This document shows, one piece after another, positions 1 to 64,000 of a DNA stretch of 64,000 bases; positions within the stretch are counted from its first letter, which is position 1; every line of letters begins with the position of its first letter. The position numbers were made by a program, and so were the translations under genes. Origin of the DNA: Diplonema papillatum (Eukaryota; Euglenozoa; Diplonemea; Diplonemida; Diplonemidae); contig JAPJBO010000444.1 of assembly GCA_030068145.1 (NCBI GenBank), positions 1 to 64,000 of the forward strand, in the 5' to 3' direction. The notes under the pieces were generated by a model that worked only from the letters and a program-made list of their open reading frames with translations, did not search any database and was not told the DNA's origin.

Positions 1-192
1 CTTGTGTCTTTTTGAAAATGGCAAAAAAAAAATTTCCAGAAAAAAAATGGGTTTTTTGAATTTTAAAAGTTTGGAACAAACTCTGCGGTAATTTTTGCGG
101 AAGTTGAGCAAAATTTTTTTTTGCCAAAATTTTTTTTTGGGGTTCATCGGCCCCGCGGGAGCGTTTTAAAAAGACACAAGGTTCTGACCCTG
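1..192. mobile_element. Small inverted-repeat element (MITE-like), cut by the window start
   Basis: The segment starts with CTTGTGTCTTTTT and ends with AAAAAGACACAAGGTTCTGACCCTG, so its ends are inverted copies of each other. The same unit is present whole and in the opposite orientation at 39214-39416, where both ends begin with the 20-base repeat CAGGGTCAAAACCTTGTGTC. Here about a dozen terminal bases lie outside the window. The interior is A/T-rich with a short GC-rich block (CGGCCCCGCGGG). It has no coding capacity. The CAGGG terminus suggests a hAT-derived MITE, but no target duplication could be found for either copy. Confidence 0.7.
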
Positions 193-463
193 CATGCTAT
201 GGACCCCCCTATGGACCCCCTATGGGCCCCCCCATGACCCCCTATGACTGCTGTGGTAGCCTACCCACACCCGCCAGCCCGTGGGTTTTTTTTTTTTTTT
301 TTTTGAGGATGGACGGGTGACCCGCCCATCTAGACCGGCGTATAAATCCCTGGTCGCAGTGCCGCGCTTTTTTTAGCAGTGTCTGTCAGTGCTCCCAGGG
401 TGAGCTGGAGCTAGAGATGGGTAGCTCCACCACAACCAAAATGCTAGCTTTGACTCCAGCTTC
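193..463. other. Low-complexity spacer
   Basis: The stretch holds degenerate repeats of the type CTATGGACCCCC, a run of about 20 T at 283-304 and a short GC-rich segment. No gene is seen. Confidence 0.5.
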
Positions 464-1520
464 TTAGATTGGATCCCACCGCCAACCCCCCAACATGCCA
501 GAGGAAGCAAACACCAGCAATTTCATGCTGTTCGTGCAGTGTACAAGCTGGGTAGTGACCCTGCATGGGGACGCGATGCCTAGCCTCACCATTTCCTCAG
601 CATGACTCTGCTGCAGGTGACTACGACGCTCCCCACAGGAACGGCTCGCTGGCCGATCACGCACAGGAAAAAACGTGGCCTTCCAGACCGAATCGAATCT
701 GGCCCGCACGTCGGGCTTCATTCTCTCCAGAAGCGGTCCCGTGTCCATGACGGGCACTGCTGCCACATGGAGCGGAGCTTCTCTCTCGGTCGGAGACACG
801 GGAAGGCGGGTGCTGTGCGCGCGCCTGGTGATACTATGGCGTCCCCAGGTACGTGGGAGGTATGGCTCCGGGGGAATCGATTGCTTGGTTGCTTGCGAAG
901 TATTGGTAAAAGAAGCGCTCTGGTGACACGAGGGAGAATAAGGCTGTGACGCCACAAAACTTGATCCCCCAACAGGCTCGGCCGGAATTCCATTTTCGGG
1001 CAGGCTGCCCGCCACTTCGTAGTCGCCGAGTGCAGATGGTAGCGGAGGGAAAGCCGGGGGGGCACCCACAGACACGGGCTATCCTGCGGCACAAACATTC
1101 CCGGGAGTAGGCTGTCGCCAGATGAGGGGAACCCCCGGACACCAGCTGGCGTCACAAATGGAGCAACCACACAAGTTGCGGAATTCCACAACGCGGGTCC
1201 GTGAAAACCAAAAGGGTCAAGCCCTTCGAACAGAGAAAAATAACCAGCCTCCCCCGGCTGCAACGAACTGCCGTATCGCTCGTCCGGGGCGTTGCCGGGA
1301 CTTCGGGTTGCCGGGACCACGGGCTTGGTTGGTTGAGGAGGAGCAGGCACCGACTCCGGGCCCAGTGCGCGATCCCGCTTGCGGCGGCGTCGCACTGCGG
1401 GGTTGATGCGCCTCTTCCTGCGGGCCACCGGGCTCTCAGACGACTCCGGCCACCGGCGCTCAACCCAGACCTTCGCAACCGCCCTCAGCAGGGTCGGAGC
1501 TCTCCAGCTTCATCACCATG
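464..1520 (-). CDS. Unidentified repeat-associated open frames, minus strand
   Basis: Two overlapping frames read leftward. One, from about 1520 to 718, begins without a clear ATG and has a basic N-terminal stretch (RRKRRINPAVRRRRKR) followed by a Pro/Gly/Ser-rich body. The other, 1075-464, is Pro/Ser-rich and contains the motif LLERMKPDVRARFDSVWK. I recognise no domain. Just upstream on the same strand (1500-1985) lies a repeat that recurs at 57541-57990, so the frames probably belong to a repeated element rather than a host gene. Composition alone keeps the frames open, so they may not be genes at all. Confidence 0.25.
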
Positions 1521-1985
1521 CAGAGCTCCTCCTGACGGGGGTTCAGTAGTATGTGTCGTCTGCCGAAGCAGCCGGAGACAGCAGGCGCAGGGGGCAGGTC
1601 TTGCTCTACAATTTTCTTCTTCAAGGAGACCCGCCCCCGGCAATCCCGACTGTCCAATCACTGTCGAGAAAGGTTTGCGCCCTATAGTGATGAGGTGGTT
1701 GACCAGGCCCCCACGAAGCCTTATACACAACACGGCTACAACACGAGGATGCAGCCCTGCTTAGGTGTGCACTCAGCCATCACAGGGCCTCAGATCTCGC
1801 TACTTGACCTGACACAGCTGCCACCCAGAAGGCCGCAGCAGTAACCTTCGCAATGAAGGCACGCGCGGCTGAGTGTATGTAGGCGATCCATACAACAGCT
1901 GCATCAGACGCAGCTTGATCCGAGAGCTCGCTAGGGGAGGTGACGCTGCTCACCTGCCAGTCTCACAACTGACTGCTGCGAGGCG
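1500..1985 (-). repeat. Dispersed repeat, copy 1
   Basis: Read on the minus strand it begins near GCAGTCAGTTGTGAGACTGG and continues through AGGTGAGCAGCGTCACC and the stretch coding for a conserved GGGCCTGGTCAACCACCTC. It aligns along most of its length with 57541-57930 on the plus strand, with several short indels. A fragment with AGGTGAGCAGCGACACCTCCCC recurs at 35961. The type of element is not clear. Confidence 0.6.
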
Positions 1986-2284
1986 AGGTGAAAATATTCT
2001 TATTATTTTTTCCCGTCAACAACTTGCTCAATCTCACATTTTTCTGATGTGTTATGATGACTAGCGTTCAGGCTGGTGTTTTTTGATATTGTTTGCTGCG
2101 TGATGCCCCGCTTCTTGTTCTACCTCTTACCTTAACCATACTTCAACGTCTCTGTGTTTGTTGTTTACCCCCAACTGAAATGAAAACCAATGTTGAAGGT
2201 GCCGGCCATTTCCCCCCTTTGTCTTGACTTCAGCCATACTTCAACTCTCTTAATGCCGTCTGTGCCCCTTGCTTTCTCAAAGTT

Positions 2285-2475
2285 GCAGCAAAGCCACACC
2301 ACAAGCCCTGAAGTCACGTCGGCAAGGTCACACCACGATCTGTCAAAGCCGCTCCGGAAAAGCCTTGTCTTCCGGCCAAGTAGTGCCACCAACGTCCCAG
2401 GCCGCACGGCCAAGTGTTGCACAGCCAAGTCCGTAGTGGCGCTATTTTGTTGCCCGCCGCACGTAGGGAAGGGTC
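2285..2475 (+). repeat. Dispersed repeat shared with 32985-33150
   Basis: The stretch around GGTCACACCACGATCTG and AAGTGTTGCACAGCCAAGTCC reappears in reverse complement at 32985-33150, inside the second hAT-type element. The pogo-like element starts only 13 bp downstream. No coding function is visible between 1990 and 2487. Confidence 0.65.
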
Positions 2476-2487
2476 TTTTTTTACATA

Positions 2488-3551
2488 CCGTCCCGCTCTT
2501 AGTTTATGAATTTCTAATTTATGAATACGGCCAAAATTAAATAATTATTTATAAATTAGAAATTCACTAAACAGGACCCCACAAATTAAAATCATGGCTT
2601 CTGTCCCTGAGCTCTTCAGGGCTGTTGATGAAAGGGCGCTGGACGTCAGCGTTGTCGAACTTGGAGTAAGCCGGCTACTGAACGAACGGTCCTTTCGGCA
2701 GATGAAATTCGGAAGCTGACCTGGAGAAAACGGTGGGGTAGCACCATGGGGAAAATTACCCTACAAGCGCCATGTCAAGTACCAGTGCCTTGCTCAAGAT
2801 ATTGACCGCCTGAACCGTGAATCCATCGTGTACTCATGGGCCGCCTCTGGTGTGCACCGAGCACTCGGTCTTCAGCAACCCGTGGACTCAAAAGGAGCCC
2901 CCATCACTGTCGTGTTTGACAAGTACAAAGCCCTCTACGACGAGGAGAAAAACTGGGACAAGGATCTTGTCGAGACTGTTGAGGAGGAAGGCAATTCTGA
3001 CATCACCTTGCCAATCTCAAGCCAAGAGATGGCCCCAGCGGCAGTGCCCGCGACACGTTCAACGCAGCCTGCTGCAAAGCCTCCAGCCGGACCAGGGCGC
3101 CCTCCGTCGAAGGCGAAACCCCCTCCGAAGAATCAACCAACACTGAACTCTTTCTTCGCGAAGAAACGAACCCTCGAAGCGTGTGCTGAAGGCGAGCCTG
3201 AAGCGCAGAGGGTTAAGGACGAGTGTACTGGCAAGCCTTTCCCCCCTTTTCCCGCTAACGTTATCTCGGCCGTACTCTTCACCAACGTTTTTGCCCTGCA
3301 GCTAGCGAGTCTTTCACCATTTTTCTTTTACGTTTTCGGCCTGACAACGTACCGTTCTGTCTGTACCGTACCGTCTGTACCGTACCGTGTACTGTACCGT
3401 CTGCAGTACCTCAGTTTCAAAATGTCGGGACGAAATTAATTAATTTAAGCCCAAAATCTTCGGGCCGATGAAAAAATAGTTATTCATAAATTAAAACCCC
3501 CGCTAATTAAGAGCGCGCGAATAAAGAGCCTATAAATTAAGAGCGGGACGG
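2488..3551 (+). mobile_element. Pogo-like (Tc1/mariner-type) DNA transposon, internally deleted
   Basis: Perfect 14-bp terminal inverted repeats CCGTCCCGCTCTTA (2488-2501 and, inverted, 3538-3551) are flanked by TA on both sides (2486-2487, 3552-3553), the target duplication of the Tc1/mariner/pogo superfamily. Subterminal sequence is A/T-rich, with repeated TTTCTAATTTATGAAT near the left end and related TAAATTA motifs at the right end. The single open frame (2594-3439) lacks a DDE/D catalytic core but keeps a PCNA-binding motif, as known for the C-terminus of pogo transposase. At 1,064 bp the element is about half the usual pogo length. I infer a non-autonomous deletion derivative. Confidence 0.75.
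2594..3439 (+). pseudogene. Relic transposon protein with a PCNA-interacting (PIP) box
   Basis: ATG at 2594 opens a frame beginning MASVPELFRAVDERALD. One in-frame TGA at 2717 interrupts it, and the same frame then continues to a stop at 3437-3439. The downstream part has WAASGVHRALGLQQPVD, an acidic segment, a Pro/Lys-rich linker (PPSKAKPPPKNQ), and at 3134-3157 the motif QPTLNSFF followed by AKKR. That fits the PIP-box consensus QxxLxxFF plus basic residues. Pogo transposase of Drosophila is known to bind PCNA through such a box near its C-terminus. No DDE/D core is seen, so this cannot be an active transposase. The TGA could be a true break or a short spliced region. Identification as pogo-derived rests on the TA/TIR structure plus the PIP box. 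Confidence 0.55.
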
Positions 3552-3554
3552 TAA

Positions 3555-4335
3555 GCGCCAGCTTGGAAGGAAATGCTCGACGATGCTGCCAGACAAAGAA
3601 CCGAAGGATCCCAAGTGCTGTATCTACCGAACCACGTGTTGAACGGACGTGAGGTCATGCGGGTCTACCCCTACACGACAAATCACACAAACACGTCTTC
3701 TTGTTTTCTTGTTGCGTTAGTGGGGAGTCATTTGCATGCAAATGAGTACTACACTATGCAAGCTTTTTGGTATGTGACTCCAGAAGGGTCACTTTTGCCG
3801 CGCTTTCGTCGTGGTGCAACCCTTGTCGGTTGCAACTGTTCTTGGAAGTTACTGACTAGTTCATAATCCGAAAAGGAATCGGAATCTTCGCTTTCCCGTT
3901 TGCGCCGACAGGCACGCCGAGATGCGGAGGACGCGAGTAGCCGGGAAGAGCCGGCGGGAGGGCGCGATCGTTGTGCGACCCGTGGAGGGCGCAGTGGTTG
4001 AGCCAAGTCCGACTTCCGTCAGAAACAGAAGCATCAGAGCCCGTGTCAGGTCTGCCATCGAAGAGGGCCGGGCCGGGCGGGGCTGGGTGGGCGCGGTGTG
4101 TTCGGGCCGGCGAGGCCAGTGCCGTCGTCGTCGAGATCGGCGCGTCGTCGTCCTCGTGCGCGCAGCGCGGCGGCGGGTGAGGCCGTGGGGTGCATGACAC
4201 AAACAACAGGTCAAAGTCCTGAGTAGAAAACAACACACAGTGGTGGAGGCGAAGAACAAATCAAATTGTGTTTGTATTGTATTTGCCCCTCTACCTCTAT
4301 ACTTCCTCCCTTCCATTCGGAGTCAAAGCAGCTGC
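3555..4335. repeat. Composite of dispersed repeats
   Basis: The segments AAATGCTCGACGATGCTGCC and ACCACGTGTTGAACGGACG (3570-3690) recur at 54705-54840 in the ABCG intron and, inverted, at 40030-40090. The palindromic ATTTGCATGCAAAT (3730) recurs at 56335. The stretch 4180-4330 with CCCTTCCATTCGGAGTC matches 54840-54970 in part. A GC-rich block at 3900-4200 keeps frames open on both strands (for example an Arg-rich minus-strand frame), but no domain is recognisable and I do not call it a gene. Confidence 0.55.
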
Positions 4336-4344
4336 GTCGAGTTT

Positions 4345-4425
4345 TTCCCCCGAACTTTGCGCGTCCACATGTGGACCGGACGTATTTTCTCTGAGACCGA
4401 AAACGGAGCGTAAGCCCTGCCTCTG
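4345..4425 (+). repeat. Short dispersed repeat with CCACATGTGG palindrome
   Basis: GTCCACATGTGGAC followed by CGTATTTTCTCTGAGACCG and AACGGAGCGTAAGCCCTGC matches, inverted, 32893-32975. The same AGCGTAAGCCCT end also closes the CACATGTGG iteron unit at 34930. These appear to be terminal pieces of one repeat family. Confidence 0.6.
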
Positions 4426-4439
4426 GTGGCCAAAACACT

Positions 4440-4478
4440 ATTCTCGTCTAAACTCGTATGATGAGTTTAGACGAGAAT
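4440..4478. repeat. Perfect hairpin
   Basis: Arms ATTCTCGTCTAAACTC (4440-4455) and its exact reverse complement (4463-4478) enclose a 7-base loop. It lies directly downstream of the CCACATGTGG repeat. Function unknown. Confidence 0.7.
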
Positions 4479-4552
4479 CTGATACGAGAATACGACTCGT
4501 ACACGACTCGTATGCACTGAATGCCTATAGGGGGGCAAGACGGCGCTTTCCC

Positions 4553-4745
4553 GTGAGGCCGCCAGCCAGAGCGCCCCCGGCTGTGTCAACCGACGCCGTC
4601 ACCCACGGTGGCGCGTCCGGCGGAACGGCCTAAGGCCCACCTCAGAAGTTGCGAGGTTGGCCTGATCGTCCGGAAACTTCTCGGAGAGATGATCCCTGCA
4701 CTCACACTCGGCTCTCTCTCTCTCTCTGCAATATCTCTGCAATAT
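4553..4745 (+). repeat. Dispersed repeat ending in a (TC)n tract, copy 1
   Basis: A GC-rich head (CCAGAGCGCCCCCGGCTG) is followed by the line GGAGAGATGATCCCTGCACTC and then CTCTCTCTCTCT. Other copies are at 26440-26625, 42820-42875 (tail only) and 55667-55860. All end in the same CT microsatellite, a layout reminiscent of a SINE with a simple-repeat tail. No RNA polymerase III boxes were identified with confidence. Confidence 0.55.
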
Positions 4746-5112
4746 GGTCCCGTGCTAAAAAAGGCCGTCTTTTTAAGTAGTAAAAGCTGCAGCGATCACT
4801 TAACACATGGTGGTCAATTGTAGCGGGTAACGGTCGGTAACCGTCGCATCACATACAAATATTTGCTTCAGAATGCTCGCAGTGTATCTGGCAAACTTAT
4901 CCAACATAAGAGCAAGAATGGCAGAAGTAGGGCAAACACGAAATCATCGGTATTTGCCAATATTCGACCAAACAGCGACCCCGCGCACTTCACTTCTACT
5001 AACTACTACCACCACATTTTCAACTAAACTTCGAAAATGCTCAGTGGACACCTCCGAGTACGGTGGTGTTTGAGGTGGGGTGGGGGTTAGAAGCCCTAAA
5101 GTGTGGGACTTG
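4746..5112. other. Upstream region of the helicase gene
   Basis: No gene is seen. The region is moderately A/T-rich, with a short ACCACCAC run near 5010. An in-frame TGA at 5071 precedes the helicase frame, so the start lies downstream of it or in an upstream exon spliced at about 5090 (GGGGTTAG). Confidence 0.4.
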
Positions 5113-8100
5113 ATGCAGATGAATGGGTCCTGTGTATCGCTAAAGGCTGGCGTGCGGGTACAACGAAGACTGATCGCAATGGGTACCTCTGGTGCTTCTG
5201 CTGGGTTCCTCATCGAATCGAAGACGGGACAAAAGGAACCCGGTTACGTTCCACTGGCACTTATCAACACGCGGGGTCCTAAAACAAAGGATACTTGGTC
5301 GAAGTGGGAGCAGCCTACAACGTTCGAACAGAACACATGGAAGCCGAAAATGTTGTTCACAAATTTCGACCACATTCGAAACAACCTCATTGACCCACGC
5401 TTTCCCAATGAGCAAATGGAATCCGTTCCATATTCAGCTTGGGATGCGCGTATGGGACACGGTTCACACACGCCTGTAGGTACTGCCCTCCTTTTGTTGT
5501 TGTGAGAACAGAACTAACCTTCTCCTCGACTATCTGCGAAGCAAGGGCCGGCGACCTCAAGAACTTAAGAGAAAACCTTACCACAGCAGAGGGTGGCAAA
5601 CTGCCACACTTTGAGAAATGGAAGGACACCACTGCGCGAAGCTGTTGAGCAAACCGCACCGAGATTCAAACTCTCGAACGAAGTAGCTTTCTATACGAGT
5701 ACCACATTCTCAGGTATCGAATGGACGGATCTCGAGGAGCGCGAACGATTCTACTACCACATGATCTTGTCCCCAGATCCCGAGATGGTCGGTCTACATC
5801 CGCACATTTGTTCAGTACTGAGAAACATTGGGATCAGCCGCTTGACGCGTGCACAAACAGAGGGCCTGTATTATTTGAATAGAGGCCGTGACCTCATGCT
5901 CGGTAGCCATCCGGGCTCGGGAAAGACATCCGCAGCCGTCTGGCATGTCTTGAATAAAGTCTTGAAAGAATATCCTAATGCGCCTTTTAGTACGCTGTGG
6001 ATTTGCCCACATGAGAATTTAGCACGGCAGACTCTCCGGTGGTTTGTGACTCTCGGCAAGCTTGTTGGCGTGCCGGATGAGCGGACATTTTGCTTGTGCA
6101 TCGACTCCAAAGACCTGAAAGACAATTTCGAAGAATGCATGGTCAATCGTCCGGCAGTGCTTATTGGGACACCGAACCGACTCGGGGACCTGCTCCACAC
6201 GCGAGACTCGCCTCTGTGGGGGATTGAAACAACTACACTGCAGCGAATAGTAGTTGATGAGGCAGACGAAGTTCTCCCATCGACATCAGACGATACCCTT
6301 GGCTCCGCTTTGATGTACAGTCTTTCGGTGCATGCTCGGAATAAGAGGAAGCACATTAAGGTCGGAGACGTTGCACAGCAGAAGATCTTTCTTACTTCAA
6401 CGCTCGACAACGAAGGGAAGTCGCATCTGATGAAATGGTTTCGAAGTCGGCAAGGATTCATTATCGAAAATCACTACGGTCGTACAATCGAAAAAGCGCA
6501 GGGATCTGTCAGCAAGCCGACTGACAAAAATACTGACGATGTCAGTGCACAGACCACAGATTTTAGAAGGCTGGAAGAAGATGGCCGCTATCGCGAGTTT
6601 GCACTTTACGGGGCAATGTCCCTGCAGAAAGATATTTCGCATGTTGCGGTGCTGGCCCCACCATCAACGGTTGCCAAGCGGTGGGCGTGCCTTGCAGCCG
6701 TAGTAAAGGCGGCTTTTGAGACTCAAAACGCAGAAGCGGAAAAGCTTGACCCTGCGGACCGAGTTTACTTCCGCGGCCTCATCGTTGTCCGGGATGGCAG
6801 CGAAGCCAAAGACGCTGCCCTCGAGTTGTACAAAGTTGGTATGCTAACATTTTGCGGTATTGCCAGCTCGCGGTGGTGCCTGCCTTGCTGCTACTTTATC
6901 GAGGAAGGGCCAGGGATATCGCAATAGGGCCCGGGTTCCAAGACGGATAAGAAGATTGCTGTGTGTGTGTCTAACATGAGCCTGCGAGCATTGAACCACG
7001 TCGATTGAGAGCAAGGACGTTGTCCGGAGACTAAGTCTTTGGAAGTCTTCTCTGTGCGCGCAAACCGTATTGGTATAAGAATATCAAACAAATTCAGGAT
7101 TCAAGGGAAAACTCGGCCGATTAGAAAACCCGACGGCTCTAGAGTCCTATGCCAACGGAAACCTACCGCTGCTTGTAACGACGGAAAAATTCGCTCGGGG
7201 AATGGACTTGCCATTCTTAACGCATGTGTTTATTGCGGTCCCCATAGCAAGCCCAGCGGCCTACATTCGCATGGCAGGTCGGGTTGGTCGCTGCGGACGG
7301 TCGGGGGCTTGTTTCGTTGTGTACACCCCTCACGAGGCTAAAATGCTGAAGGTAGTCGAGAGCCGTTTGAATATCAACATCGACCGTCACAGTGCGCGCT
7401 CCTTCTCTGAGAACCACTTTCTCGAACTCCCGCTTCCGTTGGCGACACTGCTGGGCGAAGGCGAGTCCCTGGAACATGCCATCCAAGAAAACTGTCCACC
7501 GAGCACAGCGGGTAGCTTGGACAGGGGTAGCCTTTCGCTTCTCAAGTCTTTTCTGATTGATGATCCAGCAGCGGTAAACACACTTTTGCCTGACGGCCGG
7601 GACCCGTACGAATTGACGACCCTCGACTCTTCGCGTAACGTGGTAGCAGCGGATGGCAGCCTGAAACCGCTTATTGATCCCCGCCTGTGGCCCGCTGGAG
7701 CTTCGGGTGGAACACTGTTGGCGACAGAAGAAAAAGTCGAGCTCGAAAAGCGCAACAGCCATGAATATTACGACGTTTACGCAGCCAGTAACTTTCACCA
7801 CACATCAAATCCCTTTGAGCAGCGACGCGCGCCGATGCCTTCCGGAAGGTGTGTATACTATTATAGTTTTCGACGATGGGCCGTTAGTACTTCCGTGGCT
7901 CGGCTATTTAGCTTGCTCGCGTTCTTCGGTTCGTCGTGTGGCCTGCTGTTCTTTGTTGAGTAGCAGTATCGCTGAACTTTTTTCAGGTCTTTCTGCGCGG
8001 TTGCCGCTTCCTCAGCAACAGGAACGTAAGTTGAAGGGTTTCAATTACTTGGCTCATTTGTGTGCAGCAAACTTCACTCACCGCACAACAGCATGCATCC

Positions 8101-8206
8101 TGATCTCAAGGTCCAGTATGGAGTCGATAAGAGTCTTGATGCGGTTGTAGCTTCAGAGAAAACGAAGAACCTCAACGATGTAAACTTCGATTCTTCTTCG
8201 ATACTG
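5113..8206 (+). CDS. DEAD-box ATP-dependent RNA helicase, probably mitochondrial; at least five exons
   Basis: Exons read as 5113-5475, 5590-6838 (or from 5587), 7098-7848, 7987-8025 and 8068-8206, all with GT-AG introns. They join in frame for 847 codons. The N-terminus (start at ATG 5113 or 5119) is rich in Arg, Ser and Ala with few acids, like a mitochondrial transit peptide. Helicase motifs appear in order: Q-like RLTRAQT, motif I GSHPGSGKT (about residue 226), Ia PHENLARQ, Ib GTPNRL, II VDEADEV (about residue 344), III TSTLD in place of SAT, V TTEKFARGMDLP, and VI RMAGRVGRCGRSG in place of HRIGRTGR. The family unwinds RNA or remodels RNA-protein complexes using ATP. The divergent motifs III and VI resemble organellar DEAD proteins (Mrh4-like), which is an inference. 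The 3' end is unsettled: reading on from 8206 gives a stop at 8279-8281, or a further exon may be used. Confidence 0.88.
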
Positions 8207-8271
8207 GTATGTATCAAACATCTCTTAGAACCCCTTAGAAATAACTCTAGAACATTCGCTCGGGTGTACCG

Positions 8272-8604
8272 CGCAGAATAAGTAAGCTTTGCATCGTTAT
8301 CTGCTCGGAGTCGAGTGTCGTAGTTTCAGTACAAAAGCTTGCTCGCTTTTCTCAAGCAGCCGTGAGGTTTCTGCAAGCGGACCCTATTCAACTGCACACA
8401 TACAGCGCTTGCGTGATGCCATGTCTGGTCGCAGCCTTTGTCAAACACCGATTAAGGGGAGTGCGGTCAGATGAGCCATCGCGGCTGCTTGTCGAAGGCT
8501 TTCTCAGCTCTAGTGTCTACGAGCACTTGCTCGTTGATTCTCAATCTCTTGCTTTGCCTAGCCGTGTTTTTACATGTTTTATTTTCTACTTCCACCTTCG
8601 ATAG
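8272..8604 (+). CDS. Possible terminal exon of the helicase gene
   Basis: A frame from about 8340 to 8604 reads LARFSQAAVRFLQADPIQLH and continues through VRSDEPSRLLVEGFLSSSVYEH. It is in phase with the exon ending at 8206 only if the acceptor AAAG|CTT near 8337 is used. The better-looking acceptor TTTCAG at about 8330 instead gives a stop after a dozen codons. Helical, Leu-rich content fits a helicase C-terminal tail, but the join is not proven. Between 8605 and 8812 I see nothing. Confidence 0.4.
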   Translation, partial: RRISKLCIVICSESSVVVSVQKLARFSQAAVRFLQADPIQLHTYSACVMPCLVAAFVKHRLRGVRSDEPSRLLVEGFLSSSVYEHLLVDSQSLALPSRVFTCFIFYFHLR

Positions 8605-8949
8605 CAGCATCCCGCTCAATAAGAACGCCAGTCCGCGTTCAGCTGCGAAGTATGACGTATAGTGGCCTTCCATCACGAGAACTGCGAGTCGGGAGCAGCC
8701 GCTAGTCGCATCTCGCAGCGGCCTCCCACAACGGTGTCTTCGGGCACCACCAACCAGCGGTGGGATCCTGGTGACCGCCAGGTATCCGGGGTCAAAAGCA
8801 CTGCAACACACTCAGGGGATTAGCTTCTATATCCACATTTGGACTGACAGTCCAAGTTTGGAAAGGCCGCCGAGAAGAAGAAAGAAAAAGAAGAGAAAAA
8901 CGCCGCTCCTGGTCCAGGAACGTGACGGTCAACCACAGCTTGCAAAGCT

Positions 8950-9160
8950 TGAGTCGGAGGCAGCTCAGTGTCACAACCGCCCTGCGGCTGACCGTCTCGA
9001 CGAGCTTGTGTTCAGCGCGAGCGCCAAGCCCCAAGGTGCGCCAAGCCTTGATGCTTTAGTTTGGGAAATCGGTAGCCACTTGACCCGTAGGCCCGTGGCT
9101 CTGCAGTACCGCCGAACACGTGAAGCTTGGCTCCCGTGTAGCAGGCTTTCCCTGGTACCT
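8950..9160 (+). repeat. Dispersed repeat family R1, copy 1
   Basis: The stretch with GCGCCAAGCCTTGATGCTTT, GGTAGCCACTTGACC and GAAGCTTGGCTCCCGTGTAG recurs at 33154-33263 (same strand) and, inverted, at 39440-39600. A fourth, inverted, partial copy at 42363-42725 holds an 18S rRNA fragment. No open frame is conserved between copies. Confidence 0.65.
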
Positions 9161-9267
9161 ATGCCGCCAGGGATTTTCCCCTTTAGTGAAAAAAAAAAAA
9201 TTCACTAAAAAAAAAATTCCCAAAATGGGCTTGGTGAAAAAACTTTTTTCACTAAAGGGATTTTGCG

Positions 9268-9480
9268 TTGCTGGGTGTAGGTGGTCAGGGCGCGGGTTGT
9301 GGTGGACAGTGTGGGTGGGCGTGGGTGGTGGGCGCTGGTGGTGGAGTGGGTGCGTGTTGTGTGTGGTCGGGGCGTGGGTTGTGGGTGGTAAGGGCGCGGG
9401 TTGTGGTGGACAGTGTGGGTGGGCGTGGGTGGTGGGCTGGTGGTGAAGTGGGTGCGTGTTGTGTGTGGTCAGGGTGTGGT
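9268..9480. repeat. GT-rich minisatellite
   Basis: Units such as GGGCGCGGGTTGTGGTGGAC and GTGTGGGTGGGCGTGGGTGG are repeated, with a longer period of about 130 bp present nearly twice. Open frames across it in several registers are by-products of the repeat. Confidence 0.8.
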
Positions 9481-10397
9481 TTAAGCGGCCCAACAACAGG
9501 TCTGTATGATGCGGACCGTATCCAAGGCGGAAATCGAGTCAACCAGTGTCCGGATTTGACGACCGGATTCAACGACCGGATATCTGGCGTCCAATTTGAC
9601 GAGATTTATGGCGGCAGCTCCATCACCTGGTGTCCACCGGAACAAGTTCTTGTCTCCTTTCAGGCATAGCGCCCACAAAATCACAAATCAATTCATCACA
9701 TTACATCACACCAGAGCCGGGTTGAGACACAAAAAAGCCAGAGGGACCCCCGCTTATGGGGCTACGAGGTCAACGACGCGTACCACACACAGACAGACAC
9801 AGGCACGTGTCGACTGGCACCCACACCACACCACACCGGCAGAAAAACTTTTCTGCCGGAGTGAAATTTTTTTTCACCACGGGTTTGGCCCGAAACTGGT
9901 GAGTGGAAAAACCCCTGTATGCCGCCGAGAAAAAATAAATAAAAAATGGGACTACACCACCACCAAGCCCCGGCAGAGTGGCCAATGTGCATCCGAGGGC
10001 CTCTCAGGGCCCAGCCTTGTCGTGAAGATACGTCGCGTCGCGCTGTATTGAGCCTATTTCCTGGGCTGCAGGTCTTTCGAAGGATTCGGCGAATACTATG
10101 TATTGAATGGGTCGGCGGGTGTGAGGCAACTTCTGTTCGCGCTGCCCTTGCGACAGGGTGGTGGAGGAGGGGAGCAAGCTAGCTTGGATGTCTGTGCATG
10201 ATGGACAATACCGTTTCTTCGGGCCTGGAAATTTGGTGTACTAAACCCCCTACACGTATATTATTTACTTATTTATTAGTAAATAATACACGGGAAAGCA
10301 AATAATAAACGAATCGATTTATGAAGCAAATAATAAACGAACTGTAAATTCGGCCGGATATTATTTGCTAACCACCCGCAAGGACCCTTCAACACAC

Positions 10398-10889
10398 ATG
10401 GACATTCTCAAGAAAGAAATGATGGCACAGGCCAACGTGGAGGCCGAGCCGGAGGAGGTGGTGGTTCTGGAGCAGGACGACAGCGACTACGTCAGCTCCG
10501 TGAACAGTGACGGGTCGGAGGCCGGGGACGTACTGTCACTCGACGACACAGAGGTCGCTGCTGCTGCGATCCAAGACGAAGGTGCAGCGCCAGAGGAGCG
10601 CGAAGATGAGAACGAGATGGACGACGAGGGAAGCGAAGCTGCCGAGAAAGAAGAGTCTAATGAAGCCGACGATGCCGATGCAGAAGAGGAACCCGCTGTT
10701 CCCCCTGCCAAAAAGGCCCGGTTGGAGGCTGTGCGGAGCGGGAGAAACGGAGCCCGTCGTGACTTTACTTTCAAGTCCAAAACAAAGCTTGTGAACAAAT
10801 TGGACACTCTCAGGGCTGAGCTGTCAACAGCGAATGCCGCGCTGGCTGAATCAAAGAGGAAAACCCCCAGAGCCTCAGATGGTAAATAA
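10398..10889 (+). CDS. Acidic protein with nuclear-localisation motif, inside hAT copy 1
   Basis: ATG at 10398 opens a frame of 163 codons (the frame itself is open from 10365). The body is strongly acidic (EEREDENEMDDEGSEAAEKE), followed by a basic cluster PPAKKARLE typical of a nuclear localisation signal and a short amphipathic C-terminal segment (KLVNKLDTLRAELSTANAALAES) able to form a coiled coil. It is bracketed by A/T-rich arrays: AAATAATA motifs, with TATATTATTTACT at 10257-10269 and its inverse at 10976-10988. I do not recognise the family. It may be a remnant of a transposon-encoded DNA-binding or accessory protein. The frame is absent from the other hAT copy. Confidence 0.4.
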   Translation: MDILKKEMMAQANVEAEPEEVVVLEQDDSDYVSSVNSDGSEAGDVLSLDDTEVAAAAIQDEGAAPEEREDENEMDDEGSEAAEKEESNEADDADAEEEPAVPPAKKARLEAVRSGRNGARRDFTFKSKTKLVNKLDTLRAELSTANAALAESKRKTPRASDGK

Positions 10890-11320
10890 AATAAGTAAAT
10901 AATACACGGGAAGTAAATAATAAATGAAATTAATTATAAGAGTAAATAATATCCGTGAAGTCAATAATATCCGTGAGTAAATAATATACCGTGACACTAG
11001 AGGTTGAGGCCGGAGAGGTGGCAGAGACCCGTGCAACACTGGCAGGTGAGCCCCCTAAGTGCAGAAACTGCTGAAAAACAGTGAAAACGCAAAAAGCCGT
11101 TAGCGGTCCAAATTTGGAAAATGGGCTGGAGACCAAGCTATTATTCTGAACACACTGCGAAGGAAAAAAATAAAAGCTCTGGGTCAAGGAAGAAAGCGAC
11201 GAATAAATACAACACGAGAGGCCGCAGACGCCCGTGATCGGCACGAAGAGGGGGAATTACGGGCAAGGAAGTTTCTGATTCGGGAATTGCTTCTGCAGCA
11301 TAGTGGCCGGCTCGGTTCCC

Positions 11321-12457
11321 ATGACGAACCTCGATACGTCTGAGAGGGCTGCACGTATAGAGGCAGCGCGTGCGAAGCTTGCCGCGGCGAGGGAGAAGAA
11401 GATCCAGCAAGAGAAAGCCTTCAAGGAAGCTTCAAGAGACGTGAAGCGCGCAGCGATCGATCTGGAGAAGAAACAGCGAGAAGCAAAGGAGCTGAAGGAC
11501 CTGCGCATCCAGCTGTACCTCTCCGCAGAGAATGAGGAGGACAAAATTGCGAACCAGTTGACGAAGAAGCTCGATGCTTTATCCCGCGAGAAGGAAGCGC
11601 TACAGGCCCAAGCCGAAAAAGAAGAGGAGTACATAAAGAACAACCTGGAACGAAAGCTGGACAGCATCAAGAGGGAGAAGATTGATATGGAGAACCGCTT
11701 AGAGCAGGAGCAAGAGCAGATCATCAACCGCCTGCAGAAGGACCTCATCCGCATCAGCGCGGAGAAGGCACAACTTCAGAAGCGGTTGTGTTACAACAGA
11801 GCAGCACTCCTCCAAAAAATGGGCGAGCGTGCAGCTTCCATGGGGAACTCCGACGCAGTCGATCGCCTGCACGGGGACATCAAACGGCTGCTCGCCAAGA
11901 ATGATAGAGCGGAACAGCACATCCAAGCGTATGATACAGAGTGCAGAGGCTTGCACAAGTTGCTCGACGACTTGCGGTCCGAGGCAAAGGTGCGGGAAAG
12001 GGAGGAGAAGGGTCTTGCGGTTGAGTTGCACAAGGTCGTTGAAGAGAGGAAGAATCTGTTCGTGCAGGCGGAACAGTTGATGGAAAAAAGGATAAACAAC
12101 AAGCTGCGGACCCGCCGGAGCCACCGCACCAAGTCGCGGAATCGTTCGGTGTCTGAGTTGAGCGCTGCCGATTCGCTGAGCTCCTCGGTGTGCAGCTCCG
12201 CTATATCGACGCCGAAGCTAACCGAGAACTTCATTTCGCACTCGAGTATCAGTTCAGTCGGCAACTTCGGCCCCCTATCCTCCGCGCCGCCCACGGCCGC
12301 GAGCGATCCGAAACAACGCAGCTCGTCCGTTCCCCTGTCCTTCACCTTGAGCGACAAAAACCCGTCCCTTACCCCCACACCACGCGCCTCCGGCACCCCC
12401 AGCGTAACCCCAACCACAGGCACCGCTGGTGCGAAGCCGCGCTTTATCGAGAGATGA
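11321..12457 (+). CDS. CCDC6-like coiled-coil protein, intronless
   Basis: The frame encodes 378 residues from the ATG at 11321. It is open upstream but without an ATG. Residues from about 10 to 255 form a nearly continuous coiled coil. The part ENEEDKIANQLTKKL, KEEEYIKNNLERKLDSI, and REKIDMENRLEQEQEQIINR reproduces the repeated '(E)EEF(I/L)xNxLxRKLxxLxxEK ... LEQEQExxxNxL' pattern that I know from the CCDC6 (DUF2046) family. The C-terminal third is Ser/Thr/Pro-rich and probably disordered (LTPTPRASGTPSVTPTTGT), with RTRRSHRTKSRNRSVSELS as a likely phosphorylated basic linker. CCDC6 proteins are scaffold-type proteins tied to DNA-damage signalling in animals; the role here is inferred only by similarity. 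hAT copy 1 ends 172 bp upstream. Confidence 0.8.
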   Translation: MTNLDTSERAARIEAARAKLAAAREKKIQQEKAFKEASRDVKRAAIDLEKKQREAKELKDLRIQLYLSAENEEDKIANQLTKKLDALSREKEALQAQAEKEEEYIKNNLERKLDSIKREKIDMENRLEQEQEQIINRLQKDLIRISAEKAQLQKRLCYNRAALLQKMGERAASMGNSDAVDRLHGDIKRLLAKNDRAEQHIQAYDTECRGLHKLLDDLRSEAKVREREEKGLAVELHKVVEERKNLFVQAEQLMEKRINNKLRTRRSHRTKSRNRSVSELSAADSLSSSVCSSAISTPKLTENFISHSSISSVGNFGPLSSAPPTAASDPKQRSSSVPLSFTLSDKNPSLTPTPRASGTPSVTPTTGTAGAKPRFIER

Positions 12458-12568
12458 ACCAAACCTTTGGCATCCCCATCTCCCCTCCTTTCTGTTTTCC
12501 TGCCCCCACAACCTCCGGACTGAAGCGCCTTCTGTTCACCGGGGACTTGTGTCTCGGTACCCGCACAG

Positions 12569-12574
12569 AATAAA
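12569..12574 (+). promoter_or_regulatory. Poly(A) signal-like hexamer
   Basis: AATAAA lies 112 bp after the stop codon of the CCDC6-like gene, in the context GCACAGAATAAACACTAACC. Whether this organism uses the hexamer is not known. Confidence 0.45.
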
Positions 12575-12599
12575 CACTAACCACCTTTTTTTTCTAGAC

Positions 12600-15535
12600 T
12601 AAGCAGTCTAGAATGCATTCCCGCGTACTCCTGAGAAAAACCAAGGTGACGTGTTAGACCGGGCCGAATCGGCCAGTAGTTTGCGAACTGCTTCGTGGAA
12701 ACGTCCCGTAACTCGCTTGAAATTGGCGCCATGCCGATATTGTAGTTCTCCAGTGAATCCAGCCGCTCGCTCAATGGCACCTGCGACGTGGGAACCCACT
12801 TTTTACCCCAGGGGGCGTGTAGCTCGAAGAGCCACAGAAGCCACCAGAACAGGGCTCATGGAGTCTTATCGCCCTGAGAGACGACCAAAAGTGCCCCTAC
12901 CAAACAGCTTGACCCAGCATGCAGTGCCATCTTTGCATCCCGTATCGTGACGTTGGAGTCAACTGACTGTCCTGAGCTTACACTGACAATTGACTTATGA
13001 GGATTGACCTTGTTCTAGCTTTATCTGAGTAAGGATCCCCCCCAGAAGCCTCCTTCTTAGTGCAGACGGTACCGTCGAGTATCTCTTCGTATCCGATTTG
13101 TAGTGTTGTCCCGCGTGCGTCTTCCAGCGCCAACCGGGATACCGTTCTGTCCTACCTGGCCGATTTCATCTGTCCACCCTTGCCTATCTCTCCGCGGCCT
13201 ACCGCTTTCCTTTTCTAAAACCCAACGCTTCTTCGCGGGCCTTTTTCTGGCTCTTTTTCTTCGTTGCCGACGGAGCTCGTTGCTTGGCAACCTCTCATAT
13301 TATTTCACCTTTTCTCTCCACCTGCACCGCCGGGGCCTTTTTTTTGCCGGAGTCTTGAGGATCGAGCACAAGTGGGAGAACCCTGCAACACAAATCTGAA
13401 TGCAACCGACTTGGAAACTTCTTTGAACAAGGAACGGTCTAAACTACACAACACGAGCCGTCGATCTACGAGGCCGCTCTACAATTTGTACCGCGGAAGC
13501 CGTCACTTCACGTTTCCTGAACGCATGCAAGTAAAAGTCCACGCCGGGGTGGCTTCGGCTGGTCCCCGGAACTGCATCGAATGGCCTGTTGTTGTCCATC
13601 ACGCGAACGACAAATGCAGATTGTCGCTGCAGTTTCTTTGCATTCTAACCTCCTGCTGCTTTCCTACCGGACATCGTATTTCTTTGCATTAAACCTTTTA
13701 GTCAAAAAAGAACATGGATGGCTCCTTTCTTCGCCTCACTGCGAAAGAACCTTCCGCTGAGGAAGCCGCACCCTCCCAAGATTGGGAAGGGGTTTTTCTA
13801 CTGGTGGATAAACTCTAACTCTGACGTTCAGGCTTTATCATCCCGCTTCACGTCACGTCACATGCAGTCTTGCGACCGAGATCTCATATGGGGCATTTCA
13901 AGGTGACCCCATCAGTCTGCTCGAAGTAAGAAACCGTCATCCGGCGATCAAGAGCATTGTCTGGTTAGATGTATGAATCGCGCACTTTTCAACATACGCG
14001 TTTCCGCGTCGTACTTTAAGCTGACGATCGTAGCGCGTTAGCCCAAAGCAGGGTCAGGACAGTTGATTCAGTGCGTCTGTCACGACTGTATGACCAAGCA
14101 CAAGATGAGCATCTTGCGGATTTCTCATATCCCATATTGCTCTTTCTAGGCAGCATTGCCGGGTAACCTCAGGTATGAGATCCCGCTTCGGAATAGTCCG
14201 GATTGCGCTCGACTCCTTGCCTGTCCCCACCCCGACGACGCCCCCTCTGCGTGTAGAAGTCGTCCTACCTGGCACAGCCCACGGAAGCCTGCGGGAAGGT
14301 GAAACCTGCAATCAAAAGCCCCCATAAACGCCGCTCGCAACCCTCCCCCCTCCCCAACTAAGACTTTCCCCCGCTCCAGACATGCATAAAATAACAATTG
14401 GACTTTTTGGGGGTGTTACCCGTTCCCCGTCCATATTCTCGTTAGTACTCCGATCTTCTGCCTGTTTGCCATACTCTTGCGCTGTCCTCTTCACTTTAAC
14501 GTTGGTGGCCCCGCGGCAGGTTTGCAATTTCTATGACTTTTAGTGACTGGGAGGGCACATGCGTGTGCTACCCCTTCGGGGAATCCGTGAACCTACGGAG
14601 TCCGTTTCTTTGCTGCTAGTTCGAGGCTAGCGTCTTTGAGGGAGGTATTGGAGCTTGGTGAAAACTGGCGCCCAGGACAACGAGAATGATGCATAAACAG
14701 GTGAATGAGGGGCACATGCCCGGATCAGTCCGGTACAGAACTACTTTGGGGGTCTCCCCAGTGGTTTCGTGCATTTGGACACGGTTTCGGGCTGCTCCGC
14801 TTGAAAACATGCCTTTTCTTGCCTGGTTGATAGCGTGCTCGTATTCGGACTAATGCCTGTACTGGACTGATCTGGGCATGTACCAGGCACCTTCTCCGAC
14901 CTCAGAACAGGGCCCGCAGGCCAGTACACCACCCCTTAAACGCATTAGGAATTTTCCCCTTTGGGTTCGCTGCACTGGAACGGTTCCGGGCTGCCTTTTT
15001 TCCTGCAAAAAAGCTTGAAGGGAAAAAGGGTTCCGAAAATGGGAGCCCTCCCCATTTTTGAGGGATCAACAATTCCCGTGAAAACAACGTTTTTCACCGA
15101 CGAACGTCTGCCATTTTACGGCCGCCCGCCCGGATCCCTTAATATAGCGGGATACGTTTCTTGAACCTACTACGACTAGTTGAAGTACCTTTGATGGGCG
15201 CCGTAGGGTTATATCGATAAAGTTCACTGGCCACCCTGCGTACCATCAAAGAGCGGGGAAGCCGGTACAGACACCGCGATCCTCCTCCCCCTCCTCCAGC
15301 ACCCGCCTCGCTTCTTCTTTTTCGCTTTTACCAAAAGAAACATTAAAGACAACACGAAAAAAAGAGAAAATACTAACGTTGCTGCACCGACAGGCCATCG
15401 GCAGCTGGAAGCGCAGAGCATCAAACCGACCTCCACACCTGAACCTGTCTGGCTGCTCCGCAGCCAGGAGCATCAGATATTGTGATACACCTATTGCATG
15501 GTGACTTAACCACCGGTTCCTTAACGAGTAGCTTC
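12600..15535. other. No recognisable gene; possible exon relics
   Basis: Two short pieces look protein-like without a known family. On the minus strand 12799-12608 reads GAIERAAGFTGELQYRHGAN and onward. On the plus strand 13440-13640 includes HAGVASAGPRNCIEWPVVVH, which resembles the translation RNCIEFPAAVC at about 39715. They may be fragments of one repeated coding exon. The rest (Pro/Ser-poor intergenic sequence with C/T-rich tracts) holds nothing I can support. Confidence 0.3.
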
Positions 15536-15544
15536 AATTCGGCG

Positions 15545-15790
15545 AAGGGCCGCCAAGCTCGAATGTTTTTTTGTATAAGCACCTGCTTTGTAGGAAATGC
15601 TTGAGGAGACTGCCAGTTGCGATAGATCAAAGGAGGTAAATGTGCTGTAGCCCACACGAAACACAGGTAAATCTGGGTTTAGTGGCGGGCGTAAGCGTTC
15701 AACAAAAAAGACCCACTTTGTAGTTGTATTGTTTTCTCCCCCTCTAGCCTCCTTCGAAATGAGCACAAGGCAGTCCCTCGAGTATTTCCA
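15545..15790 (+). repeat. Dispersed repeat family R2, copy 1
   Basis: The unit begins with a T-run and CACCTGCTTTGTAGGAAA, and contains GGAGGTAAATGTGCTGTAGC, TAGTGGCGGGCGTAAGCGTTC and AAAAGACCCACTTTGTAGTTG, ending near CTCTAGCCTCCTTCGAA. Other plus-strand copies are at 17335-17570, 52265-52470, 55247-55490 (in an ABCG intron) and 57995-58170. All five are in the same orientation. A leading T-run with no inverted ends is compatible with a SINE-like retroposon, but this is a guess. Confidence 0.7.
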
Positions 15791-17334
15791 GCCTTGAAGC
15801 TGGTCTGAGAATAGGTGGCGCTGCTCGCTGTTTGACCCCATGTCGGATTGGGGCGAGTCATAGGCTCAACGTCCGGTGCTTTGGAAGCGTTGGCAACGTG
15901 GCTATGAAAAGAGCTCGACGGTTCCATGATCGATTCGAGCAACCTGAAAAGAAAGTATGGCGGAACATTTGTGCCAAAGCATCCTGAACCTTGACCACCA
16001 GTGAAGAAGTGCCAGTCTGCCAGCGGCAATATTTGGTCCTTGCCGACAGATATTCTTATGCGCATGTACGAATGCGAGGAAAAATACTGCTTCGACAAAT
16101 CTGCTGGAAGAGAGTACTTCTGGCTGGTGGTCAAGATGAATGGTCATACATTGACCCCGCTTCACCCTACTGATCCATCGATCCCTTTTGGTTCCCCCTT
16201 TCGAACCTTCTTTCTCTTTCTTCGACTTCAAAAAAAAGAATCAAAACGAAAAAAAAATAAATAAGAAAACACAATCGTACTCTTCGTCTTCGGAACATCT
16301 AGCAGCTCTCCCCTGTCTTCCCTGTTCCCCAAGCGTTTGTCCTGTCCTCCTTCGATGCGTATCTGTTCCCTTCCTTTCAGTTTGTCCATACAACGACGCG
16401 ACTCCACGACGGGAGGAGCGTTCGCAGCACGCAGAAATGCCCACCCGTTCTTCTCATTCTTGTCTTTTTGTTGGCTCCCCCGCCGCTCTTCCCCATCACC
16501 ACAGTGCCTATTATCCCTGTGCTTCGTCTAGTGATCGCGCTTTGTGCTGTGGGTGCGTGCGGGGTTCTCCTCTTGACTTGTCCTCGTGGGCCTCCTCAAC
16601 GTGTTCCGGTGCTCCGAACTTCGAGGATTCTCTGATTGCTGTTCTCGGGGATCTAGTTCGGGGACAAGCTGCTTTATGTAAAGCCCGTAGGGGTGTCCTT
16701 TTTTCTTGAGGGCTTTTCCACCACCACCACTTAAACGTCTGCTGGTACAACACACGTGCACCGAGGGAAGATTCTCCAAAGCGACTGTTCTGCGGAGCGT
16801 ACCGGGTTTCATAGTTTTACGTCATTCCGTTCTACAAACCCGCGTGTGTATCGGACGGGAAATACAGCCGCCAACAATGGAAGCCGGCTCAGAAAGACAC
16901 ACCCACGTTTTTTATCATCAGGTCGTCTTCCCCAGTGCGCGCAGTGTGCACCTCTCCCAGAAGTTCGAACCTCCTTCCTCCTAGCAGTCTGTTGGCCCCG
17001 GCGACTCTTGTCCGCAACAGAAATCCCTTCGACTTAAGCAAACGTACATTTGAACAGAACCACGCGTGTGCCCCTCTTCAGCGCGTAAGGTGATGAATCT
17101 ACGCGTTTGGCGTTACGAATACTCACGGGGTCCCATGCCCCCCGTTTATCTCTTTGCCCTACACACTTTTTGTGCTCCTCCGCGGATGGGAAGAGCCGGC
17201 GCAGTATTGTCGTGAGGTGGGACCACGCTTCGAAGTTCTTCTTGCCATCCTTTTCAGGTCTTTCGGGAGTGGATTGAACAAGGGCCATTAGCCGTTGTCC
17301 GGTGCTCTGGGTTCAGCGAGCTTTTCGTGAGAGA
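15791..17334. other. No recognisable gene
   Basis: A frame at 16001-16261 (KSAGREYFWLVVKMNGHTLT) could be an exon but has no recognised family. The region 16200-16560 is C/T-rich. Nothing else is supported. Confidence 0.3.
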
Positions 17335-17570
17335 CCCTGTTTTTCTTTTTGAAACGCACCTGCTTTGTCGGAAACGCTCGAGGAGGCCGCCAGTTGCGAA
17401 AAATCTCAAACGAGGAAATGTGCTGCAATCCACACAAAACTCAGGGCAACTCTGAGTTTAGTGCCCGGGCGTAAATATTCAGCAAGAAACAGACCAGTTT
17501 GTCGTTGCATTTCCTCTCCTCTCTAGCCTCCGTCGACATAAGCACCGGGCGGACCCTCATGTTTTCCGGA
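17335..17570 (+). repeat. Dispersed repeat family R2, copy 2 (diverged)
   Basis: It matches copy 1 through GCACCTGCTTTGTCGGAAAC, CCAGTTGCGAAAAATC and CTCTAGCCTCCGTCGA with scattered differences, so it is older than copies 1 and 4. Confidence 0.65.
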
Positions 17571-18152
17571 TTTTGGGTTCATGTGTTGGACCTCTTTTCG
17601 GGTTGCCTGTGCTAACACACTTGGCCAAAGTATTAATATTAAGAGCCGGGCCAAACCGAAGAATTCTTGCTTCAGCTCACTAAGCTTCTGAGTCTTTCCC
17701 CTTCAAGTGAACGCGAGCCGTCAAAGGTATTGCTGGTCGAAGCTCCATTGCGTGCGCCCCTGGAGAGTCCAGCTGAGAATCAACCGATATTGTTGCCGGA
17801 TAGAGCGAGTCTCGCCACAGGACTCAAATACTGTGACCCAGGTGGGGACTGCAGACGATGACGGGTGCTTGCACCAGGAGCTTGGAACAGCTAGTCAGGC
17901 CAAGCATTGCGCCGGGTGTGTAAAGACATCCAGCTGTTGCGACGGGGCCGAAACCTCCGTGCAGCTACCACTGCGAGACGAAAACAGAAGTCTTGAGGCG
18001 AGCGCCAGAAGCTGACAGCCTCCCACGTTCTATCCTCCGAAGGAACCCACCCTTCGGAGAGGAGTCACATGACCGAAACGCAGCGTGTCGGAAACTCAAC
18101 CGACTGGTGAAAGTGACAAGTGCGCTTCAGACGTTTCCCACTCCATGAGCTT

Positions 18153-18154
18153 TA

Positions 18155-18182
<28 letters not shown>
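18153..18182. repeat. (CA)n microsatellite
   Basis: About 14 uninterrupted CA units in spacer sequence. The surrounding 17571-18790 shows no gene I can support. Confidence 0.9.
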
Positions 18183-18185
<3 letters not shown>

Positions 18186-18831
18186 CGTACCGTCTCTCTC
18201 GCACTGCCTTCACAGGAGGGGGAAGCTCTGCTTTTCGTTGCGGCTATTCGCCGTTTCCCATCATTGAACAAGCCGCAAGCAGTCTCACGAACGCAAGAGA
18301 GATACCACTCCACCTCTCTGCCTGGGAATACGCGGGACGTTGCATGTGAAGCAGGGGCACACCTGCGCTTAATGCGAGGGCGCAATACGTGCCGGGCCGG
18401 ATCTATTAAGAGGCTGGTCACACAATGATGTCCGGTGGAGAGAATGTGATGTCTCAGGAACTGTTGGAAAGGCGGCCGAACCTCGCGCAGCTCTCAGTGA
18501 AGCAGCCACCCGGCTCGGTGTGTAGCTTCTATATGTTTTCTTTTGCTCGCGTTATTTGCGTTAACAATGCGTTGTTGGTCCAAATTACAAATCCAGCACA
18601 AATTACAAAACCGCTAGTGTGCACAAGCAAAACTACAATTCTTTCTATGTGCTCCGTTCTTCCAGACTTGCCCCCGCACTAGAACGACCTACATCGAATG
18701 AACACATTGATCCGCAAGATTTTACGGGTGTATGCGGTCCACAACAATTCGACCCATTTCTCTCTCTAGCCTTGACATCTCTGTCGTTCCCCCGCGACCA
18801 ACAGCCCTCACGTCTTGCGGTTCAATTTCTT

Positions 18832-19486
18832 CTACCAACCAAGCTTGCACCAAGGTTTGTGCTCTCGGTAGGGTTTAGGGCATCCAGCCTGGTCGACACC
18901 ATTCTTCTGTTCATGGCCGGGTCCTTCGACCGCTTCTTTCCGAGCGTGCTGTTTACTGTCACCCCAGAAATACTTCCCCAGGCGGCATTTCTCGGCTCCT
19001 GGCCTATCCAGCTTCTTCTTTATCGCCGCCGCTCCTTCTTTGGGCCATGGGTGTGAAGCCTGCCAAAACGCTCGTCCAGATGCCGGCGGTAGCAAGGTTT
19101 GCATAAATTCAAGCAGCCCTGATGCGTGGCCTTCTTCACGCTCCGTCCTGCGACTCCGTGCCTAAAAAGCAGAACCTTGCAGGACAAACAAGGACTAGTG
19201 TATGACGCACCTTTTTCCTCGGGTTGGAGGTGGATGGCTCCTCCGAATGACACACGTCGATCTCTGCCTTCGCTGTCGTCGCGTACCTCCTAGATACGCA
19301 GCAAAGCCCCTTCTTGTTGTCACCCAACCACATGGTGTAAAGTTCACCGCGGAATCGTGAACAGCGGATTTCACTGGGTGTCAGCAGAATATCCGTCGGC
19401 TCGTCCACCACAAACCCAGCAGAGGTGACCAGCCCCACGAACGGGTTTGCGGGTTTGCGGAATAGGTGCCTGTACCGGTTCGCCAA
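18832..19486 (-). CDS. Possible exons of an unidentified minus-strand gene
   Basis: On the minus strand, 19486-19200 reads a balanced, globular-looking sequence (NPFVGLVTSAGFVVDEPTD, ELYTMWLGDNKKGLCCVSRR). The next stretch, 19150-19030, has a Cys/His cluster HQGCLNLCKPCYRRHL that resembles short zinc-binding motifs. Frames differ between the two pieces, so an intron or decay must separate them. No family is recognised and no start is visible. Confidence 0.25.
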
Positions 19487-19867
19487 GTAATCGCACCGCC
19501 CACCGCACCCCGTGCCACAGCAAACACCATGCTTTGCTTTGATTCGCTTTTACACCCCGCTTTCTAATTTATGAATTTCTAATTTATGGATTTCTAATTT
19601 ATGGAAATCGCCTAAAAAGATTAATTCGTCCATAAATTACAAATCCGTATTTAGCTGACGACAAATTATAGGACCAAAGCAACAAGTCACTGGCCATGCT
19701 ATGGACAGGAAAGGGCTCGGCGGAACAGTGCGGTGGTGGAAGGAGAAGAACACACAGCGACCGGTCAGTTCAATAACTATTGTCCAATCAGCTTCGAAGC
19801 CGTAAGTAAGCCCTGCCCACAATCCATCGTTCGCAAACTGGGACCAGCCAGAGGTACTTTTTTTTTA

Positions 19868-21497
19868 GGACAAAGTTCCTTATCCGGAGCCGAAGTTTTG
19901 GAATAAACCTTTGTATGGGCTCACTAGTTTCTAAAAGGGCCTTTGTATGGACAGCAGAGTTTTGCAAAATACCCTTGTATGGACACAAGGTTTGCAAAAT
20001 ACCCTTGTATGGACAGAAGATTCTGAATAAATACCCTTGTATGGACACACACATTCTCAAAAGGGACCTTGTATGGACAGACTTTTTTGGTCCCTTATAT
20101 GGACGGCAGATGTTCAAAAATTCCGTTGTATGGAGAACCTACCCTTATATGGACGCCGTACGTTCGAAAAGTCCCTTGTATGGACGACATACTTTTGAAA
20201 GGTCCCTTGTATGGACACCTGACTTTTGAAAAGTCCCTTGTATGGACACCTGACTTTTGGAAAGTCCCTTGTATGGACACCTGACTTTTGAAAAGACCCT
20301 TGTATGGACGACGTATTTTCGAATACCCTGGTGCACTATTGTGTCTGGAAGCCTGCTCTCCATTGCAAACTTGTGTGGACGACGTACTCGAATACCCCTG
20401 TGCACTATTGTGAGCTGCATTGCGTAAACTCTGTTGGCAAAACCGGGTCTTTGGCGTCTGAGACGAACGAGACGGACTCCGGGAATGCATCAGACAACGA
20501 AGACGAAGACGAAGATGAAGACGAAGACGAAGCTGTTGGGACTGCCCGGACACAACTTCTGTGTTGCCAGTGGTGGGTGCACTTTTTCCATCGGCCGACA
20601 GTTTTTTTGAACGGGTGCTAACGGTCTGTTACCTTCAGCGACGAAGCTCCGGCGTTCACAGAGAGCAACCCGTATTTTGCTGCCATCAGAGCAGTAGATC
20701 CGGACTCGCGTAGTCGGGTGTACACCAAGCGCGATGAAGAAGGCAGGCGGTTTACATTTTGTTTCCTGGCCTTCGGGGCCGCGATCCGTGCGACCGCCCA
20801 CGTGGTCCCACTGATAAGCATTGACGCCGCGCACATGGAAAGGGGGGGGGTGCTTTTCAGTGCTGTTGGCATCGACGCCAACCTCGGCACAATTCCCATT
20901 ACGCTTTGGGAACCACGGAAGATACAGAGTCATGGTCTCGATTCCTTCAAAATCTGAGCGAAATACACGCTGGCAGCAACTTTGGCCTCATTTCTGACAG
21001 GGACAAAGGACTCGAGGCTGCTGTGGAAGGGGTTCTCCCCAGGACACCGAACTTACTTTGCCGGGAACACATAAAGCGGAACGTGGTTTCTTCTCTGGAT
21101 TGTTCTGACACGGCATGATGTCGCTCTTTGATGCCTTTTCATACCCTTTCCACTCAGAATGTGAAGGCTCCAATTTCACCGCAGCATTGCTAATGTGTTC
21201 ATGGGTGAACCCCAACATCAGATCATTCCACGGGTCGACGTGCAGCAAGCAGGTTTCACTACACCGTGCAAGGGACTTTTCCTAATTCAGGTGTCCATAT
21301 AAGGGACCTGGAAAAAAGTTTGTCCATACAAGGGGCTATACAAAAATATCTCGTCCATACAAGGGACTTTTCCAAAGTCAGGTGTCCATACAAGGGACTT
21401 TTTCAAAGTCAGGTGTCCATACAAGGGAATTTCGAAAGTTTGCTGTCCATACAAGGGACTTTTTCAAAGTCAGGTGTCCATACAAGGGACTTTACCC
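19868..21497 (+). mobile_element. Mutator-like element (MULE) with inverted terminal arrays
   Basis: Ends GGACAAAGTTCCTTATCCGGA and, inverted, GGGTAAAGTCCCTTGTATGGA are flanked by TTTTTTTTA on both sides (19859-19867 and 21498-21506), a 9-bp duplication as expected for Mutator, though in a low-complexity T-run. About 13 copies of a 25-35-bp motif around CCCTTGTATGGAC fill 19900-20345. About seven inverted copies (GTCCATACAAGGG) fill 21285-21490. Between the arrays are an acidic exon and a MULE transposase domain. The element sits inside the TA-flanked element, so it is the younger insertion. Confidence 0.75.
20445..21118 (+). pseudogene. Mutator-like (MULE) transposase, relic
   Basis: An acidic stretch (SDNEDEDEDEDEDEAV, about 20490-20535) is followed by a likely intron of about 70 bp ending TTCAG at 20638. 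The next exon encodes RRFTFCFLAFGAAIRATAH, then the first catalytic-region motif SIDAAHMERGGVLFSAVG (Asp codon at 20823), and, in another frame, TTEDTESWSRFLQNLSE and ISDRDKGLEAAVEGVLP (second Asp codon at 20996) and CREHIKRN. This order matches the MULE domain (IDGTH, later SDR.KGL and C..H...N). The frame changes near 20906 (CGCTTTGGGAACC, consistent with one extra base) and ends early at 21118, so the third catalytic residue and the C-terminus are missing. Confidence 0.75.
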
Positions 21498-22213
21498 TTT
21501 TTTTTAACAAGAACATCCTCCTCTATCGGAAACGAGCATTCGCTTTTGTGTGACTGTTCAAAAATTTCCGCGCCTGCGGCGCAGGCATATTTAGCATCTG
21601 TCTCTGCGGTGGGTGGTCGGGGCACCCCCTAGTAGCTAGTTCCTGTCCCCAAAAAGGTCGAGTGCCTGTCCAAGAGCCTGGACAGCAAATATTGATTCTG
21701 GGCCCCCAAAAATAAAATAATTCGTCCAAATAAATTGCATGGCCATAAAATAGAATTCCGCAAATTAAAGGACCATAAATTACAGGTCGGGGTGTATTTG
21801 CTCGAGCGAATAACAAGCAAATAAAGGCAAACAAAAGCAAATAAAAGCGAATAATAGACAAAGAAAGGCAAATCTAATGTGCTTTTCTCAAAATAAAGTT
21901 GTTTTGCTCATTGTTTGCTTTGCTTACATACTGTGTACACGTTAGATCCGGCTGCGAAACCGCAGGTCTACCGTGTTTGCCACCTCTTCACCGAAGAATT
22001 TCACTCTAAAAATGGTGACCCGGACTGGAGACTATAAACCCCCGGATCTCTAAGTGAACTTGCACTCTCAAAAAACACGTGTCCTGTCCATCGCCCAATC
22101 CCCCAATCCCCCAATCCCCTATTCCACAGACACCGAAGCTGCCTCCGGGCACGCCCCGTTCTACCAAGTCATCCGCCAGCACTTCCGCCTTCGCAGACCC
22201 CGAGTCAGCAGTC

Positions 22214-25200
22214 ATGATCGTGCCGCCGCAGTCTACGTTCGGCATGAAGACGCCGACGGCGGCTGCGGCCCCCCCCGGCCCGCCGCAGCCGCAATCCGGG
22301 CCGAAGCAGCAGCCGCCGCGCCAGTCGCCCGTGAAGCAGCAGCCGGCGGCCGCGTTCGGGCTGAAGGGCAGCGGCGGGGCCCCGCGCGCCTCCATGGGGA
22401 AGAGCGGCGGGCTCGTCAAGGGAGGGGGCAGCAGCATCGACCTGGGAAGAAGCTCCACGACCAGGGAGCTGCTGGCCAAGATGGCCCGGGACAGGCAGGC
22501 CCGGCAGTCGTCCGCCGGGAGCGAAAGGCAGCCCGACCGGCGGAGCGAGGCCATAGGGATTTTCCCGCTCGACGCGTCGCGGGCGAGCATCCAGTCGTTC
22601 AAGTCGGTCGCGAGCACTCCCCGCTCACTGCCCAGTCAGCAAGCCGGCGGCAGGCCGCCCCCGGCCAAAACCCCCGTGAAGGAGCAGCCGCCGGCCGCGT
22701 TTTACAGGCAGCCGTCGGCCGCCACCTCGCTGGCCTCCACCGGGCAGCACTCGCCCCGCGCCGCGCAGATCTTCGCGTCGCTGCCGGAGCTCGCGGGGCT
22801 CCGGCGGAGGATCGTCGATTCGCACGGTGCCGTGGCACGCTGGGCGCAGAAGTGCCTCGCCGTCACAGTCCGCGCGAACGACCACGCAGCCGAGGCGTCT
22901 GGGCTGCGAGCCGCGCTGCTGGCGGTCGACCCGGCCTGCGAGGCGACGATCGACTCGCTGCTGGAGCACTGCGCGCTGGGGGCCGGCGAAGGCGGGCCCC
23001 GGTACGTGTCGGTGTCGACGCTGCTCCGGGTGTTCTCGGAGGGCAGGGCGGAGCCCGCGGACAAAGCGAAGCACGTCACCATCCAGTCGGTCAGCGGCGT
23101 GCGGTGCGTCGCGAGTGTGTCGCCGGGGGAGTCCGAAGCCGACGTGCTCGCGCAGGTCTCCTCGCGGCTGGGCACCCGGCAGTCCGGCGACATCCAGCTC
23201 CTCGACGGCGATGGGCGCCCGGTCGCGGTGTCGTACGCGGCCCTCCGCGACTCCGGCGTCTACTTCGTCCAAACCAAGCCGCCGTCCACCGCCGGCCGCT
23301 CCGCCTCCAACTCGCAGGCGTCAGCCCCGGAATCAGACCCTCCGGCCAACGCGGCGCAGCCGCCTTCCGAGGGTCCAGACACCCCGGGTGAACCCGCCGG
23401 GCGCGTCGCAAGCGACCACGCCCGCGGCGGCGTCCTCGCGGGGGGTGGGCAGAACAGCGAAGCCGTCCCGTCGGTGGATACAGTCGCGCAGGAGCCGGGG
23501 GCTGCGGGTGGGGAAGGGGCGCCGCCGCATGGGGAGGGTGGCGGTGGGGTTGACCGTCTCGACCGCTCGGCGGGCGGCGGCGCGGCGCGGAGGGAGGGGA
23601 AGCGGGCGGGGCCGCAAATTGGGTCGAGCTCCACGGTCGACTTCGACATCACCGACCCGTCTGTTGACGTGGTCTCCCCGGTGCTGTCGACGTCGGGCGA
23701 GCATTTGTCGTTCTCGAGCCCCGCGAACGGACCGGCGACGATCGTTTCGCCGATGACCGAAGCCCTCGGCGACGAGCGAACGGGCGACAAGGAAGAACCC
23801 ACGCCGCCGACGACGGTGCAGCACGCGCCCGCCGGGGGCCCTGGCCGGAAGCCGTCGTCGGAGGCGGGTGCGGGTTCGAGGCGGGCGCGGCCCGGCGGCA
23901 GGTCGCGCAGCGACAGCGGCGCGAGCTCGTCGGGCGCGGGCCGGCGCCGCTTCGGGAGGCAGGGCAGCGCGCACTCCGCAGCCGCCAGGACCGGCAGCGG
24001 CCGCGCGGGGCGCAAGGCGAACAGCGACGCGAGCGGCAGCACCGCGGACACCGCCACAGCCGGCCCTCCCACCCCCCGCAGCCTGCCGGTGGTCCGCCGG
24101 CTGAGAAGCGGGCAGTGGCAAGACCAGCAGCAGCCGGGCGAGCCGCCAGCCGCCGAGGCCTATCCGGCGCCAGGATTTGAGGCAGGCAACAGCGTGTCCA
24201 TGACAGCGACATACGACAGGCAACGTCTGCCGAGGGAGCTGCGTGTCAGCGTAGAAGACCTGCGTGCCGACGTGACAACCGTGCCTGATACCGAGTCGGA
24301 GGAACCGTCCGAGTCAGGCACAAGGAAAGAAAGACGGCACTCAAGAAACAGTGTGCCGGAAGCAGGGAGTACGAGAAAAGAAAGACGACACTCAAGGAAC
24401 AGCGCGGCGGCAGCACAAGCGCAAGTGCGGGAAGAGGAACAGCCGGAAGCAGGGAATCCGAGGGACGAAAGACGACACTCAAGGAACAGTGTGCCGCAGA
24501 TGCTCGACAAGGAACAGTCAGAATCAGGGAGTACGAGGGACGAAAGGCGGCACTCAAGGAACAGTGTGCCACAAATGCTTGACAGGGAGCAGTCGGAAGC
24601 AGGGAGTACGAGGAACGAAAGACGGTACTCAACGAACATCGTACAGGCAGCACAGCAAATGCACGACAGAGACGCAGAGGAGCCGAGGGACGAACCCATC
24701 GCGATCTCATCGCTCCTGAACCTATCCGACGTCGACAAGAGGGACGACAAGACGGACAGGCAGCCGTACCAAAGCGTCACCTCGCAGCCACGCCAGCCGC
24801 CGAAGCCCGTGCAGTTGTTACACCAGTCTGCGAACTCCGTAAATTTCGATCCGCACCCAACGATTCCCACTGCGACGAAGCCAACCACGGCAGTTTTCCG
24901 AGAGCCGTCCTTTCGCTCTTCACCATTTCCATCGCGACAAGCCGCTGTGTTGGTAGACCGAAGAAGCGGGTACCGACAGCGGCAGCCGGCGCAGAATGGT
25001 CTGGACGACGTGTCGAGCCCTGCCCTCGGACTCCAGCCGTTCGTCCACGCGCTGCTGGACCGGCAGACCGCGGAGAAGAACTACGGGTTGGAGTGGCCAG
25101 GGGGAGGGGGTCCCGGGTCGTTCGGGTGCGCTTTCCGCGACAACCTGCAGATCGAGCGCAGCAAGCGGGGGTTGCCCGCGGCCGACGACTCGCACCTGGA

Positions 25201-26104
25201 GCCGCCGCCGCGCCTGACGGCACCGCCGGTCGACTCTTCGGTGCCGCTGTACCTCACCGCGAACGAGGCGCGCACGCCGAACCCGACGCCGTCGTGGCCG
25301 TACGCGAGGCAAGCGCCGGACCCCAGGAGCTCGGGCTTGTACGCCTCCACCAGAACCGCGTCGCCCCCCTTTTCACAGGGCGGGGTCGAGGAGCACGCAG
25401 TGGGGGGAGGCAGGGCGTCCTCTCGCAAGAGGAGGCCGCACGAGCTCGAAGGGGCAGACTGGAACCAGAAGACCAACGTCGTCTACGTGTCGACGGTCAG
25501 CCTCTCCGCAACCAACGGCGAGCCGTTCCACGAGCGCGGCGCGGAGACCGCCACTTCGCGGCTCGTTGCGAACAGCCCGTCCGACCACCATTCCGCGGGG
25601 CATGCCGTTCCGAAGGCGGCCTACCGGAACCGCAACCCGCGGGCGCCGCCTGTTTGGAATAGCGCAGACGCGTACCGGCCGACCGCGGCGTCCCAGCAGT
25701 CGACGCGGCTTTCACCGCCGCGCCGGGCGACCCCTGCCGCCGCGCCCGTGTCCCCTCCGGCGAGCCCGGTGACCGTGGAGCGGCCGGTCGACTACGCGAC
25801 GATCCCGGTTGCCATCCGGGACTGCTACGTCATGCGGGACGCCGCGGCGGGCCCCATCGGCGCCCACCTGACGGGCGTCAGCGTCGAACGCGTCACGGAG
25901 GGCACGCCCGCGCACAAAGCTGGGCTGCGGGCCGGGATGATCGTCCACGCCGTCAACGGACGCCCCGTGCTTCGCTTCGAAGACGTCCAGGTACTCCTCC
26001 CTTACTTGACAATCTTCGTGTATCAGCAGGACGCAGCCTTCGCTCAACGGAAGCTGAAGTTTCCCTTCAAGGCGTTACACTCCAGTCCGTATTTAATCAA
26101 GTAA
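22214..26104 (+). CDS. Large disordered protein with C-terminal PDZ domain and RRHS repeats
   Basis: The frame is open from about 22079, with the first ATG at 22214 and an alternative exon start at the acceptor TTCCACAG (to 22129). About 1,296 residues, very GC-rich. The N-terminal third is Pro/Ser/Ala-rich. Residues coded at 23070-23275 (HVTIQSVSGVRCVASV ... GDIQLLDGDGRPVAVSY) look like a beta-grasp, ubiquitin-like fold, which is an inference. Five copies of RxERRHSRNS lie at 24318-24640; RRxS is a basophilic-kinase motif. A PDZ domain at about 25795-25990 (AHLTGVSVERVTEGTPAHKAG, MIVHAVNGRPVL) has lost its final strands. A donor CAG|GTACTC at 25989/25990 could splice to an unseen exon. If not spliced, the last residues and stop come from a MITE. 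PDZ proteins bind C-terminal peptides as scaffolds; the partner is unknown. Confidence 0.75.
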   Translation: MIVPPQSTFGMKTPTAAAAPPGPPQPQSGPKQQPPRQSPVKQQPAAAFGLKGSGGAPRASMGKSGGLVKGGGSSIDLGRSSTTRELLAKMARDRQARQSSAGSERQPDRRSEAIGIFPLDASRASIQSFKSVASTPRSLPSQQAGGRPPPAKTPVKEQPPAAFYRQPSAATSLASTGQHSPRAAQIFASLPELAGLRRRIVDSHGAVARWAQKCLAVTVRANDHAAEASGLRAALLAVDPACEATIDSLLEHCALGAGEGGPRYVSVSTLLRVFSEGRAEPADKAKHVTIQSVSGVRCVASVSPGESEADVLAQVSSRLGTRQSGDIQLLDGDGRPVAVSYAALRDSGVYFVQTKPPSTAGRSASNSQASAPESDPPANAAQPPSEGPDTPGEPAGRVASDHARGGVLAGGGQNSEAVPSVDTVAQEPGAAGGEGAPPHGEGGGGVDRLDRSAGGGAARREGKRAGPQIGSSSTVDFDITDPSVDVVSPVLSTSGEHLSFSSPANGPATIVSPMTEALGDERTGDKEEPTPPTTVQHAPAGGPGRKPSSEAGAGSRRARPGGRSRSDSGASSSGAGRRRFGRQGSAHSAAARTGSGRAGRKANSDASGSTADTATAGPPTPRSLPVVRRLRSGQWQDQQQPGEPPAAEAYPAPGFEAGNSVSMTATYDRQRLPRELRVSVEDLRADVTTVPDTESEEPSESGTRKERRHSRNSVPEAGSTRKERRHSRNSAAAAQAQVREEEQPEAGNPRDERRHSRNSVPQMLDKEQSESGSTRDERRHSRNSVPQMLDREQSEAGSTRNERRYSTNIVQAAQQMHDRDAEEPRDEPIAISSLLNLSDVDKRDDKTDRQPYQSVTSQPRQPPKPVQLLHQSANSVNFDPHPTIPTATKPTTAVFREPSFRSSPFPSRQAAVLVDRRSGYRQRQPAQNGLDDVSSPALGLQPFVHALLDRQTAEKNYGLEWPGGGGPGSFGCAFRDNLQIERSKRGLPAADDSHLEPPPRLTAPPVDSSVPLYLTANEARTPNPTPSWPYARQAPDPRSSGLYASTRTASPPFSQGGVEEHAVGGGRASSRKRRPHELEGADWNQKTNVVYVSTVSLSATNGEPFHERGAETATSRLVANSPSDHHSAGHAVPKAAYRNRNPRAPPVWNSADAYRPTAASQQSTRLSPPRRATPAAAPVSPPASPVTVERPVDYATIPVAIRDCYVMRDAAAGPIGAHLTGVSVERVTEGTPAHKAGLRAGMIVHAVNGRPVLRFEDVQVLLPYLTIFVYQQDAAFAQRKLKFPFKALHSSPYLIK
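24318..24645 (+). repeat. Coding tandem repeat, five RRHS units
   Basis: Units of 54-84 bp encode RKERRHSRNSVPEAG, RKERRHSRNSAAAA, RDERRHSRNSVPQML (twice) and the diverged RNERRYSTNIVQ. Each of the first four has an RRxS kinase consensus and three have SRNSVP, close to a 14-3-3 type site. Confidence 0.8.
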
Positions 26105-26360
26105 TATCTTGTGGAATTGTATGTGATGAGTTATTTCGTGAAGGAATTCATTGTTTTTCAGACGGGCGCTTCCGGGGGATTTGTTTATTTATTTTTTGCT
26201 GGAGTCTGCTGCCTGACACCTGCTAGCGCAACGAGGTCGGGGGGACGGGCATGAAGCTGAATTTTGCGAATTTCTGTTGCGTGAAGGAATTAATTATTTT
26301 TTTTTCCACGGATTTGGCGGTCTTCACGAATTGGAAATTGATTACTTACGGACTGGAGTG
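26078..26360. mobile_element. MITE with CACTCCAGTCCGTA ends, copy 1
   Basis: Perfect 14-bp inverted ends CACTCCAGTCCGTA are flanked by TA (26076-26077 and 26361-26362). At 283 bp it has no coding capacity. A/T-rich subterminal sequence and the TA duplication suggest a Tc1/mariner or pogo-derived MITE. It overlaps the end of the PDZ protein frame and supplies its stop codon. A second copy is at 31150-35594. Confidence 0.85.
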
Positions 26361-26439
26361 TAACCGCCGCCGTAGGCCGCGCAGTCGCGAGGAAGAAGAG
26401 GGCCCGCAGCCCGTACAAGGCGGCGATCCCCCGTGACGA

Positions 26440-26625
26440 GCTCACCCGCCGGCCAGAGCGCCCGCTGCAGCGCCAACTCCGGCGCCGCCACTCGCTGTAG
26501 CAGAGCCGCGACCTGCAGCGCGCCGGAGCAACTAACGCCCTCCGTAGCAAAGTGAGGAGACCGGAAACTCCCCGGAGAGATGGTCCCTGCACTCTAGCTC
26601 GTCTCTCTCTCTCTCTCTTCTTCGT
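26440..26625 (+). repeat. Dispersed repeat ending in a (TC)n tract, copy 2
   Basis: It reads CCGGCCAGAGCGCCCGCTG, later CTCCCCGGAGAGATGGTCCC and a (TC)n tail, as in copies 1 and 4. It starts about 80 bp after the MITE. Confidence 0.6.
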
Positions 26626-28752
26626 TGTTCTTGCCCGCCCCGCCGGCGCAATCCCCACCTCTCGTTGACTCCCTCCTCGGATCTGCTCCAAGGGCAACTG
26701 AGGGAAGCATTTTGAGAGGAGGATTCAAACGTGGTCATGAAGGAGATCGAAGGTCCCTACCGAGCGTATTTGGGAAAGGCGAAACAACCGTTCCCCTTCG
26801 GCTCAACTGCGGTGTTGATCGAGAGGGCGACATCAACTGCAATTTCGGTAGATGTCTTGGCTCTGGGAATAATGGCGAAAAAGACCGCGACCAAACGCGA
26901 TCCAAACGCACGAATTCCAGCCGCAGCAACTGTTGGCAGCGGTTTAACTCCAGCCCCTGCGGGTTAAAGTGCACGAAACCAAAGAAGTGACCACGTTTTC
27001 AGCTCTGCGGAAGGCTGCTTTATACCAGACTGAGAATCCACCTTTTCGAAAGGAGCACCCCGTCCGAATGCTGTCACGGCTATTCCTGCGCCGCGCTCGA
27101 ATAGTTTGAATGCAAACACTGTACCGTTTTACTCCGCATCTGCAAGGACCACTGACTGCGAGGATAAGACGGCGACTACTACTATGTGCAGTCTATCGTC
27201 ACAGACTGTTGCTGCATATCAAGTTCAAACTACCACCATTACTAGGGCAAAAAATAACAAAACACAGGAAAGTTTGGCATCGAGCGGGAGCAAGGTCGCC
27301 GTTTTCTCCGTATCCGGGGCCGGGTAGTCGAAGCCGCTTGCGTTAGAACCTGCACGTGTGAAGCTCGTCCGATGTCGCGAGCCGACAAGAATGCGAAGGC
27401 AATGCTCCGCGGACGGCAAAACGGGGCGGAGCCGTGTTCGAACGCCAAAACCCCGTCTGGAGAGCTTGTACGTAGCCCATGCCCTACCCTACCACTCTCT
27501 TTGTAGATCTGTTTGTTCAATTGTGGGCAAGGAGTGCACTGTGCGCCATCACAGTGTGGCATCACGTCTCTGGATACAGTTTAAGCGGGCGTCGAGCACG
27601 CATCATTGCACCATCAGTTGCCAACAGTCCCGAGTGCTCCACGAAACCTGCGCGAATATCCTAGCAAACGCTCAATTGTTTGGACGTCAGCGCGGCAACT
27701 GCGGTGACACCTTCTGCTTTTTGTGCAGCTAACAAATACGGGTGATCTGAGCGACCCGCGAAAAGAGCGAAAACGACGGTTTCCGTGACTTATCAAGTGC
27801 CCAGACTCAACGATTCTTGCGTAAGGTAGTAGAGACAGTCTAGAAACGTGAGAGCAGGGCAGTTGAACCGAGGCTTGTTAGCAGTATGTCGCAGCAGTTT
27901 TAGCACTTTACGGACAAATAAACCAAAAGCGGCGCAGGGCCGTCGCCGTGTAAACGTAGCCAAACGAACTTAACGCAACGGAGAGCTCGTTCTTCCGTTT
28001 AGACACCGAAGTCTACCATCGTTCCAATGTACCATGTAGTGAAGACCTTTCGAGTTGCTGACTTTTCCTTTCGCTCGCTTCAGACGGGCCGTTCCTATGT
28101 ACACTTCCATTGCTTTCCCTGTCTTCCCGTTCCAGCGTTCTTCGTCCGTCGCCACGCGGTCAATGCTGGCTTAGACAGCACCGCGAGCTGCAATCGCAAG
28201 AAGGACTGTGCAGCCAAGGGGAATTGGAGCTAGCATCTTCTGGCCTCATCGCACTGGTTTCTTCTGTTTCGACCTTTTCTCGGGTCCGAGTTTCCCCATT
28301 TCCATATAAAACAAACGGTGAAACCAAACCCGGACTGGCATACAAACGTTAGTTCTCCTGGGGTCGGCTCGGGGTGGTCGTGCTCATATCGCCAGGCGCC
28401 TTGCTCCATCCTTTAGTAAACTAGAACAGTGCCATAGTCTGCCATGCACAAGCAACACGAAACTGGTAAACTCAATCTCTGATTATCTGACCCGTGCACG
28501 TACTCTCTACGGACCGTAGTAGTACGGTAGACCTCTGCTGTAGCAGTGGAGGCTGCCCGGTGTCGGAGCTCATCCCCGCCTACTTTTTCTCAAGAAAGCA
28601 ACCCTGTGTCGACGCCAAAGGCAGAACCGAGCTCCCGCGAAAGACCGCGGCACATATCCCTATCCAAGCAAACCGAAATCAACTCCACACACCAGGCGCG
28701 GAAGCCGTCCCGCAATCCCGCCAAAATTCCGCCGAAAAACCCATTGCACAGC
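26626..28752. other. Spacer upstream of the antiporter; unidentified frames
   Basis: A frame at 26731-26967 (MKEIEGPYRAYLGKAKQPFPF) is globular-looking but unidentified. The stretch 27160-27220 (GTGCAGTCTATCGTCACAGA) matches 57935-57985. The remainder shows no gene. An open frame at 28546-28752 directly continues into the antiporter but lacks an ATG and is more likely 5' untranslated sequence. Confidence 0.35.
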
Positions 28753-31111
28753 ATGGGGACCCATAACGATTATGGGTCCACCACCCTGTTCCCCGACGCC
28801 GGGAACACGAGGGCGAGTGTGGGGCACTGCTCCACGACCAGCTTCAAGTCCTCGATGAAGGAGCTGCGGAACAGCAGGGCCAGCTATTCGAGCATGAATC
28901 GCCGTAGTTGGCAGTCGGGGGAGCACGTTCCACGACCGAGCTTGACGATGCCCGAAGAACCCATCAGCATAGCCGCTGAGTCGGTGACCGCGGCGGACGT
29001 GATGAAGCAGGAGTATCACCTCCTGTTCGGATTTTCTGCCGCCATCTTCTTTTTCATCTGGGCGTCCGATCACAACACGTTGGAGGACCTGTCGACGCCT
29101 CTGTTCGTGATGGTCTTCGCCGTTATCTTCTTCATCATTTTGTGGCACGCGTTCGCTGTCGTCCGGCACGCGGACTGTCTCGCGGTGAAACTCGGAGAAC
29201 CTTACGGGACTCTGATCCTCACGTTATCTGTCATCACCATCGAGGTGATCATGATGGTCGCGCTCATAATTACGGGGGACGAGCCGACCTTGGCCAGGGA
29301 CACCATGTTCTCCGTCGTGATGATCGTCCTCAACGGCATGGTGGGTGTGACGCTGGTGCTCGGAGGGCTCCGGCACGAGCAGCAGTCGTTCAACCTGCAG
29401 TCGTCGCAGACGTTCCTCAACGTCATCCTGCCGCTTTCGGTGCTCGGCCTCATCGTTCCCCGGTTCACGCAGGGCGGGGCGAAGGACGAGGATGGAATCG
29501 TCATCCCCGGGACGGTCAGCACCGGGCACGCGATCTTCCTCATCGTCATGAACGTGTTCTTGTACGGCGGGTTTCTGATCGTGCAGACGATGTTCCACCC
29601 CGACTTCTTCATGCACGACTCGTCCGACTACGAGTGCAAGGAGCCCCTCGACACGGAGGCGCTCGTCAGAGACGCTGTCGAGCTGCAGAAAGAGGCGGGG
29701 CAGCTGCACGACGCGGTGCAGGAGAGCAATCAGAATGACACGGATGAGAGCGAAGCGCTCTCGCGGGACCTGAACCGGGTCCTGCGGCAGCACTCGCGGC
29801 TCACGACGCAGATCTACGGCATCCACAAGCAGTTGAACGGCGAGGACGTCGCCACCGTCGAGAAGCAGGACGGCCTGACCGTCTTCAACGAGGAGCCCCA
29901 CGACGACGAGCACGCCGGGCTCGTCATCAGAAGCTTGCGGTACCACGCCCTGCTGCTGCTGCTGTCGGTGGTCCCGATCTCGCTGCTGGCTGAGAAGCTC
30001 GCGATCCTCGTCGAAAAGCTGGTGAAGGACATGAACGCCCCGCACGCGTTCGCCGGCTTCGTCGTCGCCATCCTCGTCCTCTCCCCCGAGGCCATGGGCG
30101 CGGCTCGCGCCGCGTTGAAGAACAAGATCCAGCGAACCATCAACATCGCGCTGGGTATGCTGTTCGGCTCACCTTTTTCGGGACCCCTCTTGCCTTTCAA
30201 GACTTGTATTTCTCCCCCCCCCAAGAAAAGCCCTCCCCCCTTATCATTAAACTATGTTTCCCCCCTCCCAACCTTCTCCTTTACCTTGCATCAAATACGT
30301 GTCGCGGCAAGTTTTGGCACCCGCTGCTGAACAAAAAAACAGCCGGAAAGTCCGCACCGCGAAAGCGTGCAAAAACAAAAGTTGACCCGGAAATGAGACC
30401 AGCTTGACCCCATCTTCACCATCGTTGACTCTCCCAACGGACGACGTCATAAAGTAACACTAGCCCGTGATCAGTGCTCGTCTGCCTTCATGGCACTTGC
30501 ACTTTACAGAACTCAATGCTGAACAACAAGTGCATGCTGATCCATGTGGTTCATGTACTCAAAAGAACTCAACGCTGAACACTTTTTGACGGGGGCGGGT
30601 TTAGATCTCCATCTACAACCAACAAACAAAGTAAAATATGAAAACGAGACACCCCATTTCTTCGGCTTCCTTTCTTTGCAAGCCCCGCCCCAGCCGCCGT
30701 TCCATCCTTTGAAATAGCCAAACCGACAGCTACAGGAGTTGGATGCATCGGACTGTTGCATATCTATTGGAGCGTGCATAGTGCGTTACTCAGTCGAAGG
30801 CCTGACAATGACACTAATGCAACGTATTTACACTACTGCTGCGGCCTCCTGCAGGGTATATTAGCCCATTCCTGGGTTGTGACCTTATCGCAACCTTTTT
30901 TTTGGGGTTGCGTACCTACGTTCATTGCTCTCACGAAATAGGTTCGGCGCTTTCGACGATCGGCCTTACTATCCCGTCCGTCGTCACGATCTCGCTGGTC
31001 TTGGATAAAACACTCGTCCTCGGACTCCCACCGGTTACCATCGTTGAGCTGGTGCTGACACTCGCGGCGACCCTGACGACCTTCCTGGGTGGCAGGACGA
31101 ACCTTCTGCAG
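28753..31111 (+). CDS. chaA-like: ChaA-type Ca2+(Na+)/H+ antiporter, CaCA superfamily
   Basis: Two exons (28753-30154 and 30942-31111, GT-AG, split Gly codon) give 524 codons from the ATG at 28753. After a hydrophilic N-terminus there are two blocks of membrane segments. The first alpha repeat is LGEPYGTLILTLSVITIE (key Glu about 149), the second VLSPEAMGAARAALKNKIQR (Glu about 446), followed by GSALSTIGLTIPSVV. Order and sequence follow bacterial ChaA closely. The middle loop (about residues 290-390) is longer and acidic. The family exchanges Ca2+ or Na+ for protons across a membrane. Expected after GGRTNLLQ is one last helix (bacterial GAAHLALFAAYL), which I cannot find in the window. The second intron start GTCTGC is followed by a MITE and a 4-kb transposon. 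Without splicing, a stop comes after VCLIS at 31127-31129. Confidence 0.88.
30155..30941 (+). other. Antiporter intron 1
   Basis: 787 bp, starting GTATGC and ending AATAG. It contains no gene. A short stretch CATAGTGCGTTACTCAGTCG with AAGGCCTG matches 60635-60665. Confidence 0.7.
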
Positions 31112-32559
31112 GTCTGCCTTATATCTTAGATTGGATTACTTTTGTATTACACTCCAGTCCGCAATTAATCAATTTCCAATTCGTGAAGACCGCCAAATCC
31201 AGGGGTGTATCCACATTTGGACTGCCAGTCCAAATTTGGAAAGGCCGCCGAGAAGAAAATAAATAAGAAATGGGATTACACCACCGCCAAGCCCCGGCAG
31301 AGTGGCCAATGCAATCTGAGGCCTCTCAGGGCCCAGCCTTGTCGTGAAGATACGTCGTGTCGCGCTGTATTGAGCCTATTTCCTGGGCTGCAGGTCTTTC
31401 GACGAATTCGGCGAATACAATGTACCGAATGGGTCGGCGGGTGTGAGGCAACTTCTGTTCGCGCTGCCCTTGCGACAGGGTGGTGGAGGAGGGAGCAAGC
31501 TAGCTTGGATGTCTGTGCATGATGGACAATACCGTTTCTTCGGGCCTGGAAACTTGGTGTACCATACCGTTTTTTTTTCCGGCTCGCCATGCGAGCCGAA
31601 AACTTGATTATTAGTATTTGAAGAACACTGAGTGGAGATGACCACTACACTACATTAGAGGGCCGCACATGTTACGACCATTAGTTAGAGTGCGTAGTGT
31701 GTAACTCCGTTCTTCTACTGTACTCAGAGACAAGATGTTGTGGTACTGGGGGTTCCAGTCGGCAAATCCTGGCTGTTGCTACACCGCGACACTAGAGGTT
31801 GCGGCCGGAGAGGTGGCAGAGACCCGTGCAACACTGGCAGGTGAGCCCCCTAAGTGCAGAAACCGCTGAAAAACAGTGAAAACGCAAAAAGCCGTTAGCC
31901 TACGGGCTTCGGTGGTATCTTGTCGGTTTGAGGCCCCTTCCGTAGCTTGGAAAACAGAAAGAGAAGTAAGCATCTCCATCGGATAGAACGAGGACAGAAG
32001 TTCCCACGCTCAAACCGCTCGGCTGTGCCATCGGAACAGAAGTCGGCAACAAGCGGTTCGGACGGGCGGGTTCCCAGCCCATCAAGTACAACCGGTTTTC
32101 CCTCGCCTAGAAGGTGCTGTCGGATGGCTTAAGATGGCCTGAGCAGACTGCTACCTTTGGTTCCGCATCCTTTCAAACGGTGGCTGACCAAGCCGCTGTT
32201 TGAGCTCTGCAGGGGTTTCGATGCACTCCAAAATGTGGGCACCAACAACCCCGGCAGCTGGGAGGAATGGCTACCGAGCATGGGTGCGTGGCGTTCGTGG
32301 ACGCGCAACTGCGCGCAAACAAGCGTCACGCAACTAGCAGAGACAGGTCACCACTCGTTCTGCAGTGGAGTTAGCATTATCTCAATGTGTCGGGAGCAGT
32401 AGTTGTCGACTGAAAAGTAAGCACGTGCCACACATCGATGCAGACGATGAATGCCGCAAATGCAGGCATTCGAGGCCGTTCTACGAGCAGGCAAGATGAC
32501 TAGCGAAAGAGCGTGCCGTACCTCAGGCAGGTCGCTCGAAAACGGCGACCCGAAATGGA

Positions 32560-33880
32560 AGATTCACCCCCAGGAACAATACCCAGCGGACTGGAAGCGC
32601 AGGCAGGCCTGGAGGGAAGCATGAGGTGAAGCAGAAGAGACAGAGGAGCGGAGAAACGGGGCCGCACCAGTGGCAGACCCGGACGTTGGGGTTAAACAAT
32701 CGAAGAAGAAGTGTAAAGACGAGGAAACACCGACTCGGGCATACCGGCCGAGAACAGCCAATCATGGAACCCAGGGCACAAGGGAGGCTACGGCGCGGTG
32801 GTGAAGTAACGAAGCTCGCTCGCTAGCATCCGGCAAGAGCCAGCATGACACATGAATTTAAAAATGATGCTTCATTTGGAAACAGCGAGGGCAGAGCAGG
32901 GCTTACGCTCCGTTTTCGGTCTCAGAGAAAATACGTGTAGTCCACATGTGGACGCGTAGAGTTCGGGGGGAAAAAAAACCTTTCCCTATGTGCGGCGGCC
33001 AAAAAAATAGTGCCACTACGGACTTGGCTGTGCAACACTTGGCGGCCTTGGTCGTTGGTGGCACTCCTCGGCCGGCCGAAAGCAAGACTTTTCCGAGCGG
33101 CTTTGGCAGATCGTGGTGTGACCTTGCGACGATGACTTCTGTGGCTTGAGAAGGTGCGCCAAGCCTTGATGCTTTAGTTTGGGAAACGGTAGCCACTTGA
33201 CCTGGCAGTACCACCGAACACGTGAAGCTTGGCTCCCGTGTAGCAGGCTTTCCCTGGTACCGTGGTCGCGGGTGTCTCTGCATTGGGTGAGGTGCGGTCA
33301 AACAGGGGGGGTGTGGTGACACGGGAAGCGGAAGAGGGGACAAGAGGAAGGGCAGCGGGTGGTGGATGAGGTTCAGAGGCGACGGCCGAGTATCGGGACT
33401 CGGCAACCGCGAGTCGTACGCGATGAGGAGCGCGATGAGGCTGACGAGTATTGTGCAGACGCCGATTCACCCGGCACTTGAGATGCACGTCAACCTGATG
33501 TCTCTCTGAGGCGGGAACATGGCCGGTCTCAACAAAAAGCCATAAATGGCGAGCCAGCAGGCTCGCCATTTAGCTTGGCCGCGAGCAGACGGCGAAGAAG
33601 GCGGCGACAAGGTGTGAGCCGTACCGCAGGCTGGGCTCCGCAAAGCTGCAACACCGAATGGCAGTTTTCAGACGTATTACCCGTCGGGATGGGCGCAAGC
33701 AGGCCCAATGGAAGCACGAAGTCAGGCAGGAGAGACGAACTGCGCAGAATGAGCGCAAGACGAGCACCAAGGGCAGACCAGGACGTTGGGACCGTGCGAA
33801 GTCAAAGAAGGAGTCCAAAAAACGAAGCAACATCACCTCATCCGACCGCACGCAATTCTATGCAGCTTTAGGATCGGGAT
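32560..33880 (+). repeat. Basic open frames from a duplicated segment inside hAT copy 2
   Basis: At 32600-32700 and again at 33690-33800 a segment around GAAGCATGAGGTGAAGCAG / GAAGCACGAAGTCAGGCAG and GACGTTGGG encodes similar Lys/Arg-rich peptides (KHEVKQKRQR, KHEVRQERR). A perfect hairpin with AAATGGCGAGCC arms lies at 33544-33571, and R1 copy 2 is at 33154-33263. No protein family is recognised. Confidence 0.4.
33154..33263 (+). repeat. Dispersed repeat family R1, copy 2
   Basis: GTGCGCCAAGCCTTGATGC through GGCTTTCCCTGGTACCG matches 9038-9160 with one short deletion. Confidence 0.7.
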
Positions 33881-34363
33881 GGACCGTATAGTGTGGTACT
33901 CATTGCGAATGACTCCCTAATGCAACAAGACATGGGGCAGCATCGCGATTGGGGCAGCATCGTGATTTCGCGTCGCCCCTGCTGGATCACGACAGGTGAG
34001 GGGTGACACCTCCCCCGGGCAGGTGGGCCTGTGACCTTTGAGATCCCTGGAATCCGGCATGTGTGCCGTTACGGGATACATGTCGGCGTCCTACTCATAG
34101 GTAGGCACTCTCACACCTCAAACACAGGGCAAACCACCAACACAACGAGACGTTCTGTCAACTCGTCGAGTGTCTGAGTGGTGAAGTAGCTCATCCGAGT
34201 GTCTGATGAACCCCCTTCGATTCGATGGTCGGCTTAGCTGACACGCCACCACTGGAGTCACCTGCCTGAGTCTTCTCTTTTCGGTCGAGCCGGCCTTTCC
34301 TGGGCCCCGTGTCCGTTCGCCGGTGAGCCCTTCCTGGGCCCCTGTCCAACGCTGGACTTCCCT

Positions 34364-34935
34364 GCATGTGGACCTACCTGTGGGTCCACAGGTGGAAGCA
34401 CATGTGGACAGTGCTCCCGCTAACGAAAAAGTGCGAGGAATTCCTCAAAAAAAAAGAGGCTCGAAAAAAGAGGGTGAGGAATTCCTCACCTTTTTCCCGT
34501 TGGTGGTATCATGTAGCCAAAGCACTGCATCACAGTCTACTCGTGGGCTGGTGGGCAGAAGTCTGGGGCTGCCACAGGGGCTGGAGCCGAGAAAGAGAGT
34601 CGAGGATCAGAAGCAGCCCCGGATTTGTTGGCAGATTCTCTCCGAGTCGACACAAGTGCCTTGTTCCATGTGATCTCTGGTCTGCGTCTAATGATTTACC
34701 AGCACGCAGTGTCGAGTGGTGAAAATTTTTGGGGGGCACCAAAAAAAAAAAAACAAGCCGAAAACAGGTTTTTGAATTCCTCACCAAAAGTGAGGTTAGC
34801 GGGAGCACTGCATGTGGAGAAAAAAAAAACCCACATGTGGATTTACATGTGGATCCACATGTGGAATAACACGTGGAGAAAAAAAACCCGAAAACAATTA
34901 ACGTGTGGAAATCCACACGTTCCACACGTGGAGCG
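34364..34935. mobile_element. Small element with inverted CACATGTGG iterons
   Basis: CATGTGG/CACATG palindromes are repeated at 34364-34408 and at 34810-34865, and related CACGTGTGG forms follow to 34935. Inside them AGTGCTCCCGCTAAC (34410-34424) faces its exact inverse (34795-34809). The centre has GGAATTCCTC palindromes and no gene. Short pieces with the same palindrome occur at 4362 and 32940. Confidence 0.55.
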
Positions 34936-35598
34936 TAAGCCCTGGGGCAGAGGGTTAATCTGCTTGTACTAGGCTCCTCGGTTCCCGTAGTATCGGGGGA
35001 GTTTGAGGCAATTGCTGGCTGGTGGTCCGTTGTGTCAAGCACAACCGGGCTTGCCCTCTGGAGGCTATGGAAAATAGTGATTCCTGTCTGTCAGAGGTGT
35101 GCATTCAGCGCTGCAATGGCAAAGCACTCCGGGTACCTTCTGCGGTGGACCTACACTTTCGGTGCCGCCATACATATTTATTGGTGTTGGTTTTTACTCG
35201 GCAGGACCCTGGTGTAGTCGGTTTAGCTTGATTGCAGCGATAATCTGAAGGGGTGGTGCAAAATAAAAAATCGGACCCCCTTGAGTTTTTCCGGGTTTGT
35301 GCCGGGTTTGCACCGGGCATATGGATCACACCAGTTAGCGGTCCAAATTTGGAAAATGGGCTGAAGACCAAGCCAATGCCCTGGCCAAATCCGTGAAAAA
35401 AATAATTAATTCGTTCACGAAACAGAAATTCGCAAAATCCAGCTTCATGATCTACGTGTCAGGCAGCAGACTCCAGCAAAAATAAATGAACAAATCCCCC
35501 GGAAGCGCCCGTCTGAAAAACAATGAATTCCTTCACGAAATAACTCTTCACAAAATACAATTCCACAAGATATTACTTAATACGGACTGGAGTGCAAT

Positions 35599-38500
35599 GG
35601 TTTGTCCTGTTTTTGAGGTGTGAGAGTACCTACCTTGGTCCCCATGAGTAGGAAGCCGACATGTTTCCCGTAAACAGCACACATGCCGTCTCGACCGAAT
35701 TTTTCGACGCAAGTCTCGTCTGAAATTCTCGCAATTCGTCCGAAATTCTCGACCGAATTTTTCAACGCAAGTCTCGACCGAAATGCTCGACCGGCAATCA
35801 GTACGCACACCCAACCTATGCCACACAGGGGTTCGTTCACATCGTTCTGTTCGTTTCGTACATTGTTCTCCTCTTCGAGCAGAAGGACGCGCATGACTAG
35901 CCGGTCGTCCCGAGTCGACCACCGGGCAGCAGCTGGATCCTCACGTCACAACGGATCTATCAGGTGAGCAGCGACACCTCCCCTTTGCGAGCACAAGCCT
36001 TGTGGCATTTTGGGATGCCGTTCTGGGACTGCAAGGGCAGAACGGGCGGTGTACGGAACATGATGGCGTTACTCCGAAGCAGGGGACTTGGTTCGCATGA
36101 TCCCGCCCATGCATCGGGTCGCGCCGCCTCAGCAAGTGGACTTTTCAAACTATCTAAGAAAGAATCGCCGGAAACTCAAAAAAGGATTCAGTGATAAGGG
36201 GCGTGAGCTCGCATCCGGTTTCTTCACTCAGAGAAGCCACCTCCCCCCTATTCTTCCGAGCCTCTACGGCAATGTTGCCTTGCGACGAAGCTGGTGACGC
36301 TGCTACCCGTCCTAATTATATTTGCCGTGGTGACGCAGGCTTCACGTGAGACTTTCTTTTGGTGTGAAAGAAGCTTCCCACCATCAAGAAGTTCCACAGC
36401 AACTCACATTGTGACTTCTTCTTCCGGATAGATTCCAGTGCGTCACCTCTGCTTCACCTAAATGCGTTCAGGCTCAAACCTCAGGGACAACATTGCTCTA
36501 CGGTCATCCGGAGACTCTAACATTCCGCACAATACTCTAGAAGACCAAGAACCGAAATGTGTCGTGCTTACACGGTGGACTTCCAGCCTCAGAAGCTGGA
36601 CCTAAAGCTGGAGTTAAAAAGCTCGTCACGCGGGTGTTTTCGGGTGGACGAATCCACGCGTTTATGGTAGCCCTGCTTTTCGGGTGTGCCTCGAGGACAC
36701 TCTACAGCCGCAGCTTCAGAGGCTGGGCTCCACCGCGTACAAAAGAGTGCAGTGGCTTCGTCAATCAACACCCCACCTCCCTTTTTCACTGTTACCCGCA
36801 ATAACTTTAACTCTAAAAAAGAGCTTTAGAAGGACAACTAGAAGCACACGACACCGCACTGAAAACGAAAAAAAAAACAGAAGCCCCTGTTCCTCATCCC
36901 TTGCTTACCAAGTGCACCTTTTCCTCGTTTTTTCGGAGTTAAACCTTTTTCGACGAAGGCTTCATGAAAGCCGAACGCACTCTGACGCAGGATCGCCCCT
37001 CGACAGATGTTGAGCACATATCCATTCCAAGCACGTTCTTGCAACGACCCCCTCCTCCGTGAGAGAGGCCCTGAGCTTTTTAACTGATTACTCAGACACG
37101 GTTGTCGGGGCCTTTCCCCTCGACGGATTTACCTGTTCTCTACTAGCACGGTGGTCCTGGCTGACGAGCTACGAACAGCGGCCTGACAAACGAGACTCAC
37201 CCCACCTTTTCGTGAGAAAAAGCGAAGAATAGCCTTATTATTATACGCCGCCCTCTTTTTTTTCTATCAGATTATATGAAGCAGGGTATTAACTTCGTCT
37301 CAGATTTTCAGATTCCGTCCCATATGCTACTTTTCTGAACTCCCATCATTCCCCCTAAGAGCCTCCGAAGAAAACGTACGGTTGTGCTGCCCGTTGATGT
37401 GATATCTATCAAGCCAGGCCCAGCTCGGACTTCAACCGCCTGGTCCTCCCTTCAGTGTTCTGTAGTTCTGAAAAGCGCGTGTCGTGCCTGCGATGAAGTG
37501 TCAGCTTGCTGGAACTGTTACGAAGTCCCCAAGACTAACCCCATAACAAATTTGTTCTTGGTGTCGGTCTCGTTCGTCACAAACTTGGCTAGCCGTATTT
37601 AAGTGTGCACATATGTCTGCATCCCTTTCACTACCCGACTCCCAGCCTCAACCGTCAACCGAAGATATACCTAATACATACGTATTGTATGCTGCACTGT
37701 CAGGTCTCGCGCACGACAAACGATTGTCTCTAGGTGAATAACCATCGCACGTAGTTGTAGTCTTCAGCTTGCCCCGCCGCGGCCCACGATCACCCGTGTG
37801 CACCTGGGAAGCTTGTGAAGGAAAACAGCGTTTCTCGCAGGGAACAAATCGTTGCTTCCGGGGGGAAAAAAGAAAGAGAAGCGGGGAATACCTTCTTCCG
37901 CCAGTCGGAAACGGGGCGACAAGAAACTAGCTGCCTAGAAAAACAATAACAAGGAAGGAACCGTTTCCATTATTTGCCGAACGAACCCACGAAACCGTAC
38001 TCTGCCCAGTTCTTTTTGCAGCGGCGCGAGCTGAGGCTATCTGTCTTGAACGGGCGAATCGGTCCACGCCTAGCATTGTCCGCTTCGGGGCGACTTCAGG
38101 CTGTTGCCAACGTGCACCGCAGACTTGCGTCCGTTTTGCACGTTCGCCTGGTGTACCTTCGTTCAATTATGCCCAAACCATGAACATGATTTACAAGCGA
38201 AACCAAACCCGTCGAAAAATAAAGAAGACGCCGGAAACACAAAATAATAGCATCCAACATAATAAGATACCAAATACGAAAAAAAAGAAATCACTTGCAT
38301 CCCCGTCCCTCCACCCTGCCCCGTTTCTGTTCCGTGAACAACCAGCACTGCAATCTTCCTATTTCGACACAATCTCCCATCTCCTGCTTCGATTCCAGCG
38401 AGGACAGAAACTATACTCTGTAACGTGCACCAGCACCCTCCCTTTGCTTGTTTGCTTGTCGGCACAAGCCAACGCCGTTTCTTCTTTTTCAACTAATATA

Positions 38501-39213
38501 GAAACTACGCATGTCTTCGGTCCGAAGTGGGGCTGCATGCGGCTGGACACCCGATCAGCGCGACCTCCCTTTTTGTGTATACCGAGGGAACGATATAAGC
38601 AGAGCTGCTTCTGAGGCTGACTCCAGGGAACACAGCCACTGGTGCCAGAGAACGCTAGAACCAACTTCGTCCGCCCACTGTAGACGAAGGAAACCTCAGG
38701 AAAACTTGCTCGTACGTGCCGGGTAAGGGAGGCTGCTTGCGAGAATAAGATCGTTTGGCCCAGGCACGCTGTTAGCATTCTCTATTGCGAGTTTACTTTC
38801 ATTGTTGCATGCAAACAAGACCTGCCTTGTCCCAACTGCCAACAGGTGGCTTCAAAGGTACCGGGTTCTTGCAACACGTGACCCCCCAACGTAGAAAGGG
38901 CTGTACAAACCTATGCTTTGACCGGCTCATTATAATGGAACCGGCACAATGAGGGACTTGCGACCTGTGGTAATCTCGTGTCCATGCACGATTGCGGGAA
39001 CGTCTTTCATCAGCCCTTGGAGCATCACGGGGGTAATGGGGGATTCGCACACGGAAAAACGTACCGAATCACTTGGGTTGCCCGAAGCTATCTCCCTAGA
39101 GAGGGGAACACCCGAAGGGGCTCCAAAACGAATTGAGAAGATATCATTCGCCCCCCAGACCTGGACCTTTCACTCCAACAGAAGCCCCCCTGGTCTGGCA
39201 ATTCTGGCTATCA
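35599..39213. other. Intergenic stretch, no gene recognised
   Basis: It contains a short direct repeat TCTCGACCGAA(A)TTTT... near 35690-35790, a fragment of the dispersed repeat AGGTGAGCAGCGACACCTCC at 35962, and C/T-rich tracts. I looked for the missing last helix of the antiporter here and did not find a convincing exon. Confidence 0.4.
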
Positions 39214-39416
39214 CAGGGTCAAAACCTTGTGTCCTTTTTAAACGCTGCCGCGGGGCCGATGGACCTCAAAAAAAAATTTGGAAAACAAAAAAAATGCTCA
39301 ACTTCATCAAAAATTACTGCAGAGTTGTTCCAAATTTTTAAAATTCAAAAAAACCCAAAAATTTTCCGGATTTTTTCTTTTGGCCATTTCCAAAAAGACA
39401 CAAGGTTTTGACCCTG
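39214..39416. mobile_element. Small inverted-repeat element (MITE-like), complete copy
   Basis: 203 bp with perfect 20-bp inverted ends CAGGGTCAAAACCTTGTGTC (39214-39233; inverse at 39397-39416). The interior matches 1-192 in inverted orientation (GCCGCGGGGCCGATGGACC). No target duplication is obvious: the flanks GGCTATCA and CATGCTAT differ. Confidence 0.8.
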
Positions 39417-39439
39417 CATGCTATTCCCTTATTGCGAGC

Positions 39440-39610
39440 ACGAGTGTACCGGGGGGAGCCTTCGATGGTACTGCAAAGCTACGGGCCTACGGGTCAAGTG
39501 CTACCGATTTCCCAAACGAAACCATCAACGCGTGGTGCACATTGGGGTTTGGCGCTTGCGCTGAACACAAAAGCTCGTAGAGACGGTCAGCCACAGGGCA
39601 GAGCGCGAAT
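39440..39610 (-). repeat. Dispersed repeat family R1, copy 3
   Basis: Inverted relative to copies 1 and 2: GGGCCTACGGGTCAAGTG, GATTTCCCAAACGAAACC and GCGCTGAACACAAAAGCTCG match 8985-9110 with about 10-15% differences by eye. Confidence 0.65.
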
Positions 39611-39699
39611 CCTTTCTTGTCGTAAATTAATATTGGCTGACTCTTTCCTCTAGCGCGACCGCAGCTGAAGATTTGTCAAACCAGAGTCAAATCGCCCGT

Positions 39700-40100
39700 A
39701 GTGAGCCGTATCCCCGGGAACTGCATCGAATTTCCTGCCGCTGTCTGTCGCGACGTACCCCGGCCCACCGTGGTCTATCAGGAGGGGATGGACCTTGCGT
39801 AGGCACTAATGTCCTGGATTTGCCCCAAGTCTCTCCTACCTGCTGGTGGATACCGTACCCTCGCAGTTCATCTTTTCACGATGGAGCTGCAACAACTTCT
39901 TCGCCGGAGGATGGTCATCGGCTGTGCGTTTCTAGACATACAGTATAAACACAAACTGATTTGTTCTTCGCGTGCGTTGTTTTCTCACTCAGAACTTTGC
40001 CTGCTGTGTTTGTATGGTTTGTCGTGCAGGGGGTAGACCCGCATGACCTCACGTCCGTTCAACACGTGATGCGGTAGTTACAGCACTTGAGCATTTCCTT
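39700..40100. repeat. Exon-like fragment and dispersed repeat
   Basis: 39705-39790 reads RNCIEFPAAVCRDVPRPTVV, resembling 13555-13600. 39945-40090 is an inverted copy of the repeat at 54780-54940 and 3600-3680 (CCGCATGACCTCACGTCCG). No complete gene. Confidence 0.4.
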
Positions 40101-40559
40101 TCAGGCGCTTATGTGAAAGTATTGGTCAAGACCGTCAAGATTGTGACTCCCCGCCCCCTGGGTAAAAGGCCACGATCTTGACTACGGGGAATATTACGCC
40201 TGGGGGGTAACCTCAAGAAAAACGAAACGTGGACGCAGACTGAGTAAGTCCGCAACCGAGGCACACGAAGAAAACGTAGTTCCTTGCTCGAACTTATGCG
40301 AATCCTGCAGATGAATTAGTGCTGCTCACGATTGCGGGAGTCGGAGAAACGAGCGCGTGCGAAAAAGCGAAGAATACGAAACAAAAAAAAAGCCGTTTCG
40401 TCCAGAGCTGCGAACCAACTATTCTGCGTGGCGACGCAACACCCCCCCTGCCTCCCCCCAGCAATACAGGGCACAATCGACACTGGCGTACACTTTTGCT
40501 CGCGCATGGGCGGTCATCCTATGAGCTACCATGTTATGCCCAATGAACCCTTATTCAGA

Positions 40560-41490
40560 TCCCTGGCAAACCTGTGCTTCGTGCCCAAGCTGATGGAGAA
40601 GGGGCCCAGACGAAGAGCTGGAACACCGCACAGACTCGGCTCCGTCGGAGAAAGAAAGGAAGCCGCGCTGAAATCACTGCTTCTCTCCATGTCGGCATCG
40701 TTCATGCACTGCCATGCAAGGATGGGACGTTTTACCTGCTTCAGGCTTCGCCTTCACAGGCGATGGTGGTACTTACATTTCGGAGTCCGGTTTGTGTCTC
40801 GAAATGGGTGCCGTAACTCACAAAAGCTTCCTTCATAGCCATCGTCTCCTTGTGTTTCTATTTCCTATTTTGTCTGTTTCATTCTCATGTTACCTGGTAT
40901 GGGCGGCAAGCCCACCGAGATGTGGTGACGCTGTGGGTGAAGTCGAACCCGCTTGAGACAGTTTGTCTAAAGCGGACGTGGTCCGGGCTCGATTGCGTGG
41001 CCACGAGGTACACGCCGAAAGGACACCGGAATGCGCGCCGGTGCCAAGTGGAGGAATCTCTTGTATACCGCTGTCCACGCACTTATCCTGGACGAGTATT
41101 GCGCCTCTTGTTATGCCGCACCCATTGAGAAAATGCGAGCATCAACCTCCGGCTCAGATACATTCGTACCCTCTCTCGATGGGGGTTGGCGCCGTGCCCT
41201 CGTAGCATGGGTGGACCCGACGGCCTGCTGGTCCGGGAGTCCGGCACGCCTCTTTTTGTTCGACTACCCGACGAGTCCCATGCTTCTGCAGCTCCCAATT
41301 ACCACCGCATCCATCTGGCTGCGGTTTTCATCGTTTCCAGAGCGGCATTCCAGCGGGAAATACAATTAACGGCACCCTCGACCAACCGCAGTTCAATCGA
41401 GAGAAATTCGTGTTTGCCTTTCCCCCCCCGATGCTCGGGGGCTCCATATACTTCATGGCCGTGTCTTAGTCCTCTGTTTCAAACAGTCAA
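40560..41490 (+). CDS. Possible exons of an unidentified gene
   Basis: Short plus-strand frames look like exons: 41031-41200 (WRNLLYTAVHALILDEYCAS, SLDGGWRRALVAWVDP), and a likely last exon after the acceptor GTTTCCAG at about 41339, reading SGIPAGNTINGTLDQPQFN and EKFVFAFPPPMLGGSIYF before a stop at 41468-41470. An earlier piece (40720-40800) has GDGGTYISESGLCLEMG. I do not recognise the family, and the joins between pieces are not established. Confidence 0.3.
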
Positions 41491-42362
41491 GTTTCTTCAG
41501 GTTGCCAGTCCGACTGTTACAAGAACAGTCTCTGTTTCACCCTTTCTTTTTTTTACATCTTCTTCTGAGCTTCGGCAGTGATTCATCCAGATCAGGATCC
41601 GGGATGCACCTGACTTCATTTCCAGCCAACCAAAAAAGTACAACGAGCGAATCAAAAGGGGGGTAAACTTAGTTTTGGAAGAACTTCGCCGGGGGAGGGG
41701 GCGAGAGATGAAGCGTGCGCAAAGCATGTCCCTGAAGTGAAGGGATTTGTCTGTGCCCTTGCATTTGGGTATACGTGGGTGTGCCTTCCTGCACACTCGC
41801 AAGGTTTCAAGGCTCAAAACGACGTGGCTCGTTGCCTTTTCCCTCCGCCAAGGGCACAGTGGAATGCAGCCTGGTCGCAAGTCGGGGAGAATGGTGCTGC
41901 TCGACCGACAACCTTGCTTCTTCGGTCTGCAGTGAAGCAACTCCAGTCCTCCTATCTGTGTTTTCTCAGCCCGCCGTCTCCTATCCAGAGGTTCTTCCCA
42001 CAACTTTAGATAACCTGGGGCCCTTCCTTTTTCAAGCAGGGACGACCGTCGTCGTGGAGACATATACGGTGGTGCCCAGCCTCAGAACCTGGAGTTGAAG
42101 CTGGAGAGAAAGCGGGTGCCACACCCTCTTTTCGGGTGTGGACTTACACGCGTTTTGGTTGTAGCACGCCCTCTTTATCTCCAGCTTCCTCACCGTGTAT
42201 CTTTTCTCACAACAAAACCATCCATCTCTTTCTTTTCACTACGAGCCCGCCCCGTCGGTCGAGAGTCCGAACTTCATTTCTGGGTGCAACATCAGGCAGG
42301 ATCCGCCTGGGGTCGCTTCGCCAGGTGAAAAGTGACCACCCCTCCTCTTTTTATGTTTGGCG

Positions 42363-42725
42363 AGCCAAAGTGTACCGGGGAAAGCCTGCTATCAGCTTTT
42401 GACGGTAGTGTAGTGGACTACCGTGGCTGTAGCGGGTAACGGAGAATTAGGGTTCGATTCCGGAGAGGGAGCCTGCGAAACGGTCACCACATCTAAGGAC
42501 GGCAGCAGGTACGCAAATTGCCCAAGCCCAATAGCAACACTGCTGAGGCAACGAAGAGAAATAGCCTCGACACGTACTTAGTACGTTAGAAGCAATGGAT
42601 GATATCTAAACCTGCCAATGAACACAATTGGTGGACAAGTCTGGTGCTGCACGGGTGCAAAGCTTGGCGGTTTTGGCGGCACCGGGCGGGCCGAGACGAT
42701 TGCCGATTTCCCAAACCACAAAGAA
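42363..42725 (-). repeat. R1 repeat remnant enclosing an rRNA fragment
   Basis: The left flank GTACCGGGGAAAGCCTGCTA and the right flank GATTGCCGATTTCCCAAACC both match the R1 repeat in inverted orientation. What lies between them is not R1 but 18S rRNA sequence. Confidence 0.4.
42391..42572 (+). pseudogene. 18S rRNA fragment
   Basis: The block TTTTGACGGTAGTGTAGTGG, GGGTAACGGAGAATTAGGGT, TCGATTCCGGAGAGGGAGCC and GCAGCAGGTACGCAAATTGC is the conserved 5' domain of small-subunit rRNA (about positions 370-530 of a typical 18S). Identity is high to about 42525 and then decays. Several positions that are nearly invariant differ (for example GAAACGGTCACCACATC for GAAACGGCTACCACATC), and no further rRNA follows, so it is a fragment and not a gene. 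Confidence 0.85.
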
Positions 42726-42819
42726 AGAGACATCAAGGCGAGCACGTGACTCCGCCGACACAAGCCCGTACAACCGGCTAGCCCTTTTCAGAGGTATGTA
42801 AATTTAGGCTGGAGGTTTA

Positions 42820-42876
42820 GAAGTGAGGAGACCGTCCCTGCACTCTAACTCGTCTCTCTCTCTCTCTCTCTTTAGG
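42820..42876 (+). repeat. (TC)n-ended repeat, tail only
   Basis: GTGAGGAGACCGTCCCTGCACTCTAAC then CT units, the 3' part of the repeat seen at 4553, 26440 and 55667. Confidence 0.6.
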
Positions 42877-43085
42877 TTGGTACCTACGTGGCGTAGATGC
42901 GTAACTGCCACCTGACGCGCTACCCCTGGGGTGGGTTGATAGCGGACCATCCAACAACCGCTTATATCCCAGATCGCAAGCCCGCGACCTCGAGATAACG
43001 CGTACCCATGAGGACCAAACATCGTAAACACCCTTTGTCGACGGGAGAAGGTGACAACCTCTTATTTGGCAGCAACTTCCGCCAG

Positions 43086-43462
43086 TTTTGCCTCGGCGTC
43101 GCCTCGGTGTCGGTTCTAGTCCCCCTCGGGAGGCTATATCGTGTGGGGTGGGGGCCCAGGGGGCAACCCCTTGGCCTGGCATTGCCCGGTCCACTGACTG
43201 GCACACTTGTGCGTTGACTGCTCCACAACCTCGATTGCTCGGCATTGGCCAGAGAGCTTAAATGATGGGCAATGCCGTCCGCTGATCTTCAGCTACGAGC
43301 ACTCTATCTAGTATCAACTGGTGCGCACTGGCCGGTGGCGTCCATTGGCTGGCTCGTGTACCAGCCCGCTGGCTCGTCATTTAGACTCGCCGCCCGCTTC
43401 GCTTGTGGCAAACCACTCCCTCTCGGGCCTCCCTCGGGACTAAAACCGACGCCTCGACAAAA
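43086..43462. repeat. Imperfect inverted repeat
   Basis: GGTGTCGGTTCTAGTCCCCC followed by TCGGGAGG at 43105-43132 faces GGGCCTCCCTCGGGACTA and AAACCGACGCC at 43418-43452. No gene in the interior. The remaining sequence 42880-44327 shows nothing I can support, apart from 44040-44130, which recurs at 58305-58375. Confidence 0.5.
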
Positions 43463-44340
43463 TGAACGCTAAAAGGCAGGACCGAGCTGCGAGTTCGGTG
43501 CGCTTGCAGAGTGACGGCCTTGCACAGGGTGAAGACAAGTCAAAGAAGGTCAATGTTTGCTCACAGCTAGAACCGTTCAGCTCTACCCTCGATCCCACCC
43601 ATGTGGCATCGTCTCAAGTCTACATGCACGGCTGGACATAGACCCGGCCATGCGTACAGCACCTTTAGCTTCCGTCCAAAATGGGCCGCCCTCGGTAAGT
43701 TAACAGTAATAAATACGTGAATAGAAGTCATGACCTTCCGTGTCGCCTGCGTGCGTGCATGCGCAGATGTGCCACAATGCCTTCCCCATGAGACCCTGGT
43801 GCAGTATTCCCCATCGCGAAGTCTTAGCACTCTTGACTTGGTCCGAGTGATTCCCCCGAAGTCTTTCTGCGCCTCGGGAAACCCCCCTCAGTCCGTGAAG
43901 TCTTAAGATGGGCAAGCCAACCTTCATAGACTACATACATATCGTTACGGCATCGAGGTCGCACCGTCCCAACTCTGGCTCAAGCTTTGCATGCTGCGAT
44001 TCGCTGCACCCCCTCATTTTTGCATTTCGTTTCTGTGCAACATTTTCTTCGAAGAAGACTTGGTGCTAGCATCATTCACGCATGAGAGGCAGTGTTCTGT
44101 CTAAGCATTAAACTCGGATCCCCCCCTCTCCCGAACAATCTTCATCTTCTTCTTTCGGGCGCAACAAGCCGCCCCCGCTCTCCCCAAAAGACGCGTCTTA
44201 GGTTCTTCTTCTTTTTTTGAGCGAAACCATTTTAACCTTCCTGTTCCACTTCGTTTGGGTTCCCCTTACTCTGAATCTGACCGCTAACCCCTGGAATGCC
44301 GCGCCGCTTGTTCCACTTGTTTGTGCACACGGTGGACCGG

Positions 44341-44520
44341 TCATGGTCATGACCGCATGTTTGACCGGTCAGTTTTTGACCGGTCATCTGAGAAAGTTAT
44401 GCGGTCATTGACCGCATACCTTGCGGTCAATGACCGCACCCTTGCGGTCATTGACCGCACCCTTGCGGTCAATGACCGCAACATTGCGGTCAATGACCGC
44501 AAGGTTGCGGTCATTGAACG
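44341..44520. repeat. Left palindrome array of the 44328-48676 unit
   Basis: GACCGGTCA-type and TGCGGTCAATGACCGCA-type palindromes, about eight in 180 bp, are spaced by short A/T or CCCT linkers. Confidence 0.85.
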
Positions 44521-47500
44521 TATCCTGTGGTGAGCCACAAGGTTTCCTGCCTTTTTGGGTTGAAAATCACCCGGTCTCGGTCTCTCTCTTTTCTGGTAAA
44601 CGTGCTTCTGCGTTTCGGGGGTCAGAAACACTGGTTGGAGAAAAGGTATGTTGGGTGTCACATACAGGGCTTTTTGGTGGGATTTCTGAGGTCACAATCA
44701 CACGGTGTGCTCCAGCACCGGGTGAACTGTGCAGTCCATTTTGCGGGTGTCACACCTGCACCTGTGTAAAGTTTAGATGGCTTCGAAGTTGTAGACGTTG
44801 GAGTGCCGCGGTCTTGACCAGGACTCGCCTGGCCGCTCGCGCTCCGATCTGTGCCAAGCAGTCAGGGCGCGAGCGGAGGCATCAAATTTATGGCCTCATA
44901 CGTCAAGAACCTTGTGCGCCCTGGACGCCCGCATACTCGAGGTTCTAAGCAGCGCCAGAAACTCGCCCAGAATCTGGGGAGCAGCGCCGTGGTCATGGAC
45001 GGCATCGAAGATCGTCCTGAACTCCTTCACGCCCGGCGGCTTCGCCCGCCGTGGGTCCGGCGACTCCTCCTGAGGACAGCCATCATCCTACTCACGCTCT
45101 TTCATTGAGCGGGTCGTCGAGGACACACGCCGCCGCTTTGTTCTCCGCCAGCACGGACGCCATGATGTTTAGGGGCACCCCATAGGCCCATTGTCGCCCA
45201 TCAGCAACAGGCGACCACCGCCACCGTAGGGCCCGACGCCCATGCCTCGACACTTGGGCCTGTTGTCCGTGGCTCTCGGAGCAGGGAGCCCCGGGGCTGG
45301 TCGGTGCCCGGGGCTCAGCCCCGGAGCGCTCCAGGAGCCCGACAGGGACGGGCATAGAACACACTTTCTACTGTTTTCCAGGTAGATCCGTTCTCAGCCG
45401 CGAGCGAGGCGACTCCTCGACTCGTCTGTGGGAGAGCGGCAGAAGAGGATAAAGGCCTCCCAGAGCTTGTATTTCCCAGCACCTTTCTTTCTTGTCCTGC
45501 TCATCCGCACCCAGTTCACTTTGGTCGTCAACGCAAACCCATCAACGCTCTCGTCCTCCGAATCTTCATCGACGGGTGAAGATCAGAGCCAAAGGGGACA
45601 GCTTTATCGGTCTCAGGGGTGAACACCGACGACCCCCTGCAGATGGCGCAGTACATGGCGCAGCTTGGGCGGCGGCCATCACTCAGCTGCCACCCGGACG
45701 GTGTTAACGAGTTTTCAGATTTTTCTGGACTCGGTGCCGTCGCCGCCGAAGAACCTGGCAGACCAGATCACTGCCTGGGGAGCTTGGCCGACGGCCGCCG
45801 CCCAGGCTTTGATGTGGCAAGGGGCGGTGCGGACTCGTTGCCGCTCCTCTGTCCGCATCGTGCTGCGGCACCTCGATGGGATCTCGGGCCCGAACCTCCT
45901 GCTTTTCCCGGGCCACGAGTACCAACAACTGCTCGGGACCTGAAGTCCTATTTCTTCCAATTCCCAGTAGGACGGCCGACGCCCGGGAGCCCAACGGGCT
46001 ACGAGATGAGGCCAATTTTCCGCGGCGGCGAGGAGACGATGGGGGTCTTTGAGACGCAGCTGAAGGCGAGGCGTGGGGGATGGACCTTTTCCCGACGTAC
46101 AGAAGAGAGAGGGCGGAGCGTGCAGCGAGATGGACGGCCTTCGACGACACCACGGAGAAGAAGAAGGGCAAGAAGTCGGCCGTTGTCGGAGGAGACCCGT
46201 GGCTCGTACCGGAAGGGATTTCCCGACACGAAAAGTGGGGTGAGCGGAAATGTGTGCCGAGCACCGGATGACGCAGTGCACCACATGTAAGACGACAACG
46301 GAATGCTGTCGCAACCATCACCACCGATGTCTCGACCATGAGATGCCGACGTGCGACAGCTGCAAGAAACACGCCGACCTGAGGAGTAGGAGACGCGGGC
46401 ACTGCTGCAGGAAAGGGCACCACCGGGCGGCCGTGGCGAGAGGAGAAGAATCAACGACGAAGAAGAGGAAAGCGGAGCCGGAGGGCCCCGCGTCAGCGCC
46501 GAGACAGGCGAAGCGTGAGAGCGTGGTGCTCGTTCTGCCGGAAGCAGCGGAAGGCGAGCGAGGACCCGCAACATCGACATCGACTTCAGCAGCGAAGGTC
46601 GGGAAGACGGCGCTTTCTTCGGGCTTCGGACCAGGAGACCCGACGGGGGCGTGGCTCTGTATTGGTGGCGCCTGGGCAGGTCGTTTTCTATGATTGCGCA
46701 GGACTCTGATTTTGTTATCACGGAGGTTGCCGGGGACGACAGGATAGTCTGGTACGACGACTGGGCCCTCGTCGTTGCCTGTCCGGGCGCGCTTCGCGCT
46801 GTGCGCAACCGGGTCCTGCAGCGTGCCCGCATGATGGTCAAGGACGAGTAGTCTGTCCTCGAGCAAGGACGAGAAGTCTGTCCTCGAGCCCAGCTCGACG
46901 CCGGTTGTCCTGGGAGTCGAGTTCGACTTCGCAGCGAAGAGGTACCGGCTGAAGCAAGGGTGGGTGCAGAAGCCGCACCTCCTCTTTTGCTCGGTCGATT
47001 TGACGCAAATGACTCTGCGCGGCGTCTGGAAGTCGTCGAGACCGCAATTTGAGCGTGGATGGTATGGGGCACACTGCACTGCAGGGTGAGCCCAGTGCTT
47101 GCGGATGGTGACCCGAGTCGCTAGTCCGCGTGAGGGACGATATCGTTTCGTTCCTGCGGGGGTGAGCCGGCGTCTATCGGACAACCGGTGGGTCGGCTTC
47201 GACTCGAAGCTGCACCCTCGTGGAGGCGTGGTCCGATGCCGGCACGCAGGGACTGGTGGGCTCTCACAGTTGCACTCAGGGAGTTGATGCACCACGAAAG
47301 TCGAAAAGAGATTTGGGATAGCATGCAAGAATCTGTAGCGATAATCTGCATCGCCGGTTCGCACGTGATGTGTCATGTTTTCGCCTCTTTAGCCCCCTTG
47401 GGCGATGGCCGCGCTTCGATGGGCGCTCTTCTACGCCGTTTTGTTGTCGGCTCCGACGCAGAGTTCGTCCGCTTCTTCGCTCGCGTCAGTGCCGTCTTCT

Positions 47501-48523
47501 TGACCCTCACCGCTGGCTTTAATGTTGATGTTGCGGGTCTCTGATGTTGCTTGTCTTCTGCTGCTTCAGGTAGCATTCCGGGTGTGCTCTTTGTCGCTTT
47601 GACGATACGTGGCGAGCAACGTTTTTCCCTCATGTGGAAACCGAGTCAGTAATCGGTTCCCTCAATCCGCTGACCATGATTGGCGCTGATGCTCGATTCG
47701 ATTGTACTTACGGTGAGGCAGTTTCTCACTGGCGTTGTGGTGGATGGAAGGTGACCTCGCCCAAGCTCGTTTCCCGGGTTAAGGCAGTCACTCAACATTC
47801 CCTTGCGCTAGTGATATCAGTTACAAAGACGTGTTCTTACTTTTCCCTTTCTTCTGGGCAGTTCTCGTCAGACAATACGAAGAGCAGAAGAAACTCCATG
47901 GCGATGTGGGCCCCGTAGAGATGTCCCGCAGCACATCTTCTTTGCCGAGCTGACGACGGCAAAGTTTGCGACTCCGCTGTCGACAAGTAGAATCTTTGTC
48001 GACAACTTGCCTTTGTTTGTGCGCTCGCAGCCTTTGTTCGCACTTTCTCTCGTTGAAGAGATATTGTGCTATTTGCAAAGGCTGCCTTCCTGTTGAAATC
48101 ATCTGTTCTCATAGTAGTGGACGCCACACTAATTTTTGTGTACGCCGGTACACAACTGTTTGCGAGACTGGAGGCACTCGTTGCATCGAAGAGTTTGCAA
48201 AGGTCGACAGTCAACCTTGGGTTTTACATCGTCTGTTACGATGGAAAGGTGCGTGGCGTCCCGTGTCTTTCTTCGCACGGGCTCACCGTCGCATCGTTTG
48301 AGAGAGCTACACCACCAGGCTCGTTGCCAATCAAAAAACTGTCAGCTGCCCGTGAAAGTGTCTCTCTCCTCTGCGAGGTCGGTTTGAGACGCTTTCACGG
48401 GTAAAAACGGTGAGCCACTTACACGGGGGGGGGTACGTATAGTTGTAAGTGCGTACTTCGAGAATTAGGCCTTGCGTGGGTACACTTTGCTGCCTATTTT
48501 ACCTTGCAAACTTTCATAAGTAC

Positions 48524-48676
48524 CGGTTATTGACCGCAATGTTGCGGTCAATGACCGCATGGGTGCGGTCAATGACCAGTACCCTACCGGTCAATGACCG
48601 CAAGGTACCGGTCAACATTATTGCGGTCAGCGTGGTGCGGTCATTGACCGCACCAGCCCTTGACCGGTCCACCGTG
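48524..48676. repeat. Right palindrome array of the 44328-48676 unit
   Basis: ATTGACCGCAATGTTGCGGTCAA-like and TACCGGTCAATGACCGCAAG-like palindromes, about seven in 150 bp, end in the terminal repeat. Confidence 0.85.
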
Positions 48677-48685
48677 CATGCATCT

Positions 48686-48707
48686 CCCCCCCCCCCCCCC
48701 CCCCCCC
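48686..48707. repeat. Poly(C) run
   Basis: 22 consecutive C, ten bases beyond the right end of the inverted-repeat unit. Run length may be unreliable in the assembly. Confidence 0.9.
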
Positions 48708-48781
48708 ATGACCTGAAGGTGTTCGGAACCTGTTTCTACGCGCTCCCTTCTTCGTGGGTAGCATTTACGTACCCGCTTGGA

Positions 48782-49150
48782 GATTTATGCCAGCGTGCCT
48801 TCGTCGGTTGGTGCGACCGGTCTCTATGACGAAGATGGATTTTGCACACCATGGACTCATACGATGATGCGTTAACTGTCTTGTCGTCCAGCGAAATCCA
48901 CGGCTTATGCCAGCGCACCTTCGTCGGTTGGTGCGACCGGTCTCTATGACTAAGGATGGCTCGTTAGATGATACGATGATACGTTAGCCACCTTGTGGTG
49001 CAGCGAAGTCCAAAGCTGTTGACTGCCACGGCTTATGACAGCGCATCTCGTCGGTTGGTGCGACCGGGGTCTCTATGACTCAAGACGGCTCGCGCACCAT
49101 GCGCTCCGAAATGGTACCATGGCAAATCACCTTGTCGTCCAGCGTGACTG
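48782..49150. repeat. Tandem repeat, period about 120 bp, three copies
   Basis: TTCGTCGGTTGGTGCGACCG followed by TCTCTATGAC starts each unit (48800, 48918, 49047), and CCTTGTCGTCCAGCG-like sequence ends it. Confidence 0.8.
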
Positions 49151-49189
49151 CTGCCCCGAAGTGCAAGAAGGTGACAATGAGTGCGCCGC

Positions 49190-49327
49190 TCTGGAGCAGG
49201 ATCCTCCGTAACGCGCAAGGCACAAGGAGGAGGTCTCTGGAGCAGGATCCTCCGTAACGCGCAAGGCACAAGGAGGAGGTCTCTGGAGCAGGATCCTCCG
49301 TAACGCGCAAGGCACAAGGAGGAGGTA
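49190..49327. repeat. Tandem repeat, 46 bp x 3, nearly identical
   Basis: Units start TCTGGAGCAGGATCCTCCGT at 49190, 49236 and 49282. Near identity means recent expansion. Open frames across it are by-products. Confidence 0.9.
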
Positions 49328-49770
49328 GCACGGGCGCAGTCGCCCGGCACTGGTGCAGGCATCGCTGCCACATCAAAAACGATGCGGAAGTCCAGCGGAA
49401 CGTTCGGCCGACGGAGTGCACCCGTATCGGGCGGGTATCACCAAACCCAAGGGGTCTAGTCATGTACTCCCCGCAGTATCAAATGTAAATTTAGCTTCAA
49501 AAACACGATTGCCACCGCACGCACACCAGCAGGGTCTGTCACACACAAAAGGAAATCAAAAACAAACAAAAGGAAACCGGGAGTGGTGCGCCGCCCGAGA
49601 CCGGTTGCCACTGCAGCGCTCTTCTGGAAAAAAGGCAACGAGCGAACACACATGGCCGCGTAAGCGTGCCGTCAGCGAGAGAGAGAAAGCGAGGGAATTG
49701 TTTTTTCCGACCGAGACGCCTTAGACGCCGCCGGGGAAGAGAGAGAGAGAGAGGAGGTGGGTGAGGAGAT

Positions 49771-52263
49771 ATGCGCGAGAATCTCCTGGGGTCGTGGCTG
49801 TGCGCGGGCTGCGCGGAGTGGGGGGAGAAGGATGTGTACGTGCGGATTGAAGACGGCGGCGTGGTGTTCAGCACCGCGTGCGACAGGAACTGGCGGGCGG
49901 AGGTCGCGGAGGTGCCGCGGGTTCTCCGGTGCGAGCTGCGGAACAACGGGAAGGTTATCCACGGGTCGCCGCGACTGACGGCGAGCACGCCGTCCCTGGT
50001 GGCCGAAGTCATCAACCCAGCCGGAGACCGCCTCCTGTGGAAGATCCACGTCTCTGGATCAAGCCCCTGGCGGCACGAATGGGCGTGCCTGGCGGACGTA
50101 TACACCTGCGAGCCAGACCCTGTGTCCCCCACCCTACTCCACTCCCCCCGCCGTGGGCCGGATGCCGACCCGCGCTCCAGCCACAAACAAGCCGGGGCGG
50201 GCCCCAGCTGCAACTACACGAGGTGCTCGTCGTACACCCTCACGGACACACCCCCAGCGGCTCTCCCGCCGCCGGCGGCCGTGCTGCCGACGGTCACCTC
50301 GCAGCAGCCCAACCCGAAGCCCGGTGGCAGGAGCCCGCCGGCCCCACGCCCGCGGGGCGACCGCCTGCAGGGGTGGTTCCAGCTATCGGATCCACTGCTC
50401 GCCGTCGAACAGGATGGCGGTTGGAGAGTGGTAGGCGTCTGCGGGGAGCGAACCCCCGCAGAGTCGAAGGGACCCAGCGCGACGCCGTTCGACGCGGTGT
50501 TCGCCGGGTTCGTGAGGCCGTCTGCCGCGAGTGAAGCCACCAGGGCCCCGCAGGCTGGCCATCCAGCCCCACATCCGCCCAGCAGGCCTGTTGTGCCGCC
50601 GCCGGCGCGGTACTCGGTGTTCCTCCGGTGCCCGGTGCCGGCGCAGGCCGACCAGAAGCCTAAAAAACAGCTGCCCGCGACGCCTCAAAACCGCGACCCC
50701 CCGAGGACCCCCCCCCGCCGCCCCTCGGACGCGGCGGCTGCGGAGCAGGCCCCGAGCCATGCAGCAGCGGCGTCAGCGCCGTTGGACCCGCAGGTGGACG
50801 TTGGCAGTCCTGCGGCGAAGGCAGCCCTCCCGTCCCACGCCGCCGCCGCCCGACCGGAGCAAAGCGAGCCCAACGCGTTCCCGAGCCACGCAGCGGCGGC
50901 AGCAGCGACCGCAGCGCCGCCGCACCCGCAGGTCGACATAGACAGTCATTCGGAGAAGCCAGCTTCCCCGTCCCACGTCGCCGCCGCCGCCCAGCCGGAG
51001 CAAAGCGGGCCCAACGCGTCCCCGAGCCACGCAGCTGCGGCAGCAGCAGCGACGTCAGCGCCGCAGGTGGACATAGGCAAGGCAGCCCTCCAGTCCCACG
51101 CCGCCGCCCAGCCGGAGCAAACCGGGCGCAGCGCGTCCCTGAGCCACGCAGCTTCGTCAGCAGCAGCGCCGCCGGACCCGCAGGTGGACACTGGCAGCCC
51201 TTCAGCGAAGGCAGCCCACCCGTCCCACGCCGCTGGCAGCGGGCCCCGGGTGAGCTGCATGGGCGGCGGCGCGCCGGCCGCCCCGCCCCTCAAACCGCAG
51301 GCGCAGCGGCAGTCGCACGTGTCGAACTTCCAGTGGGTCGAGGCGAGTGCGGTGGACGCGAGCCAAACCAGCTCGTCGTCGGTGACCTTCGAGTTCGCGG
51401 GGAAGCAGTGCGCCCTGTGGGCTCCCTGGCGGGGTCGGCTAGATCCGGTAGGGGAGGCGTTGGAGAGCGTGGACGGCGGGTGCAACCAGGGCCAAGCTAT
51501 AGCTAGCACACCCAACGGGAGAACAGTCGGCCTGCTGCAGGTCCACGGGTACGAACCGAAGGCGTCCCCGCGGGGGCGGCAGACGGCTGTCAAGCGGAGT
51601 GCGTCGCCCGACGGGAGCTTGAAGCATTCCGCCACGGGTCTGAAGGGGGAGTCCTCGAAAATCGCGGCGTCAGCCTCCGGTTCCTCTGAGACCAACAACG
51701 CGAGACCCTGGGGGGCCGGGGCCCAAGCGAAGCCGAGCGCCGCCCGGCCGCGGCCTTTCACCACGGCGCTGCTGGCCCTGCGGCCCCCGTCGTCCGACGC
51801 CGGCGGCGCGCTGTCGAAATCACTCACCGCAGTGCCCGCCGGGGCCGCGCGGCGGCCCGGCCCGAAAAGCGGGGGCCGCGGCGTCGTTTCGGACACGCCG
51901 GCCGGGCCCCCGGTCGGGGCGGACGGGGAGGCGAGCGGAGGCCTGATGCCACGGGCGCCGCCGACGTTTTTTGTAGGGCAGCACCCGAGGAGACACATCC
52001 TGAAGGCGACGGGAGGGATCTTGCGCAACGACCGGTGCACGACGGAGCACTTGTACGGGAAGCCTCGCAAGCCGCATGTTCCGCGCTCCCTCACGGCGAA
52101 GGAGAAAAAGAAGCTGCTTTTGGAGCAGGGCTTCAGCAATTCCGCCGGCAGGATGGCCACGGATTGTTCTCTCGACCAGCAACAGACGAGACAAGTACCG
52201 TTCAGTCCTTACGTTGCGCGCGTCTCTGATGCGCGAGCAGTCTCCGGGCGGAAGCGCTGCTGA
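49771..52263 (+). CDS. Unidentified 830-residue protein with Ala/Pro-rich tandem repeats
   Basis: ATG at 49771 follows a purine-rich (GA)n leader. The first 110 residues look folded (WLCAGCAEWGEKDVYVRIED, VVFSTACDRNWRAEVAEVP, RLLWKIHVSGSSPWRHEWA) and may be a small beta domain. Then come long Pro/Ala/Ser-rich segments. Between 50750 and 51240 four units of about 40-47 residues repeat the pattern PSHAAAA ... PQVDIG ... PEQSGPNAS. The C-terminus returns to conserved-looking sequence (PTFFVGQHPRRHILKATGG, KPRKPHVPRSLTAKEKKKL). I recognise no family. Single exon and strongly GC-rich, like the PDZ and SNM1 genes. A copy of its last part lies downstream at 52471-52572. Confidence 0.6.
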   Translation: MRENLLGSWLCAGCAEWGEKDVYVRIEDGGVVFSTACDRNWRAEVAEVPRVLRCELRNNGKVIHGSPRLTASTPSLVAEVINPAGDRLLWKIHVSGSSPWRHEWACLADVYTCEPDPVSPTLLHSPRRGPDADPRSSHKQAGAGPSCNYTRCSSYTLTDTPPAALPPPAAVLPTVTSQQPNPKPGGRSPPAPRPRGDRLQGWFQLSDPLLAVEQDGGWRVVGVCGERTPAESKGPSATPFDAVFAGFVRPSAASEATRAPQAGHPAPHPPSRPVVPPPARYSVFLRCPVPAQADQKPKKQLPATPQNRDPPRTPPRRPSDAAAAEQAPSHAAAASAPLDPQVDVGSPAAKAALPSHAAAARPEQSEPNAFPSHAAAAAATAAPPHPQVDIDSHSEKPASPSHVAAAAQPEQSGPNASPSHAAAAAAATSAPQVDIGKAALQSHAAAQPEQTGRSASLSHAASSAAAPPDPQVDTGSPSAKAAHPSHAAGSGPRVSCMGGGAPAAPPLKPQAQRQSHVSNFQWVEASAVDASQTSSSSVTFEFAGKQCALWAPWRGRLDPVGEALESVDGGCNQGQAIASTPNGRTVGLLQVHGYEPKASPRGRQTAVKRSASPDGSLKHSATGLKGESSKIAASASGSSETNNARPWGAGAQAKPSAARPRPFTTALLALRPPSSDAGGALSKSLTAVPAGAARRPGPKSGGRGVVSDTPAGPPVGADGEASGGLMPRAPPTFFVGQHPRRHILKATGGILRNDRCTTEHLYGKPRKPHVPRSLTAKEKKKLLLEQGFSNSAGRMATDCSLDQQQTRQVPFSPYVARVSDARAVSGRKRC

Positions 52264-52264
52264 C

Positions 52265-52470
52265 CTTTTTTTTGTTGTAGAAGGCTTTTGATTACGCACC
52301 TGCTTTGTAGGAAATCTTTGAGGAGGCTGCCAGCTGCAAAATATCAAAGGAGGTAAATGTGCTGACACAGGTGAATCTGGGTTCAGTGGCGGGCGTACAT
52401 TCAACAAAAAAGACCCACTTTGTAGTTGTATTGTTTCTCCCCCTCTAGCCTCCTTTGAAGTATCCACGCG
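52265..52470 (+). repeat. Dispersed repeat family R2, copy 3
   Basis: Begins with a T-run directly after the stop codon of the 830-residue frame and runs through GCACCTGCTTTGTAGGAAAT to CTCTAGCCTCCTTTGAAG. It sits exactly between the two copies of the gene's tail. Confidence 0.75.
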
Positions 52471-52572
52471 CGGAGCACATGTTCAGGAAGCCTCGCAAAC
52501 CGCATGTTCCGCGCTCCCTCACGGCGAAGGAGAAAAATAAGCTGTTCTTTTGGAGCAGGGCTTCAGCGTTTT
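52471..52572 (+). pseudogene. Duplicated tail of the 830-residue protein gene
   Basis: GGAAGCCTCGCAAACCGCATG, CGCGCTCCCTCACGGCGAAG and TGGAGCAGGGCTTCAGC repeat 52055-52140 almost exactly. One AAAAAG>AAAAAT change and a shifted CTGCTTTT>CTGTTCTTTT region alter the frame. It is a non-coding partial duplicate. Confidence 0.75.
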
Positions 52573-53839
52573 CGCCTCGCAGAATGCAAGGTTGGACCTG
52601 CCTGGACCATCTCTTGTGTGCCCTGGGGTAGGCGCGAGCCTCTCGAGTCAGTCTCGCTGGTGTCCCTGTCATCTGCAGCCGCCTCCCCGTCGACTCTTTT
52701 CCGCAGTGTACTTCGAAGTGTGACGCGCCGTTCAACAGGGCGTACACACCACTCAAACTCGACGTTAGCCTTCAACATCAAGTCCATCCAAAGGACCCAC
52801 CGTTAGGTTCCAACTCTAGGCTGGTCTGCGGATCAAGAGCGAAACCCGAAAAAGTGAACGGAGTGCGCAGCGGCGAAACAAAAGTTCCCGCTGCGCGGGG
52901 CGAGAATCTACGGGCGACGCAACGTGACGCTCTGGCAAATTATGGATGACTTCGCAGCGCGCAACGACATCGTTATGAAAAATGTATGCGAGCGGGTCTG
53001 CTACCAATTGCCCAGCGGAAAGGCAGCAGAGTCGGCGTCCTGGCTCAGTTAAAGTCTAGCCCGATACAGTAAAGCTTCCTATCCTAGCCCCCTCGCCCAC
53101 CGACCACATGTAGCTGAACCTCACGAAACAAACAAAACGTCGAAAGACACCAATCTGTACGTCCCACGGGATCGTCGGAAACACAAAATGACAGAGAAAG
53201 CAGAAATTGCACGTTTGGCTTCCTTGTTTACTCTTTTCTTGTCCCCGCAAACCGGTGCGGTTTCTTAGTGTGAACACGCAACCAATGCCTTCCTCCCCTT
53301 CAACGAAAGTAGCACGCCGCTTCCGCGGTGCTGGCTGTAGTACCCTCGCTGTTTGGACACTGCTGACTGCTTCTTCACCGTTCCATGGAATCTGCACACT
53401 GGAAGAATTCTGCATAGTCTCTGTATTCGCCAACCGCTTGTTGTCAGTAAAAGTTGTCAACACGCCAATGTCCGACGAGGTGCGGTGGTCCCGAATATCG
53501 ACTACCTTGTGTGCACTTCCTGTGAGTTATTTGTCCACCTGACAACCGGACCCACCCCTGCACCCGATAGGATTCAACTCGAGGGCGATGACAGACTCGA
53601 AAGTACCGCCTTCCACCAGTCTAAATAATGACAGGCGCTTCGTTTTGTTTGTACGTGCCGATTGAATCGTTTTCCCACTTGTATTTACCCTGTGGTTAGG
53701 AATTCTGATCAACCACCAAAACACGCTGCCTACGTCTTTTGACCTGCACAATACATCGAAGGGCAACCCGCAAGATGGTTGGTACTAAAAACGTGAAAAC
53801 CAACAGGAGAGCAGGGGAAGATCCATATTCTCAGCGAAA
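52573..53839. other. Spacer upstream of the ABCG gene
   Basis: No gene recognised. The region shows short frames in all registers and no recurring repeat that I could match elsewhere in the window. Confidence 0.4.
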
Positions 53840-56800
53840 ATGAACGTACCCCAAAGTCCCGAAGTCGCTGTCGAGATCGGCAAGTTTGAGCATCGTCGCC
53901 TGAGCGATGTGCCGCCGGCGAAGGCATACCAGTCAGACCACCAACATGCCCATGAGCCACTTCGAATATCGTGGAGCGACTTGTCTTTCGGGGTCAAGAA
54001 GGGGCGCAACAAGGGCACCCGCCGCCTCCTGCACAATGTAGGAGGATCGGTTGCTCCGGGTGAGCTTGCCGCAATTATGGGACCTTCGGGTGCTGGGAAG
54101 TCGACACTGCTGAACGTGCTTGCGGGGCGCGCCCCTTACGGTGAACTGTCGGGGACTATTCGCATAAATGGAGAAGACCCCTCCGTTTACAGAAGAAAAC
54201 TAGCGTACGTGATGCAGGAAGATGCTCTTTACCCGACGCAGACCCCACGTGAGATGCTCAACTTCACCGCTGCGCTTCGTCTGGCTCATCTCTCAGCGTC
54301 TGAACGAGATGATCTCGTCGAATCTCTCATTGCGACACTTGGCCTCACGAAGTGTGCTGATACCATGATCGGATCCCTGATGATCAAAGGGTTGTCTGGG
54401 GGAGAGAAGAAGCGAACAGCTGTTGCTGTCGAGCTCATCTCCTCGCCTTCTCTCATCTTCCTAGACGAGCCTACCAGCGGACTTGACTCTCACAGTGCTT
54501 ACGAAGTGATAAAACACATGAAGGCCCTAGCTGCGGCAGGCAGCACCATCATCTGCACGATTCATCAGCCGAGCAGCGAGGTTTTTGACCTCTTCACAAA
54601 GGTCTGTGCTTTGACAAGTGCTGCACTGCCAGCGCGAATCCGAGACGTTGCAGATGCAACTCACAGCATTGGCGCTAAGTTTAGCGCTTTTGGTTTACAT
54701 AAGCGCCAAATGCTCGACAATGCTGCCCAACAAAGAACAGAAGGGATGCCAAGTGCAGCAACTAACTGTTCGTTAACCACGTGTTGAACGGACGTGAGGT
54801 CATGCGGGTCTACCCCTACACGACTAGTCACACAAACACAGAACATATAGAGGTAAGGGGCAAATACAATATAAAGACAAATCTGTTTCGTTCTTCTTAC
54901 AACCATCGTGTGTTGTTTTCTCACTCAGGACTTTGACCTGTTCCCTTCCATTCGGAGTCGAAGCAGCTACGCCGAGTATTTTTTGACGATCTGCAGGGGA
55001 AGAGCCCAGTAAAATACTTAGGTAACAAAGGTATCCCATCTGCCTTCATGCGCGCGTTTCATGAAGCATGGGCGACAGAGGACACGCCTCGAATGTCTAC
55101 AGGTCATGCTTCTACGAGAAGGAGCCGTCGTCTATGACGGTCCAATTGATGGGGTCGTTCCACACTTCGCTAACGCTGGGTATCAGTGCAAAGCGAACTA
55201 CAACCCGGCGGATTTTGCAATGCAAAAGCTTCAGGTGTGCTCTGCTGCTTTTTTTTTTTTTTGTATAGGCACCTGCTTTGTAGGAAAAACTTGAGGAGGC
55301 TGCCAGCTGCGAAAGATCACAGGAGGTAAATGTGCTGTAGCCCACACGAAACAGAGGTAAATCTAGGTTCAGTGGCGGGCGTAAGCGTTCAACAAAAAAG
55401 ACACACTTTGTAGTTGTATTGTTTCCCGTTTTCACATTTCTCCCCCTCTAGCCTCCTTCGAAGTAAGCACAAGACAGCCCCTCAAGTATTTTTGTGTTAA
55501 CGATGCAGGTGTTGGCACTAGAAATGAGCAGTTGGCAGTGTGCTACATGAAATTTACCAAAGCAGGTGAGTTCCGCTAGTGCGCACAAACGAAAGAAAGC
55601 GCCATACTAATACTATTGCCAAAAGGAGGAGAGCCCGCGAAACAACGTGCCAACACACGCCTGCCAGGCGGTCTCGTCCGCCAGTCAGAACGCCCCCGGC
55701 TGCGCCACCATCGGTGCAACAATCATCTTTGACAGGGCCACGGCTCGCTCCGCGCCCACGGCGCAACGACTTGCGCCCGCCGTAGTAGTACGGGATAGTA
55801 GTGGGGCGACCGGATACTCCTCGGAGAGATGGTCCCTGCACTCTAACTCGTCTCTCTCTACTAATTTGTTCTGGCCAACGCCTACATTTCAGGCATCATT
55901 TCTTCAGAGTGATGACGTACCGAACGCATTTAAACCGATAGGCAGTTGCTGCCACCACTCTCCAAATCAACCATACAGACACTGACAGACGAAGAGTTGC
56001 AACCGCTAATTCAAGCCGTGCCGGAAAAGTTCGACTTGGGGCTGGAGCAATTCGAGGAACCTGCAGAAAAAGACTTTCCTCAGCGTTCCGCCTCGTTCTT
56101 CACGCAGTTGGTGCACCTGACAAAAAGGGAAGTCATGCAGTTTGTCCGTGATCGCCCAACGCTCGGTGCCAGGTACGGCATGGCAGTCATTCTGGCTGTA
56201 ATGACAGGTGTGTGATTTTGTGAAAGCTCGCTCACAGCAAACAGTTGCAGCCAAGGGTTGCACTACGACAAAAGCGCGGCAAAAGTGACGCTTCTGGAAT
56301 CACGTATCGAAAAGCTGGCATATTGTGGTACTCATTTGCATGCAAATTACTCCCCACTAAGGCATCACGGATGGTTTTGCGAGTCAACTTGTGAAGCTGA
56401 CTCGACACTGCAAGCCTATCTTTCTGGAGACAGAACAGAGCGGGACAGCGGGCGTAGTGGGGATCCTTGTTATCGTTAGAGTGGAATTCATAAGTTGTGA
56501 GCTGCCGCCGGTAGCAGTGGTAAGAAAGTGCTTTTCTTTGGAGACCTGCCAGCCCTTCCCGGTTCAGTGCAGTCGTTCAGTTGGCGTGTTTGTCTTCAAA
56601 ACAACGAATCCAAATACAGGTCTCTACTTCTTGAGAAATGGAAACCGCTGGGGAGATGACGGCCAGCTTGACGACATAACGAAGTCAATCAACAACCACT
56701 GGGGCGCCGTCGTGTTTTCAAGCATCAACGCCATGTTCTTGTCTGCTCAGCCGATGCTTCTTGCGTTTCCCGCGGAGCGACCGGTATTCATGCGAGAATA

Positions 56801-57344
56801 CACTTCTGGGGCTTACGGCACGCTGCCGTATTTCTTATGCAAGACCCTTATCGAGGCACCAGCGGCTTTGATACAAACCATGCTTCAACTCGTCATAGTT
56901 TACTTCATGGTCGACATGCAGGGCAATTTCGTGTTCATGACCCTCTCAAATACCCTTCTGGGACTTGTCACCTCTTCGGTCGCTTTGGTTCTGGGGGCTG
57001 CCACCACCCGACCGGAGACTGCTGTCAACGTGATGCCCGCTGTTTACGTGCCGCAGATCTTGTCCTCAGGCTATTTCGTCTCCACAGATGCCGTCCCGAT
57101 AGGTATTCGGTGGACTCAGTGGATATGCCCGCTGAAGTACGGCATTGCCCTGTCGACTGTCAGCGAGTTCAGCCGCGAATACGTCCCCGACGACCGTGAA
57201 GCTCAAACCGTGTTCCTTTTGGCAAGCACGGACATTGTGCTCGAAGACTGGTGGATCTATGTGGTCATCATGCTGGGCATCTTCCTTTTCTTCCGCGTTG
57301 TGTCAGCGCTGATCCTCGCACGCAGGGCCAAGAATTTCTCGTGA
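53840..57344 (+). CDS. ABCG-type (White-Brown) ABC half-transporter, four exons
   Basis: Exons 53840-54601, 55103-55234, 55979-56207 and 56620-57344 join in frame to 615 residues, the usual ABCG half-transporter size. All introns are GT-AG. The nucleotide-binding domain comes first: Walker A GPSGAGKST, signature LSGGEKKR, Walker B LIFLDEPTSGLD, H-loop TIHQP. Exon 2 codes for the linker (VMLLREGAVVYDGPIDG). A six-helix membrane domain follows, starting around LVHLTKREVMQFVRDRPTLG, with ERPVFMREYTSGAYGTLPYF as the conserved connecting segment, and ends ILARRAKNFS. Members dimerise and export lipids, sterols or drugs; the substrate here is not predictable. All three introns carry dispersed repeats. 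Confidence 0.93.
54690..54990 (+). repeat. Dispersed repeat in ABCG intron 1
   Basis: Matches 3570-3690 (GTTGAACGGACGTGAGGTCA, GCGGGTCTACCCCTACACGA) and, inverted, 39945-40090. The end CCCTTCCATTCGGAGTCGAA matches 4305-4330. Confidence 0.7.
55247..55490 (+). repeat. Dispersed repeat family R2, copy 4 (ABCG intron 2)
   Basis: A T-run then GCACCTGCTTTGTAGGAAAA through CCTCTAGCCTCCTTCGAAG. Nearly identical to copy 1, with a small insertion GTTTTCACATTTC near the end. Confidence 0.75.
55667..55860 (+). repeat. (TC)n-ended dispersed repeat, copy 4 (ABCG intron 2)
   Basis: CCGCCAGTCAGAACGCCCCC, then CTCGGAGAGATGGTCCCTGC and TCTCTCTC, as in copies 1 and 2. Confidence 0.65.
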
Positions 57345-57540
57345 GACTTTATTGCGTGTGCACTGCGCACGACCAGTGCATTGGGGTTCATTGTAATTTT
57401 TGAACCGGAATGTGATGGCGAGGCTGTGCCGCAGTACTACGGGAAGGAGCCACGGGCCGTCGTGCTATATTGACTGACTACCGTCCGATCTTTTCATCGC
57501 GTGCTCCCAGAAACCCAGAAACCCAGAATCACCTGCGTTG

Positions 57541-57990
57541 TACCGGGCAGCAGTCAGTTGTGAGACTGACAGGTGAGCAGTGTCACCTCCCCTAGCGTCT
57601 GATGCAGCTGTTGTATGGAATTGCCTACATTCATTGCGAAGGTTGCTGCTGCGGCCGCCAGGGTGGCAGCTGTGTCAGGTCAAGCGGGAACTGGGGCCCT
57701 GTGATGGCTGAGTGCACACCTAAGCAGAGCTGCATCCTCGTGCTGTAGCCATGTTGTGTACAAGGCGACAGGGGGGCCTGGTCAACCACCTCATCACTAT
57801 ATCACAAACCTTTCGCGACCGTGATTGGACAGTCGGGATTGCCTGCCGGGCGGGTCTCCATCAAGAGAAAAGTAAAGCAAGACCTGCCCCCTGCGCCTGC
57901 TGTCTCCGGCTGCTTCGGCAGACAACACATACTACTACTGTGCAGTCTATTGTCACAGATTGTTGCTGCATATCAAGTTCAAACTAATAC
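57541..57990 (+). repeat. Dispersed repeat, copy 2 (partner of 1500-1985)
   Basis: GCAGCAGTCAGTTGTGAGAC, GGTGAGCAGTGTCACCTCCC and GGCTGAGTGCACACCTAAGC match the minus strand of 1500-1985. The end (GTGCAGTCTATTGTCACAGA) also matches 27165-27220. Confidence 0.65.
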
Positions 57991-57994
57991 TGTA

Positions 57995-58170
57995 TAATCA
58001 CCTGCGTTGTAGGAAATACTTGAGGAGACTGCCACATGCAGCCCACACGAAACAGAGGTAAATCTGGGTTTAGTGCCGGGCGTATGCGTTCAACAAAAAA
58101 AGACCCACTTTGTAGTTGTATCGGGTTCTCCCCTCTAGCCTCCGTCGAAATAATCATTGGGCAGCCCTCG
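57995..58170 (+). repeat. Dispersed repeat family R2, copy 5 (5'-shortened)
   Basis: CACCTGCGTTGTAGGAAATAC, a deletion of the middle GGAGGTAAATG part, then GTAAATCTGGGTTTAGTGCC to CTCTAGCCTCCGTCGAAA. Confidence 0.65.
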
Positions 58171-59481
58171 AGTTTTTTGTGACAACCAATATTTCTGCTT
58201 CCCTGGAGGCAGTTACAGCTAAAAAGAACGTTGACAGCGGTTTAACCAGAACACATGAAGGTTACATCGCACAAACAAAATTAGACAATCCTTTTCTACA
58301 CACATTTTGCAAAAAAGACTTGATGCCAGCGTCAATCATGCATGAGAGGCAGTGTTTTGTCCAAGCATTAATTCCCCTCCCTCACGGGTTCTGCCTCCTT
58401 TGCTTTGCGGCGATTTCTTTTTTAAAGGAGTTTCTCTTGCGGCGGCACTGCCCCACACCCCGGGAGTTTACTTGCGGCCATAGCGTCCAGTGCCGTCCGG
58501 GTGCCGAGCGCCAGAAAGAGAACATTCCCTCTTGGGACGTATCACGGAAGGGATTTAAGATGAGCCGGAAAAAGTCTGCGCAGCAGGGAAGTCCCCGTTG
58601 TTCAAAAGAGGTTTCCGGTTCGTTTATTGCAGGGGTCAGGAGTACTCAGGATTACTCCGAACACGGTACTACTCCAAGCTTGGCACATGATGATCGACTC
58701 ATTGACTGATCTCGTTTTCAACTAATTCCTGCCAGTGCAGTCAGGCTCGACCGCTTGACCAGCCACCGCGTTTTCCTTGTCTTTTTTGCGAGCGGCTTTT
58801 GAGGCCAAGTCTTTCTCATCGTAAACGTCTGCGTGCGCCCATGGTATGCCAGCACATGTAAGTGCAGGCGAGTGGGAGCGACTGGTAAGGGAGGAGCGAG
58901 TGCACCAGGTGGTGTACTTGTCCACTTTACCAACAAGTCCGGAGTGTTGGATGAACCCCACGTCACCATCACCTAACGGACCCACCTCGCACTACGCAAA
59001 GTCAGACGCATCAGCGATTGACAGAAAGGTAGGGCGAGGAACACCGCTCCACTTCGTCACGACGAGGTACACCCACTTTGCAAACAAGTCTCTCTACGCT
59101 GCAAACAAGTCTCTCTCAACAAGTCTCTCTTTCTCTCTCACGCTTTTCTTATCTTACACGCCTGTTCCGCAGCCATGTTTCTGTTCCGCACGCAGTCTGT
59201 TTCAGTACGTCATTGTTGTCGGCGTCACACTGTTGGCGTCAGTCAACGAAGCGTACTGGCGATCTGTACCAGGTACATGTACTCTCAATGCCTCATCAGC
59301 AACTCCGGTCTCACGAAAGTTGCTTTCCCCGTGCATAAGTGCAACCCTTTGGGTGGTCCTGAAAGGAGGTTTTGAGGGCTTGGATTGATCATTGTGCATG
59401 ATTGCTGTGCGGTGCAATCGCAGTGGCTTGCCACGGCCACCCTCGAAAGCCAGCGGCTACGGGTCGTAGGAAAGATCTTGT
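58171..59481. other. No recognisable gene; repeats and CT-rich tracts
   Basis: A frame 58116-58709 is open on the plus strand but overlaps R2 and a second repeat (58305-58375, equal to 44040-44130), so it is probably not a gene. 59078-59140 repeats AACAAGTCTCTC three times. A frame 58846-59388 has no recognised domain. Confidence 0.35.
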
Positions 59482-60411
59482 TCAAGCGAATCGATACGCT
59501 GCTGATTCGGGCAGATTGTCCGAGAACGAAAGGACGAAAGACGACAACGTCTGCCGCACATCTTGAGCACCGTCTTGTCTCTGAAGGAAGCCGAGCAAGC
59601 TGCGATTCGCATGTATCGCGGGTCCGCCTGGACGCAGCTTGCTGCGTCCAGGCGGACGCAGCAAGCTGCGTCCAGGCGGCTTGCTGCGGAGCGCCCGTCC
59701 TTTGACGGGGTGCAGCACGGTGTAGACTACTCTAGACTCCCCCGCCGCGTCCTCCTCTGCTGAAGGCCTCCGGACCCTCCTCGGGCGACGAAGACGATCG
59801 GACCGCATCAGCTGATGCCTTCGACGAGGTGGCCTCGAGCAGCGAAAGCGCTCCCCGCGCCTTGGAGGCTCTTCACCCTCTCCAGTCTCGCCGTCGGCAG
59901 CGGCGAGGGCAGCTTCAGAGTCTCGCAACACCGCGAGCATCGCTCCTAGCCGCTGACCCCGTTCGGCCACCGATACGGGGGCCAGCGGGGCGCTCATCCA
60001 TGTGAGCAGCTCGAAGTCCAGAGCGAGCTCGATGTTGGAGACCCCTTCAAAGGTGGTCCACCGCAGCGCTGCCAACCAGCCCTTCAGAGCGCGCATCATC
60101 GGGGCGCCAAATTCCATTTCCGCGGCGCATCCGGGAGGTCGTTGTACCCTCACGCAGTGCTGCGGAGCGCACCACCTGCCAGACGACGCCGACGACGAGA
60201 ACGAGGCACCTGCGCCTCCGGCGGGACCGCAACCGGCACCGGCAGCGCCCCGACGCGGGCTCCGACGCAAACGCGGGGAGACGAGCGAGGAATCCTCCGG
60301 CTCCGGCCTGGGAGACTCACCAACGATCGATCGCGCGGCGCCGCTGCGGCGGCGTGCTGCGGGGGACCCTTCCGTCCCACGCACCCCCCCAGCGCCGCAC
60401 TCAACTGCCAA
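59482..60411 (-). CDS. LINE-like open frame, minus strand (3' part)
   Basis: A 309-residue minus-strand frame with a Gly/Ala/Arg-rich start and a better-folded core, WLAALRWTTFEGVSNIELAL followed by FELLTWMSAPLAPVSVAERG, then Arg-rich sequence. A 'TW(V/N)ELxLDFEL' motif followed by a Pro-rich stretch is familiar to me from C-terminal parts of non-LTR retrotransposon polyproteins of algae and dinoflagellates; this is from memory and not verified. An imperfect duplication of about 230 bp (60240-60350 and 60480-60600) covers the upstream part. No reverse transcriptase core is visible, so if it is a LINE it is 5'-truncated. Confidence 0.35.
   Translation of the reverse strand: MAVECGAGGVRGTEGSPAARRRSGAARSIVGESPRPEPEDSSLVSPRLRRSPRRGAAGAGCGPAGGAGASFSSSASSGRWCAPQHCVRVQRPPGCAAEMEFGAPMMRALKGWLAALRWTTFEGVSNIELALDFELLTWMSAPLAPVSVAERGQRLGAMLAVLRDSEAALAAADGETGEGEEPPRRGERFRCSRPPRRRHQLMRSDRLRRPRRVRRPSAEEDAAGESRVVYTVLHPVKGRALRSKPPGRSLLRPPGRSKLRPGGPAIHANRSLLGFLQRQDGAQDVRQTLSSFVLSFSDNLPESAAYRFA
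59622..59690. repeat. Perfect palindrome plus overlapping hairpin
   Basis: GTCCGCCTGGACGCAGC (59622-59638) and its exact inverse (59641-59657) are separated by TT. The following GCAGCAAGC/GCTTGCTGC pair forms a second stem sharing sequence with the first. It lies within the minus-strand LINE-like frame. Confidence 0.85.
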
Positions 60412-60629
60412 CGCCGCAACTCCGGGCCACCCCCGCCCGACGAACGCCGCTCAATGCGCAGCCCCCAGCTGCGTCCATCCGACGCGCGAACCGACGCAAA
60501 CGCGAAGAAACGAGCGAAGGGTCATCCAACGATGGCTCCGGCCGGGAGGCCACAACGACACCCACTCGTAGGACGCCTCCGCGGCGGCGCAACAGACGAG
60601 TTCCATCTGCTGCGACGTAGACACTGAGT

Positions 60630-62851
60630 GTGCATAGTGCGTTGCTCAGGGTAGTCGAAGGCCTGGCAATCACACTAATGCATCAAATTCACGTATCGCG
60701 GGAGCGGCGTACGGTCGTGAGTAGTGCGAATTGTGCGAGACGAAGTGCCCAGGAAACACGTGGACGGTGCAACCTGCACTCCCGACACAGTGCGGTGGGG
60801 CAGCGGAACAAGAGATCCTACGATACCCTGCTGTATCTCGTGGATAAGGTTCAGAACTTGATCAGGAAGATCACCAATGAAGGGCGCGTCGTCGCTAGGT
60901 AGCGCTGCTTGGGAGCTGTCTCATAAACAACACCGCAGCATCCAAGAAGAGAGCCCGCAGCAAGCTTCCTTCACACAAGACGGTATCCTTCGCCCCCTTC
61001 TGGGCTACATCGACGCCGTGCCAAGAAACGACTTTCGTCAGGTACGGAGACGACTGCATCATCCAGGGCCTGCGGACATGTCCAACGGGATAGTCAAAGT
61101 CAGTTCTCTGCATCCAGATCGGAATGTTCATACATTCCCTTTTACGTCCGAGCAAGCTCGTCAGTGGCAATTGTGCGGCGGAGAACTGTGGAGACCAGAA
61201 ACACCCCCGGAGAGTTCCAACAGTCCAAATCAACCCTCTCCGTCTCATTTCAGGACCCCCAACTTCTCTCATTCTCGTCTCGGGAAAACAATGCTGTTCT
61301 CTACAGTGGCTGCGTCCAGTGGCAACATGAAGTGCAGAATGTCATGTGCCTAGTTGATTGTCCGCTCCACTGCCACAGATCAGGAGGGACGCGCCTTCCC
61401 CCAATTACAAGGGAGAGGGAGAACGCGCCCTGCTGCGTTCCCCTGTATGAACCCCGCCCGAACGAACCGTACCTTGGGATACCGAAGGAATAGTAAAAAA
61501 AGCAATATCAATATGGCGCATAGATACGTCAGCCCATTAAGCGTCCCGTTGCCACTGAGACGTCATCGGGAATTCGCCAAGGTTTGCAACATTTTGGAAA
61601 GTGGGTCCGATCACCCACTTCCTACGATGGGGGTTCAGTGGTTAAATTGACACACGCAAGCCACTGACTGAAGTACTGGCGGAGCATGAAGACGTGCGAT
61701 CCATGGCAATGCGGAAAGGTCCGCCGATGAGCTCTGGCTTCTAAACAGGTTGCGTCCATGCGTACGCATGCACCCACTCTTTACACTCTCCCTTTTCCAC
61801 TTACAAACTACAAAGCAGTAGCTCTTCTCCACAACTACACTCAATCGTCCTTTCCCAAGGAAGCGCCAACAAGCCAACAAGTCCGCAGCCCTTTCATCTT
61901 CCTTCATCCACACTTGCAAGTAATGTCGCCGCTGCCCTACCCTTTGCCTCTTGCTTGATTCCCGCACGCGTGGAGTACCAAACCTATTCACCGCAGAGCT
62001 ACAATGCATGCGCGTTCTTGCGCAGTCTGTCGAAGCGCCAAGCGGTCTCATCAATTGGTCAGCCGAAGCGGATTGTCCACAACGAGTCATGCCCCCGAAG
62101 CAGACAAAGCTTCGTCAAAAAGTGCCACACCGTTTGAAGCAAAACATCAGAAGAAGCAATCTGAAAGCATTGTTGGAGTGCGTCAAAAGAGTGCTGTTCC
62201 ACCGATCGACGGTTGGAGTTTGACTGGAAACAGTGTCCGGATGCTGCGGCAGCACATGTCAAAAACCGCGACATCATGAGAAGGACTTGGCTCGGCATGG
62301 GGCCGAACAAAAAAGAAAAACTGTGCAGAAGTCAAAAAATGGATAGTCCCCTGGCCGCGCGCACTTTTTCGAGAAAACGATGCACGCGCGTCTGCACCGA
62401 CCATATTTCCGAGAGTGATAGGTCGGTAGCTTGCGCTAGAAAGCTCCTCGACGGCTTCGAATGCCGTGGGGTGAGTGACAAGCGTGCTTCGGGTAGTCGA
62501 GCATTGAGCATCCGGAGGCCCAGCCGGCAGAGTTTCGTGCTCTCTGGCTGCCTTGGATCTGTTGCTGGGCAAGAGGGTGAACCCGTGTGGTACTCTCTGC
62601 CCCTGCGGAGGACACCCCAGCTCAGCTTTGCTTGGAAATTCTTGTGTCGTCGCACGCCTTTCGCTCTCAGCTCGCATAATGTACCTTGTCCCAGGCTTCT
62701 CTCGTGGGGGGGGGGAGAAACAGCGAAACCCCGCAAACCCTTCGCGCATGACCTGCATAAAGAAAACATGACAGGGTAGCCTGCATCCAGCACCCAGAAG
62801 CGTCGGGCGTCCGTTTCTGCAGCGCCCAGCTTGCGAACCCCTTCGGGTTGA
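60630..62851. other. Spacer upstream of the SNM1-type gene; possible exon pieces
   Basis: 60640-60690 matches 30775-30810 (GTCGAAGGCCTG). Protein-like stretches occur at 60800-60890 (YDTLLYLVDKVQNLIRKITN) and at 61253-61380 after an acceptor TTTCAG (SRENNAVLYSGCVQWQHEVQ). They are in different frames and belong to no family I know. Nothing supportable between 61500 and 62851. Confidence 0.3.
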
Positions 62852-64000
62852 ATGCCTCGCATTCCTTTGACGCCGATCGCCGTGGATGACTTCAGCTACG
62901 CACCGGGCGTCACCATCTTCCTCCTCACGCACTTGCACACGGACCACCTGAAGGGTCTGAGCCCAACATGGGACAGAGGCACCATTTATTGCTCGGAGCT
63001 CACGCTCGAGCTGCTGCAAAAGCGCATGCCGGGGCTGGACAGCAGCGTGCTCTCTCCCGTTCCCGACCACTCGTCGGTGCGCGTTCCGCTCGACTCCAGC
63101 GGGTACGAGTACATTGACATCATGTCACTGAGCGTGTCGCACTGCCTCGGCGCGGTGATGTTCCTCCTGAGGGGGTACTTCGGAACCGTGCTCTGCACCG
63201 GCGACTTCAGGTACTCGGCTTCGGTGCACTCGTTGAAGGGCGTCCCGGAATTGCAGCGGGACATGATCGACGACATATACTTGGACGACACCTTTTTGGA
63301 CCCGCGGCACGACTTCCCGCCGTGGGACGTCGCGCAGCGGCAGGTCCTCTCGTTCATCGAGGCGCACGAGGCGGCGCACGGCCGCCTCGACAAAATCCTG
63401 ATCAAGGTCGATTTGTGGGGGAAGGAGGAGCTGCTGGTGCAGCTCGCCAACGCGCTCGAAACCCTCGTGGTGGTCACGCCGGAGAGGATGGAGATGCTGC
63501 AGGTGGCGGTCGCGAAGGGATTGATCTCGAATGTCTTCACGACCAACCCGCACGAAGGCCGCATCGCGACGGTCGGATACCGGCCGAAAGACAGCAACCT
63601 GGTGTTCAAGTGCAAGACGACGGGCCTCCGCATCGTCGGGATCATCCCGTCCGGCTGGGTCGGAACCGACCCCGTTCTGTCGAAGAACGAGAGGGTCGTG
63701 AGGGTCGGGTACTCCGCGCACAGCTCGTATTCCGAGATCCTCGACTTCGTCGAGTGGCTCCGCCCGCGCTCCGTCGTCGGCATCAGCCGTGGCGACGGCA
63801 ACCGTGCCGTCGATGAGCACCTGGCGAGGTTCCTGCGGAACCATCCGGCACCGCCCGTCGGCATCGTCGACCGGCTTGAACGCGGGGCCCGCGTGCCGCA
63901 GCAGGTTCTCGGCGCGCTGCGCCGCTCGATCCGCGAAAAGACCGTCGCGAAAAAATCCGCCCCGCCGCCCCCTGGCGGCGCCCGCCGCCGCCGCGCCGGC
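62852..64000 (+). CDS. SNM1/DCLRE1-family metallo-beta-lactamase nuclease (5' part)
   Basis: ATG at 62852 directly follows an in-frame TGA, which fixes the start. The frame stays open for 383 codons to the window edge. Metal ligands of the metallo-beta-lactamase fold are present: THLHTDHLKG (His27, His29, Asp31, His32), SHCLGAVMFL (His97, for the usual NHCPGAVMF) and CTGDFRY (Asp118). IYLDDTFLDP matches the family YLDTTY block. Further on RVGYSAHSSYSEI (His290) is the beta-CASP/DRMBL 'PYSEHSSFSE' motif. The family (SNM1A, Apollo, Artemis, Pso2) makes 5' exonucleases or endonucleases for crosslink repair, telomere protection or end joining. Which branch this belongs to is not clear. The C-terminal part begins Pro/Arg-rich. 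Strongly GC-rich, no intron so far. Confidence 0.92.
   Translation, partial: MPRIPLTPIAVDDFSYAPGVTIFLLTHLHTDHLKGLSPTWDRGTIYCSELTLELLQKRMPGLDSSVLSPVPDHSSVRVPLDSSGYEYIDIMSLSVSHCLGAVMFLLRGYFGTVLCTGDFRYSASVHSLKGVPELQRDMIDDIYLDDTFLDPRHDFPPWDVAQRQVLSFIEAHEAAHGRLDKILIKVDLWGKEELLVQLANALETLVVVTPERMEMLQVAVAKGLISNVFTTNPHEGRIATVGYRPKDSNLVFKCKTTGLRIVGIIPSGWVGTDPVLSKNERVVRVGYSAHSSYSEILDFVEWLRPRSVVGISRGDGNRAVDEHLARFLRNHPAPPVGIVDRLERGARVPQQVLGALRRSIREKTVAKKSAPPPPGGARRRRAG

Follow-up and report, generated by a model that had tools for sequence, protein, structure and literature searches.

The unit at positions 44328-48676 of the analyzed window (64,000 nucleotides of Diplonema papillatum DNA, contig JAPJBO010000444.1) is one of many copies of a young DNA transposon. 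With a probability of about 0.85, it belongs to a non-autonomous terminal inverted repeat (TIR, class II) transposon family of D. papillatum that carries retroelement cargo and is probably CACTA-like (CMCT group). The reverse transcriptase (RT) sequence inside the unit is passenger DNA and not its engine.

Ends and borders of the unit

The unit is bounded by a perfect 16-bp TIR, as claimed in a preliminary description of this DNA, with the left end (CAC...) at 44328..44343 on the plus strand and its exact inverse (...GTG) at 48661..48676 on the minus strand. This 16-bp end has 219 exact matches in the genome, against none for a reversed control. The palindrome arrays described at both ends were also recovered: on the plus strand, six palindromes with CGGTCA half-sites, their starts 21-22 bp apart, form the left array (44400..44522), and the right array lies at 48520..48652. 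The 17-bp palindrome TGCGGTCAWTGACCGCA, with up to 2 mismatches allowed, occurs 9 times in the window, every time inside the unit, compared with a mean of 0.01 and a largest count of 1 in 100 dinucleotide shuffles of the window. It has 678 exact genome matches, whereas the reversed control has 0. The double-palindrome pattern was found 0 times in the viral contigs searched, a set that may exclude records of this genome. On the other hand, the unit had been described as having no clear target duplication, and here the description failed, since the dinucleotide CA is present on both sides (44326..44327 and 48677..48678).

A repeat family with target duplications and empty sites

Exact ends of two types were found 101 and 104 times in the genome, and the 200 of these 205 ends that were listed, 100 of each type, were paired, giving 52 pairs, 37 of which are 4.0-4.5 kb apart among the matches listed. 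The TIRs are fixed across many copies (219 exact ends, 31 paired copies), and two further matches were TA-flanked ends with altered inner bases. The loci examined were the first matches listed and not a random sample. In 20 aligned copies the identity at aligned bases was 97.5-99.8% (median 98.5%). The same broken joins within the cargo are common to 25-31 of 40 loci (L043 was excluded from this comparison), indicating that the family spread when it was already broken. The unit had been called an old, broken fossil; its interior is indeed broken, but the copies are close to one another and have the same broken joins in common.

A 2-bp target duplication outside the CAC...GTG ends was present in 27 of the 31 paired copies, whereas shuffled pairs gave a mean of 12.4 and a maximum of 20 matching dinucleotides (2000 shuffles). 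The duplication is mostly TA; in 11 of the 27 copies it is CA, TG, AA or CT, and the window copy has CA/CA. The remaining four pairs (L015, L031, L041 and L043) had no matching duplication. Paralogous empty sites, counted where a match exceeded 80% identity and covered 20 or more aligned query bases to either side of the junction, were found for five copies (L011, L017, L019, L036 and L046; nine matches, with L016 left out). These sites sit in repeated DNA and some are gapped close to the junction. The preliminary description had proposed a comparison with sites lacking the unit: it succeeded for these five copies, but the genome search found no empty site for the window copy.

Four copies (L017, L023, L041 and L047) have flank sequence in common, as would be expected if the unit had been spread along with its surroundings by segmental duplication rather than as a transposon. 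However, most flanks differ, 27 of the 31 copies have a dinucleotide duplication of their own, empty sites exist, and the genome is described as haploid with few variants in the available part of its report (PMC10161547); this explanation is therefore very improbable.

Ends without reverse transcriptase

The reading preferred in the preliminary description was a dead DIRS-type retrotransposon with inverted ends, in which the arrays belong to the element's ends and the unit formerly moved by means of the element's own RT. Like DIRS-1, the unit does hold the RT of a tyrosine-recombinase (YR) retrotransposon between inverted repeats. The same description named ends without any RT as the observation that would refute it, and such ends were found: the RT piece is absent from four of the 31 paired copies (L019, L032, L033 and L035). 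At only 237 bp, copy L019 keeps both ends, is flanked by a TA duplication and has an empty site, but it lacks all seven of the interior segments that were looked for, so that the ends move without an RT or YR coding region. The 2-bp duplication also argues against a DIRS element, since DIRS-1 is not known to make a target duplication. VIPER and TATE are likewise said to make none in the accessible part of PMC12278014. Furthermore, the source element of the RT has split direct repeats, which are absent from the unit beyond chance matches of 12-15 bases, an unrelated LINE piece sits within the RT, and the loci have the same broken joins in common. A DIRS origin is thus extremely unlikely: the unit has DNA-transposon ends flanked by a target duplication, and its RT is cargo. 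The rival reading in the preliminary description, a retroelement within a DNA transposon, is supported by the duplications, the empty sites and the ends without RT. These results also call for caution elsewhere, as the presence of inverted repeats around an RT is not enough to diagnose a DIRS element.

Among the matches listed, 41 of the 52 end pairs hold an RT match and 11 do not. The RT tally is an undercount, since those 11 include L010 and L043, which hold the full RT piece, L016, which holds part of it, and C1214, which holds the LINE piece. The interval C379:60700-83737 was rejected as a single insertion, its flanks being TG and TA.

Composition and sources of the cargo

The cargo consists of deleted pieces of a gag-YR-RT/RH retrotransposon, part of an unrelated LINE, and a LINE-like tail on the reverse strand. 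The left interior (44527..45398) has no known coding source; it is present in full or in part in 30 of the 31 paired copies, and the frames tried gave no convincing Pfam match. It is followed on the plus strand by a piece matching the gag/YR overlap of the retrotransposon L049 (45399..45441, 91%), by YR pieces in three blocks with internal deletions and without the C-terminal catalytic part (45616..45934, 88-100% to L049) and by the start of the RT piece (45937..45981, 91% to L049). A LINE ORF piece (45994..46613, plus strand), in two blocks 84% and 93% identical to element L050, is set into the RT and contains the Cys/His-rich segment; it has at least 78 genome matches at 88-89% outside the transposon family. 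The RT then continues (46612..47252, plus strand) with a WYDD motif and broken frames, at 79% to L049 over 697 aligned columns and with 77% peptide matches at at least 56 genome places. The LINE-like tail lies on the minus strand (47373..47645), with 17 of 31 residues alike to the LINE piece, and within it 47469-47573 is 72% identical to L050 on the opposite strand. An RNase H piece of the YR retrotransposon (47895..48011, plus strand, 75% to L049) precedes a right interior with no known coding source (48017..48517), found in full or in part in 28 of the 31 paired copies.

The RT motifs and the Cys/His-rich segment reported earlier are therefore both present as frames, but they are not the remains of one element, the Cys/His segment coming from a LINE and the RT from another retroelement. 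The inverted duplicate noted at about 46557-46620 and 47475-47545 is real (52 nt, 77%) and is explained by the resemblance of the reverse-strand tail to the LINE piece. Selection ratios of the cargo frames, calculated without L043, were 0.53-1.34 on 10-26 changes per frame, giving no clear sign either way.

In L049 a gag-like frame is followed by YR and then RT/RH in overlapping frames, and its ends are split direct repeats of the form A1 ... B1-A2-B2. The 350-aa frame called YR had no Pfam match and is so named because of L030. Against solved structures the YR gave 0 matches as a single sequence and, as a profile, three matches at E 1.2, which were not recombinases. The source of the RT is a tyrosine-recombinase retrotransposon on the VIPER/TATE/Ngaro plan, resembling these elements and PAT in gene order and repeats as far as the available portions of PMC6681497 and PMC12278014 describe them; L049, however, was found in a diplonemid, and the string 'diplonem' does not occur in PMC6681497. 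The DIRS kinship hinted at for the RT accordingly holds as regards a YR retrotransposon source, but this source has split direct repeats, and its ends are missing from the window unit. Diplonema is hereby shown to harbour a VIPER/TATE-like retrotransposon in which many frames are open.

The retroelement pieces probably entered before the copy burst, either through nested insertion with later deletion and patching or through template switching during gap repair. Template switching would suit the LINE piece, which lacks both ends of its ORF, lies at a single RT break between source positions 3248 and 3252, and is flanked on one side by an 11-base filler and on the other by a few shared bases. 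Gap filling with template switching has been proposed for Pack-TIRs in the accessible text of PMC8277862. Against it stands a 14.5-kb unit (G000:C828:40336-54812) that has the two end types of this family, is bordered by TA at either end and contains two RT matches in 1015-aa frames, which makes it probable that entire YR retrotransposons also insert between ends of this kind. As a route for the cargo, template switching has somewhat less than an even chance. The family resembles Pack-TIR or Pack-TYPE elements, as far as PMC8277862 is available, in its many copies and in the captured pieces, with sources elsewhere in the genome, that its TIR ends enclose, but its cargo comes from two retroelements instead of host genes and is itself patched together. 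It is thus a DNA transposon that spreads debris of two retroelement classes.

Superfamily and candidate partners

The transposase of the CMCT group is of the DDE type and carries the motifs C(2)C and H(3-4)H. No Pfam match was obtained for five interior frames of the unit in a search up to E 1, and for ten more, taken mostly from the outer parts, the best match (E 0.048) did not reach the cut-off. From the ends and the duplication length alone, a CACTA-like (CMCT) assignment is the most likely: the group has CA..TG termini (CAC..GTG in EnSpm) and 2-5 bp duplications according to the available part of PMC12730594, and the family has both. It also resembles EnSpm/CACTA, as partially available sources describe it, in that short repeats of both orientations are densely packed within its ends. 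However, its repeats are perfect palindromes in register, no transposase was found in the frames of the window unit searched against Pfam, and its duplication is 2 bp long, whereas plant CACTA elements are described with 3 bp in the accessible part of PMC8978399, and 3 bp is the length given for EnSpm as well; none of the 31 paired copies matched over 3 bp at the borders.

The same non-autonomous transposon might instead depend on a transposase outside the CMCT group, from a TA-preferring Harbinger-like, other or undescribed lineage, an alternative that concerns the superfamily only. The frames of the unit show no transposase, and the consulted portion of PMC12730594 gives TA duplications for the Harbinger lineage PHISTA and 2-bp ones, with other termini, for PlavakaA. 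Yet the CAC...GTG ends and the short-repeat arrays in both orientations fit EnSpm/CACTA as far as it is described there, and the 11 duplications other than TA speak against ESTA and other strictly TA-inserting lineages. We consider a non-CMCT transposase less likely than not.

Under the preferred CACTA-like reading, a transposase from another element would bind the CGGTCA half-sites of the end arrays, where the palindrome spacing of about two helical turns would place dimers on the same side of the double helix. The transposase would then pair the ends and transfer the unit by cut-and-paste into a dinucleotide, most often TA.

For a diplonemid, a DNA transposon family is now described together with its borders, target duplication and empty sites. 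In the accessible part of the D. papillatum genome paper the only names given for DNA-transposon-like ORFs are MULE, Helitron and TATE (PMC10161547). Over 57 trypanosomatid genomes surveyed, the available text of PMC12278014 reports no DNA transposons, and Merlin is reported in Bodo saltans, Perkinsela and Euglena gracilis in that of PMC8101967.

Several candidates for an autonomous partner were set aside. Among the longer copies, L030 has a second YR retrotransposon as its insert, and the insert frames of L029 and L031 look repeat-like by eye. An inner frame of L032, considered RNase H-like, had no Pfam match and only BLASTP matches at E 1.2 or worse. In L028 a transposase-like frame next to a TIR end is part of another unit, which is piggyBac-like and has borders of its own. 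The ends may represent a separate diplonemid CACTA-like lineage that reads arrays of 17-bp palindromes on one helix face and repeatedly takes up retroelement sequence, although we regard this as doubtful. The 14.5-kb unit, in which none of the window cargo was found among the matches listed, could be an autonomous or intermediate form of such a lineage.

Ends, copies and target duplication of the transposon

The transposon unit of the window (44328-48676, 4349 bp) is bounded by 16-bp ends that are perfect inverted repeats, and the arrays at both of its ends are made up of a single half-site, CGGTCA. GGTCA/TGACC half-sites number 18 in the first 260 bp and 12 in the last 219 bp, with nine in the middle 3870 bp. 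The left-array palindromes are spaced 22, 21, 21, 21 and 21 bp from start to start, about two turns of B-DNA. Allowing up to 2 mismatches, nine palindromes were found in the window; the mean over 100 shuffled sequences was 0.01.

The assembly searched, to which the window belongs as G000:C444, comprised 2910 contigs and 271 Mb; the genome is reported as haploid and about 280 Mb in PMC10161547. The 16-bp end gave 219 exact matches and its two inner types 101 and 104. Forty loci (L handles) were retrieved from the first listed end matches, a non-random sample. Both ends were present in 30 of these, giving 31 paired units with the window copy, 22 of them 4.1-4.5 kb long. Identity over aligned bases, gaps left out, was 97.5-99.8% in 20 copies (median 98.5%). 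When 200 of the 205 ends were paired, 52 pairs resulted, 37 of which measure 4.0-4.5 kb; 96 ends had no partner.

The family moves in the manner of a DNA transposon. A matching border dinucleotide was present in 27 of the 31 paired copies (TA 16, CA 5, TG 4, AA 1, CT 1), compared with a mean of 12.4 and a maximum of no more than 20 in 2000 shuffled pairings, and none of the 31 matched over 3 bp. The dinucleotide did not match in L015, L031, L041 and L043; since L031 (contig C231) and L043 (C178) each have both ends of one type, rearrangement is suggested for these two. Joined flanks with the dinucleotide once were found at other loci for L011, L017, L019, L036 and L046. There were nine such matches, several of them gapped within C or G runs close to the junction; these empty sites are paralogous and lie in repeated DNA. 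No empty site was found for the window copy, whose flanks matched only themselves in the genome search. At L016 (1278-1281) two family units stand end to end with TA alone between them, the product of an insertion adjoining an older copy or at the border dinucleotide of that copy.

Reverse transcriptase (RT) was not always present inside these ends: of the 31 paired copies, four had no RT piece and one had only part of it. In L019 (237 bp) both ends are kept, with a TA duplication and a matching empty site, and none of the seven tested segments is present. L032 (2067 bp, TA) lacks the tyrosine recombinase (YR), LINE, RT and RH pieces. RT is not needed by the ends.

Origin of the cargo

In the genome search with the RT peptide, 150 of the 408 candidates were scored, and 151 matches were obtained, of which 150 were listed. 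Among the 150 listed, 94 at 85-100% were taken as the window-unit type and 56 were at 77%, 30 of the latter in 1013-1015-aa frames. The source element, YR retrotransposon L049 (G000:C9:28200-34200, about 1337-5440, minus strand), is among these 77% matches; it carries a gag-like frame of 309 aa, another of 350 aa, and an RT/RH frame with RVT_1 at E 3.7e-8. The 350-aa frame had no Pfam match; it aligned at 28% with a frame of L030 that matches Phage_integrase at 9.1e-9, and R294, H316 and Y325 are common to both. The HxxR box of L049 has lysine in place of the histidine usual there. Split direct repeats (A1 5323-5440, B1 1517-1599, A2 1395-1519, B2 1337-1419, minus strand) follow the same plan as that reported for VIPER and TATE in PMC6681497 and PMC12278014. 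Database relatives of the L049 RT were five proteins, all from Diplonema papillatum (78-99%), and the recombinase frame had two further D. papillatum relatives (95 and 98%). The window unit shares only coding pieces with L049, with deletions, and no split repeats beyond chance matches of 12-15 bases. The L030 frame belongs to a second, distant YR retrotransposon (about 3026-6172, minus strand) that lies as an insert within one family copy, with an RT frame matching RVT_1 at 4e-5, below cut-off.

The Cys/His segment derives from a LINE. In the search with this segment, 150 of 2769 candidates were scored; among the 150 listed matches, 72 at 92-100% were taken as the window-unit type and 78 at 88-89% lay in different frames, the longest of 1845 aa. 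The LINE source sequence L050, cut from an 88-89% match, gives a 1133-aa frame that is closed at neither end and matches RVT_1 at 7.8e-21. The LINE piece interrupts the RT between source positions 3248 and 3252; one junction carries an 11-base filler and the other a few shared bases. It ends before the end of the LINE ORF, and its present form would therefore not come from ordinary target-primed insertion. The inverted duplicate noticed in the preliminary description is the tail of the LINE piece facing a related LINE-like tail on the opposite strand (17 of 31 residues alike; the latter 72% to L050 in DNA).

Each of 11 cargo joins was present in 25-31 of the 40 loci; all were absent in seven (L018, L019, L023, L025, L027, L028, L032), and single joins were missing in some others. 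This sharing suggests that the unit spread with its cargo already broken, so that its own RT could not have moved the present form. Silent and changing differences gave no clear sign of constraint in four cargo frames.

The cargo probably arrived by nesting of a retrotransposon, followed by deletion and patching, or by template switching, which is proposed for Pack-TIRs in PMC8277862; both routes may have contributed. The LINE patch in the RT argues for templated repair, and the C828 unit described below suggests insertion of whole YR retrotransposons.

Superfamily and proposed mobilisation

No transposase was identified in the frames of the window unit tried against Pfam. Its ends and duplication fit the CACTA-like CMCT group as described in PMC12730594, and short-repeat arrays in both orientations are known in CACTA elements (PMC8978399). 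Plant CACTA elements make a 3-bp duplication, whereas that of this family is 2 bp, and a strict TA lineage does not fit, as 11 of the 27 duplications are non-TA. The transposase of a partner element probably binds the end arrays and brings the two ends together; insertion would then be at a dinucleotide, in most cases TA. A 14.5-kb unit at G000:C828:40336-54812, possibly an autonomous or intermediate form, has the same two end types with TA on both sides. Two RT matches at 77%, in frames of 1015 aa, lie inside it and suggest that whole YR retrotransposons insert between such ends; no window-unit cargo was found in it among the listed matches of the RT and Cys/His peptide searches.

No diplonemid TIR family with these ends appeared among titles or abstract openings in literature searches, and none is named in main-text passages of the genome paper (PMC10161547). 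A paper on diplonemid introns (PMC12621601) names MITE-like transposons as a possible origin for noncanonical introns.

Other elements

L028 contains a piggyBac-like unit (2488-4556) whose 20-bp perfect inverted ends adjoin TTAA on both sides; a frame in it aligns with the end of the DDE_Tnp_1_7 profile (3.1e-6). In the window, another unit (19551-21796) is bounded by the inverted ends TACACCCCGC.../...GGGGTGTA, and within it a 31-bp sequence forms inverted arrays at 19926-20309 and 21269-21493. At 26074-26364 lies a MITE-like unit of 291 bp, its ends reading TTACACTCCAGTCCG..., with a partial second copy in the opposite direction at 31147-31200. The 22-bp inverted repeat TACCGTCCCGCTCTTAGTTTAT at 2486-3553, with arms about 1 kb apart, is perhaps another TIR unit. 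About 1.6 kb left of the transposon is a eukaryotic small-subunit rRNA gene fragment (42204-42685, E 9.5e-39), and right of the transposon a 46-bp unit occurs in three identical tandem copies (49189-49326).
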